Shown here in pieces: positions 1 through 64,000 of a stretch of DNA of 64,000 nt (the stretch's first letter is position 1; every line of letters starts with the position of its first letter). The translations under genes were made by a program, and so were the position numbers. Source of the stretch: Stomorhina lunata (taxonomy: Eukaryota; Arthropoda; Insecta; Diptera; Rhiniidae); assembly GCA_933228675.1 (NCBI GenBank), contig OW121743.1:49820422-49884421 (forward strand), in the 5' to 3' direction. The notes under the pieces are model-generated. The model did not search any database. It saw only the letters and a list, made by a program, of their open reading frames with translations, and was not told where the DNA came from.

Positions 1-544
1 CAATTTTTGCGAATATCAAATACTTCATCGCATAGCCGAGTAGACAATGAAAAAAATCGTGATATTATGGAAAATAAAAAAAAATTAAGAAGAATTTAGT
101 ACTTAATTGTCCATCACGTGGTAGGATGATGAAATTTTGTGCAAAAAAAGTAATAGCCCTTATGTACCCCGTATGTACATACAAGGGAAAATTACATATA
201 AAAACTGCTAACACATATACTTTTGCTTAAGTATGTGTATTATATATAAAGCTGTACTTCCAAATAAATATATGAATATTTTAAGTAATATAATGTCATG
301 CATACCAAACATTACAATAATACTAAAACGTATTACTTCTCTTCAAGTAATACGTATATTGTATACATAAGACCTGTCTGAAAATAGATGCATCTGTTAC
401 ATTCTTCTTTAAATTAAATACACACAAAAAAAAATAGTTGTTTTTTCTCGAACTCACCTTTCCACAAAAGCCAGGCACAGATTATTCTACTGAGCTTATA
501 GAATTTATATTTTTAACTATAACATTCATAGCTATTGTAGATAT
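1..544. other. AT-rich DNA, no gene seen
   Basis: No ORF, RNA gene or recognisable repeat end was seen. The stretch is AT-rich, with small A/T runs and TATATA tracts near 235-250. It ends where the 3' terminus of family-A element A1 starts. Confidence 0.5.
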
Positions 545-1029
545 AACAAGTAAAAGTGTTATATTCGGCTGTGCCGAATCTTATATACCCACCATGTGGT
601 GTTAAATTTAGAAACATATCTCATAATCTACGAGGGTGCAGCTAATTCAAAATGTGGACCAAATTCGAAAAAAGATGTTACGCTAGTTGGTATTGTTAGT
701 AAAATATTTGGAATAAATTCGGTTGCGGGAGCATTATAGTTCAACATTTAAAAGTATGTAAGTGGTTTCCCTAGTATTTACTTTGAACAAAATTCGGTAT
801 CATAACCTGGGGGCCAATTCTGGTTCTATGAAACGATGAAATGAAAAAAAAATTTCATTTAAGTTTTCACAACTAGTTTTCATAATACTTTTTCAACAAG
901 ACTTATTTTCTGATTCCCGTTTGCATTAAGAAAAAAGTGTTTCATTCCATTCGTTGCTATGAAACTTTATCAACTATTTTATGATAATTGCCAAGCAAAT
1001 GTCAAACGTAAAACAGGAAACAAATAACG

Positions 1030-1090
1030 TTGGTCTCGGCAACACCAATTTCCGTAATTATTAATTTTTATTAAAATTATCAATTTTTGT
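1030..1090 (+). repeat. Truncated SINE-like fragment
   Basis: GGTCTCGGCAACACCAATTT and the following bases match the segment just after the tRNA-like head at 20408-20600 (GGTCTCGGCAACCTCAATTT). The promoter-box part is missing here, so this looks like a 5'-truncated copy of the same SINE. Confidence 0.4.
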
Positions 1091-1199
1091 AATTGTTAAT
1101 TTCGATCAAAATTATTAATTACCACATCCGTCGGCGGTAATCCTATAGCAATAACACGCCGTCGACGAAAAATAAACAAAATTGGCTGTTAAACAAAAA

Positions 1200-2165
1200 A
1201 GCTTAAACAAATAATGTATTACTGTGATATTTGTTCTCCTCAAAATTTATCACTGTGATAAATTTTTTTTTTACAAAAATATTAATTTCATACATTTATT
1301 TTTGAAAATTTATCATTGTAGTACATTTTTATAAGAAAATTGAAAACTGTGATAAATTTTTCTTAGGAAATTAATCACTCTTACACATTTTCAGTGTGAA
1401 ACAATTTATCAGTGTGAAACAATTTGATTAGATAATTAACACTTTGATTTTATTTAGCAGACTTGTCACTGTGATACATTTTAAAAAGTAAATTTATCAC
1501 TCTTTTACAATTTATATTCATCTGTGAAAAAACATTTCTTTAGAAAACTTGTCACATTAACACAGGTTCTTTAAAAAATTTATTACTGTGATACTTTTTC
1601 GTCTAAAATTTTTTTTTTCAAAAAAAATTTATTTTATACATTTAGTTTTAAAAATTCATCATTTGATATATTTGCTTTAGGAAATATATCACTGAAACTT
1701 TATCACTGTGATAATTTTTTTTCAAAAAGAAATTATTTTATACATTTAGTTTTAAAAATTCATCATTTGATATATTTGATTCAGGAAATATATCACTATT
1801 GTCCATTTTCTAAACAAAAATTATCATTGTGATACAATTTCTTAAGAAAATTTATCACTTTTATACATTTTATTTAGCAAATTTATCACTGAGACACATT
1901 TTCTAAAGAAAATTTTTCACTTTTATTATTATATAAACGGTTAAATATTTCTTTAGAAAATTTATTACTGTGATAAATTTTTTAGAATATTTATCACTGT
2001 GATACATTTTTTGCGAATATTTATCACTGTGATAAATTTTTTTTAAGGAAATTTATATATTATATATATATATTTTCTTTAAAAATTTATCACGGTAAAA
2101 CATTTCTTTAGAAAATGTATCACTTTGATATATTTTCTTCAGAAAGTTTATCACTGTGATACATT
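1200..2165. repeat. Degenerate ~30-35-bp repeat built on the dyad TTATCAC-T-GTGATAA
   Basis: Many imperfect units carry ATCACTGTGAT flanked by A/T runs such as TTTCTTTAGAAAA. The best copies (near 1244-1268 and 2018-2040) are palindromes around a single central T. Each half contains TTATCA/TGATAA, which fits the WGATAR binding motif of GATA factors. Units are diverged and vary in spacing. The array lies inside the TIR element 811-3876. Confidence 0.7.
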
Positions 2166-2596
2166 TTATTTAAGCGGAAGGTTGCGTCTAATGAATTTTG
2201 TCGAAGATGGACCGATTATAATAAATTGTAGAATAAATACAAAAAAAAAAATAAAATTTGTGCCTTTAAGAAAACCAAAATCTTTATTCGGGATAGTCAG
2301 TCCTCTCGTATTTGCCCGAAATAATGGACTCTCAGTTTTAATTCCAAAAGTCCCAGTATCAATAAAAAAAATGTCTGTGGTAAATTCATTTCATCAGCTC
2401 ATTTGGAGACCAAGCTGATCTTGAATCCAAATGGTTCAACTTCGTGATTACTAGTGAGTCTGATAACCTGAGTCATATTATCACATCATAGTGATAATTT
2501 TTTTTCGAATATGGACCTATTGTAATAAAACTTGACTTTAAATAAAAAAATGTAAAAAGGTTTATCAAAATTTTGGGACATCAAACATTTAATTTA

Positions 2597-2728
2597 AAAG
2601 TTTTACTGATGAGATGGCCTAACCAACCATAGAGACGCGTCGACTAAAGGTTTTCCTACCAACATTAATAATAATAAATAATTGTAATAAATTGGGATCT
2701 TAGTGCAATACACTACAGTAAAACTTTT
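2597..2728 (+). repeat. Hammerhead-bearing repeat, copy F1 (ribozyme core mutated)
   Basis: CTGATGA at 2606-2612, a potential stem II, then AGAGAC and GCGTC correspond base for base to the intact ribozyme at 60384-60446. However, the invariant GAAA has become GAGA, and the closing base of stem II and stem I are lost, so self-cleavage should be dead. The downstream body (AATTGTAATAAATTGGGAT through CACTACAGTAAAACTTTTT) matches copy F3. The left flank, AAAAGTTTTACTG, is the reverse complement of the element's own right end, which suggests an inverted or fold-back rearrangement. Confidence 0.65.
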
Positions 2729-4289
2729 TAAAGAAATGTAAAATCTGTTGCTTTAAGAGACCAAAATTTCAAGTCTTAGTTCTGAGAGTCCCGATATAAA
2801 AATATTCTGTGTGATAAATTTCAGATGTTTCATAAAAAACACCTTTTCTAAACGTACCCATCTTGCCTTAGCGAAGAGCACTAACTCTAGACCAAAGACT
2901 CTATAATTGGGTATGTGATGGAAATCGATAGTTTTCAGATACATTTTTGAGTAAATTTTTCCCATTTCCACAAAAAATTCATGCCAAATAAAAGATAAGA
3001 TATCAGTCTAAAGGATTAAGGCACAAATTTATATTTTTTTGGGAAAACAACCGAAAAATATCTAAAAGATATATCAGATATCGATCGATTTGAAAACAAT
3101 CAATTTCTAACACACCGGAATATTGCACACATTGATTTGTAGTATGGTCGATTTAAAAAGTCCCATAAAAAGGAGAGTATACCGCTTTTACTATAATTCG
3201 GAAACAACTAATGGATAGAAATAGCCAATGAAAGAAAGTTAAGGCACACACACGTGCAACTTGACTATATACAATAGCACGTACATTGAATAATACAAAG
3301 CATTCTTTTCACCACCTTTTGCTTCTCTACTATCCCTTTTTCCAGAAGGTAACCCAATTCGTATATACTCTTTATACAATTGTATAGGCAGTATTTGCTT
3401 GAGTGTTACTTCTCTTAAAAAAAATATATATACCTAAATTATTATCATCAGTACCGCCTAAAGCGGTAAGACTCGTCGTCAGTTTCACTTTTCGTCTACA
3501 ATGTTTTCCGTCATACATTTATAGATTAGTGACCAGTTTTTTTAATAATTATATTTCATACTAATCGTTAGCAATATCAATATTTTCTTCCTAGAAGTTA
3601 ATTAAATAATATTTTATTTTTGATTTTTCACTTAAAATTTTTCAGTGAAAAAATTCTTTTCATATGAAAAAATTTTGACAGTTGGTTGCACTGTTTCACA
3701 AAACAAGAATCACAATTGTTATGAAACGATGAAAAAATCTCGTTTCGTTTCAGTGATTTTTTCATATGATAATGATTTTACGTTTATTTTCATTTTTTTA
3801 CTAAAATAGAATCGCACTTCTATGAAAACATGAAAAAACTTTTCATTTCATCGTTTCATAGAATCAGAATTGACCCCCTGGTATGGTTTTACATTAATAA
3901 GTTGTTAAATCGTGAGCCTATATTCAATACCGTCTATGAACCATTTTTATTTTGAAAGATTTTTTATTGGAAAACTGTTCTTTTATAAAAGAACATCTCA
4001 CGTAATAAAAATCAGATGGAAGAAATCTGTTAAGGCAGTTATTTTTTTTGGCTTCTCCTTAAAATTTTATTATTTGTTTCATAGTCGGTGTTGAATATAG
4101 GCTCACGAAATGCTTTTCGTTTAGCTAAATATTTAGTTAGGATAAACATGCTGATAGTAATAGGACAGGTTCACATATTTTGTTAGGGGTTCTTAATGTA
4201 TCTACCGTATATAAAGTCTGGACATTGGTGCAATCATAATATGCTTGTACCTCCGAATCTTTTTGATTGTAGATATAAAGAAGGGGATG

Positions 4290-4290
<1 letters not shown>

Positions 4291-4348
<58 letters not shown>

Positions 4349-4368
4349 TATATATAGATATATATATT

Positions 4369-4400
<32 letters not shown>

Positions 4401-4416
4401 GATATATATATATATA
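4291..4416. repeat. (AT)n microsatellite
   Basis: About 125 bases of almost pure TA dinucleotide with a few interruptions (AAATAT, TAGATA, TACATA), inside family-A element A1. It creates a spurious Tyr/Ile repeat ORF. Confidence 0.95.
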
Positions 4417-5859
4417 AGAATTATAGCCAAATGTTGCCTGATTGTAGCAAAGTTCCACACACCGGCTGGAATTTATATAAAGCTTATTTTTGAAAAATTT
4501 AGTACCAATAGCTGTCACAGTTTCTAATTTAATAGCTTTTAACTGGTCCTTGCTAAATATTTTTTAGTTTCCGGGAGTGTTTTATATATGAAAGCTATAG
4601 TCAAATATTAACCGATTCCTATAAAATTTGATATACTGACCAATAATTGCATAAAACTTCTCTATTCTAATTTTAGTCGTCATAGCTATTACAATTGTAC
4701 TCAATTTATCAGCAGTCATGTATTTCCCGGGGCGGGGTTATATCGGAGCTCTAACTTAATGTGAATCGATTTCGCCCATTTTCAGTACAAAACTTTTATT
4801 ACATATCAAAAATACTTTTGTAAAACTTTGTCTCTCTAGCTTTTGTAGTTAAGGCGCTATCGCGCTTTTATCTAACGGACAGACGGATATAAACCCCCTT
4901 GTCTTTTTGTATTTTTGTGTTTCCGTAAGTTTTTTATAAGGGAGCTATGGTCAAATAGTAACCGAGTGTAACAAAATTTTGCACACTGGCTGGCATTCAC
5001 ATAAAACAACCTTTTGTAAAATTTTGTTGCTGTAGCCTTTTTCGTTAAGGCGCTATCGCGCTTTTATTTGACGGACAGACGGACATAAACCCCCTTTTCT
5101 TTCTGTATTTTTGTGTTTCCGTAAGTTTTTTATATGGGAGCTATGGTAAAATGGTGACCGATTGTGACAAAATTTTGCACACTGGCTGATGTTGACATAG
5201 GACCTCCTTGTGCTAAATTTAGTGGTCAAAAATATCACAGTTTATGATTTATTGGCATTTAAGTGTATTTTAGGTGGAATTTAGGCTATTTCCGTAAGTT
5301 TTTTGTATGGGGGTTAAATGTGAACCGATTTTGATGAAATTTCATATGCTGGCTAGTGATTATGTAAAACTTTTATATACTTAATTTTGTCATCATAGCT
5401 ATTATAATTTGTAAGTTATTAGCAAATAAGCGATTAGCCTAGTCAAGCTTATACAGGAGCTATGGTGAAATGTTAACAGATTTTGCCCGATTTCAATACA
5501 AAGATTTTCCAAAAAATGAAGAATATTCACACCGAATTTCAGTGATCTATATTCTTTCGTTAATGCTTTATCGTGCCAAGTCTTAGAATTTCATAGACGA
5601 GGTTATGCGGGAGCTATGATCAAATGTGAACCGATTTTGCCCGATTTCAATACCAAAATATTCCAAGAAATGAAGAATATTTATGCCAAATTTTAGTGAC
5701 CTATATCCTTTCGTTAAGCTTTTATCGTTCCAACAACAGACAGACAGACATACTGACAGGCAGACGGACAGGCAGACGGACATCTTAAATCATCTAAGAA
5801 TTAGATAAGGATTCCCTTTTGGTTTATTAAGGAAATTACAAACGGAATGAAAATCTCAA

Positions 5860-5919
5860 TTTTTTACCCACCATCAGAAAGAATTGGGGTATTCATTCTT
5901 TCTGATGGTGGGTAAAAAA
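5860..5919. repeat. Perfect 25-bp inverted repeat at the 5' end of A1
   Basis: 5860-5884 and 5895-5919 are exact reverse complements with a 10-base loop. Each arm contains the family-A terminal motif TACCCACCATCAGAAAGAAT. Other family-A copies have only one such motif at this end, so A1 carries an inverted duplication of its terminus. Confidence 0.85.
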
Positions 5920-5926
5920 TTTTTAC

Positions 5927-7328
5927 CTAATTGTTAATTTTTAAAGAAAGGGGTAATACAGCAAAAGTTAAAAATCTTTTACCGGGTAACGCCGGGTCCA
6001 AGCAGCTAGAATTTAATAATTTTAGTATTTTTTTCTTAGGTCGGTTTCAAAGCTCATTTTTGAACTAATAATAATTGAAAGTAACTAATTTTTTTCTTAA
6101 TATATTTCTAGCCTTTAATGCAAATAGTACCTGGTAGACCGAGCCTTGCTCGGAGGAAAATTTTAAAGTTTTTATATATTTTATATTATAAAGTGCTAAA
6201 ATAAATTTAGAGGAAAGACATTGTAGAAATATTCAGTTAATTTTGAATTATTTGATTTATTTTGTCCGACCAACACATAGTTTGCATAGTTTACAGTTTA
6301 ACTTGTTTTGAATAATTTTGGAAATTATTCATATCAACAGAAACCTCTGTCGACTCATGCGCAACAACTTTGCTAAAGATTATAGTCTGATCAAATTCAC
6401 AGTTTACGATTTAATTCATTTTGAGTACAGATTACGATTAAATTGACTTTGAGTAAGTTTCTGTAGCGCCACCTGTCGGAAATTATTCATACCAACTAAA
6501 AACCCTTCGTCGGCTCATGCGCTACAACTTTGCTAAAGATCATAGCATGATCATAGCATGATACAGTTTACGATTTAATTAATTTTTAGTAATTTTCAGT
6601 GGCGCCATCTGTCGGAAATTAGTCTTATCAACTTTAAAACCTTAGCCGGCTTATCCGCAACATCTTCGCTAAAGAGCATAACACAATCAAATTCACAGTT
6701 TACTATTCTATAAAGAACATACATACAGACAAACATTCATTTGTTTAAAATAATACTAATTTTTTCCCTTTTTATTCCCTAATTTCTAAAAGTTCCATAT
6801 GTATATTTGGTACTTTTTTGGTGCCAATTGAATTCGGTACATTTTTTTAAAACGCATTTAACATAATGTATAATGTTCCTATTCATATTACTTTGGAGAT
6901 GTTAAGTTATCATTTTATCCCTTTTTTACCCATTTTGGCTCCAAAATCAAAAAAGTACCAAATACGTGTTTCATGTTTTTTTTACATCTATTGATTGCAG
7001 TACCAAGTTTCTTTCTATATAAGAGTGGGTTAAAAAGGTGCCAAAAAAACTATTTTCACCCTTTTTTACCCCCTATCGGACATAGTTTCAAAAAAGTACC
7101 AAACACCTGTCCGCTTATTTTCAAAGCTGTTTAAAACGTAATTTTAATTTTGTTTCTATACCTATTACTTTAGGAGACATAGCGTTTTCGATTTTTTCCC
7201 CTTTTTACCCGTTTTTACCCTCTTAGAGGTAAAAGTTCCAAAAGTCCCATCTTCTTCGACCTATGCATCAAAAAAGATACCCACTGTCCAAATTTTATCA
7301 AAATCGTTAGAGCCGTTTTCGAGATAGC

Positions 7329-7359
<31 letters not shown>

Positions 7360-7373
7360 CAATTATTGCTCGT
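5927..7373. other. Transposon-like debris without ORF
   Basis: No coding region was seen. A short hairpin CCGAGC-CTT-GCTCGG lies near 6139-6153. Three partly tandem units (about 6322-6478, 6479-6615 and 6616-6715) share GCGCCACCTGTCGGAAATTA and CAACTTTGCTAAAGAT. The 6780-7320 part repeats phrases such as CAAAAAAGTACCAAA and CCCTTTTTTACCC. The stretch ends with CGTTTTCGAGATAGCCATTC followed by (TA)n, the kind of tail often seen after insect non-LTR or other repeat 3' ends. The family is not identified. Confidence 0.45.
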
Positions 7374-7377
7374 TTAA

Positions 7378-10044
7378 CCTTTAACTTAATATGTGGTGGT
7401 AAATTTTACACCCTCTCTTTTTTTTCTCACATAACTTTTCTCTGCTCCACTCTTTTAGGCTGATGTTCTAAGTACCCTCTAATTTTGCCATACTGCAATC
7501 ATCAGTATTGTTTTGATCGCCGCACTAAATAGAGTTCACGTGTATTTGTGAGTGTTGGTGTAAAATTTACTACACATCGTCGTTTGCGTTTTTTTCTTAT
7601 AGAAAATATTTTACTACCACGTATTCGTATGTGTAATTATCTAATAGGAAATATTTTACTACCACCTGTAAGTCAGCGTTAAAAAACCCATATAAAATTG
7701 TTTACTACACGTCTGTGTAAGAGTAAGTTTTAATAAATTTTTACCTTCTATTTAAAGTAAACAGTTTTTATAATCTTAATATTTTGATCCAACACAACAG
7801 AAAAAATGTCACATTCAAGAAACATGAAACCAGAAGATATCACTAGACTTCTAGAAGAAGATGATGAAAATTTTTACGATGATGATCTCGATGATATGGC
7901 AAGCGACGTTGATGACGATGTCGTAGATGCAGACTTCTGCCCTGAATTCTACAGTGATAGTGATTCGGAAATATTGGAAACAGAAAGCGAAGAGGAAATG
8001 GACGCAAATAATAATATTGATGAAGTAGAAAATTTCGAGCACTACGAAGTGCAGGAAAACAACATTGAACCAAACAACAGTACTTCTCAAAAATCATATT
8101 ATTATGGAAGAAACCGCTTTAAATGGTCAGCAGAACAACCAACGCGTTTCACCAGAACTCCGTTACATAATATCGTGAGATTACCAACTTCAGTGGGTTC
8201 TCAAAATAATGAAGATGATTCGGAAGGTATAATATACCGATACTGGTCAAAGCTTTTTGATGAATCAATTGAAGACACAATAATCGAGTACACGAACAAA
8301 AAGCTTGATACAAAGTTTGAAGCCACAAAAAAAATAGAAGCAAAACCTCTCGATAAAATAGAGTTTAGAGCATTTATAGGTTTACTGCTTTACTCGTCCG
8401 TTTTCAAATCCAATCACGAAACCGTAGACGTTATATTTTCAGCTGATGGAACTGGAAGAAATATTTTTAGAGCTACAATGTCCAGGAATAGATTTTTGAC
8501 TATACTTTCTTGTTTGCGGTTTGATAATTCTTCCACCCGTGCAGAACGTTTAGCAAACGACCCCATTGCTGCAATTTCTGATATTTTCAACAGAATAATA
8601 GAAAATTGTAAGATTAATTACTCCATAGGTACACATGCGTGTATTGACGAAATGCTAGTTCCATTTCGCGGCAGGTGCAAATTTAAGGTGTATATGCCCC
8701 AGAAACCTGCAAAATATGGTATCAAAATCATGGCTTTGACAGATGCGCGTACCCATTACTTATCAAATGCCTACATATACTATGGGAAAAACTCTGATGG
8801 TGTTGGTCTTTGCCCTGATGATAAAAAACTTTCTGTGCCAACTCAAGCAGTTTTGCGACTTTGTAGTCATATTGAAGGAAGCAATAGAAATATTACGGCA
8901 GATAATTGGTTTTCATCAATTCAATTAGCCGAGAAATTGAAAACCCGCCAACTGACTTATTTGGGAACTATGAGAAAAAATAAAAGAGAAATTCCGTTAG
9001 AATTTCTGCCCAATAAACAAAGAGTAGTTGGAAGTTCTTTATATGGATTTACAAAAGACATCACACTTATGTCTTATGTTCCAAAAAAAAGCCGTGCAGT
9101 TGTTTTAATTTCTACCATGCATCATAAAGAAGCAATTGATTCTCAGACTAATAAGCCAGATATAATAGTTGACTACAATAATACAAAGGGAGGAGTAGAT
9201 GAGTTGGACAAAAAATGTTCAATTTACTCATGCGGTCGCCGTACTCGACGTTGGCCATTAGCTATATTCTATAGATTATTAGATATATGTGGAGTTAATG
9301 CATATATTTTAAACCAGTCAGCACGCAATTATAAAGAAATTTCAAGGGCGAACTTTTTAAAGAAAACTGCTCGGAGTTTAATTGTGCCTCACTTGCAAAG
9401 AAGAGAACACAATCAAAGATTGACTCGTTCTCTACGTGATATTATTCATACTATATTAGGATCCGATTCTCTTCCTCCACCTGTTACTGAAAAACCTACG
9501 AGCACAAGCAAATTATGCTACATATGCCCTAATAAATTAAAAAGAAAAACTACGCACACCTGTATAGAGTGCAAAAAGCCAATGTGTATGGGCTGTAGCA
9601 AGCGAATATGTATTAACTGTGCAGAGACTGAATTTGAAGAATGATTATTTTTCACTAAAAGACTGATTGTTATTTTTTTAAGAGTATTATATTTATTGAA
9701 ATGTTATTTTATTTTTTTAAGTTTATACGTTGGGCTGTGGAAAAATGCCATTTATTTTTTGTTTAACTTTTTTTTAAATATTCCAATGAGTACAATACAA
9801 ACATATAAATTTTCATTTATGTAAAAGCTGGGTTTGAAATAAAGAACAATTTTTTTTTTAAATACAAACTTTTTCTTTGTTTTTTTTTCAAGAAATTTAT
9901 TTAAAAGTTTTTAATCTAAAATAATCTAGGTAAAAATTTATCATAAAATATAAACATAAAAAAATATATCAAAAAAAATTCTGGTGTAAATTTTACTACC
10001 ACCTATGTCTAAGTGTAAAAAATTTTCACCTATTAAGTTAAAGG
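7378..10044 (+). mobile_element. Complete piggyBac-superfamily transposon
   Basis: The element is bounded by the classic TTAA duplication (7374-7377 and 10045-10048) with perfect 14-bp terminal inverted repeats, CCTTTAACTTAATA and its complement. Its length of 2667 bp is normal for autonomous piggyBac elements. Subterminal motifs GGTGGTAAATTTTACACC (about 7393-7411) and GGTGTAAATTTTACTACCAC (about 9984-10004) form a second inverted pair, and several more copies lie at 7557-7710. It carries one uninterrupted transposase gene. Perfect TIRs, a perfect TTAA and an open ORF suggest recent insertion and possible activity. Confidence 0.93.
7806..9644 (+). CDS. piggyBac transposase (DDE_Tnp_1_7 type), full length
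   Basis: This 612-aa protein cuts and pastes its own element at TTAA sites in the nucleus. Residues 15-70 are an acidic N-terminus rich in Asp/Glu. The catalytic core follows, with Asp281 in CIDEMLVPFRG, Asp366 in ITADNWFSS and Asp465/Asp468 in NTKGGVDELDKK. These positions and motifs correspond to the D-D-D triad of piggyBac. The C-terminal 571-605 segment is a Cys-rich cross-brace zinc finger (CYIC, HTCIEC, CMGC, CINC), as used to bind the subterminal DNA. The start is the first Met after the in-frame upstream region. AATAAA at 9838-9843 is a plausible poly(A) signal about 190 bases past the stop. No stop, frameshift or missing catalytic residue was seen. It is flanked only by its own TIRs, so it is a selfish gene and not a domesticated one. 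Confidence 0.95.
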   Translation: MSHSRNMKPEDITRLLEEDDENFYDDDLDDMASDVDDDVVDADFCPEFYSDSDSEILETESEEEMDANNNIDEVENFEHYEVQENNIEPNNSTSQKSYYYGRNRFKWSAEQPTRFTRTPLHNIVRLPTSVGSQNNEDDSEGIIYRYWSKLFDESIEDTIIEYTNKKLDTKFEATKKIEAKPLDKIEFRAFIGLLLYSSVFKSNHETVDVIFSADGTGRNIFRATMSRNRFLTILSCLRFDNSSTRAERLANDPIAAISDIFNRIIENCKINYSIGTHACIDEMLVPFRGRCKFKVYMPQKPAKYGIKIMALTDARTHYLSNAYIYYGKNSDGVGLCPDDKKLSVPTQAVLRLCSHIEGSNRNITADNWFSSIQLAEKLKTRQLTYLGTMRKNKREIPLEFLPNKQRVVGSSLYGFTKDITLMSYVPKKSRAVVLISTMHHKEAIDSQTNKPDIIVDYNNTKGGVDELDKKCSIYSCGRRTRRWPLAIFYRLLDICGVNAYILNQSARNYKEISRANFLKKTARSLIVPHLQRREHNQRLTRSLRDIIHTILGSDSLPPPVTEKPTSTSKLCYICPNKLKRKTTHTCIECKKPMCMGCSKRICINCAETEFEE

Positions 10045-10048
10045 TTAA

Positions 10049-11324
10049 GAATATAAGATTTAATGCATTTAAAAGCTATTCTCTTTTTTAATACTTCCAC
10101 CATTAATTGTGTTTTTCTCAAGATTTTTTCTTTAAAAATTTCTAATTAGCTTAAACACCGTTTTCATTTTATTCAATTACAAGTATGAGGAAATTTTTAT
10201 ATTTTCCTTTACTCATAGAAGATGGGAGGAATAGGTGTTTGCTTTCCTTAATAAACCAATTTTATCTTAATTGAAATTGCTTTAAATATTAAGATAACGA
10301 TAAAATTATAGCTGGTGCTTAAATTCAATTTTAATATTACACATTAGAGATTTTTTTTTGAAAAACGTTTTGTAGTAAAAAATTTAAATGTTTTTTCTAT
10401 TCATAGGGATTAAATATGCGCATTTTGATGAGAATTTTCTTATTCTATCCATTTTCTATTTTGTGTGTGTGTAAAATGTCATTATTTAATGATAATCGTT
10501 TTCATTAAACAACTAAAGACTTATGTATTAAATTTTGAAAAAAAAAAACTCTAATGGAGCAACAGAAAATTGAGACGAGTCTTTATTAAGGTTATAAAAA
10601 GACAGAAATATATTTAAATTTGCTTATGCATTAATAAGCAGTAAATAAAGAAAATAGGTAATAGAAAAATAGGAATATAAAATTTTGATTTTAAAACAGG
10701 AATTGCTGGTTCTATAGGTAAAATAATTTTAGGGAATGAGTTCATATTTTAGCTTCCTCAGCTTTGGTTACCCACTACTCCCACAATTTTACTATTCCTT
10801 CAGACAAATACATTAAAAATATAGGCACTCTTTAATATCTCATACAATTATTTTCCAGAATTTCTACACCGAAACCAAAACAAATTATCATAATTGAAAA
10901 TTTATTCACACCCATCCAAACATCACAAACCCTCCCCGCCCTTATTATTTACATCTTTTAAAATTAACTTTATATTTTGACATCAGAAATTTAACTTTTT
11001 TAAAAAATTGTCAACTTTTTAAATGGAGGTTGCTCTCGGTCATTAGGGGTAGTTGAATATTTTATTATAAATATTTATGTTATCTTGTTCTGTCTGCTTT
11101 AACATTTATATTATCACAGCGTTTTTTTTTTTTCTATTATTATTCTTCGCTTGTCAGTGATAAATTATAACTTTGGAGTGAGTTATTTAAAATAAAGCTA
11201 AACATGAAATTATAATTGTTGCAGGTAGATGAGATGTCAGTTTTTCAGGTATATAATAAATTATTTAAAACAGTTTTATAGTTTGACCATATAGACCAGT
11301 TCAAAGTCGCTGGATCAATCTTTG
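10049..11324. other. AT-rich intergenic DNA, nothing identified
   Basis: No convincing ORF, terminal repeat or RNA gene was seen. The stretch is AT-rich with homopolymer runs. It ends at the 5' terminus of family-A copy A2. Confidence 0.5.
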
Positions 11325-12310
11325 TTTTTATATCCACCATCAAAAAGAATGGGGGGTATATTGAGATTGTCATTCCGTTTGCAATTTCCTTAATATTGGC
11401 TAAAAAAACCAAAATTGAAGTATATTCTGAGTCCTTATGAGCGATGTCCGCCTGTCTGTTGTCGGCACGATAAAACCTTAACGAAAGGATATAGGTCACT
11501 GAAATTTGGCACAAATATTCTTCACTTCTTGGAAAATTTTGGTATTGAAATCGGGCAAAATCGGTTAACATTTGACCATAGCTCTCGTATAACCTCATCT
11601 AGGCTAATCGCTTATTTGCTAATAAATGACAAATTAAAATAGCTATGATGACAAAACTTGGTACCTAGAAGTTCTACATAAGCACTAGGCAGCATATAAA
11701 ATTTCATCGAAATCGGTTCACATTTAACCTTAGCTCCCACACAAGAAACTTACGGAAACGGCCTAAATTCCACCTGAAATACACTTAAATGCCAATAAAT
11801 GTTAAACTCTAATAGCTTTGGCCACTAAATTTAGCACAAGGAAGTCTTATGTGAATACCAGACCGTGTGCAAAATTTTGTCACAATCGGTCAAAATTTGA
11901 CCATAGCTCCCATATGAAAAACTTACGGAAACACAAAAATACATAAAGAAAATAAAACGGTTTATGTCCGTCTTTCCGTTAGATAAAAGCGCAATGGCGA
12001 TCGAAAAGATTTGAAGTTACATTCAGTATATGTGAACCGGTCTACGAAAAGGGAAAATGGGGCTTATGATTCAAAAAGAAAATTTTGAAAAATTAGCTAA
12101 AAATTTCGAAAAATTTTAAATTTGCGTCATAAGCCAGCTTTTTATAGACCGGGTAACATATTAAGTCCAGACTTATCAATGACCAGACTTACATACGGTA
12201 GATGCATTAGGAACTCCTAACAAAACATATGAACCTGCCATGTTACTATCAACATATTTATCTTAACTACATATTAAGTACAACGAAACGTATTTAATAG
12301 CATATTAATA

Positions 12311-13727
12311 TTAAGACTTTATTTTGAAAGTGGAATAAGTCCATATTCCAAAAAAATTGAGTCAATGATGGGGAAAGGTTCTGCAATTGTGGATCTTATT
12401 ATGCGAAAAATAATTAATTTTAAATTTACAAAACTTACTGAAATATTGACAGTCAAACATTTTGTAGTTAACGATTTGATACAAATTTTTATTTTGAAAG
12501 TAATTTAAGTCCCACATATTTTTCAATTTAATAGAAAAAAATATTCAAACAAAATAAAAATTTCAAATTTAATTGTTTTGAAAGTGGATTAAGACCAAAA
12601 CCTTTTTAATTTCAGAAGGAAATGTTTCTTCAAACAAAATAATAATTAAAATTCTTTTTTTGAAAGTGGGTTATGTCCTATGCATTTTAAATATAGAATA
12701 TTTTATAAAAATTTACTTTTTATAGGAAATTTTTCAAAAATTTACTTTTTATAGGAAATTTTTCAAAAATTTACTTTTTATAGGAAATTTTTCAAAAATT
12801 TACTTTTTACAGGAAAGTTTTCAAAAATTTACTTTTTATAGGAAATATTTCAGAAATTTACTTTTTATAGAAAATTTTTCAAAAATTTACTTTTTATAGG
12901 AAATTTTTCAAAAACTTACTTTTTATAGGAAATTTTTCAAAAATTTACTTTTTATAGGAAATTTTTCAAAAATATACTTTTTATAGGAAATTTTTCAAAA
13001 ATTTACTTTTTATAGGAAATTTTTCAAAAATTTACTTTTTATAGGAAATTTCTCAAAAATTTACTTTTTATAGGAAATTTTTCAAAAATTTACTTTTTAT
13101 AGGAAATTTTTCAAAAATTTACTTTTTATAGGAAATTTTTCAAAAATTTAATTTTTATAGGAAATTTTTCAAAAATTTACTTTTTATAGGAAATTTTTTA
13201 GAAATTTACTTTTTATAGAAAATTTTTCAAAAATTTACTTTTTATAGGAAATTTTTCAAAAATTTACTTTTTATAGGAAATTTTTCAAAAATTTACTTTT
13301 TATAGGAAATTTTTCAAAAATATACTTTTTATAGGAAATTTTTCAAAAATTTACTTTTTATAGGAAATTTTTCAATAGTTTACTTTTTATAGGAAATTTC
13401 TCAAAAATTTACTTTTTATAGGAAATTTTTCAAAAATTTACTTTTTATAGGAAATTTTTCAAAAATTTACTTTTTATAGGAAATTTTTCAAAAATTTACT
13501 TTTTATAGGAAATTTTTCAAAAATTTACTTTTTATAGGAAATTTTTCAAAAATTTAATTTTTATAGGAAATTTTTCAAAAATTTACTTTTTATAGGTTCT
13601 GATCAAAACCTAAGATTTTGTTCACTAAAATTGGTCACCTATATTTTTTAAAACACTAAAACGCAAAACCCTTTGTTTCTCAATTTAAAAAAAATGGACT
13701 TAGTCCACTTTGAAAATAAGGTCTTCA
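12311..13727. mobile_element. TA-flanked MITE with ~34-bp TIRs and internal minisatellite
   Basis: TA dinucleotides flank the ends (12309-12310 and 13728-13729). The inverted ends share AAGAC, TTATTTT, AAAGTGGA and TAAGTCCAT, with few mismatches. The terminal phrase TTTTGAAAGTGG...TAAGTCC recurs inside as direct copies near 12490, 12575 and 12657. Family-A sequence continues on both sides, so this is a nested insertion. TA duplication suggests Tc1/mariner-type mobilisation. No transposase. About two thirds of it is the 29-bp repeat at 12697-13600. Confidence 0.8.
12697..13600. repeat. 29-bp minisatellite, ~31 copies
   Basis: The unit, built from GGAAATTTTTCAAAAA and TTTACTTTTTATA, is repeated about 31 times with single-base variants (for example TATACTTT, TTAATTTT, TCTCAAAA). 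It is highly homogeneous. It lies inside the MITE at 12311-13727. Confidence 0.95.
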
Positions 13728-13919
13728 TATAAAACTATACCCGGTTATAGGACAAAATTTTGTGGAGAGTAAATACTAGGGAAACCACTTAAATATGATA
13801 CATTTAAATGTCCAACTATAAAGCTATTGCAAATGAATTTAGTCCAATTATTTTATCTATAATACCACACTTGGTCCACATTTTGAATTAGTTGCACCTC
13901 ATAGATATATGAGATATGT

Positions 13920-16214
13920 TTTTATACCCACCATATATTGAGATTGTTTGTAATTTCCTTAATATTGGCTCAAAAATTAAAAAAATTCTGAATCCTTATG
14001 CAATTTTAAGACGATTGAGCGATGTCCGTCTGTCTGTCCGTCCGTCCGTATGTCTGTCTGTTGAAATCACGATAACGCCTAAACGAAAGGAGATAGATCA
14101 CTGAAGCTTAGTAAAAACATTCTTCATCTATGAAAAATTTTGGTATTGAAATTGGGCAAAATCGGTTAATATTTGACCATAGCTCCCGTATAACCTCGCC
14201 TACTCTAATCGCTTATTTGCTAATAAATAACAAACTATAATAGCTATGATGATAAAATTTGGTATATAGAAGTTTTAAATAAGCCCTAGGCAGCATATAC
14301 AATTTCATAAAAATCGGTTAACATTTAGTCATAGCTCCCATACAAAAAACTTACGGAAACAGCCAAAATTTCACCTAAAATACACTTAAATGCCAATAAA
14401 TCCAAATCTATAAAAAATATAACCACTAAATTTAGTACGAGGAGGTCTTATGTTAATGCCAACTAGTGTCAGAATCGGTCACCATTTGACCATAGCTCTG
14501 TCCGTCAGATAAAAGCGCGATAGCGCTTTAACGAAAAGGGCTACAACAGCAAAACTTTACAAAAGGAAGTCCTATGTAAATGCCAGCCAGTGTGCAAAAT
14601 TTTGTTGCAATCAGTTACTATTTGACTAAAGCTCCCATACAAAAAACTTACGGAAACTCAAAAATTCAAAAAGAAAAGGAGATTTATGTCCGTCTGTCCG
14701 TCAGATAAAAGCGCGACAGCTCCTTAACTACAACAGCTAGAGAGACAAAATTTTACAAAAGTATTTTTGATGTGTAATAAAAGTTGTGTGCTGAAAATGG
14801 GCTCCCATATAACCCGCCCCGGGAAACACATGAATGCTGATAAATTGAGTACAATTGTAATAGTTATGACGACTAAATTTAGAATAGAAACGTTTTATGC
14901 AACTATTGGTCAGTATATCAAATTTTATAGGAATCGGTCCATATTTGACCAGGACCAAGGACCAGTTAAAAGCTATTAAATTAGAAGCTGTGTTAGCTAT
15001 TGTCACTAAATTTTGCAAATATAGGCTGTATATAGGTACCAGCTAGTGTGTGAGATTTTGTTGCAATCGGTCAACATTTGGCTATAATTCTTAGATATGT
15101 ATTACATTCCCTTTTTTTATATCTACAATCAAAAAGATTTGGAGGTACAAGCAGCATATTAATATTATGTATATGGTAGATGCGTTTGGAACTCCTAACA
15201 AAATATATGGACCCGTCGTATTACACTCAGAATATTATGTAAGTAAAATTAACTTAAAATGTAATTTGAAATGAATGAATATTCATTTAAAAACCGGTCA
15301 ACTGATTTTTCATTCAAATTCAACAAATATTTCATTTAAATTTAACTGACAAATATTTAAACTACATTTTCAGTTTTAAAAACGGAATATTCAGTTGTTT
15401 TCAAAAAAATTACTGACAAAAATTTAAACTACATTTTTAGTATAAAAAACGGAAATTTTCATTTATTTTTAAAAAATTGAATGATAAAAAACTACGTAAA
15501 ATTTCCGTAGAACGGACAATTTTCATTTGTTTTTGTAATTAACGTAACATAAAAGACGAAACCATAAAAAGGTTATATCCTTTAAGCATCAAAAAACCAA
15601 ACAGACAAAACAAATTTTGTTGTTTGCTTAGGCCATACCCCGTGATAGGCGGCCAGTATTATAAAAAGTTTCTTCAGTAAGCAAACCTAAGATACTTAAG
15701 AAAAAACAATAATTAAACAAATACGAATTATATTTGATACAATAATTGAAAAAATATATAAAAACTAAACAACTGATATTTTCAAATGTTACGGATTTTC
15801 AGTATTTTTTTGCAGGTTGTTTTTTAAACAAATGTGTAAATATGTTAAAAATCAATTTTCATATAAATTTAAATGAATATTCATTTGAAAACAACATAAC
15901 CGAAAATTTCCTAAACAACATACAATCAGTTACTGTAATAATTTCCTGAGTGTACTATTAACTTCTTTATCCTATTCCTTCTTATTTAACAACTTACGAG
16001 TATTAATGTAAAAACATACCCGGTTACGATAACGAATTTTTTTCAAAGTAAATTAATACTAGGGAAACCACTTACACACTTACACACCAATTTGGTCCAC
16101 GTTTTGAATTTGCTGCAACCTCGTAGATATATGAGATATATTTCAAAATTTAACACAACTTGATGGTGGGTATATAAGATTCGGCACAGCCGAATATAAC
16201 ACTCTTACTTGTTT
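13920..16214 (+). mobile_element. Helentron-like family A copy A3
   Basis: The 5' end TTTATACCCACCAT is at about 13920, directly abutting truncated A2. GCGATGTCCGTCTGTCTGTC lies near 14020. The 3' end is intact: TTGATGGTGGGTATATAAGA, hairpin ATTCGGC-ACA-GCCGAAT (about 16179-16195), then CTTACTTGTTT to 16214. A family-C MITE interrupts it at 15224-15952. The head-to-tail A2-A3 arrangement is a pattern known for Helitron-like elements. No protein-coding capacity. Confidence 0.75.
15224..15952 (+). mobile_element. Family C MITE, copy C1 (TA target duplication)
   Basis: The ends CACTCAGAATATTAT and, inverted, CACTCAGGAAATTATTA are flanked by TA (15222-15223 and 15953-15954). Removing it rebuilds the family-A sequence GTATTACTATTAAC. 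It is 729 bp long, with no transposase. The small ORF inside (about 67 codons) recurs in C3 only because the copies are similar. TA duplication points to a Tc1/mariner-type source. Confidence 0.85.
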
Positions 16215-16235
16215 ACGCTGTAACTAAGTCGATGT

Positions 16236-18048
16236 CAGAGGTTCGAAAGGCTCAATTCCTAATTCCATATTTTAAAATCAAATTTATTTTAGTGTTTATA
16301 TCATTCCCATAATACATTCACCTGAATCAAGTCATAAGCCTTAACTTTTAAGAATTAATTCTTAGGGAATTTAAAATCAGTTAGATTTAATTTAAATTAT
16401 TTCAATTCTTAATCTTATACAAAAATAATTAAAAATTTTATAAACAAATCATTTTGTAAAGGCATACAAAAATAAATGTATTCAAACGAACCCTACAGTT
16501 CCAAAATATATAATACCTATAAAAGAGCGGAATAAAATAAATCTCAACGAAACAAGTTCTTAACCATAAAATAAGTTTCAGAATTGCATTAGGGATTAAA
16601 TATCATTTAATACCCATGAAAAAAAGTCCCCATTTTAGAGGATAAAGAAATGACTCTTTCTTAAGTTATTGGGTTAAAAAAGGGTTTTTAAGCTGAGATG
16701 ATTTCCATCTCGATTTTAACAAAACCGTGGACTTGGTTTGTCTAAAAAACATGTATGAAAAGTCATATGATTAAAATGTGATTTATTCATTATCGACATA
16801 CATACATATGTATATATACATTTTCTAATTGTACTGAATTTTGTAATTGTATTCTAATTCCATCATAATTGTGTATGTATCTCAGCTATGTAATATATCT
16901 TCCTGCTAAGGGACTGATGTTTTTTAGACCTGTAGGGCATATACAAATAACATTTTTGTGGAAAAATTCAAAAATTTATTAAGTTGACTTAGGCGAAATT
17001 TAAAAAAATAAAAAAATTTTTTGTTATTGGTCATAAGATCAGAAAAACTATTTAAAATAAAATATAGATACACATAAAACTAAAGATTTTTTGTACACAT
17101 AATCTATAATATCATCCAGATTCGAAAACATATAAAATCCATTATTTCGCAGCAACAGAACAAAACCAGAGATAATATATTCTTACATATTACCACATTT
17201 TACATGTATATGTATGTATTTACTAAAACTAATGTCACAAAAAACAAATTATTTTTATAAATTTTTTTTAGAAAAAATTTTTAATTAAGCAGATTCCTTC
17301 ACTGATTGAATTTCTGGTAAAGATTAGGTCATTATAAAGGAAGGACCATTAATATTACTATATTCCTGCATATCTAAATATCTTTTAAAAGTTATAGTTT
17401 AACAAATAAATGCAAAATATACACAAGTTTGCGGTGAAATAGCCACATTAGGGTAGTTCCGTTTTTTTGAGCGAACATTAAAGAATACATGCATACTTTT
17501 ATTAAATGTGTATGCTTTCTGATAAAACATAAGAATATTTTAATAGGTTATGATAAATTTTGTTCTATTTTATATCTAGGGTTTTTACAAACAATGTATA
17601 TCGCACTTGATCCAATAATACCCTATAAATTAAAACTTCAATTTTCGTTTTTTGGTTTGATACACTTTTATTCAATGAGTGGTATAGTTTAAAAAACTTT
17701 TCCCTCGAAAAAGTCAGAATTTAAGTTTTTGATTTAAAATCAAGTATCTTTAGTTTATATCCACCCTAATGATTTGCACAAAATGAATTACCAAAAAATA
17801 TTTTAATTCAATTTGGACTGGTTTTAATTAAGAATAAAAAATGTTAATTCAAATTGGAGTAGAGGAATGAAGAAACATTTTATTCATTCAAGTTGATTTT
17901 AAATTCCCATGTGAATCAATTCACTAAGAATTAAAAATCAACACATTTTTTTTAATTGTTTTATGGGAATTAAACTTAAGGTATTGTTAAATCATTTTTG
18001 AATTCCTAGGAATTAAGCTAATATTTAATTAAGCCTTTCGAAGCTCTG
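16236..18048 (+). mobile_element. hAT-type non-autonomous element, family E copy E1
   Basis: The TIRs CAGAGGTTCGAAAGGCT and, inverted, CAGAGCTTCGAAAGGCT bound a 1813-bp element. A perfect 8-bp duplication GTCGATGT stands on both sides (16228-16235 and 18049-18056), as expected for the hAT superfamily. No transposase is encoded; a 67-codon ORF near 17489-17692 is shared with E3 but shows no domain. E2 and E3 are close relatives. Confidence 0.9.
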
Positions 18049-18056
18049 GTCGATGT

Positions 18057-18637
18057 TTATACCAGAGTCTTCCTTTATTTCTGTATTGTATTGCTCAGTT
18101 TGTGTTTATATCTATGTCTTGGTCCTCATCTAGTATCTTAAGTCTATACGTGTCTTCCTCTATTTTCGGTTCTTATAATTGTGGCCTTTTACTGTCATCA
18201 TCAGGGTATTTGTCTACACTCACTTTACAATTATACAAGATTTGCTTTTGTATCCCCATCACCATCATTGTTGTAATTGCATTTTTTTTATAGATTTTTT
18301 TTGTTATATTTATTTGTTTGAATTTTTTATATTGCTTTAACTGTTGCTCCCTTTCCTATTTAATGTAAGCGTATGAGTATGCTTTCTTATGCTATTCTTT
18401 GGTTAAATTAAGTTTCCATTAGACTTCCTCTTAAAGTTTGTTTCCATTATCATTGTCAGTCATCAGCATCATTGTTGTTTGTTGTTCCTTGGCTGTTGTC
18501 TGCTTTTTCTTGGTAACTTATTGTTGTCATCACTGCGACTCTGGTTGGTGGTGGTGCTGCTTCTGGTGATGATGCTGTGAGTTCTTCCTGCTTTCCTGTC
18601 TAACTTGGCTGATTGTTGAACTTTATATGTTTGAGTG
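18057..18637. other. Unique-looking CT/GT-rich DNA
   Basis: This stretch is less AT-rich than its surroundings, with TTGTTGT, CATCATCA and GTGGTGGTG runs (18420-18570). No ORF with recognisable domains and no repeat ends were seen. It could be low-copy host sequence (for example untranslated or intronic) between E1 and C2. Confidence 0.4.
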
Positions 18638-18639
18638 TA

Positions 18640-19360
18640 CACTCAGAATATTATGTAAGTAAATTTAACTTAAAATGTAATTTGAAATGAATGAATATTC
18701 ATTTAAAAACCGGTTAACTGATTTTTCATTCAAATTCGATAAATATTTCATTTAAATTTAACTGACAAATATTTAAACTACATTTTCAGTTTTAAAACAG
18801 AATATTCAGTTGTTTTCAAAAAAATTACTGACAAAAATTTAAACTACATTTTTAGTATAAAAAACGGAAATTTTCATTTATTTTTAAAAAATTGAATGGT
18901 AAAAAACTACATAAAATTTCCGTAAAACGGACAATTTTCATTTGTTTTTGTAATTAACGTAATATAAAAGACGAAACCATAAAAGGTTATATCCTATCAA
19001 AAAACCAAACAGACAAAACAAAGTTTGTTGTTTGCTTAGGCCATACCCCGTGATAGGCGGCCAGTATTATAAAAAGTTTCCTCAGTAAGCAAACCTAAGA
19101 TACTTAAGGAAAACCAATAATTCAACAAATACGAATTATATTTGATACAATAATTGAAAAAATATATAAAAACTAAACAACTGATATTTTCAAATGTTAC
19201 GGATTTTTAGTATTTTTTTGTAGGTTGTTTTTTAAACAAATGTAGAAATATGTTAAAAATCAATTTTCATGTAAATTTAAATGAATATTCATTTGAAAAC
19301 AACATAACCGAAAATTTCATAAACAACTTACATTCAGTTACTGTAATAATTTCCTGAGTG
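18640..19360 (+). mobile_element. Family C MITE, copy C2
   Basis: 721 bp with the same termini as C1 and TA on both sides (18638-18639 and 19361-19362). It is nearly identical to C1 apart from small indels, so the family amplified fairly recently. Confidence 0.87.
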
Positions 19361-19362
19361 TA

Positions 19363-20407
19363 TGTATGAAAAGTTTTTTATTATTTTTTTTTATACTTTT
19401 TATTTAAAAAGTTTATTTCTGCATTTGAGTCCTTTGTCTTCCTTTTGTGTGTGTAGGTCGGAGTATATTGTTGGCTTTTCTTATTTAAAGAAAAATAATC
19501 GTATTTTTAGGAGTATATTTCAATGTAGCCTCTAAATTCTATAGGTTTTTGATATATTATTGCTCTTTTCTACAAATATATTCTACAAATAATAAAACTT
19601 TTTTCTTTCTTGCTGTTGGCATCAGCAAAAATAAAAAGAATTTTCATTTAAAATTAATTTTGAGTTTTATTGTATTTTTATTTGTGCTATATAATAGCAC
19701 TTCCAGCTTAAATGAAGTGTGTAGATGACACCAAATATTTACTTTAATTTCAAATAACTTTTATAAACTTGATTATTGTTTATGAATATTTTGTTGCCTA
19801 GTAAATATTTACATACACATAAATTTTGATATTTTAATAATATTAAAAAATTGTGTACTTAATAACATAAAGTAAAAAATGGAATATGTTAAAGACAAAC
19901 CCTTAGCTCTAGATATAAACGAAAACATAGATTAGGACATAGACCAAGACATAGACCCGGCTAGCAATTTGGTGATTTTTAAGGATAATATCAGCAAAAT
20001 GAGTCTTTCGAGATTCATATAGATGATCAAAAACTGATTAATCAGCTTGGTGATCTAAAAAAGATTCCAAAAAAACTCCTAAAAACGCTTAGAAAACGAC
20101 TAGTTTACAAAAGCACAAACAATTCTTGTCGAATGTGTGCAGTAAAAATTGTATCGTGCAAAACGATCCTAATACGACTGTTTTTTAAGTTTTGTAATCA
20201 AAAAAGACCACAAAAAGACTCAGAAAATACCCTGAAAGCGACTATTTGAAAGCAGAGTGTATGCAATCAGTTTGGTGATCAAAAAAGTGTACAAAAAGAC
20301 TCATAGACGTTTAGCAAGCGACTGGTTAAAAATAGCACAAAAAATCTTATAAAATGTGCGTAATACAACTATTTTTAGATGATAAAAAAAATACCACAAA
20401 AAGACTC
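19363..20407. other. AT-rich DNA with a degenerate ~110-bp repeat
   Basis: From about 19960 to 20400 phrases such as TTTGGTGATCAAAAA, CAAAAAGACTC and AGCGACT recur in diverged tandem arrangement. No gene or mobile-element end was recognised in the remainder. Confidence 0.4.
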
Positions 20408-20600
20408 GTATCTCATTATGGGTGATGTGGCTTAGTTGGTTAGTATGTCGACTACTGACATATCATATTCAGCAGCCTAGGGTCGATCCTCGGTCTCGGC
20501 AACCTCAATTTCTGTAAATATTAACGCAACTTCACTGTTCTAAAAATAGATATGAAGTGTTCTAAAAATAGATATACTGTTTTAAGTAATAAAAAGCTTT
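20408..20600 (+). repeat. tRNA-derived SINE-like element
   Basis: The head has an A-box-like TGGCTTAGTTGG (about 20428-20439) and, roughly 40 bases on, a B-box-like GGGTCGATCCT (about 20480-20490), the spacing of an internal pol III promoter. No clean cloverleaf or acceptor stem forms, so it is not a functional tRNA. The segment after the head, GGTCTCGGCAAC and on, recurs truncated at 1030. Confidence 0.55.
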
Positions 20601-20850
20601 ATTCTTTTTTTTAAACAAAACTAGCAAAATGTGTGCAGTCATATTCTAATCAACAAAACGAGTTATTACAGACTCTTTGTGAAGAGTCGCTCGAAGGGTA
20701 CCATTTTCTCACACAAAAAGATAATTTTATACCATAACTTATATCGTAAATGATCATTGTAATCAGGGCTGCTAGATACTTTTTGGTCACCATCCCCAAA
20801 TTTAGAAATTTTTAGCCCCAAAAATCCCCAATTCACAAAAAAGCGTAATT

Positions 20851-21122
20851 AGGGTAGGGGGGGCCATTTGCCATAGGGAAATTTAACTTATTTTTTTTTT
20901 GATGCTGTAATCGATTTTATATTCCATGGATGGGGCACATTGGCCGCTTTTAGTTAATTTGCTTTTTTTTTTAATTTGATACATAAGCAAAAGCCATAGG
21001 CAATCTAAACCAACATAGTTTAAAGCTATCATATGTAGGTACCTATGAAGAACAAAAAAAAAAAAAGGTAAGAAACCTAGAGAACTTTAAAAAAAAGTGG
21101 CAAATGCTCCCCTTTCTACCCT
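20851..21122. mobile_element. Small MITE nested in the hAT-like element
   Basis: The ends AGGGTAG...GGCCATTTGCCA and the inverted AGGGTAGAAAGGGGAGCA with TTTGCCA form imperfect TIRs of about 24 bp, with TA at each border. About 272 bp, non-coding. Confidence 0.55.
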
Positions 21123-21771
21123 ACTTACATTTCTTTATTCAATTGAATTAAGAGATTGATTTTATTAACATAAAAATAGTTTTGTATGCTTGCAATATAT
21201 ATCACTACATATTTAAATAATAAAATATTGGAAATCTAGTATTTCGTAAATTTTAGAATCATCAAACTCATGAGAATTACATGAGTAAAACATAAGTCTA
21301 CTTTCACACCAGTCAAGTTTGGCTCATCAAATCTTGAGTTTGTATGAGAAAAAGCTGACGGATTTGAAATTGATAACAAACTTGAAATTGATAACAAACT
21401 TGACCGTACTTTCAAAATTGAACATTTGTATGAAATTTAAGAAAAACTGGTGATGTATATGAAACAGCACTTACTTTTTTGAACTAAATTTGTTAACATT
21501 TCAGTTGTCGGTTGAAATTCTTGACAACAAATTTTGTTATTATTATGATATTCTTATTAAAGATAATATAGTTGAAAACGAAGTTTTGTTAAACTCAAAA
21601 CAAAAAATACTCGCTCTACACAGGCACTGCTTGCACCTTGACGTCTCTAACATTTACTTTGACAGTTCGCGCACAGTTTAAGTATGTGTATATGATGTGT
21701 ATATGTGTATCTTTAAATTTATAAACTTTCGGATATGGTTTTTTAGTTTGTAAAAGAAAGTTTATTAACAA

Positions 21772-21952
21772 AAAACAGTCGAACTTCTCTAACTTGAACT
21801 TCTATTATTTGAATTTTCCATAAGTTGAAGCAAATTTCATTTTTAAATTTAGCGTTCTTAAATTTGATTCCCAAAGTTAAAGTCTCCATAAGTTGAAGCT
21901 TTTTTTAGAATAATGGTGATTCAATTTATAGAAGTTCGACCATATGAAGTTT
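21772..21952. mobile_element. Small MITE, pogo/Tigger-like ends
   Basis: CAGTCGAACTTCTCTAA on the left and TTATAGAAGTTCGAC on the right are inverted. Inside, ACTTGAACTTC and CATAAGTTGAAGC repeat. Ends of the CAGTCGA type are common in pogo-like elements; a TA duplication is not clear here. Confidence 0.4.
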
Positions 21953-22113
21953 TAAATCTACAGGTTCAAATTTCCCAAAAAAAATACCCAACAAATTTAA
22001 GTGAATCCCCAACAAAATCCCCAAGCCCCAAACCAAATCTTTTCGCCTTTTTGAAGATTGAATATCCCCAACTTTGGGGCCAAAACCCCAAATCTGGCAG
22101 CCCTTATTATAAT

Positions 22114-23043
22114 CGTGCAGTGAGATCAAAGAGACTCATATTTGATTAAAATTTTCCAAAAATTCTAACTGGGGACTGACACATGGACCAAGGCATAGAC
22201 TGAGACATAAACTAAAATGGAAACATTTCCCTCTGTATTTAAAATTAAAAAATCTTTATCATATTTCTTACAAGTTTAGCGGATGTGTTTTGCACATAAA
22301 CGCATATTTGTATACAAATCGCTTTTCCCCATATTAACTTTCCATATTATTTGATATAACCAAAGAAGCGATGGCAATACAAATTTTGCTAAAGCAATAA
22401 TAACGATTATATGTTCCAAAATATTTGTTGATCTTTATCAGAATATCCCAGATGCACTTTGACTTTAATTCCATTACAATAAATTGGGGTTGTTAACAAT
22501 TTAATTTAATTTTCTACTTCATTAGATGTTAAGAAGGAAAATAATGTTAAAAAAATTGTAAAAGCTAATAAAAAATTGGGCTCATATTATTTAAAGTCAG
22601 TTACTGTGAAACAGAGACATCAACTGAAATTTTGTTTGAAGATGAAAGATTATCAGTTAACCCTTGTCACGCTTAAAGGCAATATGGATACAGTTGTACC
22701 ATCAAAATTGAATTATTTAGTTGTTAATTTTTTATCTTAAAGCTCTTATGTAAAAATTTGAAAAAAAGTAATTTACCACACCATTTTCAATTTCTTCTGA
22801 AAAAAATTCAAATGAAAATGATTAAAATCCAATGGATATTGGAAATTTACATTTGAAAATGGAAAAATTCCAAAAAAAAAGTAAGATTTTTTTTTAAACC
22901 GAGAAAACCTCAATTGAAAGTTAAAATTTTAATTTTAATTTAGTTCACAAAAGATCAAATGGAATTGAAAGTTTTTCATTTGAAAATTTTTTCAATTCCG
23001 AATTCTAATTTTTAATCATCACAACAAACCAAAACGATTAAAA
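22114..23043. other. AT-rich DNA, no gene seen
   Basis: No convincing ORF. Several short phrases are partly self-complementary (22800-23000, AAATGGAATTGAAAG-like). It ends at family-B element B1. Confidence 0.4.
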
Positions 23044-23733
23044 AACAAGTAAGAAAGTGCTATAGTCTGTCAAGACCAACCATACGATACCATTCACCAC
23101 TTAGGTCAAAGGTGTTCTTTTTCCTATATAAAGACAAATATTTGCTAAATTTTGCCATCATACAAAGATTTTCTCAAAACTTATATATTTAAGCTGTTTC
23201 CGCCACTTAGACTTATATGAGAGTCAGGGTCAAATGTGAACCGCTTATTTCGAAATTTGTCGAATTGATTACAGTTTTTACTGAGTTTGTATGGGAGCTA
23301 CGGTCAAATATGGACCGATTTCGAAATTTAGTACAGTGATTTTGGTTTATATAGGCAGTATTTGTTTAAAATTTCATGAAAAATATTGATATTTGTGGCC
23401 AAAATGTCAATTCCGGGAAGTGGGACCTATGGGAGGTACCATAAATAATGGACCAATTTTGACGAATTTCAATAGCCATGGTCCCACTATCAAAAACATT
23501 ATCTATTTTATCAAATTGTAATAAGAATTTCGACCTGTACTTTGATTACATGGTTTACATGGGGGTCCAGCCAGCTAGACGGACGGGCGGACATCGCTAA
23601 ATCGACTCAGAAAGTGATTCTAAGCCCATTGGTATACTAAAGGATGGGTCTAAGACAAATATTTCTATGCGTTACATACATCAGCACAAATTTATAATAC
23701 CTTTTCCACCTATGGTGGTGAAGGGTATAAAAA
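23044..23733 (-). mobile_element. Helentron-like family B copy B1, near complete
   Basis: On the minus strand the 5' end reads TATACCCTTCACCACCATAG with a small CCACC/GGTGG hairpin. The 3' end has GTGGTGAATGGTATCGTATG, an imperfect hairpin and TTTCTTACTTGTTT. About 690 bp, non-coding. The layout matches family A (subterminal inverted repeat, 3' hairpin, TTGTTT end) but the sequence is different, so it is a second family of the same type. Confidence 0.7.
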
Positions 23734-24229
23734 GAAATATCATGAAAAAAAAAAATGATATGTGTTTTATTTACGTTCACTTTTGATACCGCGAAATGGG
23801 TAACCCTTTACAATAGCTATAACGAACTAATTCAGTAGAGAAATTGAATACCACAAAATAAACTTTTGTTATAATAAATAAATATTTAATTCTAACAGTA
23901 CCAGTAGCCGAAGATGTTTTATAATTTTCGTAAATATCACGATCATTAATGAAACTCGTGACAATGAGTAACAAAAACATTTAGTTGAGACTGGGATGTT
24001 AAAAAAGTCGGTTGGTGCCGCTTTGGTAAAGACAAGATAAAAAAAAAATAAACAAAAAACAAAATTAAATTCCAATTTATAGCAACAAAATATACGATTC
24101 AAGAGAAAAAAGAAATATTGTCATGAACATTGTTGCCACGACGCTATTATTTTTGTAAACATTCGGAATATTTTTCGAAACAAAAATAAGTACTAGCATT
24201 AAATAATTTTAGATTTTTTTGTATAAATA
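23734..24229. other. AT-rich DNA, no gene seen
   Basis: Nothing recognisable was found between element B1 and the start of the large 31-bp array. Confidence 0.45.
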
Positions 24230-27200
24230 TTCTTTAGATAAAAATATTTTTCTGAAGAAAAATTTTCAATAAAAAATTTTTGGGACATCAAACATTTAAT
24301 TAAAAAGTTTTACTGTAGTGTATTGCAGTAATATCCCAATTTATTACAATTATTATTGTAATAAATAGTTTTTTTGATAAAACCAAAAAAATGTTGGTGG
24401 CGATTCTACAGAAAAATTTTTGATTCAAACATTTTTGTAAAAAATTTTCCTATAGAAAAATTAAAAAAAAAAATATTTTTTTATAGAAAAAATTTCGACA
24501 AAAATATTTTTCTACAGAAACATTTTCGACAAAAATATTTTTCTATAGAAAAAAATTTGACAATAATATTTTCTGTAGAAACATTTGGAAAAAAAAATTA
24601 TTTTCAATAGAAAAATTTTCTACAAAAATATTTTTCTATAGAAAAATTCTCGACAAAAATATTTTTCTATAGAAAAATTTTTGACAAAAATATTTTTCTA
24701 TAGAAAAATTCTCGACAAAAATATTTTTCTATAGAAAAATTTTCGACAAAAATATTTTTCTAAAGAAAAATTTTCGACAAAAATATTTTTCTATAGAAAA
24801 ATTTTCGACAAAAACATTTTTCTATAGAAAAATTTTCGACAAAAAAATTTTTCTACAGAAAAATTTTCGACAAAAGTATTTTTCTATAGAAAAATTTTTG
24901 ACAAAAAAAATTTTTCTATAGAAAAATTTTCGACAAAAATAATTTTCTATAGAAAAATTTTCGACAAAAAAATTTTTTTATAGAAAAATTTTCGACAAAA
25001 ATATTTTTCTATAGAAAAATTTTCGACAAAAATATTGTTCTGTAGAAAAATTTTCGACAAAAATATTTTTCTATAGAAAAATTTTCGACAAAAATATTTT
25101 TCTATAGAAAAATTTTCGACAAAAATATTTTTCTATAGAAAAATTTTCGACAAAAATATTTTTCTATAGAAAAATTTTCGACAAAAATAATTTTCTATAG
25201 AAAATTATTCGACAAAAATATTTTTCTATAGAAAATTATTCGACAAAAATATTTTTCTATAGAAAAATTTTCGACAAAAATATTTTTTTCTATAGAAAAA
25301 TTTTCGACAAAACATTTTTCTATAGAAAAATTTTCGACAAAAAAAATTTTTCTACAGAAAAATTTTCGACAGAAAAAATTTTTCAAAAAAAATTTTCGAC
25401 AAAAAAAATGTTTCTATAGAAAAATTTTCGACAAAAAAAATGTTTCTATAGAATAATTTTCGACAAAAAAAATTTTTCTATAGAAAAATTTTCGATAAAA
25501 ACATTTTTCTATAGAAATATTTTCGACAAAAAAATTTTTCTATAGAATAATTTTCGACAAAAAAAATTTTCTGTAGAATAATTTTCGACAAAAAAAAATT
25601 TTCTATAGAAAAATTTTCGACACAAAAAATTTTTCTATAGAAAAATTTTGGAAAAAAATATTTTTCTATAGAAAAATTTTTGACAAAAATATTTTTCTAT
25701 AGAAAAATTTTCGACAAAAATATTTTTCTATAGAAAAATTTTCCACAAAAATATTGTTCTGTAGAAAAATTTTCGACAAAAATATTTTTCTATAGAAAAA
25801 TTTTCGACAAAAATATTTTCTATAGAAAAATTTTCGACAAAAATATTTTTCTATAGAAAAATTTTCGACAAAAATATTTTCTATAGAAAAATTTTCGACA
25901 AAAACATTTTTCTATAGAAAAATTTTCGACAAAAAAAATTTTTCTACAGAAAAATTTTCGACAGAAAAAATTTTTCAAAAAAAATTTTCGACAAAAAAAA
26001 TGTTTCTATAGAAAAATTTTCGACAAAAAAAATGTTTCTATAGAATAATTTTCGACAAAAAAAATTTTTCTATAGAAAAATTTTCGATAAAAACATTTTT
26101 CTATAGAAATATTTTCGACAAAAAAATTTTTCTATAGAATAATTTTCGACAAAAAAAAATTTTCTGTAGAATAATTTTCGACAAAAAAAAATTTTCTATA
26201 GAAAAATTTTCGACACAAAAAATTTTTCTATAGAAAAATTTTGGAAAAAAATATTTTTCTATAGAAAAATTTTTGACAAAAATATTTTTCTATAGAAAAA
26301 TTTTCGACAAAAATATTTTTCTATAGAAAAATTTTCCACAAAAATATTGTTCTGTAGAAAAATTTTCGACAAAAATATTTTTCTATAGAAAAATTTTCGA
26401 CAAAAATATTTTCTATAGAAAAATTTTCGACAAAAATATTTTTCTATAGAAAAATTTTCGACAAAAATATTTTTCTATAGAAAAATTTTCGACAAAATTA
26501 TTTTTCTATAGAAAAATTTTCGACAAAAATAATTTTCTATAGAAAATTATTCGACAAAAATATTTTTCTATAGAAAATTATTCGACAAAAATATTTTTCT
26601 ATAGAAAAATTTTCGACAAAAACATTTTTCTATAGAAAAATTTTCGACAAAAAAATTTTTCTACAGAAAAATTTTCGACAAAAGTATTTTTCTATAGAAA
26701 AATTTTTGACAAAAAAAATTTTTCTATAGAAAAATTTTCGACAAAAATAATTTTCTATAGAAAAATTTTCGACAAAAAAATTTTTTTATAGAAAAATTTT
26801 CGACAAAAATATTTTTCTATAGAAAAATTTTCGACAAAAATATTGTTCTGTAGAAAAATTTTCGACAAAAATATTTTTCTATAGAAAAATTTTCGACAAA
26901 AATATTTTTCTATAGAAAAATTTTCGACAAAAATATTTTTCTATAGAAAAATTTTCGACAAAAATATTTTTCTATAGAAAAATTTTCGACAAAAATAATT
27001 TTCTATAGAAAATTATTCGACAAAAATATTTTTCTATAGAAAATTATTCGACAAAAATATTTTTCTATAGAAAAATTTTCGACAAAAATATTTTTTTCTA
27101 TAGAAAAATTTTCGACAAAAACATTTTTCTATAGAAAAATTTTCGACAAAAAAAATTTTTCTACAGAAAAATTTTCGACAGAAAAAATTTTTCAAAAAAA

Positions 27201-30200
27201 AATTTTCGACAAAAAAAATGTTTCTATAGAAAAATTTTCGACAAAAAAAATGTTTCTATAGAATAATTTTCGACAAAAAAAATTTTTCTATAGAAAAATT
27301 TTCGATAAAAACATTTTTCTATAGAAATATTTTCGACAAAAAAATTTTTCTATAGAATAATTTTCGACAAAAAAAAATTTTCTGTAGAATAATTTTCGAC
27401 AAAAAAAAATTTTCTATAGAAAAATTTTCGACACAAAAAATTTTTCTATAGAAAAATTTTGGAAAAAAATATTTTTCTATAGAAAAATTTTTGACAAAAA
27501 TATTTTTCTATAGAAAAATTTTCGACAAAAATATTTTTCTATAGAAAAATTTTCCACAAAAATATTGTTCTGTAGAAAGATTTTCGACAAAAATATTTTT
27601 CTATAGAAAAATTTTCGACAAAAATATTTTCTATAGAAAAATTTTCGACAAAAATATTTTTCTATAGAAAAATTTTCGACAAAAATATTTTTCTATAGAA
27701 AAATTTTCGACAAAAATATTTTTCTATAGAAAAATTTTCGACAAAATTATTTTTCTATAGAAAAATTTTCGATAAAAAAAAATTTCGATAGAAAATTATT
27801 CGACAAAAATATTTTTCTATAGAAAATTATTCGACAAAAATATTTTTCTATAGAAAAATTTTCGACAAAAATATTTTTTTCTATAGAAAAATTTTCGACA
27901 AAAACATTTTTCTATAGAAAAATTTTCGACAAAAAAAATTTTTCTACAGAAAAATTTTCGACAAAAAAAATTTTTCTATAGAAAAATTTTCGACAAAAAA
28001 AATGTTTCTATAGAATAATTTTCGACAAAAAAAATTTTTCTATAGAATAATTTTCGACAAAAAAAATTTTTCTATAGAAAATTTTTCGACAAAAACATTT
28101 TTCTATAGAAAATTTTTCGACAAAAACATTTTTCTATAGAAAAATTTTCGACAAAAAAAAATTTTCTATAGAATATTTTTCGACAAAAAAAAATTTTCTA
28201 TAGAATAATTTTCGACAAAAATATTTTTCTATAGAAAAATTTTCGACAAAAACATTTTTCTATAGAAATATTTTCGACAAAAAAATTTTTCTATAGAATA
28301 ATTTTCGACAAAAAAAATTTTTCTGTAGAATAATTTTCGACAAAAAAAATTTTTCTATAGAAAAATTTTCGACACAAAAAATTTTTCTATAGAAAAATTT
28401 TCGACAAAAATATTTTTCTATAGAAAAATTTTCGACAAAAATCTTTTTCTATAGAAAAATTTTCGACAAAAATATTTTTCTATAGAAAAATTTTTGACAA
28501 AAATATTTTTCTATAAAAAAAAAATTCTCGACAAAATTATTTTTCTATAGAAAAATTTTCGACAAAAAATATTTTTCTATAGAAAAATTTAAGACAAAAA
28601 TATTTTTCTATAAAAAAGTTTTCGACAAAAATAGTTTTCTATAGAAAAGTTTTCGACAAAAATATTTTTCTATAAAAAAATTTTCGACAAAAATATTTTT
28701 CTATAGAAAAATTTTCGACAAAAATATTTTTCTATAGAAAAATTTTTGACAAAAATATTTTTCTATAGAAATATTTTCGACAAAAAAAATTTTCTATAGA
28801 ATATTTTTCGACAAAAAAAATTTTTCTATAGAATAATTTTCGACAAAAATATTTTTCTATAGAAAAATTTTCGACAAAAACATTTTTCTATAGAAATATT
28901 TTCGACAAAAAAAATTTTTCTATAGAATAATTTTCGACAAAAAAAATTTTTCTGTAGAATAATTTTCGACAAAAAAAAAATTTTTCTATAGAAAAATTTT
29001 CGACACAAAAAATTTTTCTATAGAAAAATTTTCGACAAAAATATTTTTCTATAGAAAAATTTTCGACAAAAATCTTTTTCAGTAATCAGTAATAATTTGT
29101 TTTAGAAAAATTTTGGAAAAAAATATTTTTCTATAGAAAAATTTTTGACAAAAATATTTTTCTATAGAAAAATTTTCGACAAAAATATTTTTCTATAGAA
29201 AAATTTTCGACAAAAATATTTTTCTATAGAAAAATTTTTGACAAAAATATTTTTCTATAAAAAAAAAATTCTCGACAAAATTATTTTTCTATAGAAAAAT
29301 TTTCGACAAAAAATATTTTTCTATAGAAAAATTTAAGACAAAAATATTTTTCTATAAAAAAGTTTTCGACAAAAATAGTTTTCTATAGAAAAGTTTTCGA
29401 CAAAAATATTTTTCTATAAAAAAATTTTCGACAAAAATATTTTTCTATAGAAAAATTTTCGACAAAAATATTTTTCTATAGAAAAATTTTTGACAAAAAT
29501 ATTTTTCTATGGAAAAATTTACTACAAAAATATTTTTCTATAGAAAAATTTTTAACAAAAATACTTTTTATAGAAAAATTTTTAACGAAAATATTTTTCT
29601 ATAGAAAAATTTTCGACAAAAATAATTTTCTATAGAAAAATTTTCGAAAAAAAAAAAATTTTTATAGAAAAATTTTCGACAAAAATATTTTTCTTTAGAA
29701 AAATTTTCGACAAAAATATTTTTCTATAGAAAAATTTTCTACCAAAATATTTTTCTATAGAAAAATTTTAAACAAAAAAAGATTTTTCGACAAAAAAAAT
29801 TTTTCTATAGAAAAATTTTCGACAAAAAGATTATTTCTACAGAAAAATTTTCGACAAAAAAAATTTTTCTATAGAAAAATTTTCGACAAAAAAAAATTTT
29901 CTATAGAAAAATTTTCGACAAAAAAATTTTTCTATAGAAAAATTTTCGACAAAAAAATTTTTCTATAGAAAAATTTTTGACAAAAAAATTTTTCTATAGA
30001 AAAATTTTTGACAAAAAAATTTTTCTATAGAAAAATTTTCGACAAAAAAATTTTTCTATAGAAAAATTTTCGACAAAAAAATTTTTCTATAGAAAAATTT
30101 TCGACAAAAAAATTTTTCTATAGAAAAATTTTCGACAAAAAAATTTTTCTATAGAAAAATTATCGACAAAAAAATTTTTCTATAGAAAAATTTTCGACAA

Positions 30201-31035
30201 AAAAATTTTTCTATAGAAAAATTTTCGACAAAAAAATTTTTCTATAGAAAAATTTTCGACAAAAAAATTTTTCTATAGAAAAATTTTCGACAAAAAAATT
30301 TTTCTATAGAAAAATTTTCGACAAAAAAATTTTTCTATAGAAAAATTTTCGACAAAAAAATTTTTCTATAGAAAAATTTTCGACAAAAAAAAATTTTCTA
30401 TAGAAAATTTTTCGACAAATAAAATTTTTTATAGAAAAATTTTTCGACAAATAAAATTTTTTATAGAAAAATTTTCGACAAAAATATTTTTCTATAGAAA
30501 AATTTTCGACGAAAATATTTTTCTATAGAAAAATTTTCGACGAAAATATGTTTCTATGGAAAAATTTTTGACAAAAATATTTTTCTATAGAAAAATTTTC
30601 GACAAAAATATTTTTCTATAGAAAAATTTTAGACAAAAATATTTTTCTATAGAAAAATTTTCGACAAAAAAATTTTTCTATAGAAAAATTTTCGACAAAA
30701 AAAAATTTTCTATAGAAAATTTTTCGACAAATAAAATTTTTTATAGAAAAATTTTCGACAAAAATATTTTTCTATAGAAAAATTTTCGACGAAAATATTT
30801 TTCTATAGAAAAATTTTCGACGAAAATATTTTTCTATAGAAAAATTTTCGACGAAAATATTTTTCTATAGAAAAATTTTCGACAAAAATATGTTTCTATG
30901 GAAAAATTTTTGACAAAAATATTTTTCTATAGAAAAATTTTCGACAAAAATATTTTTCTATAGAAAAATTTTAGACAAAAATATTTTTCTATAGAAAAAT
31001 TTTTGATAAAAAATACTTTTGTTTAGAAAAATTAA
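24230..31035 (+). repeat. 6.8-kb array of a 31-bp palindromic minisatellite
   Basis: The unit is built from AAAAATTTTCGACAAAAA and TATTTTTCTATAG and repeats about 210 times. Each junction forms the 16-bp palindrome TTTTTCTATAGAAAAA. Diagnostic variants recur at lags of about 600, 1210 and 1810 bp (findings), showing higher-order duplication. Near 28440-29530 blocks recur at about 745 bp, and near 30380-31000 at about 310 bp. From 29930 to 30370 the units are almost identical. The array is interrupted by repeat copy F2 near its start. ORFs of 60-78 codons inside it are artefacts of the repeat. Confidence 0.97.
24303..24400 (-). repeat. Hammerhead-repeat family, truncated copy F2
   Basis: On the minus strand this matches the body and right end of the ribozyme-bearing insert F3 (CACCAACATTTTTTTGGTTT through CACTACAGTAAAACT). 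The ribozyme core itself is missing. The flank GGGACATCAAACATTTAATT also occurs next to copy F1 (about 2577-2595), so it probably belongs to the longer element. Confidence 0.6.
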
Positions 31036-32189
31036 ACCAGAACAGAAATTTAAAATCTTTCGGTTGATTAACCCCCATAAAGCACAAGAAATAAGAGTCG
31101 ACCACGTATGCGCTTAATTGACAACATTGACGAAGATGATTGGCAAAAAAACATGAAAACTTGAATACTTTGACTTAAAGCTTTTCTTCATTCATAATAC
31201 GCACAAGATATTTCGTTAACTCTGAAATACATTACATATAATTATAGCTTTTGCTCTTGTGTAAAGATTAGTTATTTGGGGAATTTTATATTCGTTTCTA
31301 TGTATAAATAAACTATAGAAAGCATGCGAATGCATTTGGGATGTGAACTAGTTTCAACGTTAAGACTAGACTACAAAGTTCTTGAAGACATATAATCTCA
31401 AATGACTTATACCGGAGAAAAGTTAAAGTGAGGAAGAAACTTAAGTTTAGGGTTGCAAAGGAAAAGTAGAAACTGCAGATTGTACGATGTCTTATTCTAA
31501 GGATGTCTTATTCGACTTAAATGTGGGTATAGTCATATAAATGCATTTGACAAATATATTAATGAAAGCTTCTTAAACTAACCCTCATATTAATGGGTTG
31601 TAAATTGTGTTTATGTGAGTGTGTATATGTGCGTCTATATCTTCAGTAAATACAAGATATAAGAAGCTATAGATAAATTTACTTTACTCAAAAGTAAATT
31701 ATGAATGAAGGTTGTACTTATGCAAGACAATAGCAAGAAATATTTAAGTTTTAAAGGTAATCATGATAAATGTATTTCTTAAAGTTCTTACAATCTTAAA
31801 TCTTGTATTAGGATTTCAAAATAATTTCTCTTCATTTCTATGGATTTTAAATATTTAGATATCAAAATTTTACTAAGAATTCAACCTTACCTCATTCATC
31901 CTTTAATATAATATTTTCTTATTATAATTCCCCCTCATTAAGATGTGGGAAAATAACAAATACTTTGCCTTTGTATCCTATATAACCAAAAGTGGCTAAT
32001 AAAAAATTTAGTTCCAAAATTTGGAACTAAATTTTGTACTATACATAAATATTGTTCTGTGATCAACATTTAGGTTATATAGTACATCTCAACCTTAATG
32101 TAGCATATCTTATAATCAATTATTACCGACTCTACATTCTTACCCACTTCTTAAACTTTGCGGTTGTATAACGAAATTGTATAAAGAGC
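31036..32189. other. Low-repeat AT-rich DNA, no gene seen
   Basis: This stretch follows the end of the 31-bp array. No ORF over about 60 codons and no terminal repeats were recognised. Confidence 0.45.
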
Positions 32190-33385
32190 ATTGTTGCCAC
32201 TTCAGGTGTAATTACACATATCATGTGTAATTTTTATTTTCATGTGTAGCCGATGTGTAATTGGCTGCATGTGTAATTCTTGTGTAATTTAAATTTCTGT
32301 CATTTTTGAGTACTAACAGTTTTCAAAACTTGCATTTTAAAAAATGAATTTATGTGCGTCCCATAATGCAAACTTTTTATTCTAACTACATAAGAGTGTA
32401 TGTTTTAAAATCCCAGTGCTTATGGGAAATCAACCATTCAGATTAAAACATATATGTTTATAAAATAATATGATATATTGGTATTGCTGCTCATGAACCT
32501 TTGACCACAATCTCTAATTCGGGAAAAAAAATTATACTTCATGATTTTCGAGAATTTTATATTCGTCAAATTAACACAATATTTAATTTATGTGACGATA
32601 TTTATTCAATCGCGGATATTTTTGACCCCAAAGCTGCCCAAACTTTTCAACTTCAATCATTATATGTGACCTTTTCGGAGAAAAGGAACCATGTGTGTCA
32701 AAAACGGGTTTAGAGTAAGCAGTGGATTCTGGTACCAAAGGGCTTAGAATAAGATGAAATGAGTTAGATTTCTGAAAAAAATTTATTTGCCATAAAAACG
32801 TACAAAACGAACTTGGGAAAATCGATAAAAATGAGAAAAACATTAAAATTTTAATTTTTTAGTTTTTCTCAAAAAACTTTATTTTCATACACTAGGAGGT
32901 CCCTTTTCTCGATTTGCAAACTCTTGACATGCACTTTTCGATTTTGAAACTTTTGGGCTTTGGTGCAAGAAGATTATTGGATAAAAGTTTTTGATTTAAA
33001 GAATTCCTTGGAGATAGATTGTTTCCTACTTTGCAAAAATTTATTAATGGTGGACCAATTTTTGAACCTACACAAAAAATGATAAACATGAGGTGGAAGA
33101 CTTTCAATATAGTCGTTATGTATTTCATTTTTGTTTATTTTTAAGTGCTAAGTAACGATTTGAAATAGTATACATTTATTGTTTTCTTTTCAAGCGTTAT
33201 GAAATAAAAAAACGATGAACATTAATTTAAAAAACTACAAATCATTTTTGCTTATTTTATACAAAAAAAAATAATTACATTCAAAAAAAATAACATGTAT
33301 TTTGCCAAAAAAAATCATGTGTAATTCCTAATTTCATGTGTAATTTTGGCACGATCCATGTGTAATTTTACATTTGGTTGGTGGC
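32190..33385. mobile_element. Probable TIR element with ATGTGTAATT subterminal repeats
   Basis: The left end TTGTTGCCAC and right end GTGGCAAAA are weakly inverted. Just inside both ends the decamer ATGTGTAATT is repeated (about five or six times at 32210-32292, three times at 33316-33368). A 70-codon ORF at 32501-32713 has a phrase IADIFDPKAA faintly like the hAT 'DPR' region, too weak to call. No clear target duplication was seen. Confidence 0.42.
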
Positions 33386-33924
33386 AAAACTGATACAGAG
33401 TCAAAACTCAAACAAACTAACACTAACGAACTATCATTATGTCAGGCACGCGTAAAATTTTATTTACAAAAGAAACAAATAAAAGTATTAAAATAAAGGA
33501 ATAATGTAAAAATAACACAAAATAAACATAGAAAAACAATGACAAAGAAAAACTTCATATACACGCACTAATATTCACCCATACATAGTCTTAGCTTTTT
33601 ACTTCAATACAAAAACAATGAGAAATTAAATAAGTTTATGATGTTAAAAATAATTTTCAAATTCTCGAGAAGTTCATTTACGGAAAGCACACAAATGGTG
33701 ATGCCAATGTAATTTCGTTTATCTTTAAAAGTGCAGTTGTGTTTTCTTAATAATTATATATTTTTTTGTTTATTTGAATTTTCTGTTTAAAATACAACTA
33801 TTGTACAATATCAAAAATTGCAGCACTAAAATCTTGAACCAATTGAGACACCCAAAATCTAAAAGCTTATGATGGTACACAACAAACCCTAGTTGGGTTT
33901 TGAATTATTAGCTAAGATATTTTT
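33386..33924. other. AT-rich DNA, no gene seen
   Basis: No ORF or repeat end was recognised before family-B copy B2 begins. Confidence 0.45.
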
Positions 33925-34346
33925 ATACCCTTCACCACCATAGGTGGAAAGGGTATATTGGGTTTGTGCTAATGCTTGTAACGCATAGAAATATTGGTCT
34001 GAGACCCACCTTTTAGTACACTAATCGACTTAGAATTACTCCCTGGGTTGTTTTAACTATGTCCGCATGGCTGGCTGGCCGGTTATCCATGTAAGCTTGT
34101 TATCATTCTACAGGTCGTAACTTTAAAGATAATTTGATGAAATTTGGCACAGGCTCATATTTTGGTCCAAGGACGATCCTTTTGGTTGAAATCGAATTAC
34201 CATTTCGGATACATCCCAGAGGGATGCATTCCCGGAATTGAATTTTTGATCCTTTACAGCCACAAATTTTGTTGTATTCTAATAATATTCGGCACAAATA
34301 TTGCTTATCATAACCTTAATCAGTGTTCCTACAAGACACATTCTCA
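33925..34346 (+). mobile_element. Helentron-like family B copy B2 (3' truncated)
   Basis: The 5' terminus is intact: TTTTTATACCCTTCACCACC with the hairpin partner GGTGGAAAGGGTAT. The body matches B4 (GCGTAGAAATATT-type and TTGCTTATCATAACC phrases). It stops at CTCAAAAGACTT, where family-A copy A4 begins. The 3' hairpin is absent. Confidence 0.65.
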
Positions 34347-35298
34347 AAAGACTTAAACTTAAAAGTATCTAAGTAGTTTCCCTTGTTTTTACCTTGGTCA
34401 AAAAGCTGTTCCATAACCGCGTATAGTTTTACATTAATAAGATGTTAAATATGTTTCGCTATGCTTAATATGCAGTTAAGATAAACATGTAGATAGTAAC
34501 ACGGCAGGTTCATATATTTTGTTAGGAGTTCCTAATGCATCTACCGTCTATATAGTCTGGACTTAAGATTGATTGATGGCTATCTAATTTCGTAGATGCA
34601 ATCTTAAAATACTGAATATACCTCCAAATCTTTTTGATTTTAGATATAAAAAGGGGATGTTATCTACATAAGAACTATAGCCACATGTTGAACGAATGTC
34701 ACAAAATTTTACACACTGGCTGGTGTTTATATAAGGTTTATTTGTGCAAAATTTGTTGGTCATAACTGTCATAGTTTATAATTTAGTAGCTTTTAACTAG
34801 CGTTTGTGGTATTTTAGTGGTTTCCGGGAGCGGTCAAAAGTTGCACAAAACTTTTCTGTTCTAAATTAAGTTGTCATATTACAATTGTGTTCAATTTATC
34901 AGTATACGAGTAAATGTGATTCCCGGGTCAGGGTTATATGGGAGCTCTAACTAAATGAGAACCGATTTCGCCCAGTACACAACTCTGTAAAATTTTGTCT
35001 CGCTAGCTTTTGTAGATGAAGTGCTATCGCTTTAATCTGACGGATAGACTAACATAAAAAAAATTTCGATGTTTCCATAGGTTTTTAATATGGTTAAATG
35101 AGAACCGATTTCAATGAAATTTTATATGCCGCCTTGTGTTTATGCAAAACTTATACTTGCCAAATTTTATCATCATAAATGTTACAATTTGTCATCAAAT
35201 AAGCGATTAGTCTAGACGAGGTTGTACAGGAGCTATGGTCAAATGTGAACCGATTTTGCCCGATTACAATACTACAATTTTCTAAGAAATAATAAATA

Positions 35299-36591
35299 AA
35301 AAGTGCTCTAAATAAAATTTGTAGTTGGATTTTCATAAATAAAAATCAAACCTTTTAACATAAAAACTCTACAAAATACGCAAATATAATGACATATTAT
35401 ACAAAATCATTTAGCATTAAAATGTTTACTTAGTACTCGGGTTTTGCAAAATTATCGACTTTTTTCGGAAACCCTCCCATTAAAGATTTTGCAGTTGCTT
35501 CTGATACCTTTTTGGAGCATGTGTTCCACCTGCGCTTAAAATCGGACATGTTCTTGGAAATCTTTCCTGTGTTCTTCAATTCCTTTTTTACCAGAGCCCA
35601 TTATCTTTCCACAGGCCGAAGTTCTGGACAGTTAGGTGGATTTGCCTCTCGTGGTACAAAAACGACATTATTCTAGTACCACTCCCATGCCTTTTTTCCA
35701 TAATGGCATGATGCCAAATCGGGCCAAAAAAATGTAGTCACTCCGTGCTCTCTTAAAAAGGGTAACAACCGTTTTTGTAGGCACTCCTTTATATAAATTT
35801 CTGTGTTTGTTGTGCCAGATGCCACAAATACTTTACTTCTTTTGCCACAACTGCAAATAGCTTGCCACACGAGAAACTTCTTAGGGAATTTTGTTTGTTT
35901 TTTTATGCGAAACTCTTGCCGAACATTGCCCCGTTTATCAGCAACATAAAAATCTTGACCAGGAAGTTGAGAAAAGTCTGCCAGTACGTATGTTTCATCA
36001 TCCATAACACAACAGGTGTATTTTTTTATAAAATCAGACTTCAATTTTTTCGCTGGTTTTTTTGCTTCTAAGTTCTTTATAGCATTACGATCTGGAACCT
36101 TTTGGACTTTGTATGTCTTCAGTCCAGCATAAGCTTCGACTCTATGTGCAAAATTCGTAGAACATTTCACCGTACGAGCTGCTTTTCTTAAAGAAGTGTT
36201 AGGCGCTCTTCGAAAGAGTCGCTCGACTTCTTTTGCCTTTCCAATATCTGTAGGACCTTTTTTCCTCCCTGATCCAGGTTTTCTCTCAATGCTCAGGTTT
36301 TCCTTATACCGTCTGATGGCATTAGAAACCGTTCGAGGGTCAACTTTCAAATTTTTAGCTATTTTTTTAAAAGTCCATGACGGATTTTTTTGAAAAGTTT
36401 TAATTATATTTTCACGAACTTTTTTTCGCAGTCCATTTTGATTGAAATAACTATTGAAAATTAATAATTTCTAAAACAATAGTATCTGACATATCTATAG
36501 AAACTAACTTGATTAAAAAATAAATTATTTCTTGCACTATGGATAAATTTTGTCTAAAATAGTAAATACATATTTTTTTTAGAACACTCTT
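35299..36591 (-). mobile_element. Tc1/mariner-superfamily transposon, inactivated
   Basis: 1293 bp, flanked by TA (35297-35298 and 36592-36593). The inverted ends AAAAGTGCTCTAAATAAAAT and AAGAGTGTTCTAAAAAAAAT match over about 27 bp with a few differences. Family-A sequence resumes on both sides. It carries one transposase pseudogene on the minus strand. Confidence 0.9.
35430..36436 (-). pseudogene. Tc1/mariner-type DDxE transposase pseudogene
   Basis: The reading frame runs from an ATG at 36436 (reverse) to a TAA at 35430-35432, about 335 codons. The N-terminal HTH region (for example PSWTFKKIAKNLKVDPRTVS) is followed by a GRKKG basic stretch. The first catalytic Asp lies in CCVMDDETYV, the second in FFWPDLASCHYG, and the Glu in CPELRPVER, with 36 residues between the last two by my count. 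Three lesions are visible: a one-base loss in the A-run just after the ATG, an in-frame TAG at 35673-35675, and a TAA directly after RPVER, where this family normally has an aromatic residue before W. The spacing resembles the DD36E/DD37E groups and not classic DD34E Tc1. It is not functional as written. Confidence 0.9.
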
Positions 36592-36869
36592 TATCTATTA
36601 CAAATTTAGTGACCAATATCCTATCGTTAAGTTTTTATTGTGCTGACAACAGACAGACAGACACACGGACATTGCTCTATTATTAAGGAAATTACAAACG
36701 GAATGACAATCTCGATATACCCCCAATTATTTTTGATTGTATAAAAAGGTCATGTTATACATATAAAATTTGATATGCTGACCAAAAGTTGCATAAAACT
36801 TCTCTATTCTAAATTTTGTCGTCATAGCTAGTGCAATTGTATTCAATTTGTAATCATTAATGTGTTATT

Positions 36870-38380
36870 TTTATACCCACCATCAAAAAGAATGGGGGGT
36901 ATATTGACATTGTCATTCCGTTTGCAATTTCCTTAACATTGACTCAAAAATCAAAAAAATATTCTGAATCCTTATGAAATTCTAAGACGATTAAGCGATG
37001 TCCGTCTGTCTGTCCATCTGTCTGTTTGTCTGTTGAAATCACGATAATGCCTAAACGAAATGAGCTAGCTCACTGAAACTTAGTAAAAAAAACATTCCTT
37101 ATCTCCGAGAAAATTTTGGTATTGAAATTAGGAAAAATCGGTTAGCTCCAGTATAACCTCGCCTAAGCTAATCGCTTATTTGCCAATAAATAACGAACTG
37201 TAACAGCTGTGATGATAAAATGATAAAATGGTACATAGAAGTTTTGCATAAGCCCTAGGCAGCATATTAAATTTCATCAAAATCGGTTCATATTTAGTCA
37301 TAGCTCCCATACAACAGCCTAAATTTCACCTAAAATATACTTAAATGCCATAAATCTAAAACTATAACAGATACAACAACTAAATTTAGCACAAGAAAGT
37401 CTTGTGTCAATGCCAACTAGTACGTAAAATTTTGTCACAATCAGTCACCATTTGATGCCATATAAAAAACTTACGGAAACACAAAAATACAAAAAGAAAA
37501 TACGGTTTATGTCCGTCTTTCCGTCAGAGATAAGTGCGATAGTTCCTTAACTACAAGAGCGAGAGAGACAAAATTTAGCAAAAGTATTTTCAATGTGTTA
37601 TAGAAATTGTGTGCTGAAAATAGGTAAAATTGGTTCACATTTAGTTAGAGCTCCCATATAACCCTGTCCCGGGAATCACATTTATGCTGATAAATTGAAT
37701 AAAGTTGTAAAATCTATGACTACTAAATTTAGAACCGAGATGTTTTATGCAACTTTCAGTCAGTATGTCAAATCTTATAGGAATCGGTCCCTTTTTGACC
37801 ATAGCTTTCATATAAAAACCGCTCCCGGTAACTACTAAAATGCCACAAACGCCAGTTAAAAGCTATTAAATTATAAACTATGTCAGCTATGGCCACTAAA
37901 TTTTGCACAAATTTTGCTATAGTTCTTATATATGTATATAACATCCCCTTTTTTATATCTACAATCAAAAAGATTTGGAGGTACATTCAGTATATTAAGA
38001 TTGCATCTATGAAATTAGATAGCTATCAATCAATATTAGGTCTAGACTTTATACACGGTAGATGCATTAGGAACTCCTCACGAAATATATGAACCTGCCG
38101 TGTGGCTTTTAACATGTTTATGGCACAATGAAACAGGTTGTTAATGAAAAACTATATTCGGTTATGGAACAGCATTTTGTCCAAGGTAAATACTAGGGAA
38201 ACCACTTAGATACTATTAAATGTTGAACTCTAGTAGCTATACCACTGCAACCGAATTTAGTCCAAATACATTACCAACAATACCACATTTGGTCAACATT
38301 TTGAATAAGCTGCACTCTCGTACAACTTGATGGTGGGTACACAAGATTCGGCACAGCCGAATATAACACCCTTACTTGTT
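36870..38380 (+). mobile_element. Helentron-like family A copy A5, essentially full length
   Basis: The best reference copy of family A, 1.51 kb. The 5' end is TTATACCCACCATCAAAAAG with the partner GGGGGGTAT. GCGATGTCCGTCTGTCTGTC lies near 36998. The 3' subterminal repeat TTGATGGTGGGTA is followed by hairpin ATTCGGC-ACA-GCCGAAT (about 38346-38362) and CTTACTTGTT. There is no nested insert and no ORF, so it is a non-autonomous element. Confidence 0.78.
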
Positions 38381-39899
38381 TATTGTATCTTTGTGTACCC
38401 ATCATTATTTCCGACTTAGTTACATACATATATAATTCCAAAGAAATTCCAATTGGAACAAGGAGTACTTCTCTCAGGCAATGAGCTAATTCCGATTCTA
38501 TATCGAACTTAAGACCTCTGATATGCTAGGCAGAAGACTAACCTGCTATATCTCGGCGGTTCACTTCCGACTTAGTTTAGTACATTAAAATAATTAACTT
38601 TTGTGTTTGTGTAAGTTCAGTACAATATAACAAGATACTGTTTTCTCGAACCTTGGTAAATATCTATTGAAGTACATCGTTCCAGATTTGACCCACAAGC
38701 TATGCGATCTTAAAAACGCTTTTCGGTTTTAAATTTGATATAATTAAAGAATATCTTTATTTGTGATTTGTTACAAACCAAATGAAAAACTTTATATACA
38801 TACCTCAAATCATTTATGATGGTGGATTCTAGAACACGCTAAAGATCTAACTAAAACACTAACATCTCTATAGCCACTATATCAATAAAAACTTTTGTTA
38901 AAACAAATAACAATAACGAACTACTTGTACTTTTTCTTAACTAAATACTAATCAAACGCATGCAAAAGCATATTTCCAGCGAAAAACTTTTAATGGCATT
39001 TAAATGTTGAAAAGAAAACTAAAACTCAAGAATAAAAAAGTTTTTTAAGACTTTTTTTTTCTTGCTTCTGGAAATATTGCCACGTTCAACATACAATACA
39101 ATTTGTTTTACATTAATAGACATTCATGCAACCTTTTCTTACAATTTCGTCATTTTTTTTTTATTTTTTTTTATTTCTACTTTTTTCCTTTTTTACTACT
39201 TACAAAGTTGTTGATGTTGCAAGTTTTGTTGCATAAGTAAGTTTTTCGCAGTTTTGTAAGAACAGAAATAAAATATTTTATTTAAAGAGAAAAAATTGGG
39301 AATTATATACTGGCAGATTTCTTCTTAATATTTTTAGTATAATCTACAAAATAAAATGGCAAATATCAAGCACGAAACATGGAAAAAAGTTAAGAATTAT
39401 TTTTGTATATATATATATTTTTTTGCAATTCAAATAAAATGTGTAAGTGATTGTTATATGCGTGTTAACATTGGCAATAATTCAAATGGAAATGTTAAGA
39501 ACAAAATATTGATTTTCGCTCAAATTGTATATGCGGGAAGTGGAAGTGTATTAAGTTTTGTTAAACTTTTACCTTGTCAGCTGACCTTATGTTGGGATTG
39601 GAAATAAATATAAATTCCATATAAGATAGACAGAAATGCTGAATTGTGAAAGGTATATCATTATCTTGTTAATAATGTTGCATGATAAAAAAAGTTGTTG
39701 CAAAATGTTTTTCTATGTTTCGTTCTTGAACGCACGTAAAGCAGTTAAGCTCCAAAACTCGTTAATTAAATAATTGGCAAGAATTCATGTTTTAATCTAG
39801 AAAGGATTTCCGTTTTTAGAGGCTCACGCACTAAATGAACGCAAAAATCAATTTAAACATTTCACGGGTTTCTTTCGCTCTAACCCATTTTCCTATAGC
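38381..39899. other. AT-rich DNA, no gene seen
   Basis: No supported coding region was found. A tRNA-like stretch lies at 38475-38575. An 83-codon ORF at 39356-39607 has no recognisable motif and is not called. Confidence 0.45.
38475..38575 (-). repeat. Possible tRNA-derived SINE head (weak)
   Basis: Read on the minus strand, ATAGCAGGTTAGTCTTCTGC and, about 30 bases later, AAGTTCGATA resemble pol III A and B boxes. No cloverleaf forms. The CTGCCTAGCA phrase is shared with the tRNA-like sequence at 52566-52632. Confidence 0.33.
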
Positions 39900-41545
39900 A
39901 AAATAATTCTAACGAAAATTATTCTATAGAAAAAAAGTTCTAACGAAAAATTTTCGATCGAAAAATAATTCTAACTTAAATTTTTCTAAAGAAAAATAAT
40001 TTTAACGAAAATTTTTCTGTGGGAAAATATTTCTAAAGAAAATTTTTCTATAGATAAATATTTCTAAAGAATATGTTTCTATAGGAAAATATTTCTAAAG
40101 AAAATTTTTCTATAGAAAAATACATATAAAAAAATTTTTCTATAGAAAAATATTTCTAAAGAAAATTTTTCTATAGAAAAATATTTTTAAACGAAAATTT
40201 TTCTATAGAAAAATATTTCTAAACGAAAATTTTTCTATAGAAAAATATTTCTAAACGAAAATTTTTCTATAGAAAAATATTTCTAAACGAAAATTTTTCT
40301 CTAGAAAAATATTTCTAAACGAAAATTTTTCTATAGAAAAATATTTCTAAACGAAAATTTTTCTATAAAAAAATATTTCTAAACGAAAATTTTTCTATAG
40401 AAAAATATTTCTAAACGAAAATTTTTCTATAGAAAAATATTTCCAAACGAAAATTTTTCTATAGAAAAATATTTCTAAACGAAAATTTTTCTATAGAAAA
40501 ATATTTCTAAACGAAAATTTTTCTCTAGAAAAATATTTCTAAACGAAAATTTTTCTATAGAAAAATATTTCTAAACGAAAATTTTTCTATAGAAAAATAT
40601 TTCCAAACGAAAATTTTTCTATAGAAAAATATTTCTAAACGAAAATTTTTCTATAGAAAAATATTTCTAAACGAAAATTTTTCTATAGAAAAATATTTCT
40701 AAACGAAAATTTTTCTATAGAAAAATATTTCTAAACGAAAATTTTTCTATAGAAAAATATTTCTAAACGAAAATTTTTCTATAGAAAAATATTTCTAAAC
40801 GAAAATTTTTCTATAGAAAAATATTTCTAAACGAAAATTTTTCTATAGAAAAATATTTCTAAACGAAAATTTTTCTATAGAAAAATATTTCTAAACGAAA
40901 ATTTTTCTATAGAAAAATATTTCTAAACGAAAATTTTTCTATAGAAAAATATTTCTAAACGAAAATTTTTCTATAGAAAAATATTTCTAAACGAAAATTT
41001 TTCTATAGAAAAATATTTCTAAACGAAAATTTTTCTATAGAAAAATATTTCTAACCGAAAATTTTTCTATAGAAAAATATTTCTAACCGAAAATTTTTCT
41101 ATAGAAAAATATTTCTAACCGAAAATTTTTCTATAGAAAAATATTTCTAACCGAAAATTTTTCTATAGAAAAATATTTCTAACCGAAAATTTTTCTATAG
41201 AAAAATATTTCTAACCGAAAATTTTTCTATAGAAAAATATTTCTAACCGAAAATTTTTCTATAGAAAAATATTTCTAACCGAAAATTTTTCTATAGAAAA
41301 ATATTTCTAACCGAAAATTTTTCTATAGAAAAATATTTCTAACCGAAAATTTTTCTATAGAAAAATATTTCTAACCGAAAATTTTTCTATAGAAAAATAT
41401 TTCTAACCGAAAATTTTTCTATAGAAAAATATTTCTAAACGAAAATTTTTAAGAAAAATATTTTTTACCGAAATTTTTTCTATAGAAAAATATTTCCATC
41501 GAAAATGTTCAACAGAAAAGTATTTTTAACAAAAATTTTTCTTAA
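39900..41545 (-). repeat. 32-bp minisatellite, related to the 31-bp array but inverted
   Basis: The unit is AAAAATATTTCTAAACG plus AAAATTTTTCTATAG, 32 bp, about 49 copies, very uniform between 40190 and 41420. The reverse complement shares CTATAGAAAAATTTTCG and AATATTTTT with the 24230-31035 unit and differs only in a 5-6-base middle. The last ~12 units (about 41050-41410) have CTAACCG in place of CTAAACG, which points to block-wise homogenisation. Rare variants (CTCTAG, TTCCAAACG) recur at lags of 224 and 160 bp, that is 7 and 5 units. Confidence 0.97.
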
Positions 41546-42411
41546 GTTCGCTTATCCTCTTCTGCTGTAATAATTTGAAAAAAAGAAAATCTTCTTTCTT
41601 TTAGAAAAAAGCATTTAGTACTTTTGAGTCTCTTTAGAGACCCAATACCTAATTTCCCCTTAATTGGTGTTTTCAAGTTTGAAATACTTAAGATCATTGG
41701 CTCCACCGGGTCTTGTGCCTTTTGTTGTAAGACTTAAAAAAGTCTTATTATTTTATATTAATTTAAAATGAACAAATTTGTTTGTTCAAGTTTTCAAAAT
41801 TTACTTCTTAAGTATTACCGCCTTTGTTGGCAGCTACAACTGCCTTTAAATTTTCATCTTTCCTCAAAGTTCTGAGTCATTGTTACTGTCACTAAAAACT
41901 TTATGAATGTCAAGATTTCCCTTAGGATAGCTAAAGGACATCATAATATGACACAGCTACTGCGTTGTCGTTCACTTAAAAAGTTTCTCCATCTTCTTAT
42001 GTTATCACAAGTTTCAATTGAACGCAATAGAAGGCAGAGATACCAGCAATCAACGAGCTACGACTAAGGCTCTTTTTCAATATTTTATATTCCCAAAAAA
42101 AGTTTTGCCAAGAATTTTCAAGTGAAATTGTTTCATACAAATTTTGCAAAATTTTAAGAAGAACTAAAGAAAAGTTTAATATTATTTTTTAATTGTGTCA
42201 ATAGGAATTATAACAGTTTTTTTTGAAGAAGTTTTAAGGAAGAGCTTGAGTCTTTCAACGCAGCTACATGTATAATTGAGTGTTAATTTTAGCTCATTAT
42301 ACGGTTTTTTATTTCCGCTGTACTTTTGAATTTTTAAGAATTTTTTTAATTTGTTTCAAATATTTCAAGACAAAAATAATCAAAAGGAAGTTTTCAAAAA
42401 GCTGGCTTTAA
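41546..42411. other. AT-rich DNA, no gene seen
   Basis: No coding region or element end was recognised between the 32-bp array and the TIR element starting at 42416. Confidence 0.45.
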
Positions 42412-42694
42412 AAATCTGTGGCTTGATGTTAAAAGGGCCAATGTCAATTTTCGGTTATTTTGAGTTAGCCGTTGCATTAGGTTCCTTATTTTAATATATT
42501 TTATTTTGTTTCAACAGCCAATTTTTAGTTCATCCCAGAACAGCTTTATAAGAAATTTAAGGGTCAATGTCACTTTGAACTCATCTACAACTATTTGCGC
42601 TAAAAGGACCAATGTCGACATTGGCCCTTTTTTTCATTAACAAATTTTTTATATTTTCAGATCTTTGGCTTAGTTTTAAAAGGGCCAATGTCAA

Positions 42695-44022
42695 TAATTT
42701 AAGACCCTCCTTTTAGTATACCAATAGGCTTAGAATCACATTTTCAGTCGATTTAGCGATGTCAGTCCGTCCGTCCTTCTGGCTGGACGGCTGGCTGGAC
42801 CCGCATGTAAACCATGTAATTAAAGCACAGGTCGCAATTCTAAAGATAATTTGATGAAATTTGGCACAGATCATTTTATAGTGGAGCCATGGCTACTGAA
42901 ATTCATCAAAATTGGTCCATTATTTATGGTACCTCCCATAGGTACGACTTCACGGAATTGATATTTTGGCCACATATATTAATATTTTTTTCATGTAATT
43001 TAAAACAAATCCTGCATATATAAACCAAAATCACTATATTAAATTTCGTTTAAATCGGTCCACATTTGACCGTAGCTCCCATACAAACTCTTTAACTCTT
43101 TAAGTAAGAAAAGCTATAGTCGGTCAAGCCCGACTATATAATACTAAGGTCAAATATGGACCAACAATTAAACAAGTTTTCCTTAAGTCTTAGAGACATA
43201 CATACATACATATACTTTGTGCTATTTTTCCAAAATTTCGAGATTTATATCATTTCCGGCTAAGGACCTGATATGGGAGCTAGGGTCAATTGTGGACCGA
43301 TTGTTACCAAATTTTGATTATTGGTTTATATTTACAAAATATTTATCTGTGCAAAGTTTAAGTAATCAACTGCATTTATCTTTAGAGTTATTAACGTTTT
43401 TGTGCTTTTATGTGTATATAAACGTCTTTTGAGAATGTGACTTGTATGGGAGGTATGGTCAAATATGGGCCGATTTCTACAAAATTAGGAATACTGATTA
43501 AGGTTATGATAAGCAATATTTGAGAGAATATTGTTGAAATACAACTAATTTTGTGGCTGTAAAGGACCAAAAACTCTATTCCGGGAAGGCATCCCTATGG
43601 GAGGCAACCGAAATAGTAATCCGTTTGTACCCAAAAAGTATAGGGATCGAACCTGTGCCAAATTTCATCAAATTATCTCTAAAGTTACGACCTGTAGAGT
43701 GATAACAAGCTTACATGGATAACCGGCCAGCCAGCCAGCCGGCCGGACGGACATCGTTAAAACAACTCAAGGAGTGATTCTAAGTCGATTGGTATACTAA
43801 AAGGTAGGTCTCAGACCAATATTTCTATGCGTTACAAACATCAGCACAAACCCAATATACCCTTTCCACCTCGGAAATCTAAAGATAGTGAGAATTTTAA
43901 GTTTATTTTTTGCAAAATTTAGCAAATATTTGTCTTTATACAGGAAAAAGAACTCCTTTGACCTTAGTGGTGAAGGGTATCGTATGGTCGGGGTTGGCCG
44001 ACTATAACACTTTTTTACTTGT
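42695..44022 (+). mobile_element. Helentron-like family B copy B3, interrupted by B4
   Basis: Plus-strand body (GATTTAGCGATGTCAGTCCG and TTTGACCGTAGCTCCCATAC) runs to about 43106 and resumes near 43876. It ends with TGGTGAAGGGTATCGTATGG, hairpin GTCGG-GGTTGG-CCGAC and TTTTTTACTTGTTT near 44020. The 5' terminus is missing. Confidence 0.62.
43107..43872 (-). mobile_element. Helentron-like family B copy B4, nested in B3
   Basis: The 3' end is at about 43107-43145 (minus strand: hairpin AGTCGGGCTTGACCGACT, then CTTACTT). The opposite end reaches CCAATATACCCTTTCCACCT at about 43870, so the 5' hairpin is cut short. It contains CGTTACAAACATCAGCACAA as in B1. Confidence 0.6.
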
Positions 44023-44447
44023 TTTTCATGAAATTGAAAAAAAGATCCAGCTTATGTAAACCAAAATCACTGTACCAAATTTCATTGAAATCGGTCCACA
44101 TTTGACCATAGCTCCCATATAAGCTCTTCTGTCAAAACAACCTAAATGAGACAAAAATCACTAAAACGATCGTCAATCTGAAGATAATGAGAATTTTGAT
44201 TTTATTTTACATATATCATTTTTGTAAAAACTTTAATCAATTTGCCGAATTTCGAGATAATCGGTCCACATTTGACCTGAGCTCTTATATAAGTCAAAAT
44301 GACCGAAACAGCTTAAATATATAAGTTTTCACAAAAAGTTTGCATGATGGCAAAATTTTGCAAATATTTGTCTTTATACACCTTTGACCTTCGTGGTGAA
44401 GGGTATCGTATGGTGGGCTTGACCGACTATAGCAATTTCTTATTTGT
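44023..44447 (+). mobile_element. Helentron-like family B copy B5 (5' truncated)
   Basis: Body phrases of family B (TTTGACCATAGCTCCCATAT, AACAGCTTAAATATATAAG) end with GTGGTGAAGGGTATCGTATG, GGGCTTGACCGACTATAGC and TTCTTATTTGTT at about 44447. It abuts B3 head to tail. Confidence 0.6.
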
Positions 44448-44790
44448 TATTAGATATATACATATATCTTCTGAAATCAATAATATTTGTAGTTACATAA
44501 CAAACAGCTGCTAAATAATGTTTCAGTTTTTTTCTGTCACGAGGGCCAGAAAGAATATCTAATATAATAATGGGATAGTGCTAAAAGGGCCAAGGTCATA
44601 CTTTTTTCTTAATTTCAAATTTTTTTTAAAGAATTTATTTTACCAAATCCTCTAATAGGTCATAATACAAATATGATTAGCGAAACCTGGAATTTAGCTG
44701 AGCAAAACAAAATCTTCAATTCTAATTTTCTCAAAACTGATTTTTTTAACATTGGCCCTTTTAGCAACAAGCCACAGAAATGTGAATAAC

Positions 44791-45459
44791 CAGAGACCGT
44801 AACTGTTAAAACTTTTATCGTAAAAGTCAGAAAAAAAAGTTATTTTTTGACTTTTATTTTTTCGATAAAAAATAACAGTTATTTTTGACTTTTATTTTTT
44901 CAAGCAAAAATAAAAGTTATTTTTTAACTTTTATTTTTTTGAGCAAAAATAACAGTTATTTTTGACTTTTATTATTTCGAGCATGAATAAAAGTTATTTT
45001 TTGACTTTTTTTTCGAGCAGAAATAAAAGTTATTTTTTGACTCTTATTTTTTCGAGCAGAAATAAAAGTTACTTTTGTTTAAATTCATGATAAATTTATT
45101 GAAAATTTTTGTCAAACAAAGATAATTTTTCAGTGAAAATAATTTGCATACGCTCAAAAATTAATGGAGTTGAGTTTCGCAATCATAATTAGGGTTGAAA
45201 ACACAAAAATAACTTTTATTTCTGCTCGAAAAAATAAAAGTCAAAAAATAACTTTTACTTCTGCTCGAAAAAATAAAAGTCAAAAAATTACTTTTATTCA
45301 TGATCGAAATAACAAAAGTGATTTTTAAAAATCATCGCATTTTATGAAAATTTTGTCCAAGACTATCAAAATGGTATACTTGGTTTTATTCTCCGATATT
45401 TCCTTGCGGTTGCTTTTTTTAATCAAAAATTCAAAAATTACAGTTATTTTCGGTCCCTG
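44791..45459. mobile_element. Foldback hAT-type MITE with perfect 8-bp duplication
   Basis: TGAATAAC precedes (44783-44790) and follows (45460-45467) a 669-bp element with ends CAGAGACCG and CGGTCCCTG. Inside, a ~44-bp unit containing CGAGCAGAAATAAAAGTTAT and TTTTTTGACTTTTATTTTTT is repeated about six times in one orientation (44820-45075) and about three times inverted (45200-45320). The two blocks can pair over roughly 85 bp. No ORF. It sits 13 bases past the end of the TIR element 42416-44777. Confidence 0.88.
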
Positions 45460-45467
45460 TGAATAAC

Positions 45468-45779
45468 TTTAATATTGAAAGGAATAAATAGAGTTTGTAT
45501 TATTATTTTACATTTTCTCATATTATGTTTTTACGAAACTTTGAAAAATCAACTTACAGTTATTTTATTTCCTTTGACACTATGTAATGATTGACCCCTA
45601 GGATTTGTTCACAGTTAAATCTGTTTCTCTTAAAAGTTATATTTTCTTGGGAATTGTTAAATTAAGAAATTTCTAAAACAAAATGCAAGAGACAAAGTTC
45701 GTAACATGACTTTTTCAAAAGTCATTAGAGAGTTTTCTTAATCAATGGAAAATATGAAAATTCGACAACATAATAAAAA
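45468..45779. other. AT-rich spacer, nothing seen
   Basis: No gene or repeat boundary was recognised between the foldback MITE and the third minisatellite array. Confidence 0.4.
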
Positions 45780-48640
45780 TCTAAATACTAAAAGATTTTC
45801 GTTAGAAATATTTTTCTAGAGAAAATTTTTTTTTAGAAATCTTTTTCTATAGAAAAATTTTCGTTTGGAAATATTTTTCTATAGAAAAATTTTCGTTTGG
45901 AAATATTTTTCTATAGAAAAATTTTCGTTTGGAAATATTTTTCTATAGAAAAATTTTCGTTTGGAAATATTTTCGGTTAGAAATATTTTTCTATAGAAAA
46001 ATTTTCTTTAGCATTTTCTCTGGAATTTTTTCTAAAGAAAAATTTTCTTTGGAGAGTTAATAATTCGAACTTTAGTACTAATTTAAAAATTAGGTTTATT
46101 CTTTGGAAAATTTTTTCTTTAGAAACATTTTCTTTAGAAATATTTTTCTGTAAAAAAATTTTCATTAGAAATATTTTTCTTTAGAAAGATTTTTTTTAGA
46201 ATTTTTTTTACAGAAAAATTTTCTTTAGAATTTTTCTTTCTAAAGACACAATTTTTGGTTAGAAATATTTTTCCATAGAAAAATTTATCTTACTATTTTT
46301 TTTTTCTATGGAATAATTTTCTTTAGAATTTTTTTTCTGTCGAAAAATTTTCTTTCTCTATAGAAAAATTTCCGTTCAAATTTTTTTTCTTTAGAAAAAT
46401 TTTCTTTATTAATATTATTCTACCGAAAAATATTCTTTAAAAATTTTTTTCTAAAGAAAAACTTTCTTTAGATTTTTTTTCTATAGATAAATTTTGTTTA
46501 GAAAATTTCTTTTTTAAATTTTTTTTCTAAAGAAAAATTTTCGATATAATTTTTTTTCTATAGAAAAATTGTCTTTGGAATTTTTTTTCTATTGAAAAAT
46601 TTTCTTTAAATTTTTTTTTTCACAGAAAAAATTTCGTTACAATTTTTTTTCTATAGAAAAATTTTCTTAAGAATTTTTTTCTATAGAAAAATTTTCTTTA
46701 GAATTTTCTTTTCTATAGAAAAATTTTCTTTAAAATTTTGCTATTTTTTTTTTAAATTTTTATTCCTATAGTAAAATTTTCTTTAGATTTTTTTATAGAA
46801 ATTTTTTTTTATAAAGAAAAATTTTCTGTATAAAAATTTCGTCAGAAATATTTTTCTATATAAAAATTTCTTTAGAAGTATTTTTCTATAGAAAAAATTT
46901 CATTCGAAATATTCTTCTATAAAAAAAATTTCTTTAGAAATATTTTTCTATTGAAAAAATTTCTTTAGAAATATTTTCTATAGAAAAATTTTCTTTAGAT
47001 TTTTTGTCTATAAAATAACTTTCTTAAGAATATTTTCTATAGAAAAGTTTTCTTTAGAATTTTTTTTCAAAAGAACAATTTTCTTTGGATTTTTTTTGCT
47101 ATAAAAAATTTTCTTTAGAATTTTTTTTCTATAGAGAAAAATTTCTCTTTAAAAAAATTTTCTTTAGAAATAATATTTTCTTTAAAAAATTTTTCTTTAT
47201 AAATAATTTTTTAAAGAAAAATTTTCTTTAAAAATATTTTTCTATAGAAAAATTTACTTTAAATATATTTTTCTGTAGAAAAATTTCTTCAGAATTTTTT
47301 TTCTAAAAAAAAATTTTCTTTAGAAGTATTTTTCTATAGAAAGATTTTCTTTCGAAATATTTTTCTATTAAAAAAATTTTCTTTAGAAATATTTTTCCGT
47401 AGAAAAATTTTGTTTAGAAGTATTTTTGTAAAGAAAAATATTTTTTTCTATGGAATTTTCTTTTCTTAGAAAAATTTTTTTCAGAATTTTTTTTATAGAA
47501 AAATTTTCTTTAGAATTTTTTTTCTATAGACAAATTTTTTTTAGAATTTTTATTCCTATAGTACAATTTTCTTTAGATTTTTTTTATCTAGAATTTTTTT
47601 CTAAAGAAAAATTTTCTGTATAAAAATTTCCTTAGAAATATTTTTCTATATAAAGATTTCTTTAGAAGTATTTTTCTATAGAAAAATTTTCATTCGAAAT
47701 ATTTTTCTATGAAAAAATTTTCTTTAGAAATATTTCTCTATAGAAAATTTTTCTTTAGAAATATTTTTCTATTGAAAAAATTTCCTTAGAAATATTTTCT
47801 ATAGAAAAATTTTCTTTCGATTTTTTGTCTATAGAAAAATTTTCTTAAGAATATATTTCTATAGAAAAGTTTTCTGTAGATTGTTTTTTGCAAAAGAACA
47901 ATTTTCTTTGGATTTTTTTTTGCTATAAAAAATTTTCTTTCGAATTTTGTTTCTATAGAGAAAAAATTTTCTTTGAAATTATTTTTCTATAAAAATATTT
48001 TCTTTAGAAATAATTTTTTAAAGAATAATTTTCTTTAAAAATATTTTTCTATAGAAAAATTTGCTTTAGAAATATTTTTCTGTAGAAAATTTTCGGTTAG
48101 AATTTTGTTTCTAAAGAAAAATTTTCGTTAGAAGTATTTTTCTATAGAAAAATTTTCTTTCGAAATATTTTTCTATAGAAAAATTTTCGGGAATTAATTA
48201 TTCGAACTTTAGAATTAATTGAAAAATTAGGTTTCATCAGGCTTGAGTTCATTTGATTTTCAAATTATTAATTTTGAAAATTGGAAAGTAAATTATGGAG
48301 AAAATTTTCTTTAAAATTTTTTTTCTATAGAGCAATTTTCTTTAGAATTATTTTTCTATAGAAGAATTATGTTTAGAAGTATTTTTGTAAAAAAAAATAT
48401 TTTTTTCTATGGAAATTTTTTTTTGAAATTTTCTTTTCTTAGAAAAATTTTTTTCAGAATTTTTTTTTAAAGAAAAATTTTCTTTAGGATTTGTTTTGAT
48501 AGAAAAATTTTCTTTAGAATTTTTTTCTCAACAAAAGAATTTTATAATCTTTTTTCTATAGAAAAATTTTCTTTAGAATTTATTTCTTTAAAAAAATATT
48601 TCTTAAGATATATTTTTCTATAGAAATATTTTTCTGCTTT
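45780..48640 (+). repeat. Diverged array of the CTATAG-palindrome repeat
   Basis: About 90 degenerate units of ~30-32 bp have cores such as TTTTTCTATAGAAAAATTTT followed by CTTTAGAAAT or CGTTTGGAAATA. It is in the same orientation as the 24230 array and opposite to 39900-41545. Larger duplications are visible: 46750-47140 resembles 47555-47960, and a non-repeat stretch (ATTCGAACTTTAG...AAAATTAGGTTT) appears near 46060 and 48200. Much more decayed than the other two arrays. Confidence 0.92.
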
Positions 48641-48802
48641 AAAATTAATTAAACTTTTTTGGATTCCTAAAAAAACACAACCATGACATAACATTATTTA
48701 ACCTGACATATGTCAACATTAAAGAACAGTTCTAAAAATTTATTATATATAACAAGTTGCCAACAAAATTTTTTCTTAAACAATTAAACAACATTTTAAC
48801 CG

Positions 48803-48838
48803 ACTAACAAGAGCTCATATCTTTCAATTTCATTTCAG
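48803..48838 (+). other. 3' splice site upstream of the kekkon exon
   Basis: CTAAC (branch-point-like, 48804-48808) is followed by a T-rich tract and TTTCATTTCAG ending at 48838. This is a strong acceptor and marks the likely start of the exon at 48839. The exon then has 5' UTR before the ATG at 49292. The repeat-rich DNA before it may be intron. Confidence 0.62.
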
Positions 48839-49025
48839 AACGATGATATGTTGTACTGCGGCTGCTGTCACGGTGCCAACCATAAACTTGGAAAACGGGA
48901 ATATCAAACAGTTTTTGCTAAAACCACTCGGGCGACAATATAAAATTGTGGGCAACTTGTAAAAGTGGGAGAGAGCAAAACAATCAAAAAAGAAAGGCGA
49001 CAAGTTTATAGCGTTGTACATTTCT

Positions 49026-49295
49026 ATGAAGCGAATAACAAATCAACCAAGAAAAATTATAGCAGCAACAACTGAAAGTGGAAAATTTAAGAAAACAGAA
49101 AAATTAAATGAAAACACTAAAGCAGACATTAAAAATATTGCCTACTTTAAGGGAAAAACATTTACTACTACTAGTACAAGGAGAAACAGCAGTTGTAGAA
49201 GACCAATTACTAGTCATAGAGCTACACTGGCCAAAACTGTCAACGTGACTGATGTGAGCATAGAGGCAAAGTTTAAGGCTCCAAGGAAAACATGA
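49026..49295 (+). promoter_or_regulatory. Upstream ORF overlapping the kekkon start (ATGA)
   Basis: An 89-codon ORF starts at ATG 49026 and stops at TGA 49293-49295, overlapping the kekkon ATG (49292-49294) by the sequence ATGA. It is rich in Lys, Thr and Asn and has no recognisable domain. It could limit or couple translation of the main ORF; it could equally be incidental. Another short ORF begins at the exon start, at ATG 48843. Confidence 0.4.
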
Positions 49296-51349
49296 AAAAC
49301 AAGAGCAATAAAATACATCTCAAACAACAGCAGCAGCAACAAGAACATTTTATAACGAAACAATTTGAAAGCATAAGAAGAAAAAAGAAAAGAAAATTCT
49401 TGATTCAAGAAACGCAAGATTGTCAACAGCAGCAGAACCAACTAGAGCAGCAGCATCACCATCATCCCTATCTGTATCCCAAGACTAGAAGAATTTTTGT
49501 CAAGCGTAAGGACCGAAGATTACAGCGCAGACAGTCTTTAAAATTATTAAGATTTGTACAGTTTTTACCAGTTCTAAGAAATAGTTCAACATTTTTGTTG
49601 TTAAGTCAGTTGCTGCTTTTTACTTTTCTGTGCAACATGCCCTCACAAGTCTCGGCCGATTGGCTGATGGACTGCGGTGACTGTCACTGTAAATGGAATT
49701 CCGGCAAGAAGACAGCAGATTGTAAAAATTTAACTTTAAGCTCGGTACCCGAAAATCTCAGTAATGAGGTTCAGGTTTTGGACTTGTCCCTTAACCGAAT
49801 TGTCTATTTAGAGGAGAATACCTTCTTGAATGCTGACCTCACAAATCTCCATAAATTGTATATACGCAATAGTACTTTGCAGCATATAGATCCTCGTAGC
49901 TTTACCCAATTGGAGATTTTAATCGAACTGGATTTGTCCAATAACCTCTTGCACATCCTCCAAGCCAATGTCTTTGCCCGTTTGGTTAAGGTTAGAGCCA
50001 TTGTTCTGAATGGTAATAAGCTGGAGAACTTAAACGATGGTATATTCCAAAATCTGAAATATCTCCACAAGGTGGAACTAAAAGACAATCGTTTAACGAA
50101 AATAGCCACTCAAGTGTTTGTCAATGTGCCACTGCTTTCCCAGATCTATTTGAACAACAACCGTTTGAATTTTTTACGCAAGGAGAGTTTTGAGTCTGTT
50201 AAACGTTTGACCGCTTTATCTTTGGATGGTAATCCCTGGAATTGCACCTGTGAACTGCAAATCTTTCGGGACTTTGTGCTGAGACGTAATCTTTATACCC
50301 CGCCCACCTCTTGCTACTATCCCAGCTCTCTTAGAGGTCTTCTTTGGATAGAAGATCAACCGGAGGCCTTTGCCTGCAAGCCACGTATAATATTTCCTGC
50401 CAAAGGTGCTTCCATTACAACATCCAAAGAGAATGTGACCCTGGTCTGTCGAGTTCATGCCTCGGCTAATACTCATATCTCCTGGGATTATGGCACTAAA
50501 TCCGTATACAAACCAGGCACTGGACAGCTAGCGCCTCCCCCTCAACAACAGCTACAGCAGAGGATACACATACAAATCGTGGAAGATGAAATGACCAAAG
50601 AAAAAGAATTCGGCCGTAATGTCTACATATCACGTTTAACCATCTTGGGAGCTGAAAAGTCTGATGAGGGCACCTACACATGCCTAGCAGAAAATGCTGG
50701 TGGTAAAGATAGCGTACAAATGTCTCTGCTCATACAAAAGGCAGGTGCACGCGATATGCTGCAAGGTAATCTGGCAGCTGTTATCTCCCTCATGGCCTTG
50801 GGTCTCCTAAGTGTCTCTGTATTCCTGGCCATGGTTACCTGCTGTATATACAAACGTTTTATAGCCTCTGCCTCGGCACATCAACATCGTCATCATCATT
50901 TGGATTTAAGTGGCAATGATCCCCTAACCGCTCATGGCACTGTTGTGGCAAATCATGGCACAACCACAGTCACCGGCAACACTGATGTTATGTTGGGTGT
51001 TGTCGATGATACGCTGAAATACAAAAAGCACCATCATCATCTGCAACAGACTTCGATAAATGGTGGTACAACTTTGATTAAGGATAAATATAGTGAACTA
51101 ATAAAACATAATGGTGGTGGTGGTGGCATGGGTGGCGTGGGAATTGGCAGTGCTGATAGCATAGGTTCTGGCAATTCACCTTTAATGGAACAGGATGGCA
51201 ACAGTGGTAGTGGCGGTGGTGGTGGAGGTGGTAATGGTGGTCTTATGGGTGGCAAAATGAACTGTGATGTACAACAACTGGGTCATATGGAGAAGAAATA
51301 TTACGAGCAGAGTAATGATGGTAAGTCAAATGTGAACAGAAAAGTTTAA
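49292..51349 (+). CDS. kek2: Kekkon-family LRR/Ig transmembrane protein (probably kek2), likely continuing in a further exon
   Basis: Single-pass neuronal/epithelial surface receptor of the insect kekkon family; Drosophila Kek1 restrains EGFR signalling, other members act at synapses. Residues 1-97 are basic and Q/H-rich; 98-122 form the signal segment (cut likely after VSA, before DWLMDC). LRR N-cap cysteines are 128, 131, 133 and 144. About six or seven LRRs span 155-313, then the LRR C-cap (C318, C320, C341, C362). An Ig C2 domain covers about 363-483 (C386, W398, DEGTYTC with C464). The transmembrane helix is 495-519; the tail is His-rich and then Gly-rich (607-655). An in-frame TAA at 49274-49276 makes this ATG the first. 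A donor, ATG|GTAAGT at 51320/51321 (phase 1, codon 677), suggests the stop at 51349 lies in intron. The kek2 assignment rests on my memory of the DCG-C-C-W N-cap and LRR pattern; family placement is firm, the paralog is not. Confidence 0.9.
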   Translation: MKNKSNKIHLKQQQQQQEHFITKQFESIRRKKKRKFLIQETQDCQQQQNQLEQQHHHHPYLYPKTRRIFVKRKDRRLQRRQSLKLLRFVQFLPVLRNSSTFLLLSQLLLFTFLCNMPSQVSADWLMDCGDCHCKWNSGKKTADCKNLTLSSVPENLSNEVQVLDLSLNRIVYLEENTFLNADLTNLHKLYIRNSTLQHIDPRSFTQLEILIELDLSNNLLHILQANVFARLVKVRAIVLNGNKLENLNDGIFQNLKYLHKVELKDNRLTKIATQVFVNVPLLSQIYLNNNRLNFLRKESFESVKRLTALSLDGNPWNCTCELQIFRDFVLRRNLYTPPTSCYYPSSLRGLLWIEDQPEAFACKPRIIFPAKGASITTSKENVTLVCRVHASANTHISWDYGTKSVYKPGTGQLAPPPQQQLQQRIHIQIVEDEMTKEKEFGRNVYISRLTILGAEKSDEGTYTCLAENAGGKDSVQMSLLIQKAGARDMLQGNLAAVISLMALGLLSVSVFLAMVTCCIYKRFIASASAHQHRHHHLDLSGNDPLTAHGTVVANHGTTTVTGNTDVMLGVVDDTLKYKKHHHHLQQTSINGGTTLIKDKYSELIKHNGGGGGMGGVGIGSADSIGSGNSPLMEQDGNSGSGGGGGGGNGGLMGGKMNCDVQQLGHMEKKYYEQSNDGKSNVNRKV
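51321..51326 (+). other. Candidate 5' splice site in the kekkon tail
   Basis: GTAAGT after AATGATG is a near-consensus donor 26 bases before the stop codon of the ORF. Kekkon proteins with 800-900 residues are usual, longer than the 685 read here, which fits continuation downstream. No obvious second coding exon was recognised in the window. Confidence 0.5.
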
Positions 51350-51578
51350 TCATCAAAGAAAATTAATGGTTAAAGATTAATTAGGTGGATTATTATTATT
51401 AAACGTCGAAATATGTTGGTGATATTCTTATAATATTGAGTTGTTTAACAAATTTATTTCATGAAAGGTGAATCAATTTAAAAGTCCACAATCAAAAACA
51501 TTCCATCAGCCAAATATTTTGTATTTACACTTAAGTTCACACTAGTATTTAATTGCTATGGTTTTGGTTTAAAGTAAA

Positions 51579-52882
51579 CCCAGCAAAACTTTGGTAATGG
51601 CAAGTACTCTGATAACTGGTTACCTTGTAACGACTACAACATACCATCCGAATAAATAATAAGTTATTACAGAAGTACTTATTTGTAATTAAGATGGTAA
51701 TTTAAACTGAATGGCCCCGGTTCAAATCCCACCAAGGGCAACAATTTTTTTTAGTTTTTTTTTTTATTAAAAGAGTCTTTTTAAATGATTTTTGAATTTT
51801 AAGAACTTAAATATTATCTTCTGTAAAAAAAATTTGTAAAACTAACTCATGTTAATGAAAAAATACCATCATGAGTCAATTTTGATTATGTAGGGGATGT
51901 TGAATACCAAACACGACTCTAATTGGTCTTAACTTGGTAAGCCCAACTTATCTGGGTCATCCTTCTTCTCAACTGTGGACACACACCTCCTCATGGTATC
52001 ACCCGGGGAGCTAGTTTAACACCCATTAATATTGTGAGTTAACATGTTCCGAGAGTTGTCCCATAAGATCGATAAAAATGGGTTAGGATTACGGGCTAGT
52101 AACCCTCTCTTGAAAAAAATACAATAAAGAGGATAAAATTAGAATTGAAATGTCCCACTACCTAATATTAGAGGAGGATGTCCGAAACTTCGATAGAAAG
52201 ACCAAGTAGAGGAACATTTTTCAAAGCTTGGCCTATAAAATTGGAGAATATTCGCACAAGTTCGAAATCCATGGAATTCTAATATATGCTCGGACTTTGA
52301 CCTTAACAGATTGTAACATTTAAGTAAGTAAGAGTCAATCTTATGTAAAAACTTATACAAAAAAGAAGATTCAAATTGTTTAAGTTTTAAAATAATTTTA
52401 AAAAAGTTTTAAAATAATTACAAAAAATCGTATAAAAATATTTTTCCAAAAATTACAACAAATCACAAAAAAAAGCAGGGAAAAACAAAGTTACTTTCAC
52501 ATGATTTTGGATCTAAAAATAAAAATTGTTTATATTAATTATAAGCTGCTAAGTTTTCAACATATGAAGTAGCTCAGTGGAAGAGGTTCTGCCTAGCAGT
52601 CGGAGGGTCTGGGTTCGAGCCCCCATGGGATCATAAAAAAAATTTTGTATTTCGTTTAAAAATATATGTTTTTAATAAAACAACAACAAAAAAGTTGTTG
52701 CTGTTGTTGTTGTTGCTTTCAAATTGCTTACCCAAGTCATTACTTTTCTGCAATTGGTAAGTACTTGCCTCCAATGACATCCCCATGTTAATGTAATGAC
52801 TTAAACAGCGAATGAGTTAGTAGTTCATGTTCAATAGTTTAACTGTTTAACTCATTATTTGGTAATGAAAAGTTTTACTGGG
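51579..52882. mobile_element. TIR element with CCCAGYAAAACTTT ends
   Basis: CCCAGCAAAACTTT on the left and AAAGTTTTACTGGG on the right bound 1304 bp, with AAA on both sides. GGCAAGTACT and its complement AGTACTTGCC also lie just inside the two ends. Two B-box-like phrases (CGGTTCAAATCCCACC near 51719; GGGTTCGAGCCC near 52611) suggest captured tRNA-derived sequence. No transposase. Confidence 0.6.
52566..52632 (+). repeat. tRNA-like sequence (pol III A and B boxes)
   Basis: TAGCTCAGTGGAAGAGG is an A-box/D-arm match and TGGG-TTCGAGC-CCCA a good T arm, at tRNA-like spacing. The acceptor and anticodon stems do not pair convincingly, so it reads as a tRNA pseudogene or SINE head and not a working tRNA. 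Confidence 0.5.
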
Positions 52883-53540
52883 AAACCTATTCAAATACTG
52901 TTTTTAACCTAATTTGTGGTGATTTTTTAAGCAACTTTTTTTGCTCTAAGCAGCTAATCTGTTTTTATATACAAAAACTTCTTTGAAGAAGATGAGTAGG
53001 TGTCTCCTTCTCTACGATGTAGTATTGAAGGTAAATTCTTTTGGCATGCAACCTAAAAATGCAGTTATGGTTGAGATTAGGTAAAAATAGCAAATATTTT
53101 TTTAAATATTTTATTGTGAATAAGATTGCGCATTGAACAAAAAAATAAGTAATTGTGCTTTAACTTTTGAAAGATCGTACAAGCTCTTAAACAATCGTAC
53201 AAGCTCCCCTAACTCAAATTTTGCTTAAGCGCTTTTTCCTTTTTCCACAGATATATACAATTTTATAATTTATAATTATTCTGCACCCTTGTTGGAAGCT
53301 AAGTCGTCTTAAATATTTGCAAAGGATTTTGTATGAGTCATATTAAAGCTAATTTATCTGATTTCAACTTATTTTAATCCATTTTATTTTCTTTGCCTTA
53401 TAGTCATTATGTTTAAATATTTAAACATGTCTGCATTAAGCATTATCCTTAATAAGTTTTACTAATGAGTGCCTTATTTCATGCTTTAAAATTGCACTTA
53501 AATTCTAAGAAACTTAAGGTAGTTATTAAATTAAACAATA
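52883..53540. other. AT-rich DNA, no gene seen
   Basis: No ORF, downstream kekkon exon or repeat end was recognised. Confidence 0.4.
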
Positions 53541-53544
53541 AAAA

Positions 53545-53998
53545 TTTTTCTATAAGAAAAATTTCATAAAAATTTGTCTATAAGAAAAATTTTCAATAAT
53601 ATTTTTTTATAAGAAAAATTTCTTAAAAATTTTTCTATAAGAAAAATTTCTTAAAAATTTTCTATAAGAAAAATTTCTTATAAATTTTTCTATAAGAAAA
53701 ATTTCTTATAAATTTTTCTATAAGAAAAATTTCTTAAAAATTTTTCTATAAGAAAAATTTCTTATAAATTTTTCTATAAGAAATATTTCTTAAAAATTTT
53801 TCTATAAGAAAAATTTACTATATGAAAAATTTCTATAAAAAATTTTTCTATAAGAAAAAATTCTATAAAATTTTTTGTTAAGAAAAATTTCATTAAAATT
53901 TTTTTTAAGAAAAATTTTTAATAAAATCTTTCTATAAGAGACATTTTTAATAAAATATTTTTATAAGAAAAATTTTCAATAAAATTTTTCTATAAAAA
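53545..53998. repeat. ~28-bp minisatellite, ~16 copies
   Basis: The unit is built from AAATTTTTCTATAAGAAAAA and TTTCTTAT. The first part is a near-palindrome similar to the TTTTTCTATAGAAAAA core of the larger arrays, with one extra A. Units drift at both edges. Confidence 0.88.
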
Positions 53999-54513
53999 AA
54001 ATACAATGAATTCTTAAACTCAGAATATTATGTAAGTAAAATTAACTTAAAATGTAATTTGAAATGAATGAATATTCATTTAAAAACCGGTCAACTGATT
54101 TTTCATTCAAATTCAATAAATATTTCATTTAAATTTAACTGACAAATATTTAAACTACATGTTCAGTTTTAAAAAAGGAATATTCAGTTGTTTTCAAAAA
54201 AATTACTGACAAAAATTTAAACTACATTTTTAGCAGTGTGGCCATTTTAGCATTTTTGGAGCTAGATTTAGCATAATTTATTTTTTTTAGCTCCAAAATT
54301 TTCGTTTTGCATTTAGCATAATTTTAGCATTTTTTCAAAATATTTTTAGCATTTTTGGCATTTTTTAATCTAACAAAATTCTGTTCTTTTTATTTTAAAT
54401 TAAATGTTTCTTTTTTGGAAAAATATAAATAAACCCATAAAATGTGATTAAAACAGCTTAATTCTCATGAATGTTCTAGCCAGAAATCAACGGTCGAATT
54501 CAGGATCGATGCA

Positions 54514-54783
54514 TTGGAGTATAAGAATGCTTTGAATGAAATACTATTTAAAAATTTCACCTCTTATGTAATGAATTTTCTTCTTTTGCCATTTAGTAAT
54601 GCTGAGGTTGAAAGAGTTTTTTGTGGAAAGAACCTATTAAAAACTAAAGTTAGAAATCGTATGGGTTTAACTACAATGAATTCTATTCTTTATATAAGAT
54701 GCGTGCTAAAAATGTTAAACAAATGCTGCAGAACTTTTGAAATTTGCTCAGAATTACTAAGAAAATACGACGGAAATATTTAA
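54514..54783 (+). pseudogene. hAT transposase C-terminal dimerisation region, remnant
   Basis: The 89-codon frame holds FLLLPFSNAEVERVF, then KTKVRNRMGLTTMNSILYIR. This is the conserved hAT C-terminal dimerisation pattern (P-x-S-x-A-x-x-E-R-x-F, then K-x-R-N-R-M). The catalytic domain and zinc finger are missing, so this is a fragment of the transposase that belonged to the surrounding element. Confidence 0.85.
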
Positions 54784-55250
54784 GGGTGTCCCAACTAGAA
54801 CGAAATTTTTAAATTTTAAATAAAACACAGATATTTAAAAAAAATCGTGAAACTTTATTATATCGTAAAGTAGACAGAATAAGATTATGCATGGAACAAG
54901 ATATCGAGCAGATGGCCGCCGCTGTTCTGCTGACACGCACGCGATCTTTTAATGAAATTTTCAATGACTTTTTTGCATAAATGCTACGGTATTTCATTAA
55001 TACAGCGTCCAATTTCCTCTTTTAAGGCTTGAGTCGTCGTCGGCTTATTTGCGTAAACCATCGACTTTAAAAACCCCAAATAAAAAATCTAAAGGTGTTT
55101 AATCGCACGATCTATGCGGCCAATTCTGATTTCTCTGGCTGTATGATGTGGTTTCATCGACTTGGTGGAAGGCGCGTTTCGGCAAATTTATCCATTAATC
55201 TGTTTACAGTTGACTCTTTTAGAGCATTATTGTGACCCCCAAATTAAAAT
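54784..55250 (-). pseudogene. Internally deleted mariner-like/DDE_3 transposase fragment nested in the hAT remnant
   Basis: It begins with GGGTGTCCCAACTAGAACG, a terminus typical of this transposon type. On the minus strand, with frameshifts and stops, one reads an N-terminal scrap (LMDKFAETR), then WPHRSCD...TPLDF. Next come QALKEEIGRCINEI and KKVIENF, and finally CQQNSGGHLLDIL. This is the C-terminal order of transposases with a 'PPRSCDLTPLDYFLWGY' block. The middle with the first two catalytic residues is deleted. Clearly dead. Confidence 0.72.
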
Positions 55251-56257
55251 CAGAAACTAATAAATATACTTTTGATGATGTACTTGATTGTTTAATACAT
55301 AATATTTTAATTCTTTTACCCTTAGTTATCCTTTTTCATTTATTTCAACAAACTATTTTATGTTTGTTAAGACTAATACTTCAGACCTGCTATATAACAT
55401 GCTTATGATTTATGTAACTTTGTTTTGTTTGTTATTGAATAAACTATTTTATGTACGCAGTGACTGAAGTTATATTATACGTTTTTATATGCTACATTAA
55501 ATTGTTTTTTTGTACGTTAATTGTTATCAAATGAATTGTTTATAGTAAAACTCTGAAATACATATCGTTTTACACAATTTTTTATTAAGAGTTAAAAATG
55601 TTCAGTAATATTGTCAAAATTACGCTTAAAAAATTTAGCTCTGTTTTTTAGCTCTGTAAAAGATTTTTTAGCACTTTTTAGTATTATTTTTGAATGGTTT
55701 TAGCTCCAAAAATTTTTTAGTTCTGGCCACACTGATTTTTAGTATAAAAAACGGAAATTTTTATTTATTTTTAACAAATTAAATGGTAAAAAACTACGTA
55801 AAATTTCCATACAACGGACAATTTTCATTTGTTTTTGTAATTAACGTAATATAAAAGACGAAACCATAAAAAGGTTATATCCTTTAAGGCATCAAAAAAA
55901 CAAACAGACAAAACAAAGTTTGTTGTTTGCTTAGGCCATACCCCGTGATAGGCGGCCAGTATTATAAAAAGTTTCTTCAGTAAGCAAACCTAAGATACTT
56001 AAGGAAAACTAATAATTAAACAATTACGAATTATATTTGATACAATATTTGAAAAAATTTATAAAAACTAAACAACTGATATTTTCAAATGTTACGGATT
56101 TTCAGTATTTTTTTGTAGGTTGTTTTTTAAACAAATGTATAAATATGTTAAAAATCAATTTTCATATAAATTTAATTGAATATTCATTTGAAAACAACAT
56201 AACCGAAAATTTCCTAAACAACATACAATCAGTTACTGTAATAATTTCCTGAGTGTA

Positions 56258-56939
56258 ATTTAAGCAAAAAAGTGTTGCAGTCGTTTAGGCATTACTGTTT
56301 AATCAAATTGGATTTTAGTATAAGTCCCGTAGGAGTCGATTAGTAGAACTCTTTGTTGGTTAAACTAAGCGACGGATGGCGAAGTTCATATAATTTTCTT
56401 TGAAATTCCGGCTTATACGTTAAGGCAGGTATCTCGAGGAGTCAATTAATCTCAAATAAAATTGGTGGAGCTTTTTGAATTAATTAATAGACGTGAGTCG
56501 AATTTCATCAAATTCTGTTGGAAATTGCGACCTGTACAATAAAAAAGAAAAACAATTGAAAAATGGGGGTTCGAGGCAGGTACCCCAAAGAGGTCGAAGG
56601 ATTTCGGCAATTTTTTTATTATTTCTTTTCAGTATAAAATTGAACATCTTTGTGGGATCACTCCTCTTATTTTTTGCACTTCTATCTATAAATAAATACC
56701 ACTATGCGGAAGCCGGTTCTTCGTAGCGGAACTACTCGTTTGTTTCCGAGTCGAACAAGGACCATTACTTCTGCGATATTATCAATAATACTGTTGCTAG
56801 AACAACAACCTCATTATATGAATATAGTCCTGACAACCATCCCAAAGAGCAATGCAGATACCAAAAATTTATAATTTAAATAAATTCTAATTTTAAACAG
56901 TTTTAGATTTTTATATTTTTTAGATAACCAAAAACATTT
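56258..56939. other. Low-repeat DNA, no supported gene
   Basis: A 77-codon ORF at 56493-56726 includes a hydrophobic stretch but has no recognisable family and no support; it is not called. No repeat ends. Confidence 0.4.
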
Positions 56940-57156
56940 TTTAGATATTTTCGATTCAAACCTATTTTTATAGAAAAAATTTTGATAAAAAATATTTGTT
57001 TTTTAATTTTTCGATAAAAATTATTTTTTATAGAAAATTTTTCGATGAGAGTTTCTGTGAAAATTTTTAAAACAAATATTTTCTAAAAAAAAATTTTCAA
57101 AAAAATATTTTTCTATGGAAAAATTTTCTATAGAAATATAAAAAATATAAAAATAT
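56940..57156. repeat. Degenerate AT-rich palindromic repeat
   Basis: A few loose units of TTTTTATAGAAAAATTTTGA type, related in composition to the large minisatellite arrays. Confidence 0.5.
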
Positions 57157-57221
57157 AAAACAACATAACCGAAAATTTCCTAAACAACATACAATCAGTT
57201 ACTGTAATAATTTCCTGAGTG
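57157..57221 (+). mobile_element. Family C MITE, 3' fragment C4
   Basis: The last ~65 bases of family C (ACAACATAACCGAAAATTTC through TTTCCTGAGTG) are followed by TA and then by the interior of E2. C had evidently inserted at a TA within E2, and the left parts of both were later lost or replaced. Confidence 0.75.
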
Positions 57222-58492
57222 TATCGACATACATACATATGTATATTTACATTTTCTAATTGTACTGAATTTTGTAATTTTATTCTAATTTCATCATAAT
57301 TTTGTTTCTAATTAGAATAAATCAGCTATGTAATATATCTTCCTGCTAAGGGACTAATGTTTTTTAGACCTGTAGGGCATATACAAATAACATTTTTGTG
57401 GAAAAATTCAAAAGTTTATTAAGTTGACTTAGGCGAAATTTAAAAAAAATAAAAAAATTCTTTGTTATTGGTCATAAGATCAGAAAAACTATTTAAAATA
57501 AAATATAGATACACATAAAACTAAAGATTTTTTGTACACATAATCTATAATATCATCCAGATTCGAAAACATATAAAATCCATTATTTCGCAGCAACACA
57601 ACAAAACCAGAGATAATATACTCTTACATATTAGCACATTTTACATGTATATGTATGTATTTACAAAAACTAATGTCACAAAAAACAAATTATTTTTATA
57701 AATTTTTTTAGAAAAAATGTTTAATTAAGCAGATTCCTTCACTGATTGAATTTCTGGTAAAGATTAGGTCATTATAAACGAAGGACCATTAATAAAATAT
57801 TACTATATTCCTGCATATCTAAATATCTTTTAAAAGTTATAGTTTAACAAATAAATGCAAAATATACACAAGTTTGCGGTAAAATAGCCACATTAGGGTA
57901 GTTCCGTTTTTTTGAACGAACATTAAAGAATACATGCATACTTTTATTAAATATGTATGCTTTCTGATAAAACATAAGAATATTTTAATAGGTTATGATA
58001 AATTTTGTTCTATTTTATATCTAGGGTTTTTACAAACAATGCATATCGCACTGATATAATAATACCCTTTAAATTAAAATTTCAATTTTCGTTTTTTGGT
58101 TTGATATACTTTTATTCAATGAGTGGAATAGTTTAAAAAACTTTTCCCTCGAAAAAGTCAGAATTTAAGTTTTTGATTTAAAATCAAGTAACTTTAGTTT
58201 ATATCCACCCTAATGATTTGCACAAAATGAATTACCAAAAAATATTTTAATTCAATTTGGACTGGTTTTAATTAAGAATAAAAAATGTTAATTCAAATTG
58301 GAGTAGAGGAATGAAGAAACATTTTATTCATTCAAGTTGATTTTAAATTCCCATGTGAATCAATTCACTATGAATTAAAAATCAACACATTTTTTTTAAT
58401 TGTTTTATGGGAATTAAACTTAAGGTATTGTTAAATCATTTTTGAATTCCTAGGAATTAAGCTAATATTTAATTAAGCCTTTCGAAGCTCTG
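57222..58492 (+). mobile_element. hAT-type family E copy E2 (5' truncated)
   Basis: It matches E1 from about 16796 to its right end, CTTTCGAAGCTCTG. The left third is missing at the C4 junction, and no 8-bp duplication can be seen. It differs from E1 by scattered substitutions. Confidence 0.85.
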
Positions 58493-59445
58493 CTTGCTAA
58501 CAATATAACGATATAATATTATCAAAAAAAATTTTTTTTTCACATTAATGTATTGAAATACATAGTGTATCTGGCCAGATACATGCGCTACATATGTGAC
58601 TATTGAAACATGTGCATGACGGAGGGTTAAAGCTGTGAAACTATATTCGATACATGAGCTACTGAGTTTGATGAAAAATATTAAGCACATTTTAATACCT
58701 TTTTTATAACACATAATATGGTATGGAGTCTAAATTTTAAGTGATTAGGACCATGTAGCTTTCGAGTTCTCAACGTTTTAATTTACACAAATTTAAGTCT
58801 CTGGGGAATTTGCAAGCTATAGTTTCCAATTTCAAAATATATGAATTTTCTGTAACCGCACAAATTACAAAAAATTTACTTCCTTAAGTAATAAATGGTA
58901 ATATTTACTATGAGCAATACAGAAAGAAGACTCTTTTATTAAATTGAATAAAAGTACAGTTATTGCTGGCAGTAAATCATTAAGATAAAATGTTACTTAC
59001 TGCACTTTTACCAACCATTTCGTTATTTTTTTTTTTTAATATTTCAATTATTTTCCTTAAAATCTTATACCCATAACAGACAAACTCCTATAAAGACCTC
59101 CAATTGCAATTTCTTTCATTATTTTTAAAGGGGAAAATTAAAAGAAACAAAAAAAATCCATATAAATATTTTCATCATGGCCACAAAGATAGTAAATCGC
59201 CATTTATTTGGGTAAAATAAAATTCAAAGAAAAATGAAATTACCACCAAAAAGGACTGCAACGGCACCTGGTCGTTTTGTTTTAAATATAGCAATTACTT
59301 TTCGTCCATGACCAATTACTGAAATGAAAAAGGTTTTCGTGCAACTTCAACATTTCTTAAGTTTTATACGTTTTGCTCTACAACTTTCAGGCTTTCATTG
59401 GCTTTTCTTTTTTGTAGTTTCTTTATATTTATTTATCTCTGGTTG
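58493..59445. other. Low-repeat DNA with a possible small ORF at its end
   Basis: Mostly featureless AT-rich sequence. From ATG 59324 a hydrophobic N-terminus is encoded, running into element E3 (see findings). No recognised family. Confidence 0.4.
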
Positions 59446-60231
59446 TTCTTTCCCAGAGGTTCGAAAGGCTCAATTCCTAATTCCATATTTTAAAATCAAA
59501 TTTATTTTAGTGTTTATATCATTCCCATAATACATTCACCTGAATCAAGTCATAAGCCTTAACTTTTAAGAATTAATTCTTAGGGAATTTAAAATCAGTT
59601 AGATTTAATTTAAATTATTTCAATTCTTAATCTTATACAAAAATAATTAAAAATTTTATAAACAAATCATTTTGTAAAGGCATACAAAAATAAATGTATT
59701 CAAACGAACCCTACAGTTCCAAAATATATAATACCTATAAATGAGCGGAATAAAATAAATCTCAACAAAACAAGTCCTTAACCATAAAATAAGTTTCAGG
59801 ATTGCATTAGGGATTAAATATCATTTAATACCCATGAAAAAAAGCCCCCATTTTAGAGGATAAAGAAATGACTCTTTCTTAAGTTATTGGGTTAAAAAAG
59901 GGTTTTTAAGCTGAGATGATTTCCATCTCGATTTTAACAAAACCGTGGACTTGGTTTGTCTAAAAAATATGTATGAAAACTCATATGATTAAAATGTGAT
60001 TTATTCATTATCGACATATATACATATGTATATATGCATTTTCTAATTGTACTGAATTTTGTAATTTTATTCTAATTCCATCATAATTGTGTATGTATCT
60101 CAGCTATGTAATATATCTTCCTGCTAAGGGACTGATGTTTTTTAGAGACTGCAGGGCATATACAAATAACATTTTTGTAGAAAAATTCAAAAATTTATTA
60201 AGTTGACTTAGGCGAAATTTAAAAAAATAAA

Positions 60232-60547
60232 GAAATGATAAAACTGAAAAATGTTTGTGTGTTTCTGTTCGGATGATAATCTTCGCTTTATGTTGATATT
60301 TGTTGGACACAATAACAATAATTCGTATTTATTCAGTCCCTCAGATTAAACATAATGTGAGGTTTTCGCTCTGTCTAGAATTAGGGATAATCCTCCTGAT
60401 GAGATGGTCTAACCAACCATCGAAACGCGTCGAGGAAAGGTTTCCCCACCAACATTTTTTGGTTTTATCAAAAAACTATTTATTGCAATAATAAATAATT
60501 GTAATAAATTGGGATTCTTAGTGCAATACACTACAGTAAAACTTTTT
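60232..60547 (+). mobile_element. 316-bp hammerhead-ribozyme-bearing insert F3
   Basis: This segment is absent at the same place in E1 (about 17009) and E2, and is inserted in an A-rich stretch (AATAAA|AAAATTC). It contains an intact hammerhead motif at 60384-60446 and ends in CACTACAGTAAAACTTTTT. It has no ORF, no poly(A) tail and no clear TIRs. Related pieces occur at 2597-2728 and 24303-24400. Hammerheads are known in Penelope-like elements and in small retrozyme-type repeats of animals; membership of either is inference. Confidence 0.78.
60384..60446 (+). ncRNA. Type-I hammerhead self-cleaving ribozyme
   Basis: All core elements are present in order. Stem I 5' strand is TCCTC (60391-60395), then the catalytic CTGATGA (60396-60402). 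Stem II is GATGGT/ACCATC (60403-60408 with 60416-60421) with a 7-base loop, followed by the invariant GAAA (60422-60425). Stem III is a very short CGCG (60426-60429), followed by the TC cleavage dinucleotide (60430-60431). Stem I 3' strand is GAGGA (60432-60436). GGGA (60384-60387) and TCCC (60443-60446) extend stem I past an internal loop, as in natural hammerheads that use loop-loop contacts. Cleavage is predicted after C60431. The minimal palindromic stem III is like that of hammerheads in retroelements, which often act better as dimers. Confidence 0.85.
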
Positions 60548-61594
60548 AAAAAAATTCTTTGTTATTGGTCATAAGATCAGAAAAACTATTTAAAATAAAA
60601 TATAGATACACATAAAACTAAAGATTTTTTTGTACACATAATCTATAATCTCATCCAGATTCGAAAACATATAAACTCCATTATTTCGCAGCAACACAAC
60701 AAAACCAGAGATAATATACTCTTACACATTAGCACATTTTACTTGTATATGTATGTATTTACAATAACTAATGTCACAAAAAACAAATTATTTTTATAAA
60801 TTTTTTTAGAAAAAATTTTTAATTTAGCAGATTCCTTCACTGATTGAATTTCTGGTAAAGATTAGGTCATTATAAACGAAAGACCATTAATATTACTATA
60901 TTCCTGCATATCTAAATATCTTTTAAAAGTTATAGTTTAACAAATAAATGCAAAATATACACAAGTTTGCGGTGAAATAGCCACATTAGGGTAGTACCGT
61001 TTTTTTGAACGAACATTAAAGAATACATGCATACTTTTATTAAATGTGTATGCTTTCTGATAAAACACAAGAATATTTTAATAGGTTATGATAAATTTTG
61101 TTCTATTTTATATCTAGGGTTTTTACAAAAAATGTATATCGCACTTGATCCAATAATACCCTATAAATTAAAACTTAAATTTTCGTTTTTTGGTTTGATA
61201 TACTTTTATTCAATGAGTGGTATAGTTTAAAAAACTTTTCCCTCGAAAAAGTCAGAATTAAAGTTTTTGATTTAAAATCAAGTATCTTTAGTTTATATCC
61301 ACCCTAATGCTTTGCACAAAATGAATTACCAAAAAATATTTTAATTCAATTTGGACTGGTTTTAATTAAGAATAAAAAATGTTAATTCAAATTGGAGTAG
61401 AGGAATGAAGAAACATTTTATTCATTCAAGTTGATTTTAAATTCCCATGTGAATCAATTCACTAAGAATTAAAAATCAACATATTTTTTTTAATTGTTTT
61501 ATGGGAATTAAACTTAAGGTATTGTTAAATCATTTTTGAATTCCTAGGAATTAAGCTAATATTTAATTAAGCCTTTCGAAGCTCTGTTCTTTCC

Positions 61595-62380
61595 CCACCT
61601 GGAAAAACAATAACTGTAAATGTCGGTAACATTTATATGTATGTATATGTATTTATCAGTGTTGTCGTTTCTTTTGCTGTTTTCTTTGTGATAAATCCAG
61701 TAATTTTTTATGTTTTACTTATAAATTTCGAGACAAAGGAGGACCTTTCCGAAGAGTTTTCTGTTAAGACAAAAACAGAGATTGCAATATATTTAGTTTT
61801 TGGATTTTTTTATTTATTTGATGGAAAATTTTATGCCAATATATAAATTTATGTTTTTGGCATCTCGATATCTAAATTATATTTGTAAATATTGATTTTT
61901 GATATCATGACAGTTTAACGTTATTATTCAAGGAATTGTTTACATATCAATTACTGATAGTAGATAATGCCTGCCAAAATTTTATCAATTAAGTTCAATG
62001 AACAGATACATTTTCAAAATGGTTTCGTTGACCATGATTTTGACAGATGTCAGAAATTTAAATAAGAAAATTATCAGCAACAAATGATTTCTAAAATCAA
62101 CTATTCCTACTTAAAAAAAAATTATATTACTTGCTAGGCATTCAGCGAAAATTACTTAAGATTGATGGAAATCAATTTACTGTCTTCCTGTCAAAATTTC
62201 AACTAAGAAGATTTTTTTATTTATTGGATTTACACCAAATAAGAGTATACAATGTGTAAATTGAAACTGATTTTGACACTTTGATAAACGTATAAGTAAA
62301 TGTTTCGAAAAATCATTTGGAAGAAGCTTAAAAGATACTCATCTACTTGTATATAATGATGAAATCTGTCCAAAAACACC
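61595..62380. other. Low-repeat DNA, no supported gene
   Basis: A 69-codon ORF at 61637-61846 is hydrophobic and has no recognised domain; it is not called. No repeat ends were seen. Confidence 0.4.
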
Positions 62381-62381
62381 T

Positions 62382-62647
62382 AAAGGTCGAAGGCCAATAC
62401 ACGCGGCATGCGGCTGCGGGCGCCTTAGTATTGCCAGTACATGAAATGTGCGTTTGTTTACAAAAATATTCATATAAGAAAATATTTGAGTAGGATATAA
62501 TTAAATCTGGCAGCATTGAAAAAATCTGCCGCGCGGAAAAGTAGAACAAAGTTCTACTTTTTTCCATTGCCGCATCAAATTTGACAAATCAAAAAACATA
62601 TGATTGCCGCCCGCAGCCGCTTGCCGCGTGCATTGGCCTTCTACCTT
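62382..62647. mobile_element. MITE with unusually GC-rich ~40-bp TIRs
   Basis: AAGG-T, GAAGGCCAAT, CACGCGGCA and GCGGCTGCGGGCG occur in the left arm (62383-62421). They recur inverted in the right arm (62605-62647) with only a few mismatches. The 266-bp element is otherwise AT-rich and contains a perfect hairpin, AAAAGTAGAAC-AAA-GTTCTACTTTT (about 62538-62562). No ORF. The target duplication is unclear. Confidence 0.75.
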
Positions 62648-62697
62648 AAATTAATATTTACATTTGCGGTAAACAGCTTTGAAAGTTTTTACGGTCA

Positions 62698-63705
62698 GTG
62701 TTGCCAGATTTACACTTTTCTTAATATATTCGAACATTCTTCGCATAATAAAGCAAAAATTCGAATCTTTCCGCACTGACTTTACAAATACAATTTTACA
62801 GAAGTGTGAGCGGGACAAACATAGTTGAGTCTCGTACCAGGTACCTGTACGTGCTTTATATGAGAAACAGTCAACTGTAAGTGCATTACTAAAAGTTGTG
62901 TTGCCCGATTTACACTTTTCTTAATATATTCGAGCATTCTGCGCATAATAAAGCAAAAAATTCGAATCTTTCAGCACTGACCTTACAAATACAATTTTAC
63001 AGAAGTGCGAGCGGGACAAAGATAGATGAGTCTCGTACCTGGTACCTGTACGTGCTTCATATATGAGAAAGATTCAACTTTAAGTGCATTACTAAAAGTT
63101 GTGTTGCCAGATTTACACTTTTCTTAATATATTCGAGCATTCTGCGCATAATAAAGCAAAAAATTTGAATCTTTCAGCACTGACCTTACAAATACAATTT
63201 TACAGAAGTGCGAGCGGGACAAAGATAGATGAGTCTCGTACCTGGTACCTGTACGTGCTTCATATATGAGAAAGATTCAACTGTAAGTGCATTAGTAAAA
63301 GTTGTGTTGCCAGATTTACACTTTTCTTAATATTCGAGCATTCTTCATATAATAAAGCAAAAAATTCGAATCTTTCAGCACTGACTTTACAAATACAATT
63401 TTACAGAAGTGTGAGCGGGATAAACATAGTTGAGTCTCGTACCAGGTACCTGACGTGCTTCATATATGAGAAAGAGTCAACTGTAAGTGCATTAGTAAAA
63501 GTTGTGTTGCCAGATTTACACTTTTCTTAATATATTCGAGCATCCTGCACATAATAAAGCAAAAAATTCGAATCTTTCAGCACTGACTTTACAAATACAA
63601 TTTTACAGAAGTGTGAGCGGGACAAAGATAGTTGAGTCTCGTACCTGGTACATGTACGTGCTTTATATGGGAAAGAGTCAACTGTAAGTGCATTAGCAAA
63701 AGTTG
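62698..63705 (+). repeat. Five tandem copies of a ~202-bp unit
   Basis: Units start with GTGTTGCCAGATTTACACTT at about 62698, 62898, 63101, 63304 and 63504 and are 200-203 bp long. Each contains CTTTCAGCACTGAC, CAATTTTACAGAAGTG, GAGCGGGACAAA, GAGTCTCGTACC-GGTACCTGTACG (copy 4 lacks a base here) and AACTGTAAGTGCATTA. Units 2 and 3 are the most alike. No ORF spans a unit and I do not recognise the family. Confidence 0.92.
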
Positions 63706-64000
63706 GTAATAGCTTCAAACAAAGCTGAGAGCATATACAACAACTTCCTGCCGCGGAAGTGCGACCGCTTTAGTCCTTTGTTTGTAGAGAAAGTATGAAT
63801 GATGTTGCAGTTTCAAAGTTTGGTTTTGGATGGCAGATGATGTATATGACTGTCAATTTATTTTGTATTCTTAGCGCGTTGCTTGATATTTTTTTTGGAC
63901 ACAAACCAATTTTAACCCTAACACTCCTGACACGGTGGGGTGTCGCAAGGCCATAAGACATAAAGCCATAATGGCTTTATGTTTTAATCCAAACGGACAT
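63706..64000. other. Window end with short palindromes, no gene seen
   Basis: A 25-base perfect palindrome lies at 63958-63982 (ACATAAAGCCAT and its complement around one A). CTTCCTGCCGCGGAAG lies near 63743. No coding region was recognised. Confidence 0.45.

What the first reader, a model, noticed from the sequence alone, without database searches (positions are those of the whole stretch)
60384..60446. Complete hammerhead ribozyme in a fly genome insert
CTGATGA, a 6-bp stem II, GAAA, a minimal CGCG stem III, the TC cleavage site and a closing stem I (TCCTC/GAGGA plus GGGA/TCCC) are all present with correct order and pairing. Random occurrence of the conserved core together with two complementary stems is very unlikely. 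The hammerhead fold rules are established; activity here is inference.
Basis: partly seen in the sequence, partly recalled or inferred. Interest (0 to 1): 0.86.

Follow-up and report, generated by a model that had tools for sequence, protein, structure and literature searches.

The report
Hammerhead ribozyme in a Penelope-type retrozyme
This stretch of what is likely a fly genome holds a hammerhead-ribozyme motif inside a short non-coding repeat with over a thousand matching copies in the same genome; copies that were read carry insertion marks like those of Penelope-like jumping genes, which likely move it, and the RNA is predicted to cut itself mainly when two copies pair.

Summary
Correction: ACGCGT is a loop-less palindrome, so stem III cannot form within one copy; the motif is predicted to act mainly as a dimer. 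Rfam does not report it.

It sits in a 488-bp non-coding unit. The strict core occurs at 1,170 places in the window's own 728-Mb genome (reversed-pattern control 0). In 53 elements taken in chromosome order, 60 of 68 3' ends fall at two sites about 40 bp apart; 15 of 53 are head-to-head inverted, 13 of these with one short and one long end, with shared edge words of about 10 bp. Published Penelope-like elements show this pattern. The genome also holds Penelope-type endonuclease genes (11 of 150 hits in open frames of 830 aa or more); 10 of 10 3' regions read carry a hammerhead-shaped motif with palindromic stem III, though found only after I widened the descriptor.

I read it as a retrozyme likely moved in trans by Penelope-type proteins. 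Of 100 listed copies, one or two start at the cleavage site, so insertion templates span an uncut or rejoined junction. The window copy is a passenger in a hAT-like transposon. Cleavage, circles and trans-mobilisation are untested.

The parts
60384..60446 (+). hammerhead motif; predicted cleavage between 60431 and 60432
   Evidence: read; descriptor and chance rate; no Rfam hit
60425..60430 (+). ACGCGT palindrome in place of stem III (predicted to pair between two copies)
   Evidence: sequence; dimer energy evaluated at -39.7 kcal/mol, best two-strand fold -42.6
60225..60549 (+). retroelement copy A: unit positions u282-488 followed by u1-118, ending at the short 3' site
   Evidence: BLAST of the 488-bp unit, 97.6% identity; 6 substitutions before the 3' end, none inside 60384-60446
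59454..61586 (.). hAT-like transposon that carries copy A as a passenger; ends CAGAGGTTCGAAAGGC / GCCTTTCGAAGCTCTG; 8-bp duplication TTCTTTCC at 59446-59453 and 61587-61594
   Evidence: 14 other fetched loci carry it with the insert; superfamily rule recalled
16236..18048 (+). copy of the same transposon without the insert (empty site at 17009-17017)
57222..58492 (+). second, shorter copy of the transposon without the insert (empty site at 57450-57458)
2553..2739 (+). copy B: head-to-head, long 3' end on the left and short 3' end on the right; ribozyme decayed (GAGA instead of GAAA, stem I lost)
24279..24403 (-). copy C: u12-139 only, inside a 31-bp satellite array

Best explanation
The motif is a minimal hammerhead with a loop-less palindromic stem III, carried by a 488-bp non-coding repeat unit whose genomic copies, where read, bear an insertion signature like that of Penelope-like elements; it is predicted to cut its RNA mainly as a dimer, and the unit is likely moved in trans by Penelope-type proteins encoded elsewhere in this genome. 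Shown: the sequence, the repeat family, tandem and head-to-head copies, two 3' ends about 40 bp apart with usually one of each at the two edges of an inverted copy, shared edge words of about 10 bp, and Penelope-type endonuclease genes with long open frames and hammerhead-shaped motifs of their own. Inferred, step by step: an RNA is transcribed from the unit, possibly starting near u282; two hammerheads in a multimer pair through ACGCGT and cut after C17; unit RNAs are rejoined, probably as circles, by a host ligase, while some stay uncut; the Penelope-type protein recognises the hairpin at u78-138, cuts AT-rich DNA with a stagger of about 10 bp, and primes one strand in the hairpin loop (about u118) and the other just past it (about u157), which yields head-to-head arrays. 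The window copy is one such insertion that was later multiplied as a passenger of a hAT-like transposon.
For: 1,170 strict-core places, reversed-pattern control 0. 488-bp tandem and head-to-head array with 12-bp shared edge word at L042. Of 68 element 3' ends in 53 elements, 27 lie at u118-131 and 33 at u156-166. 13 of 15 inverted copies have one short and one long end; 2 of 3 further inverted copies too, and window copy B. Shared edge words: inverted 10.2 bp against 7.0 re-paired, direct 8.0 against 6.7, 0 of 300 shuffles reach either. [quoted passage not shown] Penelope-type endonuclease: 150 scored hits, 11 rows in open frames of 830 aa or more; 10 of 10 3' regions read have a hammerhead-shaped motif with palindromic stem III and 8 of 10 a complete GACC..GGTC hairpin, 1 hit in 2 Mb of simulated sequence. 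Copies with an exact cleavage-site 5' end are rare: 1 clear and 1 possible of 100 listed. A circle of the unit folds far better than shuffles (z -5.6, n 40).
Against: No Rfam hit and the single copy prefers another fold; even for two strands the hammerhead dimer (-39.7) is not the best fold (-42.6). The unit has no reverse-transcriptase frame and no convincing DNA match to the ten Penelope 3' regions, so its helper is not identified; a reverse-transcriptase domain was not checked in the Penelope hits. My first, stricter descriptor found 0 of 10 Penelope motifs; I widened it after reading the sequences (one extra base before stem II, C or T first, any letter at position 8), and all ten have the extra base that the unit lacks; one of ten has a broken core. 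8 of 68 3' ends lie elsewhere; L088, L073 and L117 break the one-short-one-long rule. The cluster of 5' ends near u282 was noticed after the fact: 6 of 34 direct ends in 7 nt is reached by 7 of 5,000 uniform draws and by 107 of 5,000 draws restricted to u160-450. Units within one array are not always more alike than units of different arrays (L108 1.64%, L088 1.15% against a mean of 1.14%), so a circular template is not proven.
Confidence: 0.62

Rival explanations
1. The repeat is a pseudo-LTR fragment of one autonomous Penelope element of this genome, spread in cis as truncated or solo copies, not an independent non-coding family.
For: The unit has an 11-codon open stretch from u123 just where Penelope pseudo-LTRs hold the first codons; tandem and inverted arrays and end structure are Penelope-like.
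Against: Unit arrays run unit to unit without a coding region in L042, L043, L096, L099, L104 and others; ten Penelope 3' regions show no convincing match to the unit. Only 10 of 150 hits were read, so a master copy may have been missed.
Confidence: 0.2
2. The unit is an ordinary animal retrozyme moved by a LINE, and the likeness to Penelope insertions is convergence (for example twin priming).
For: Head-to-head copies and duplications also arise by twin priming in LINEs (recalled); PMC7229834 leaves LINEs open as helpers (Discussion).
Against: Both edges of inverted copies are proper 3' ends, one short and one long in 13 of 15, which twin priming at internal positions does not predict; Penelope hits of this genome are themselves mostly head-to-head, 22 of 28 neighbouring pairs (from 102 of 150 rows).
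Confidence: 0.12
3. The hammerhead shape is a decayed or chance likeness without ribozyme function.
For: No Rfam hit; the competing fold is more stable in one copy; among copies with perfect u1-26, 310 of 1,415 lack the exact CGCGTC.
Against: About 0.01 such motifs expected per window; analogous motifs with other letters in 10 of 10 Penelope 3' regions of the same genome.
Confidence: 0.06

Closest known systems
Minimal type-I hammerheads of Penelope-like elements (Cervera and de la Pena 2014; Lunse et al. 2017; not held; known here as cited in PMC7761336, passages)
   Same: Canonical core, no real helix III, palindrome that could pair between two copies, tandem repeats
   Different: Carried by a 488-bp unit without a coding frame; stem III is the six-base palindrome ACGCGT, whereas the ten Penelope motifs read here have ATAT or ACGT and an extra base before stem II
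Metazoan non-LTR retrozymes (PMC7229834: abstract, part 1 of Results, passages, Discussion)
   Same: Non-coding low-GC unit (31.4%) with a type-I hammerhead, tandem copies, duplications longer than 4 bp; the single-pair stem III under a palindromic loop resembles that described for the axolotl
   Different: Unit of 488 bp is longer than the 150-450 bp quoted; head-to-head arrays and alternative short and long 3' ends are not mentioned in the parts that I read
Penelope-like elements with inverted pseudo-LTR and optional tail (PMC3846280, passages; PMC11167929, passages and part 1 of the main text)
   Same: Head-to-head structure, duplication of about 9-10 bp, tail at one end, hammerhead in the repeat, AT-rich targets
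   Different: No reverse transcriptase or endonuclease frame in the unit; tail of about 40 bp rather than 31 bp
Hammerhead of salamander retrozymes (HHR_Amex1, PMC7229834, passages)
   Same: One base pair of helix III capped by a palindromic tetraloop, better as a dimer
   Different: Different unit sequence and different insertion structure as far as read

Membership tests
Hammerhead ribozyme, type I | Conserved core CUGANGA, GAA, U-H at the cleavage site (rule recalled) | tested here: met
   60396-60402, 60422-60424, 60430-60431
Hammerhead ribozyme, type I | Three helices around the core in one molecule | tested here: not met
   Stems I and II pair; stem III is the loop-less palindrome ACGCGT
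Hammerhead ribozyme, type I | Covariance-model hit in Rfam | tested here: not met
   No hit at gathering; 15.6 bits for Hammerhead_3, cut-off 48.5
Hammerhead ribozyme, type I | Self-cleavage | not testable with these tools
   needs in vitro transcription
Penelope-type minimal hammerhead | Core present, helix III missing or palindromic, copies in tandem | tested here: met
   like motifs in 10 of 10 Penelope 3' regions with the widened descriptor, 0 of 10 with the first one
Penelope-like element | Head-to-head copies, target duplication of about 9 bp, tail at one end | tested here: met
   15 of 53 elements inverted, 13 of 15 with one short and one long end; edge words 10.2 against 7.0 bp
Penelope-like element | Single ORF with reverse transcriptase and GIY-YIG endonuclease | tested here: not met
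   Longest stop-free run in two tandem units 85 aa; hence 'works like', not an autonomous member
Metazoan non-LTR retrozyme | Non-coding low-GC unit with type-I hammerhead, in tandem | tested here: met
   31.4% GC; 10 of 53 elements hold two or more strict cores
Metazoan non-LTR retrozyme | Unit of about 150-450 bp | tested here: inconclusive
   488 bp; a related 185-bp unit at L130
Metazoan non-LTR retrozyme | Circular and linear unit RNAs in tissue | not testable with these tools
   no RNA data
hAT-like transposon (carrier) | Short terminal inverted repeats and 8-bp target duplication (rule recalled) | tested here: met
   TTCTTTCC around 59454-61586, GTCGATGT around 16236-18048

The most novel reading that the evidence does not exclude
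Animal retrozymes are ribozyme-bearing satellites of Penelope-like elements: one RNA hairpin offers two start points, one in its loop and one just past it, and the Penelope-type enzyme uses a different one for each DNA strand of the same cut, copying a circular or uncut hammerhead RNA into head-to-head arrays. This genome lets the proposed link between retrozymes and Penelope elements be read from over a thousand mostly young copies, and it shows the ribozyme family riding a DNA transposon as a second way of spreading.
Probability: 0.38. Interest if true: 0.75.

Novelty: new variant of a known kind. Interest (0 to 1): 0.58.

Why it matters
How animal retrozymes insert is open; PMC7229834 (Discussion) calls autonomous Penelope elements a strong candidate because both share hammerheads, tandem copies and occurrence in the same animals. 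Here the insertion footprints themselves bear on it: a non-coding hammerhead unit shows inverted ends, duplications of about 10 bp and a tail at one end, in a genome that also holds long Penelope-type frames. The one-short-one-long rule (13 of 15) is a testable statement about how the two DNA strands are primed.

Tried and rejected
Rfam at gathering and relaxed thresholds gave no hammerhead call. A pattern scan of viral contigs gave 33 places, none with a stem I of 3 bp or more; a scan of prokaryote genomes gave none. A first reading of copy A as having a clean 9-bp target duplication was dropped: AAATAAAGAAATG at its 5' edge also belongs to the unit, so the duplication cannot be measured there. 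A first reading of the flanks of copies B and C as a DNA transposon with terminal inverted repeats was dropped once L042 showed head-to-head arrays. Homogeneity of units within an array as proof of a circular template was not upheld. Stem-II changes are uninformative because the copies are young. C17 as a special mutation site was not supported by reading 20 copies. GIY-YIG by Pfam found only 2 hits, one of them the SLX1-like host gene; the Penelope-type protein query found 150. A baseline for the loss of the cleavage hexamer did not complete, so nothing is claimed about selection on it. One BLAST run with other scoring settings printed nothing and was replaced.

Full report
WHAT IS THERE. The stem-III letters ACGCGT are a palindrome without a loop, so one molecule can form only one pair over a CGCG loop. 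Evaluated energies: hammerhead fold of one copy -15.6, best fold -18.4 kcal/mol; two copies joined through stems I and III -39.7, best two-strand fold -42.6. The dimer is plausible but is not the computed optimum. The descriptor finds only this site in the window, and about 0.01 are expected per window. Rfam does not report it.

NESTED INSERTS. BLAST of the window on itself shows that the motif lies in an insert that two other copies of the surrounding repeat lack (16236-18048 and 57222-58492). The surrounding repeat, 59454-61586, has the inverted ends and 8-bp duplication of a hAT-like transposon, and 14 other fetched loci carry it with the insert (L034, L036, L038-L041, L045-L047, L049, L051, L052, L081, L084). 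The window holds two more copies of the insert: B at 2553-2739 (ribozyme decayed, head-to-head) and C at 24279-24403 (truncated).

THE FAMILY. The window lies in a 728-Mb assembly of 104 contigs. The strict pattern CTGATGA-N15-22-GAAACGCGTCGAG occurs 584+586 times, reversed control 0. At L042 the element is seen in full: on one side two whole and two partial 488-bp units inverted, on the other two whole units and a partial one direct, five strict cores, all segments identical, with AAATCGATTTAT at both edges. I number the unit of L042 from the predicted cleavage site (u1 = first base of GAGGA). The window copy is u282-488 followed by u1-118; it differs at six places before its 3' end, none inside the ribozyme.

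INSERTION SIGNATURE. I took the loci of the strict-core places in coordinate order on contig C1 up to 41.5 Mb: 52 loci, 53 elements, four of them the same hAT-borne insertion (L046, L076, L081, L084). 38 are direct and 15 head-to-head; 10 of 53 hold two or more strict cores. Of 68 3' ends, 27 lie at u118-131, 33 at u156-166 and 8 elsewhere (54, 84, 109, 112, three at 143, 149). In 13 of 15 inverted copies the two edges are one short and one long end; L088 and L073 are the exceptions. Of five further loci that I chose, three are inverted: L115 and L119 follow the rule, L117 does not. Shared edge words: inverted 10.2 bp against 7.0 when edges are re-paired, direct 8.0 against 6.7; 0 of 300 shuffles reach either; in this AT-rich genome single cases are weak. 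5' ends are scattered, but 11 of 65 independent ends lie at u279-285 where 0.93 are expected; the window was chosen after the fact, and for the 34 direct ends alone a cluster of 6 in 7 nt is reached by 7 of 5,000 uniform draws, or 107 of 5,000 if draws are confined to u160-450.

COMPARISON WITH PENELOPE ELEMENTS. [quoted passage not shown] The unit has an 11-codon open stretch from u123, and TTGGGA (u78) and TCCCAA (u133) could form a hairpin with the short end in its loop and the long end past it. PMC11167929 (passages and part 1 of the main text) reports cutting and extension of both DNA strands and internal start of reverse transcription at two adjacent sites. In this genome a Penelope-type GIY-YIG query (L063) has 150 scored hits of 200 candidates, 11 rows in open frames of 830-864 aa; a reverse-transcriptase domain was not checked. 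I read ten 3' regions, eight behind frames of 830-864 aa and two behind frames of 615 and 380 aa. A first descriptor like that used for the window found 0 of 10. Reading them by eye showed hammerhead shapes with one extra base before stem II; a descriptor widened for that base and for core changes finds 10 of 10 with palindromic stem III (ATAT in six, ACGT in four) and 1 in 2 Mb of simulated sequence. Core letters are canonical in five, TTGAAAA in four, CTGAATA in one. A complete GACC..GGTC hairpin follows in 8 of 10. Among the 102 of 150 hits whose positions I entered, 22 of 28 neighbouring pairs closer than 7 kb are head-to-head. The unit does not match these regions convincingly; the best hit, 64 bp at 80% in L120, lies beyond its hairpin. 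So I call the unit non-coding and leave its helper open.

WHAT THE RIBOZYME DOES. Copies with perfect u1-26 number 1,415; with CGCGTC in front, 1,105. Of the 100 places listed, 79 recur and 21 do not. I read 20 of these 21: 17 run on across the junction with changed letters, L139 runs on with a deletion, L140 starts exactly at u1, and L142 is a head-to-head junction whose direct arm may start there. So the RNA copied into DNA nearly always spans the junction: it was uncut, or cut and rejoined. Tandem arrays and the strongly folded circle fit rejoined circles; the u282 cluster fits uncut linear RNA. I favour a mixture, the ribozyme cutting multimers into units that a host ligase closes, as PMC7229834 reports for other animals (abstract, part 1 of Results, passages, Discussion). 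This is inference.

LITERATURE. Searches (open-licence library) listed no paper whose title or abstract start shows a hammerhead retrozyme family in flies; the two key papers on Penelope hammerheads are not held. I therefore do not claim that this family or the short/long rule is unpublished. PMC7229834 and PMC7761336 (passages) already propose that Penelope elements move animal retrozymes.

LIMITS. The sample of 53 requires an intact core, so cut-end copies were tested apart. All loci come from one assembly. Organism identity is inferred. No RNA or activity data were available.

Noticed in passing
L122, L123, L124, L128 (3' regions of Penelope-type elements): Four of ten hammerhead-shaped motifs read TTGAAAA where CTGANGA is expected: U3 and A8 in place of C3 and G8, a paired change of two core positions that contact each other in the active fold (recalled). 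Could be a natural variant core or shared decay.
   Followed up: partly
L130 (C1:9582300-9583800): A tandem array of about 185-bp units (spacings 180-185, seven anchor words) built from the same ribozyme region (core CTGAAGA or CTGAAAA) plus an inverted stretch complementary to the 3' half of the ribozyme, 16 bases perfect; it ends at the long 3' site. It resembles circles whose ribozyme is masked by a complementary stretch.
   Followed up: partly
unit u483-488 (CGCGTC) in the whole genome: 310 of 1,415 copies with perfect u1-26 lack the exact hexamer; changes seen in 17 of 20 copies read sit mostly at CpG positions. No baseline was obtained.
   Followed up: partly
unit u279-285: Cluster of cDNA 5' ends, possibly a transcription start; two arms (L042 direct, L087 inverted) begin at ACGCGTC|GAGG.
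   Followed up: partly
window 7806-9644 (+): Uninterrupted 612-aa DDE transposase ORF (PF13843), which I recognise as piggyBac-type.
   Followed up: no
window 54448-54780 (+): 111-aa open stretch that looks to me like the end of a hAT transposase (by eye).
   Followed up: no
window 24439-31033, 39887-41542, 45791-48188: Large AT-rich 31-32-bp tandem arrays with motifs like TTTTTCTATAGAAAAA; many retroelement copies lie in similar sequence.
   Followed up: no
window 62698-63705: Tandem array of a 203-bp unit, about five copies, 94% matches; the hammerhead descriptor has no hit there.
   Followed up: no
window 49292-51349 (+): 685-aa ORF with leucine-rich repeats and an Ig domain, kekkon-like by recall.
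   Followed up: no
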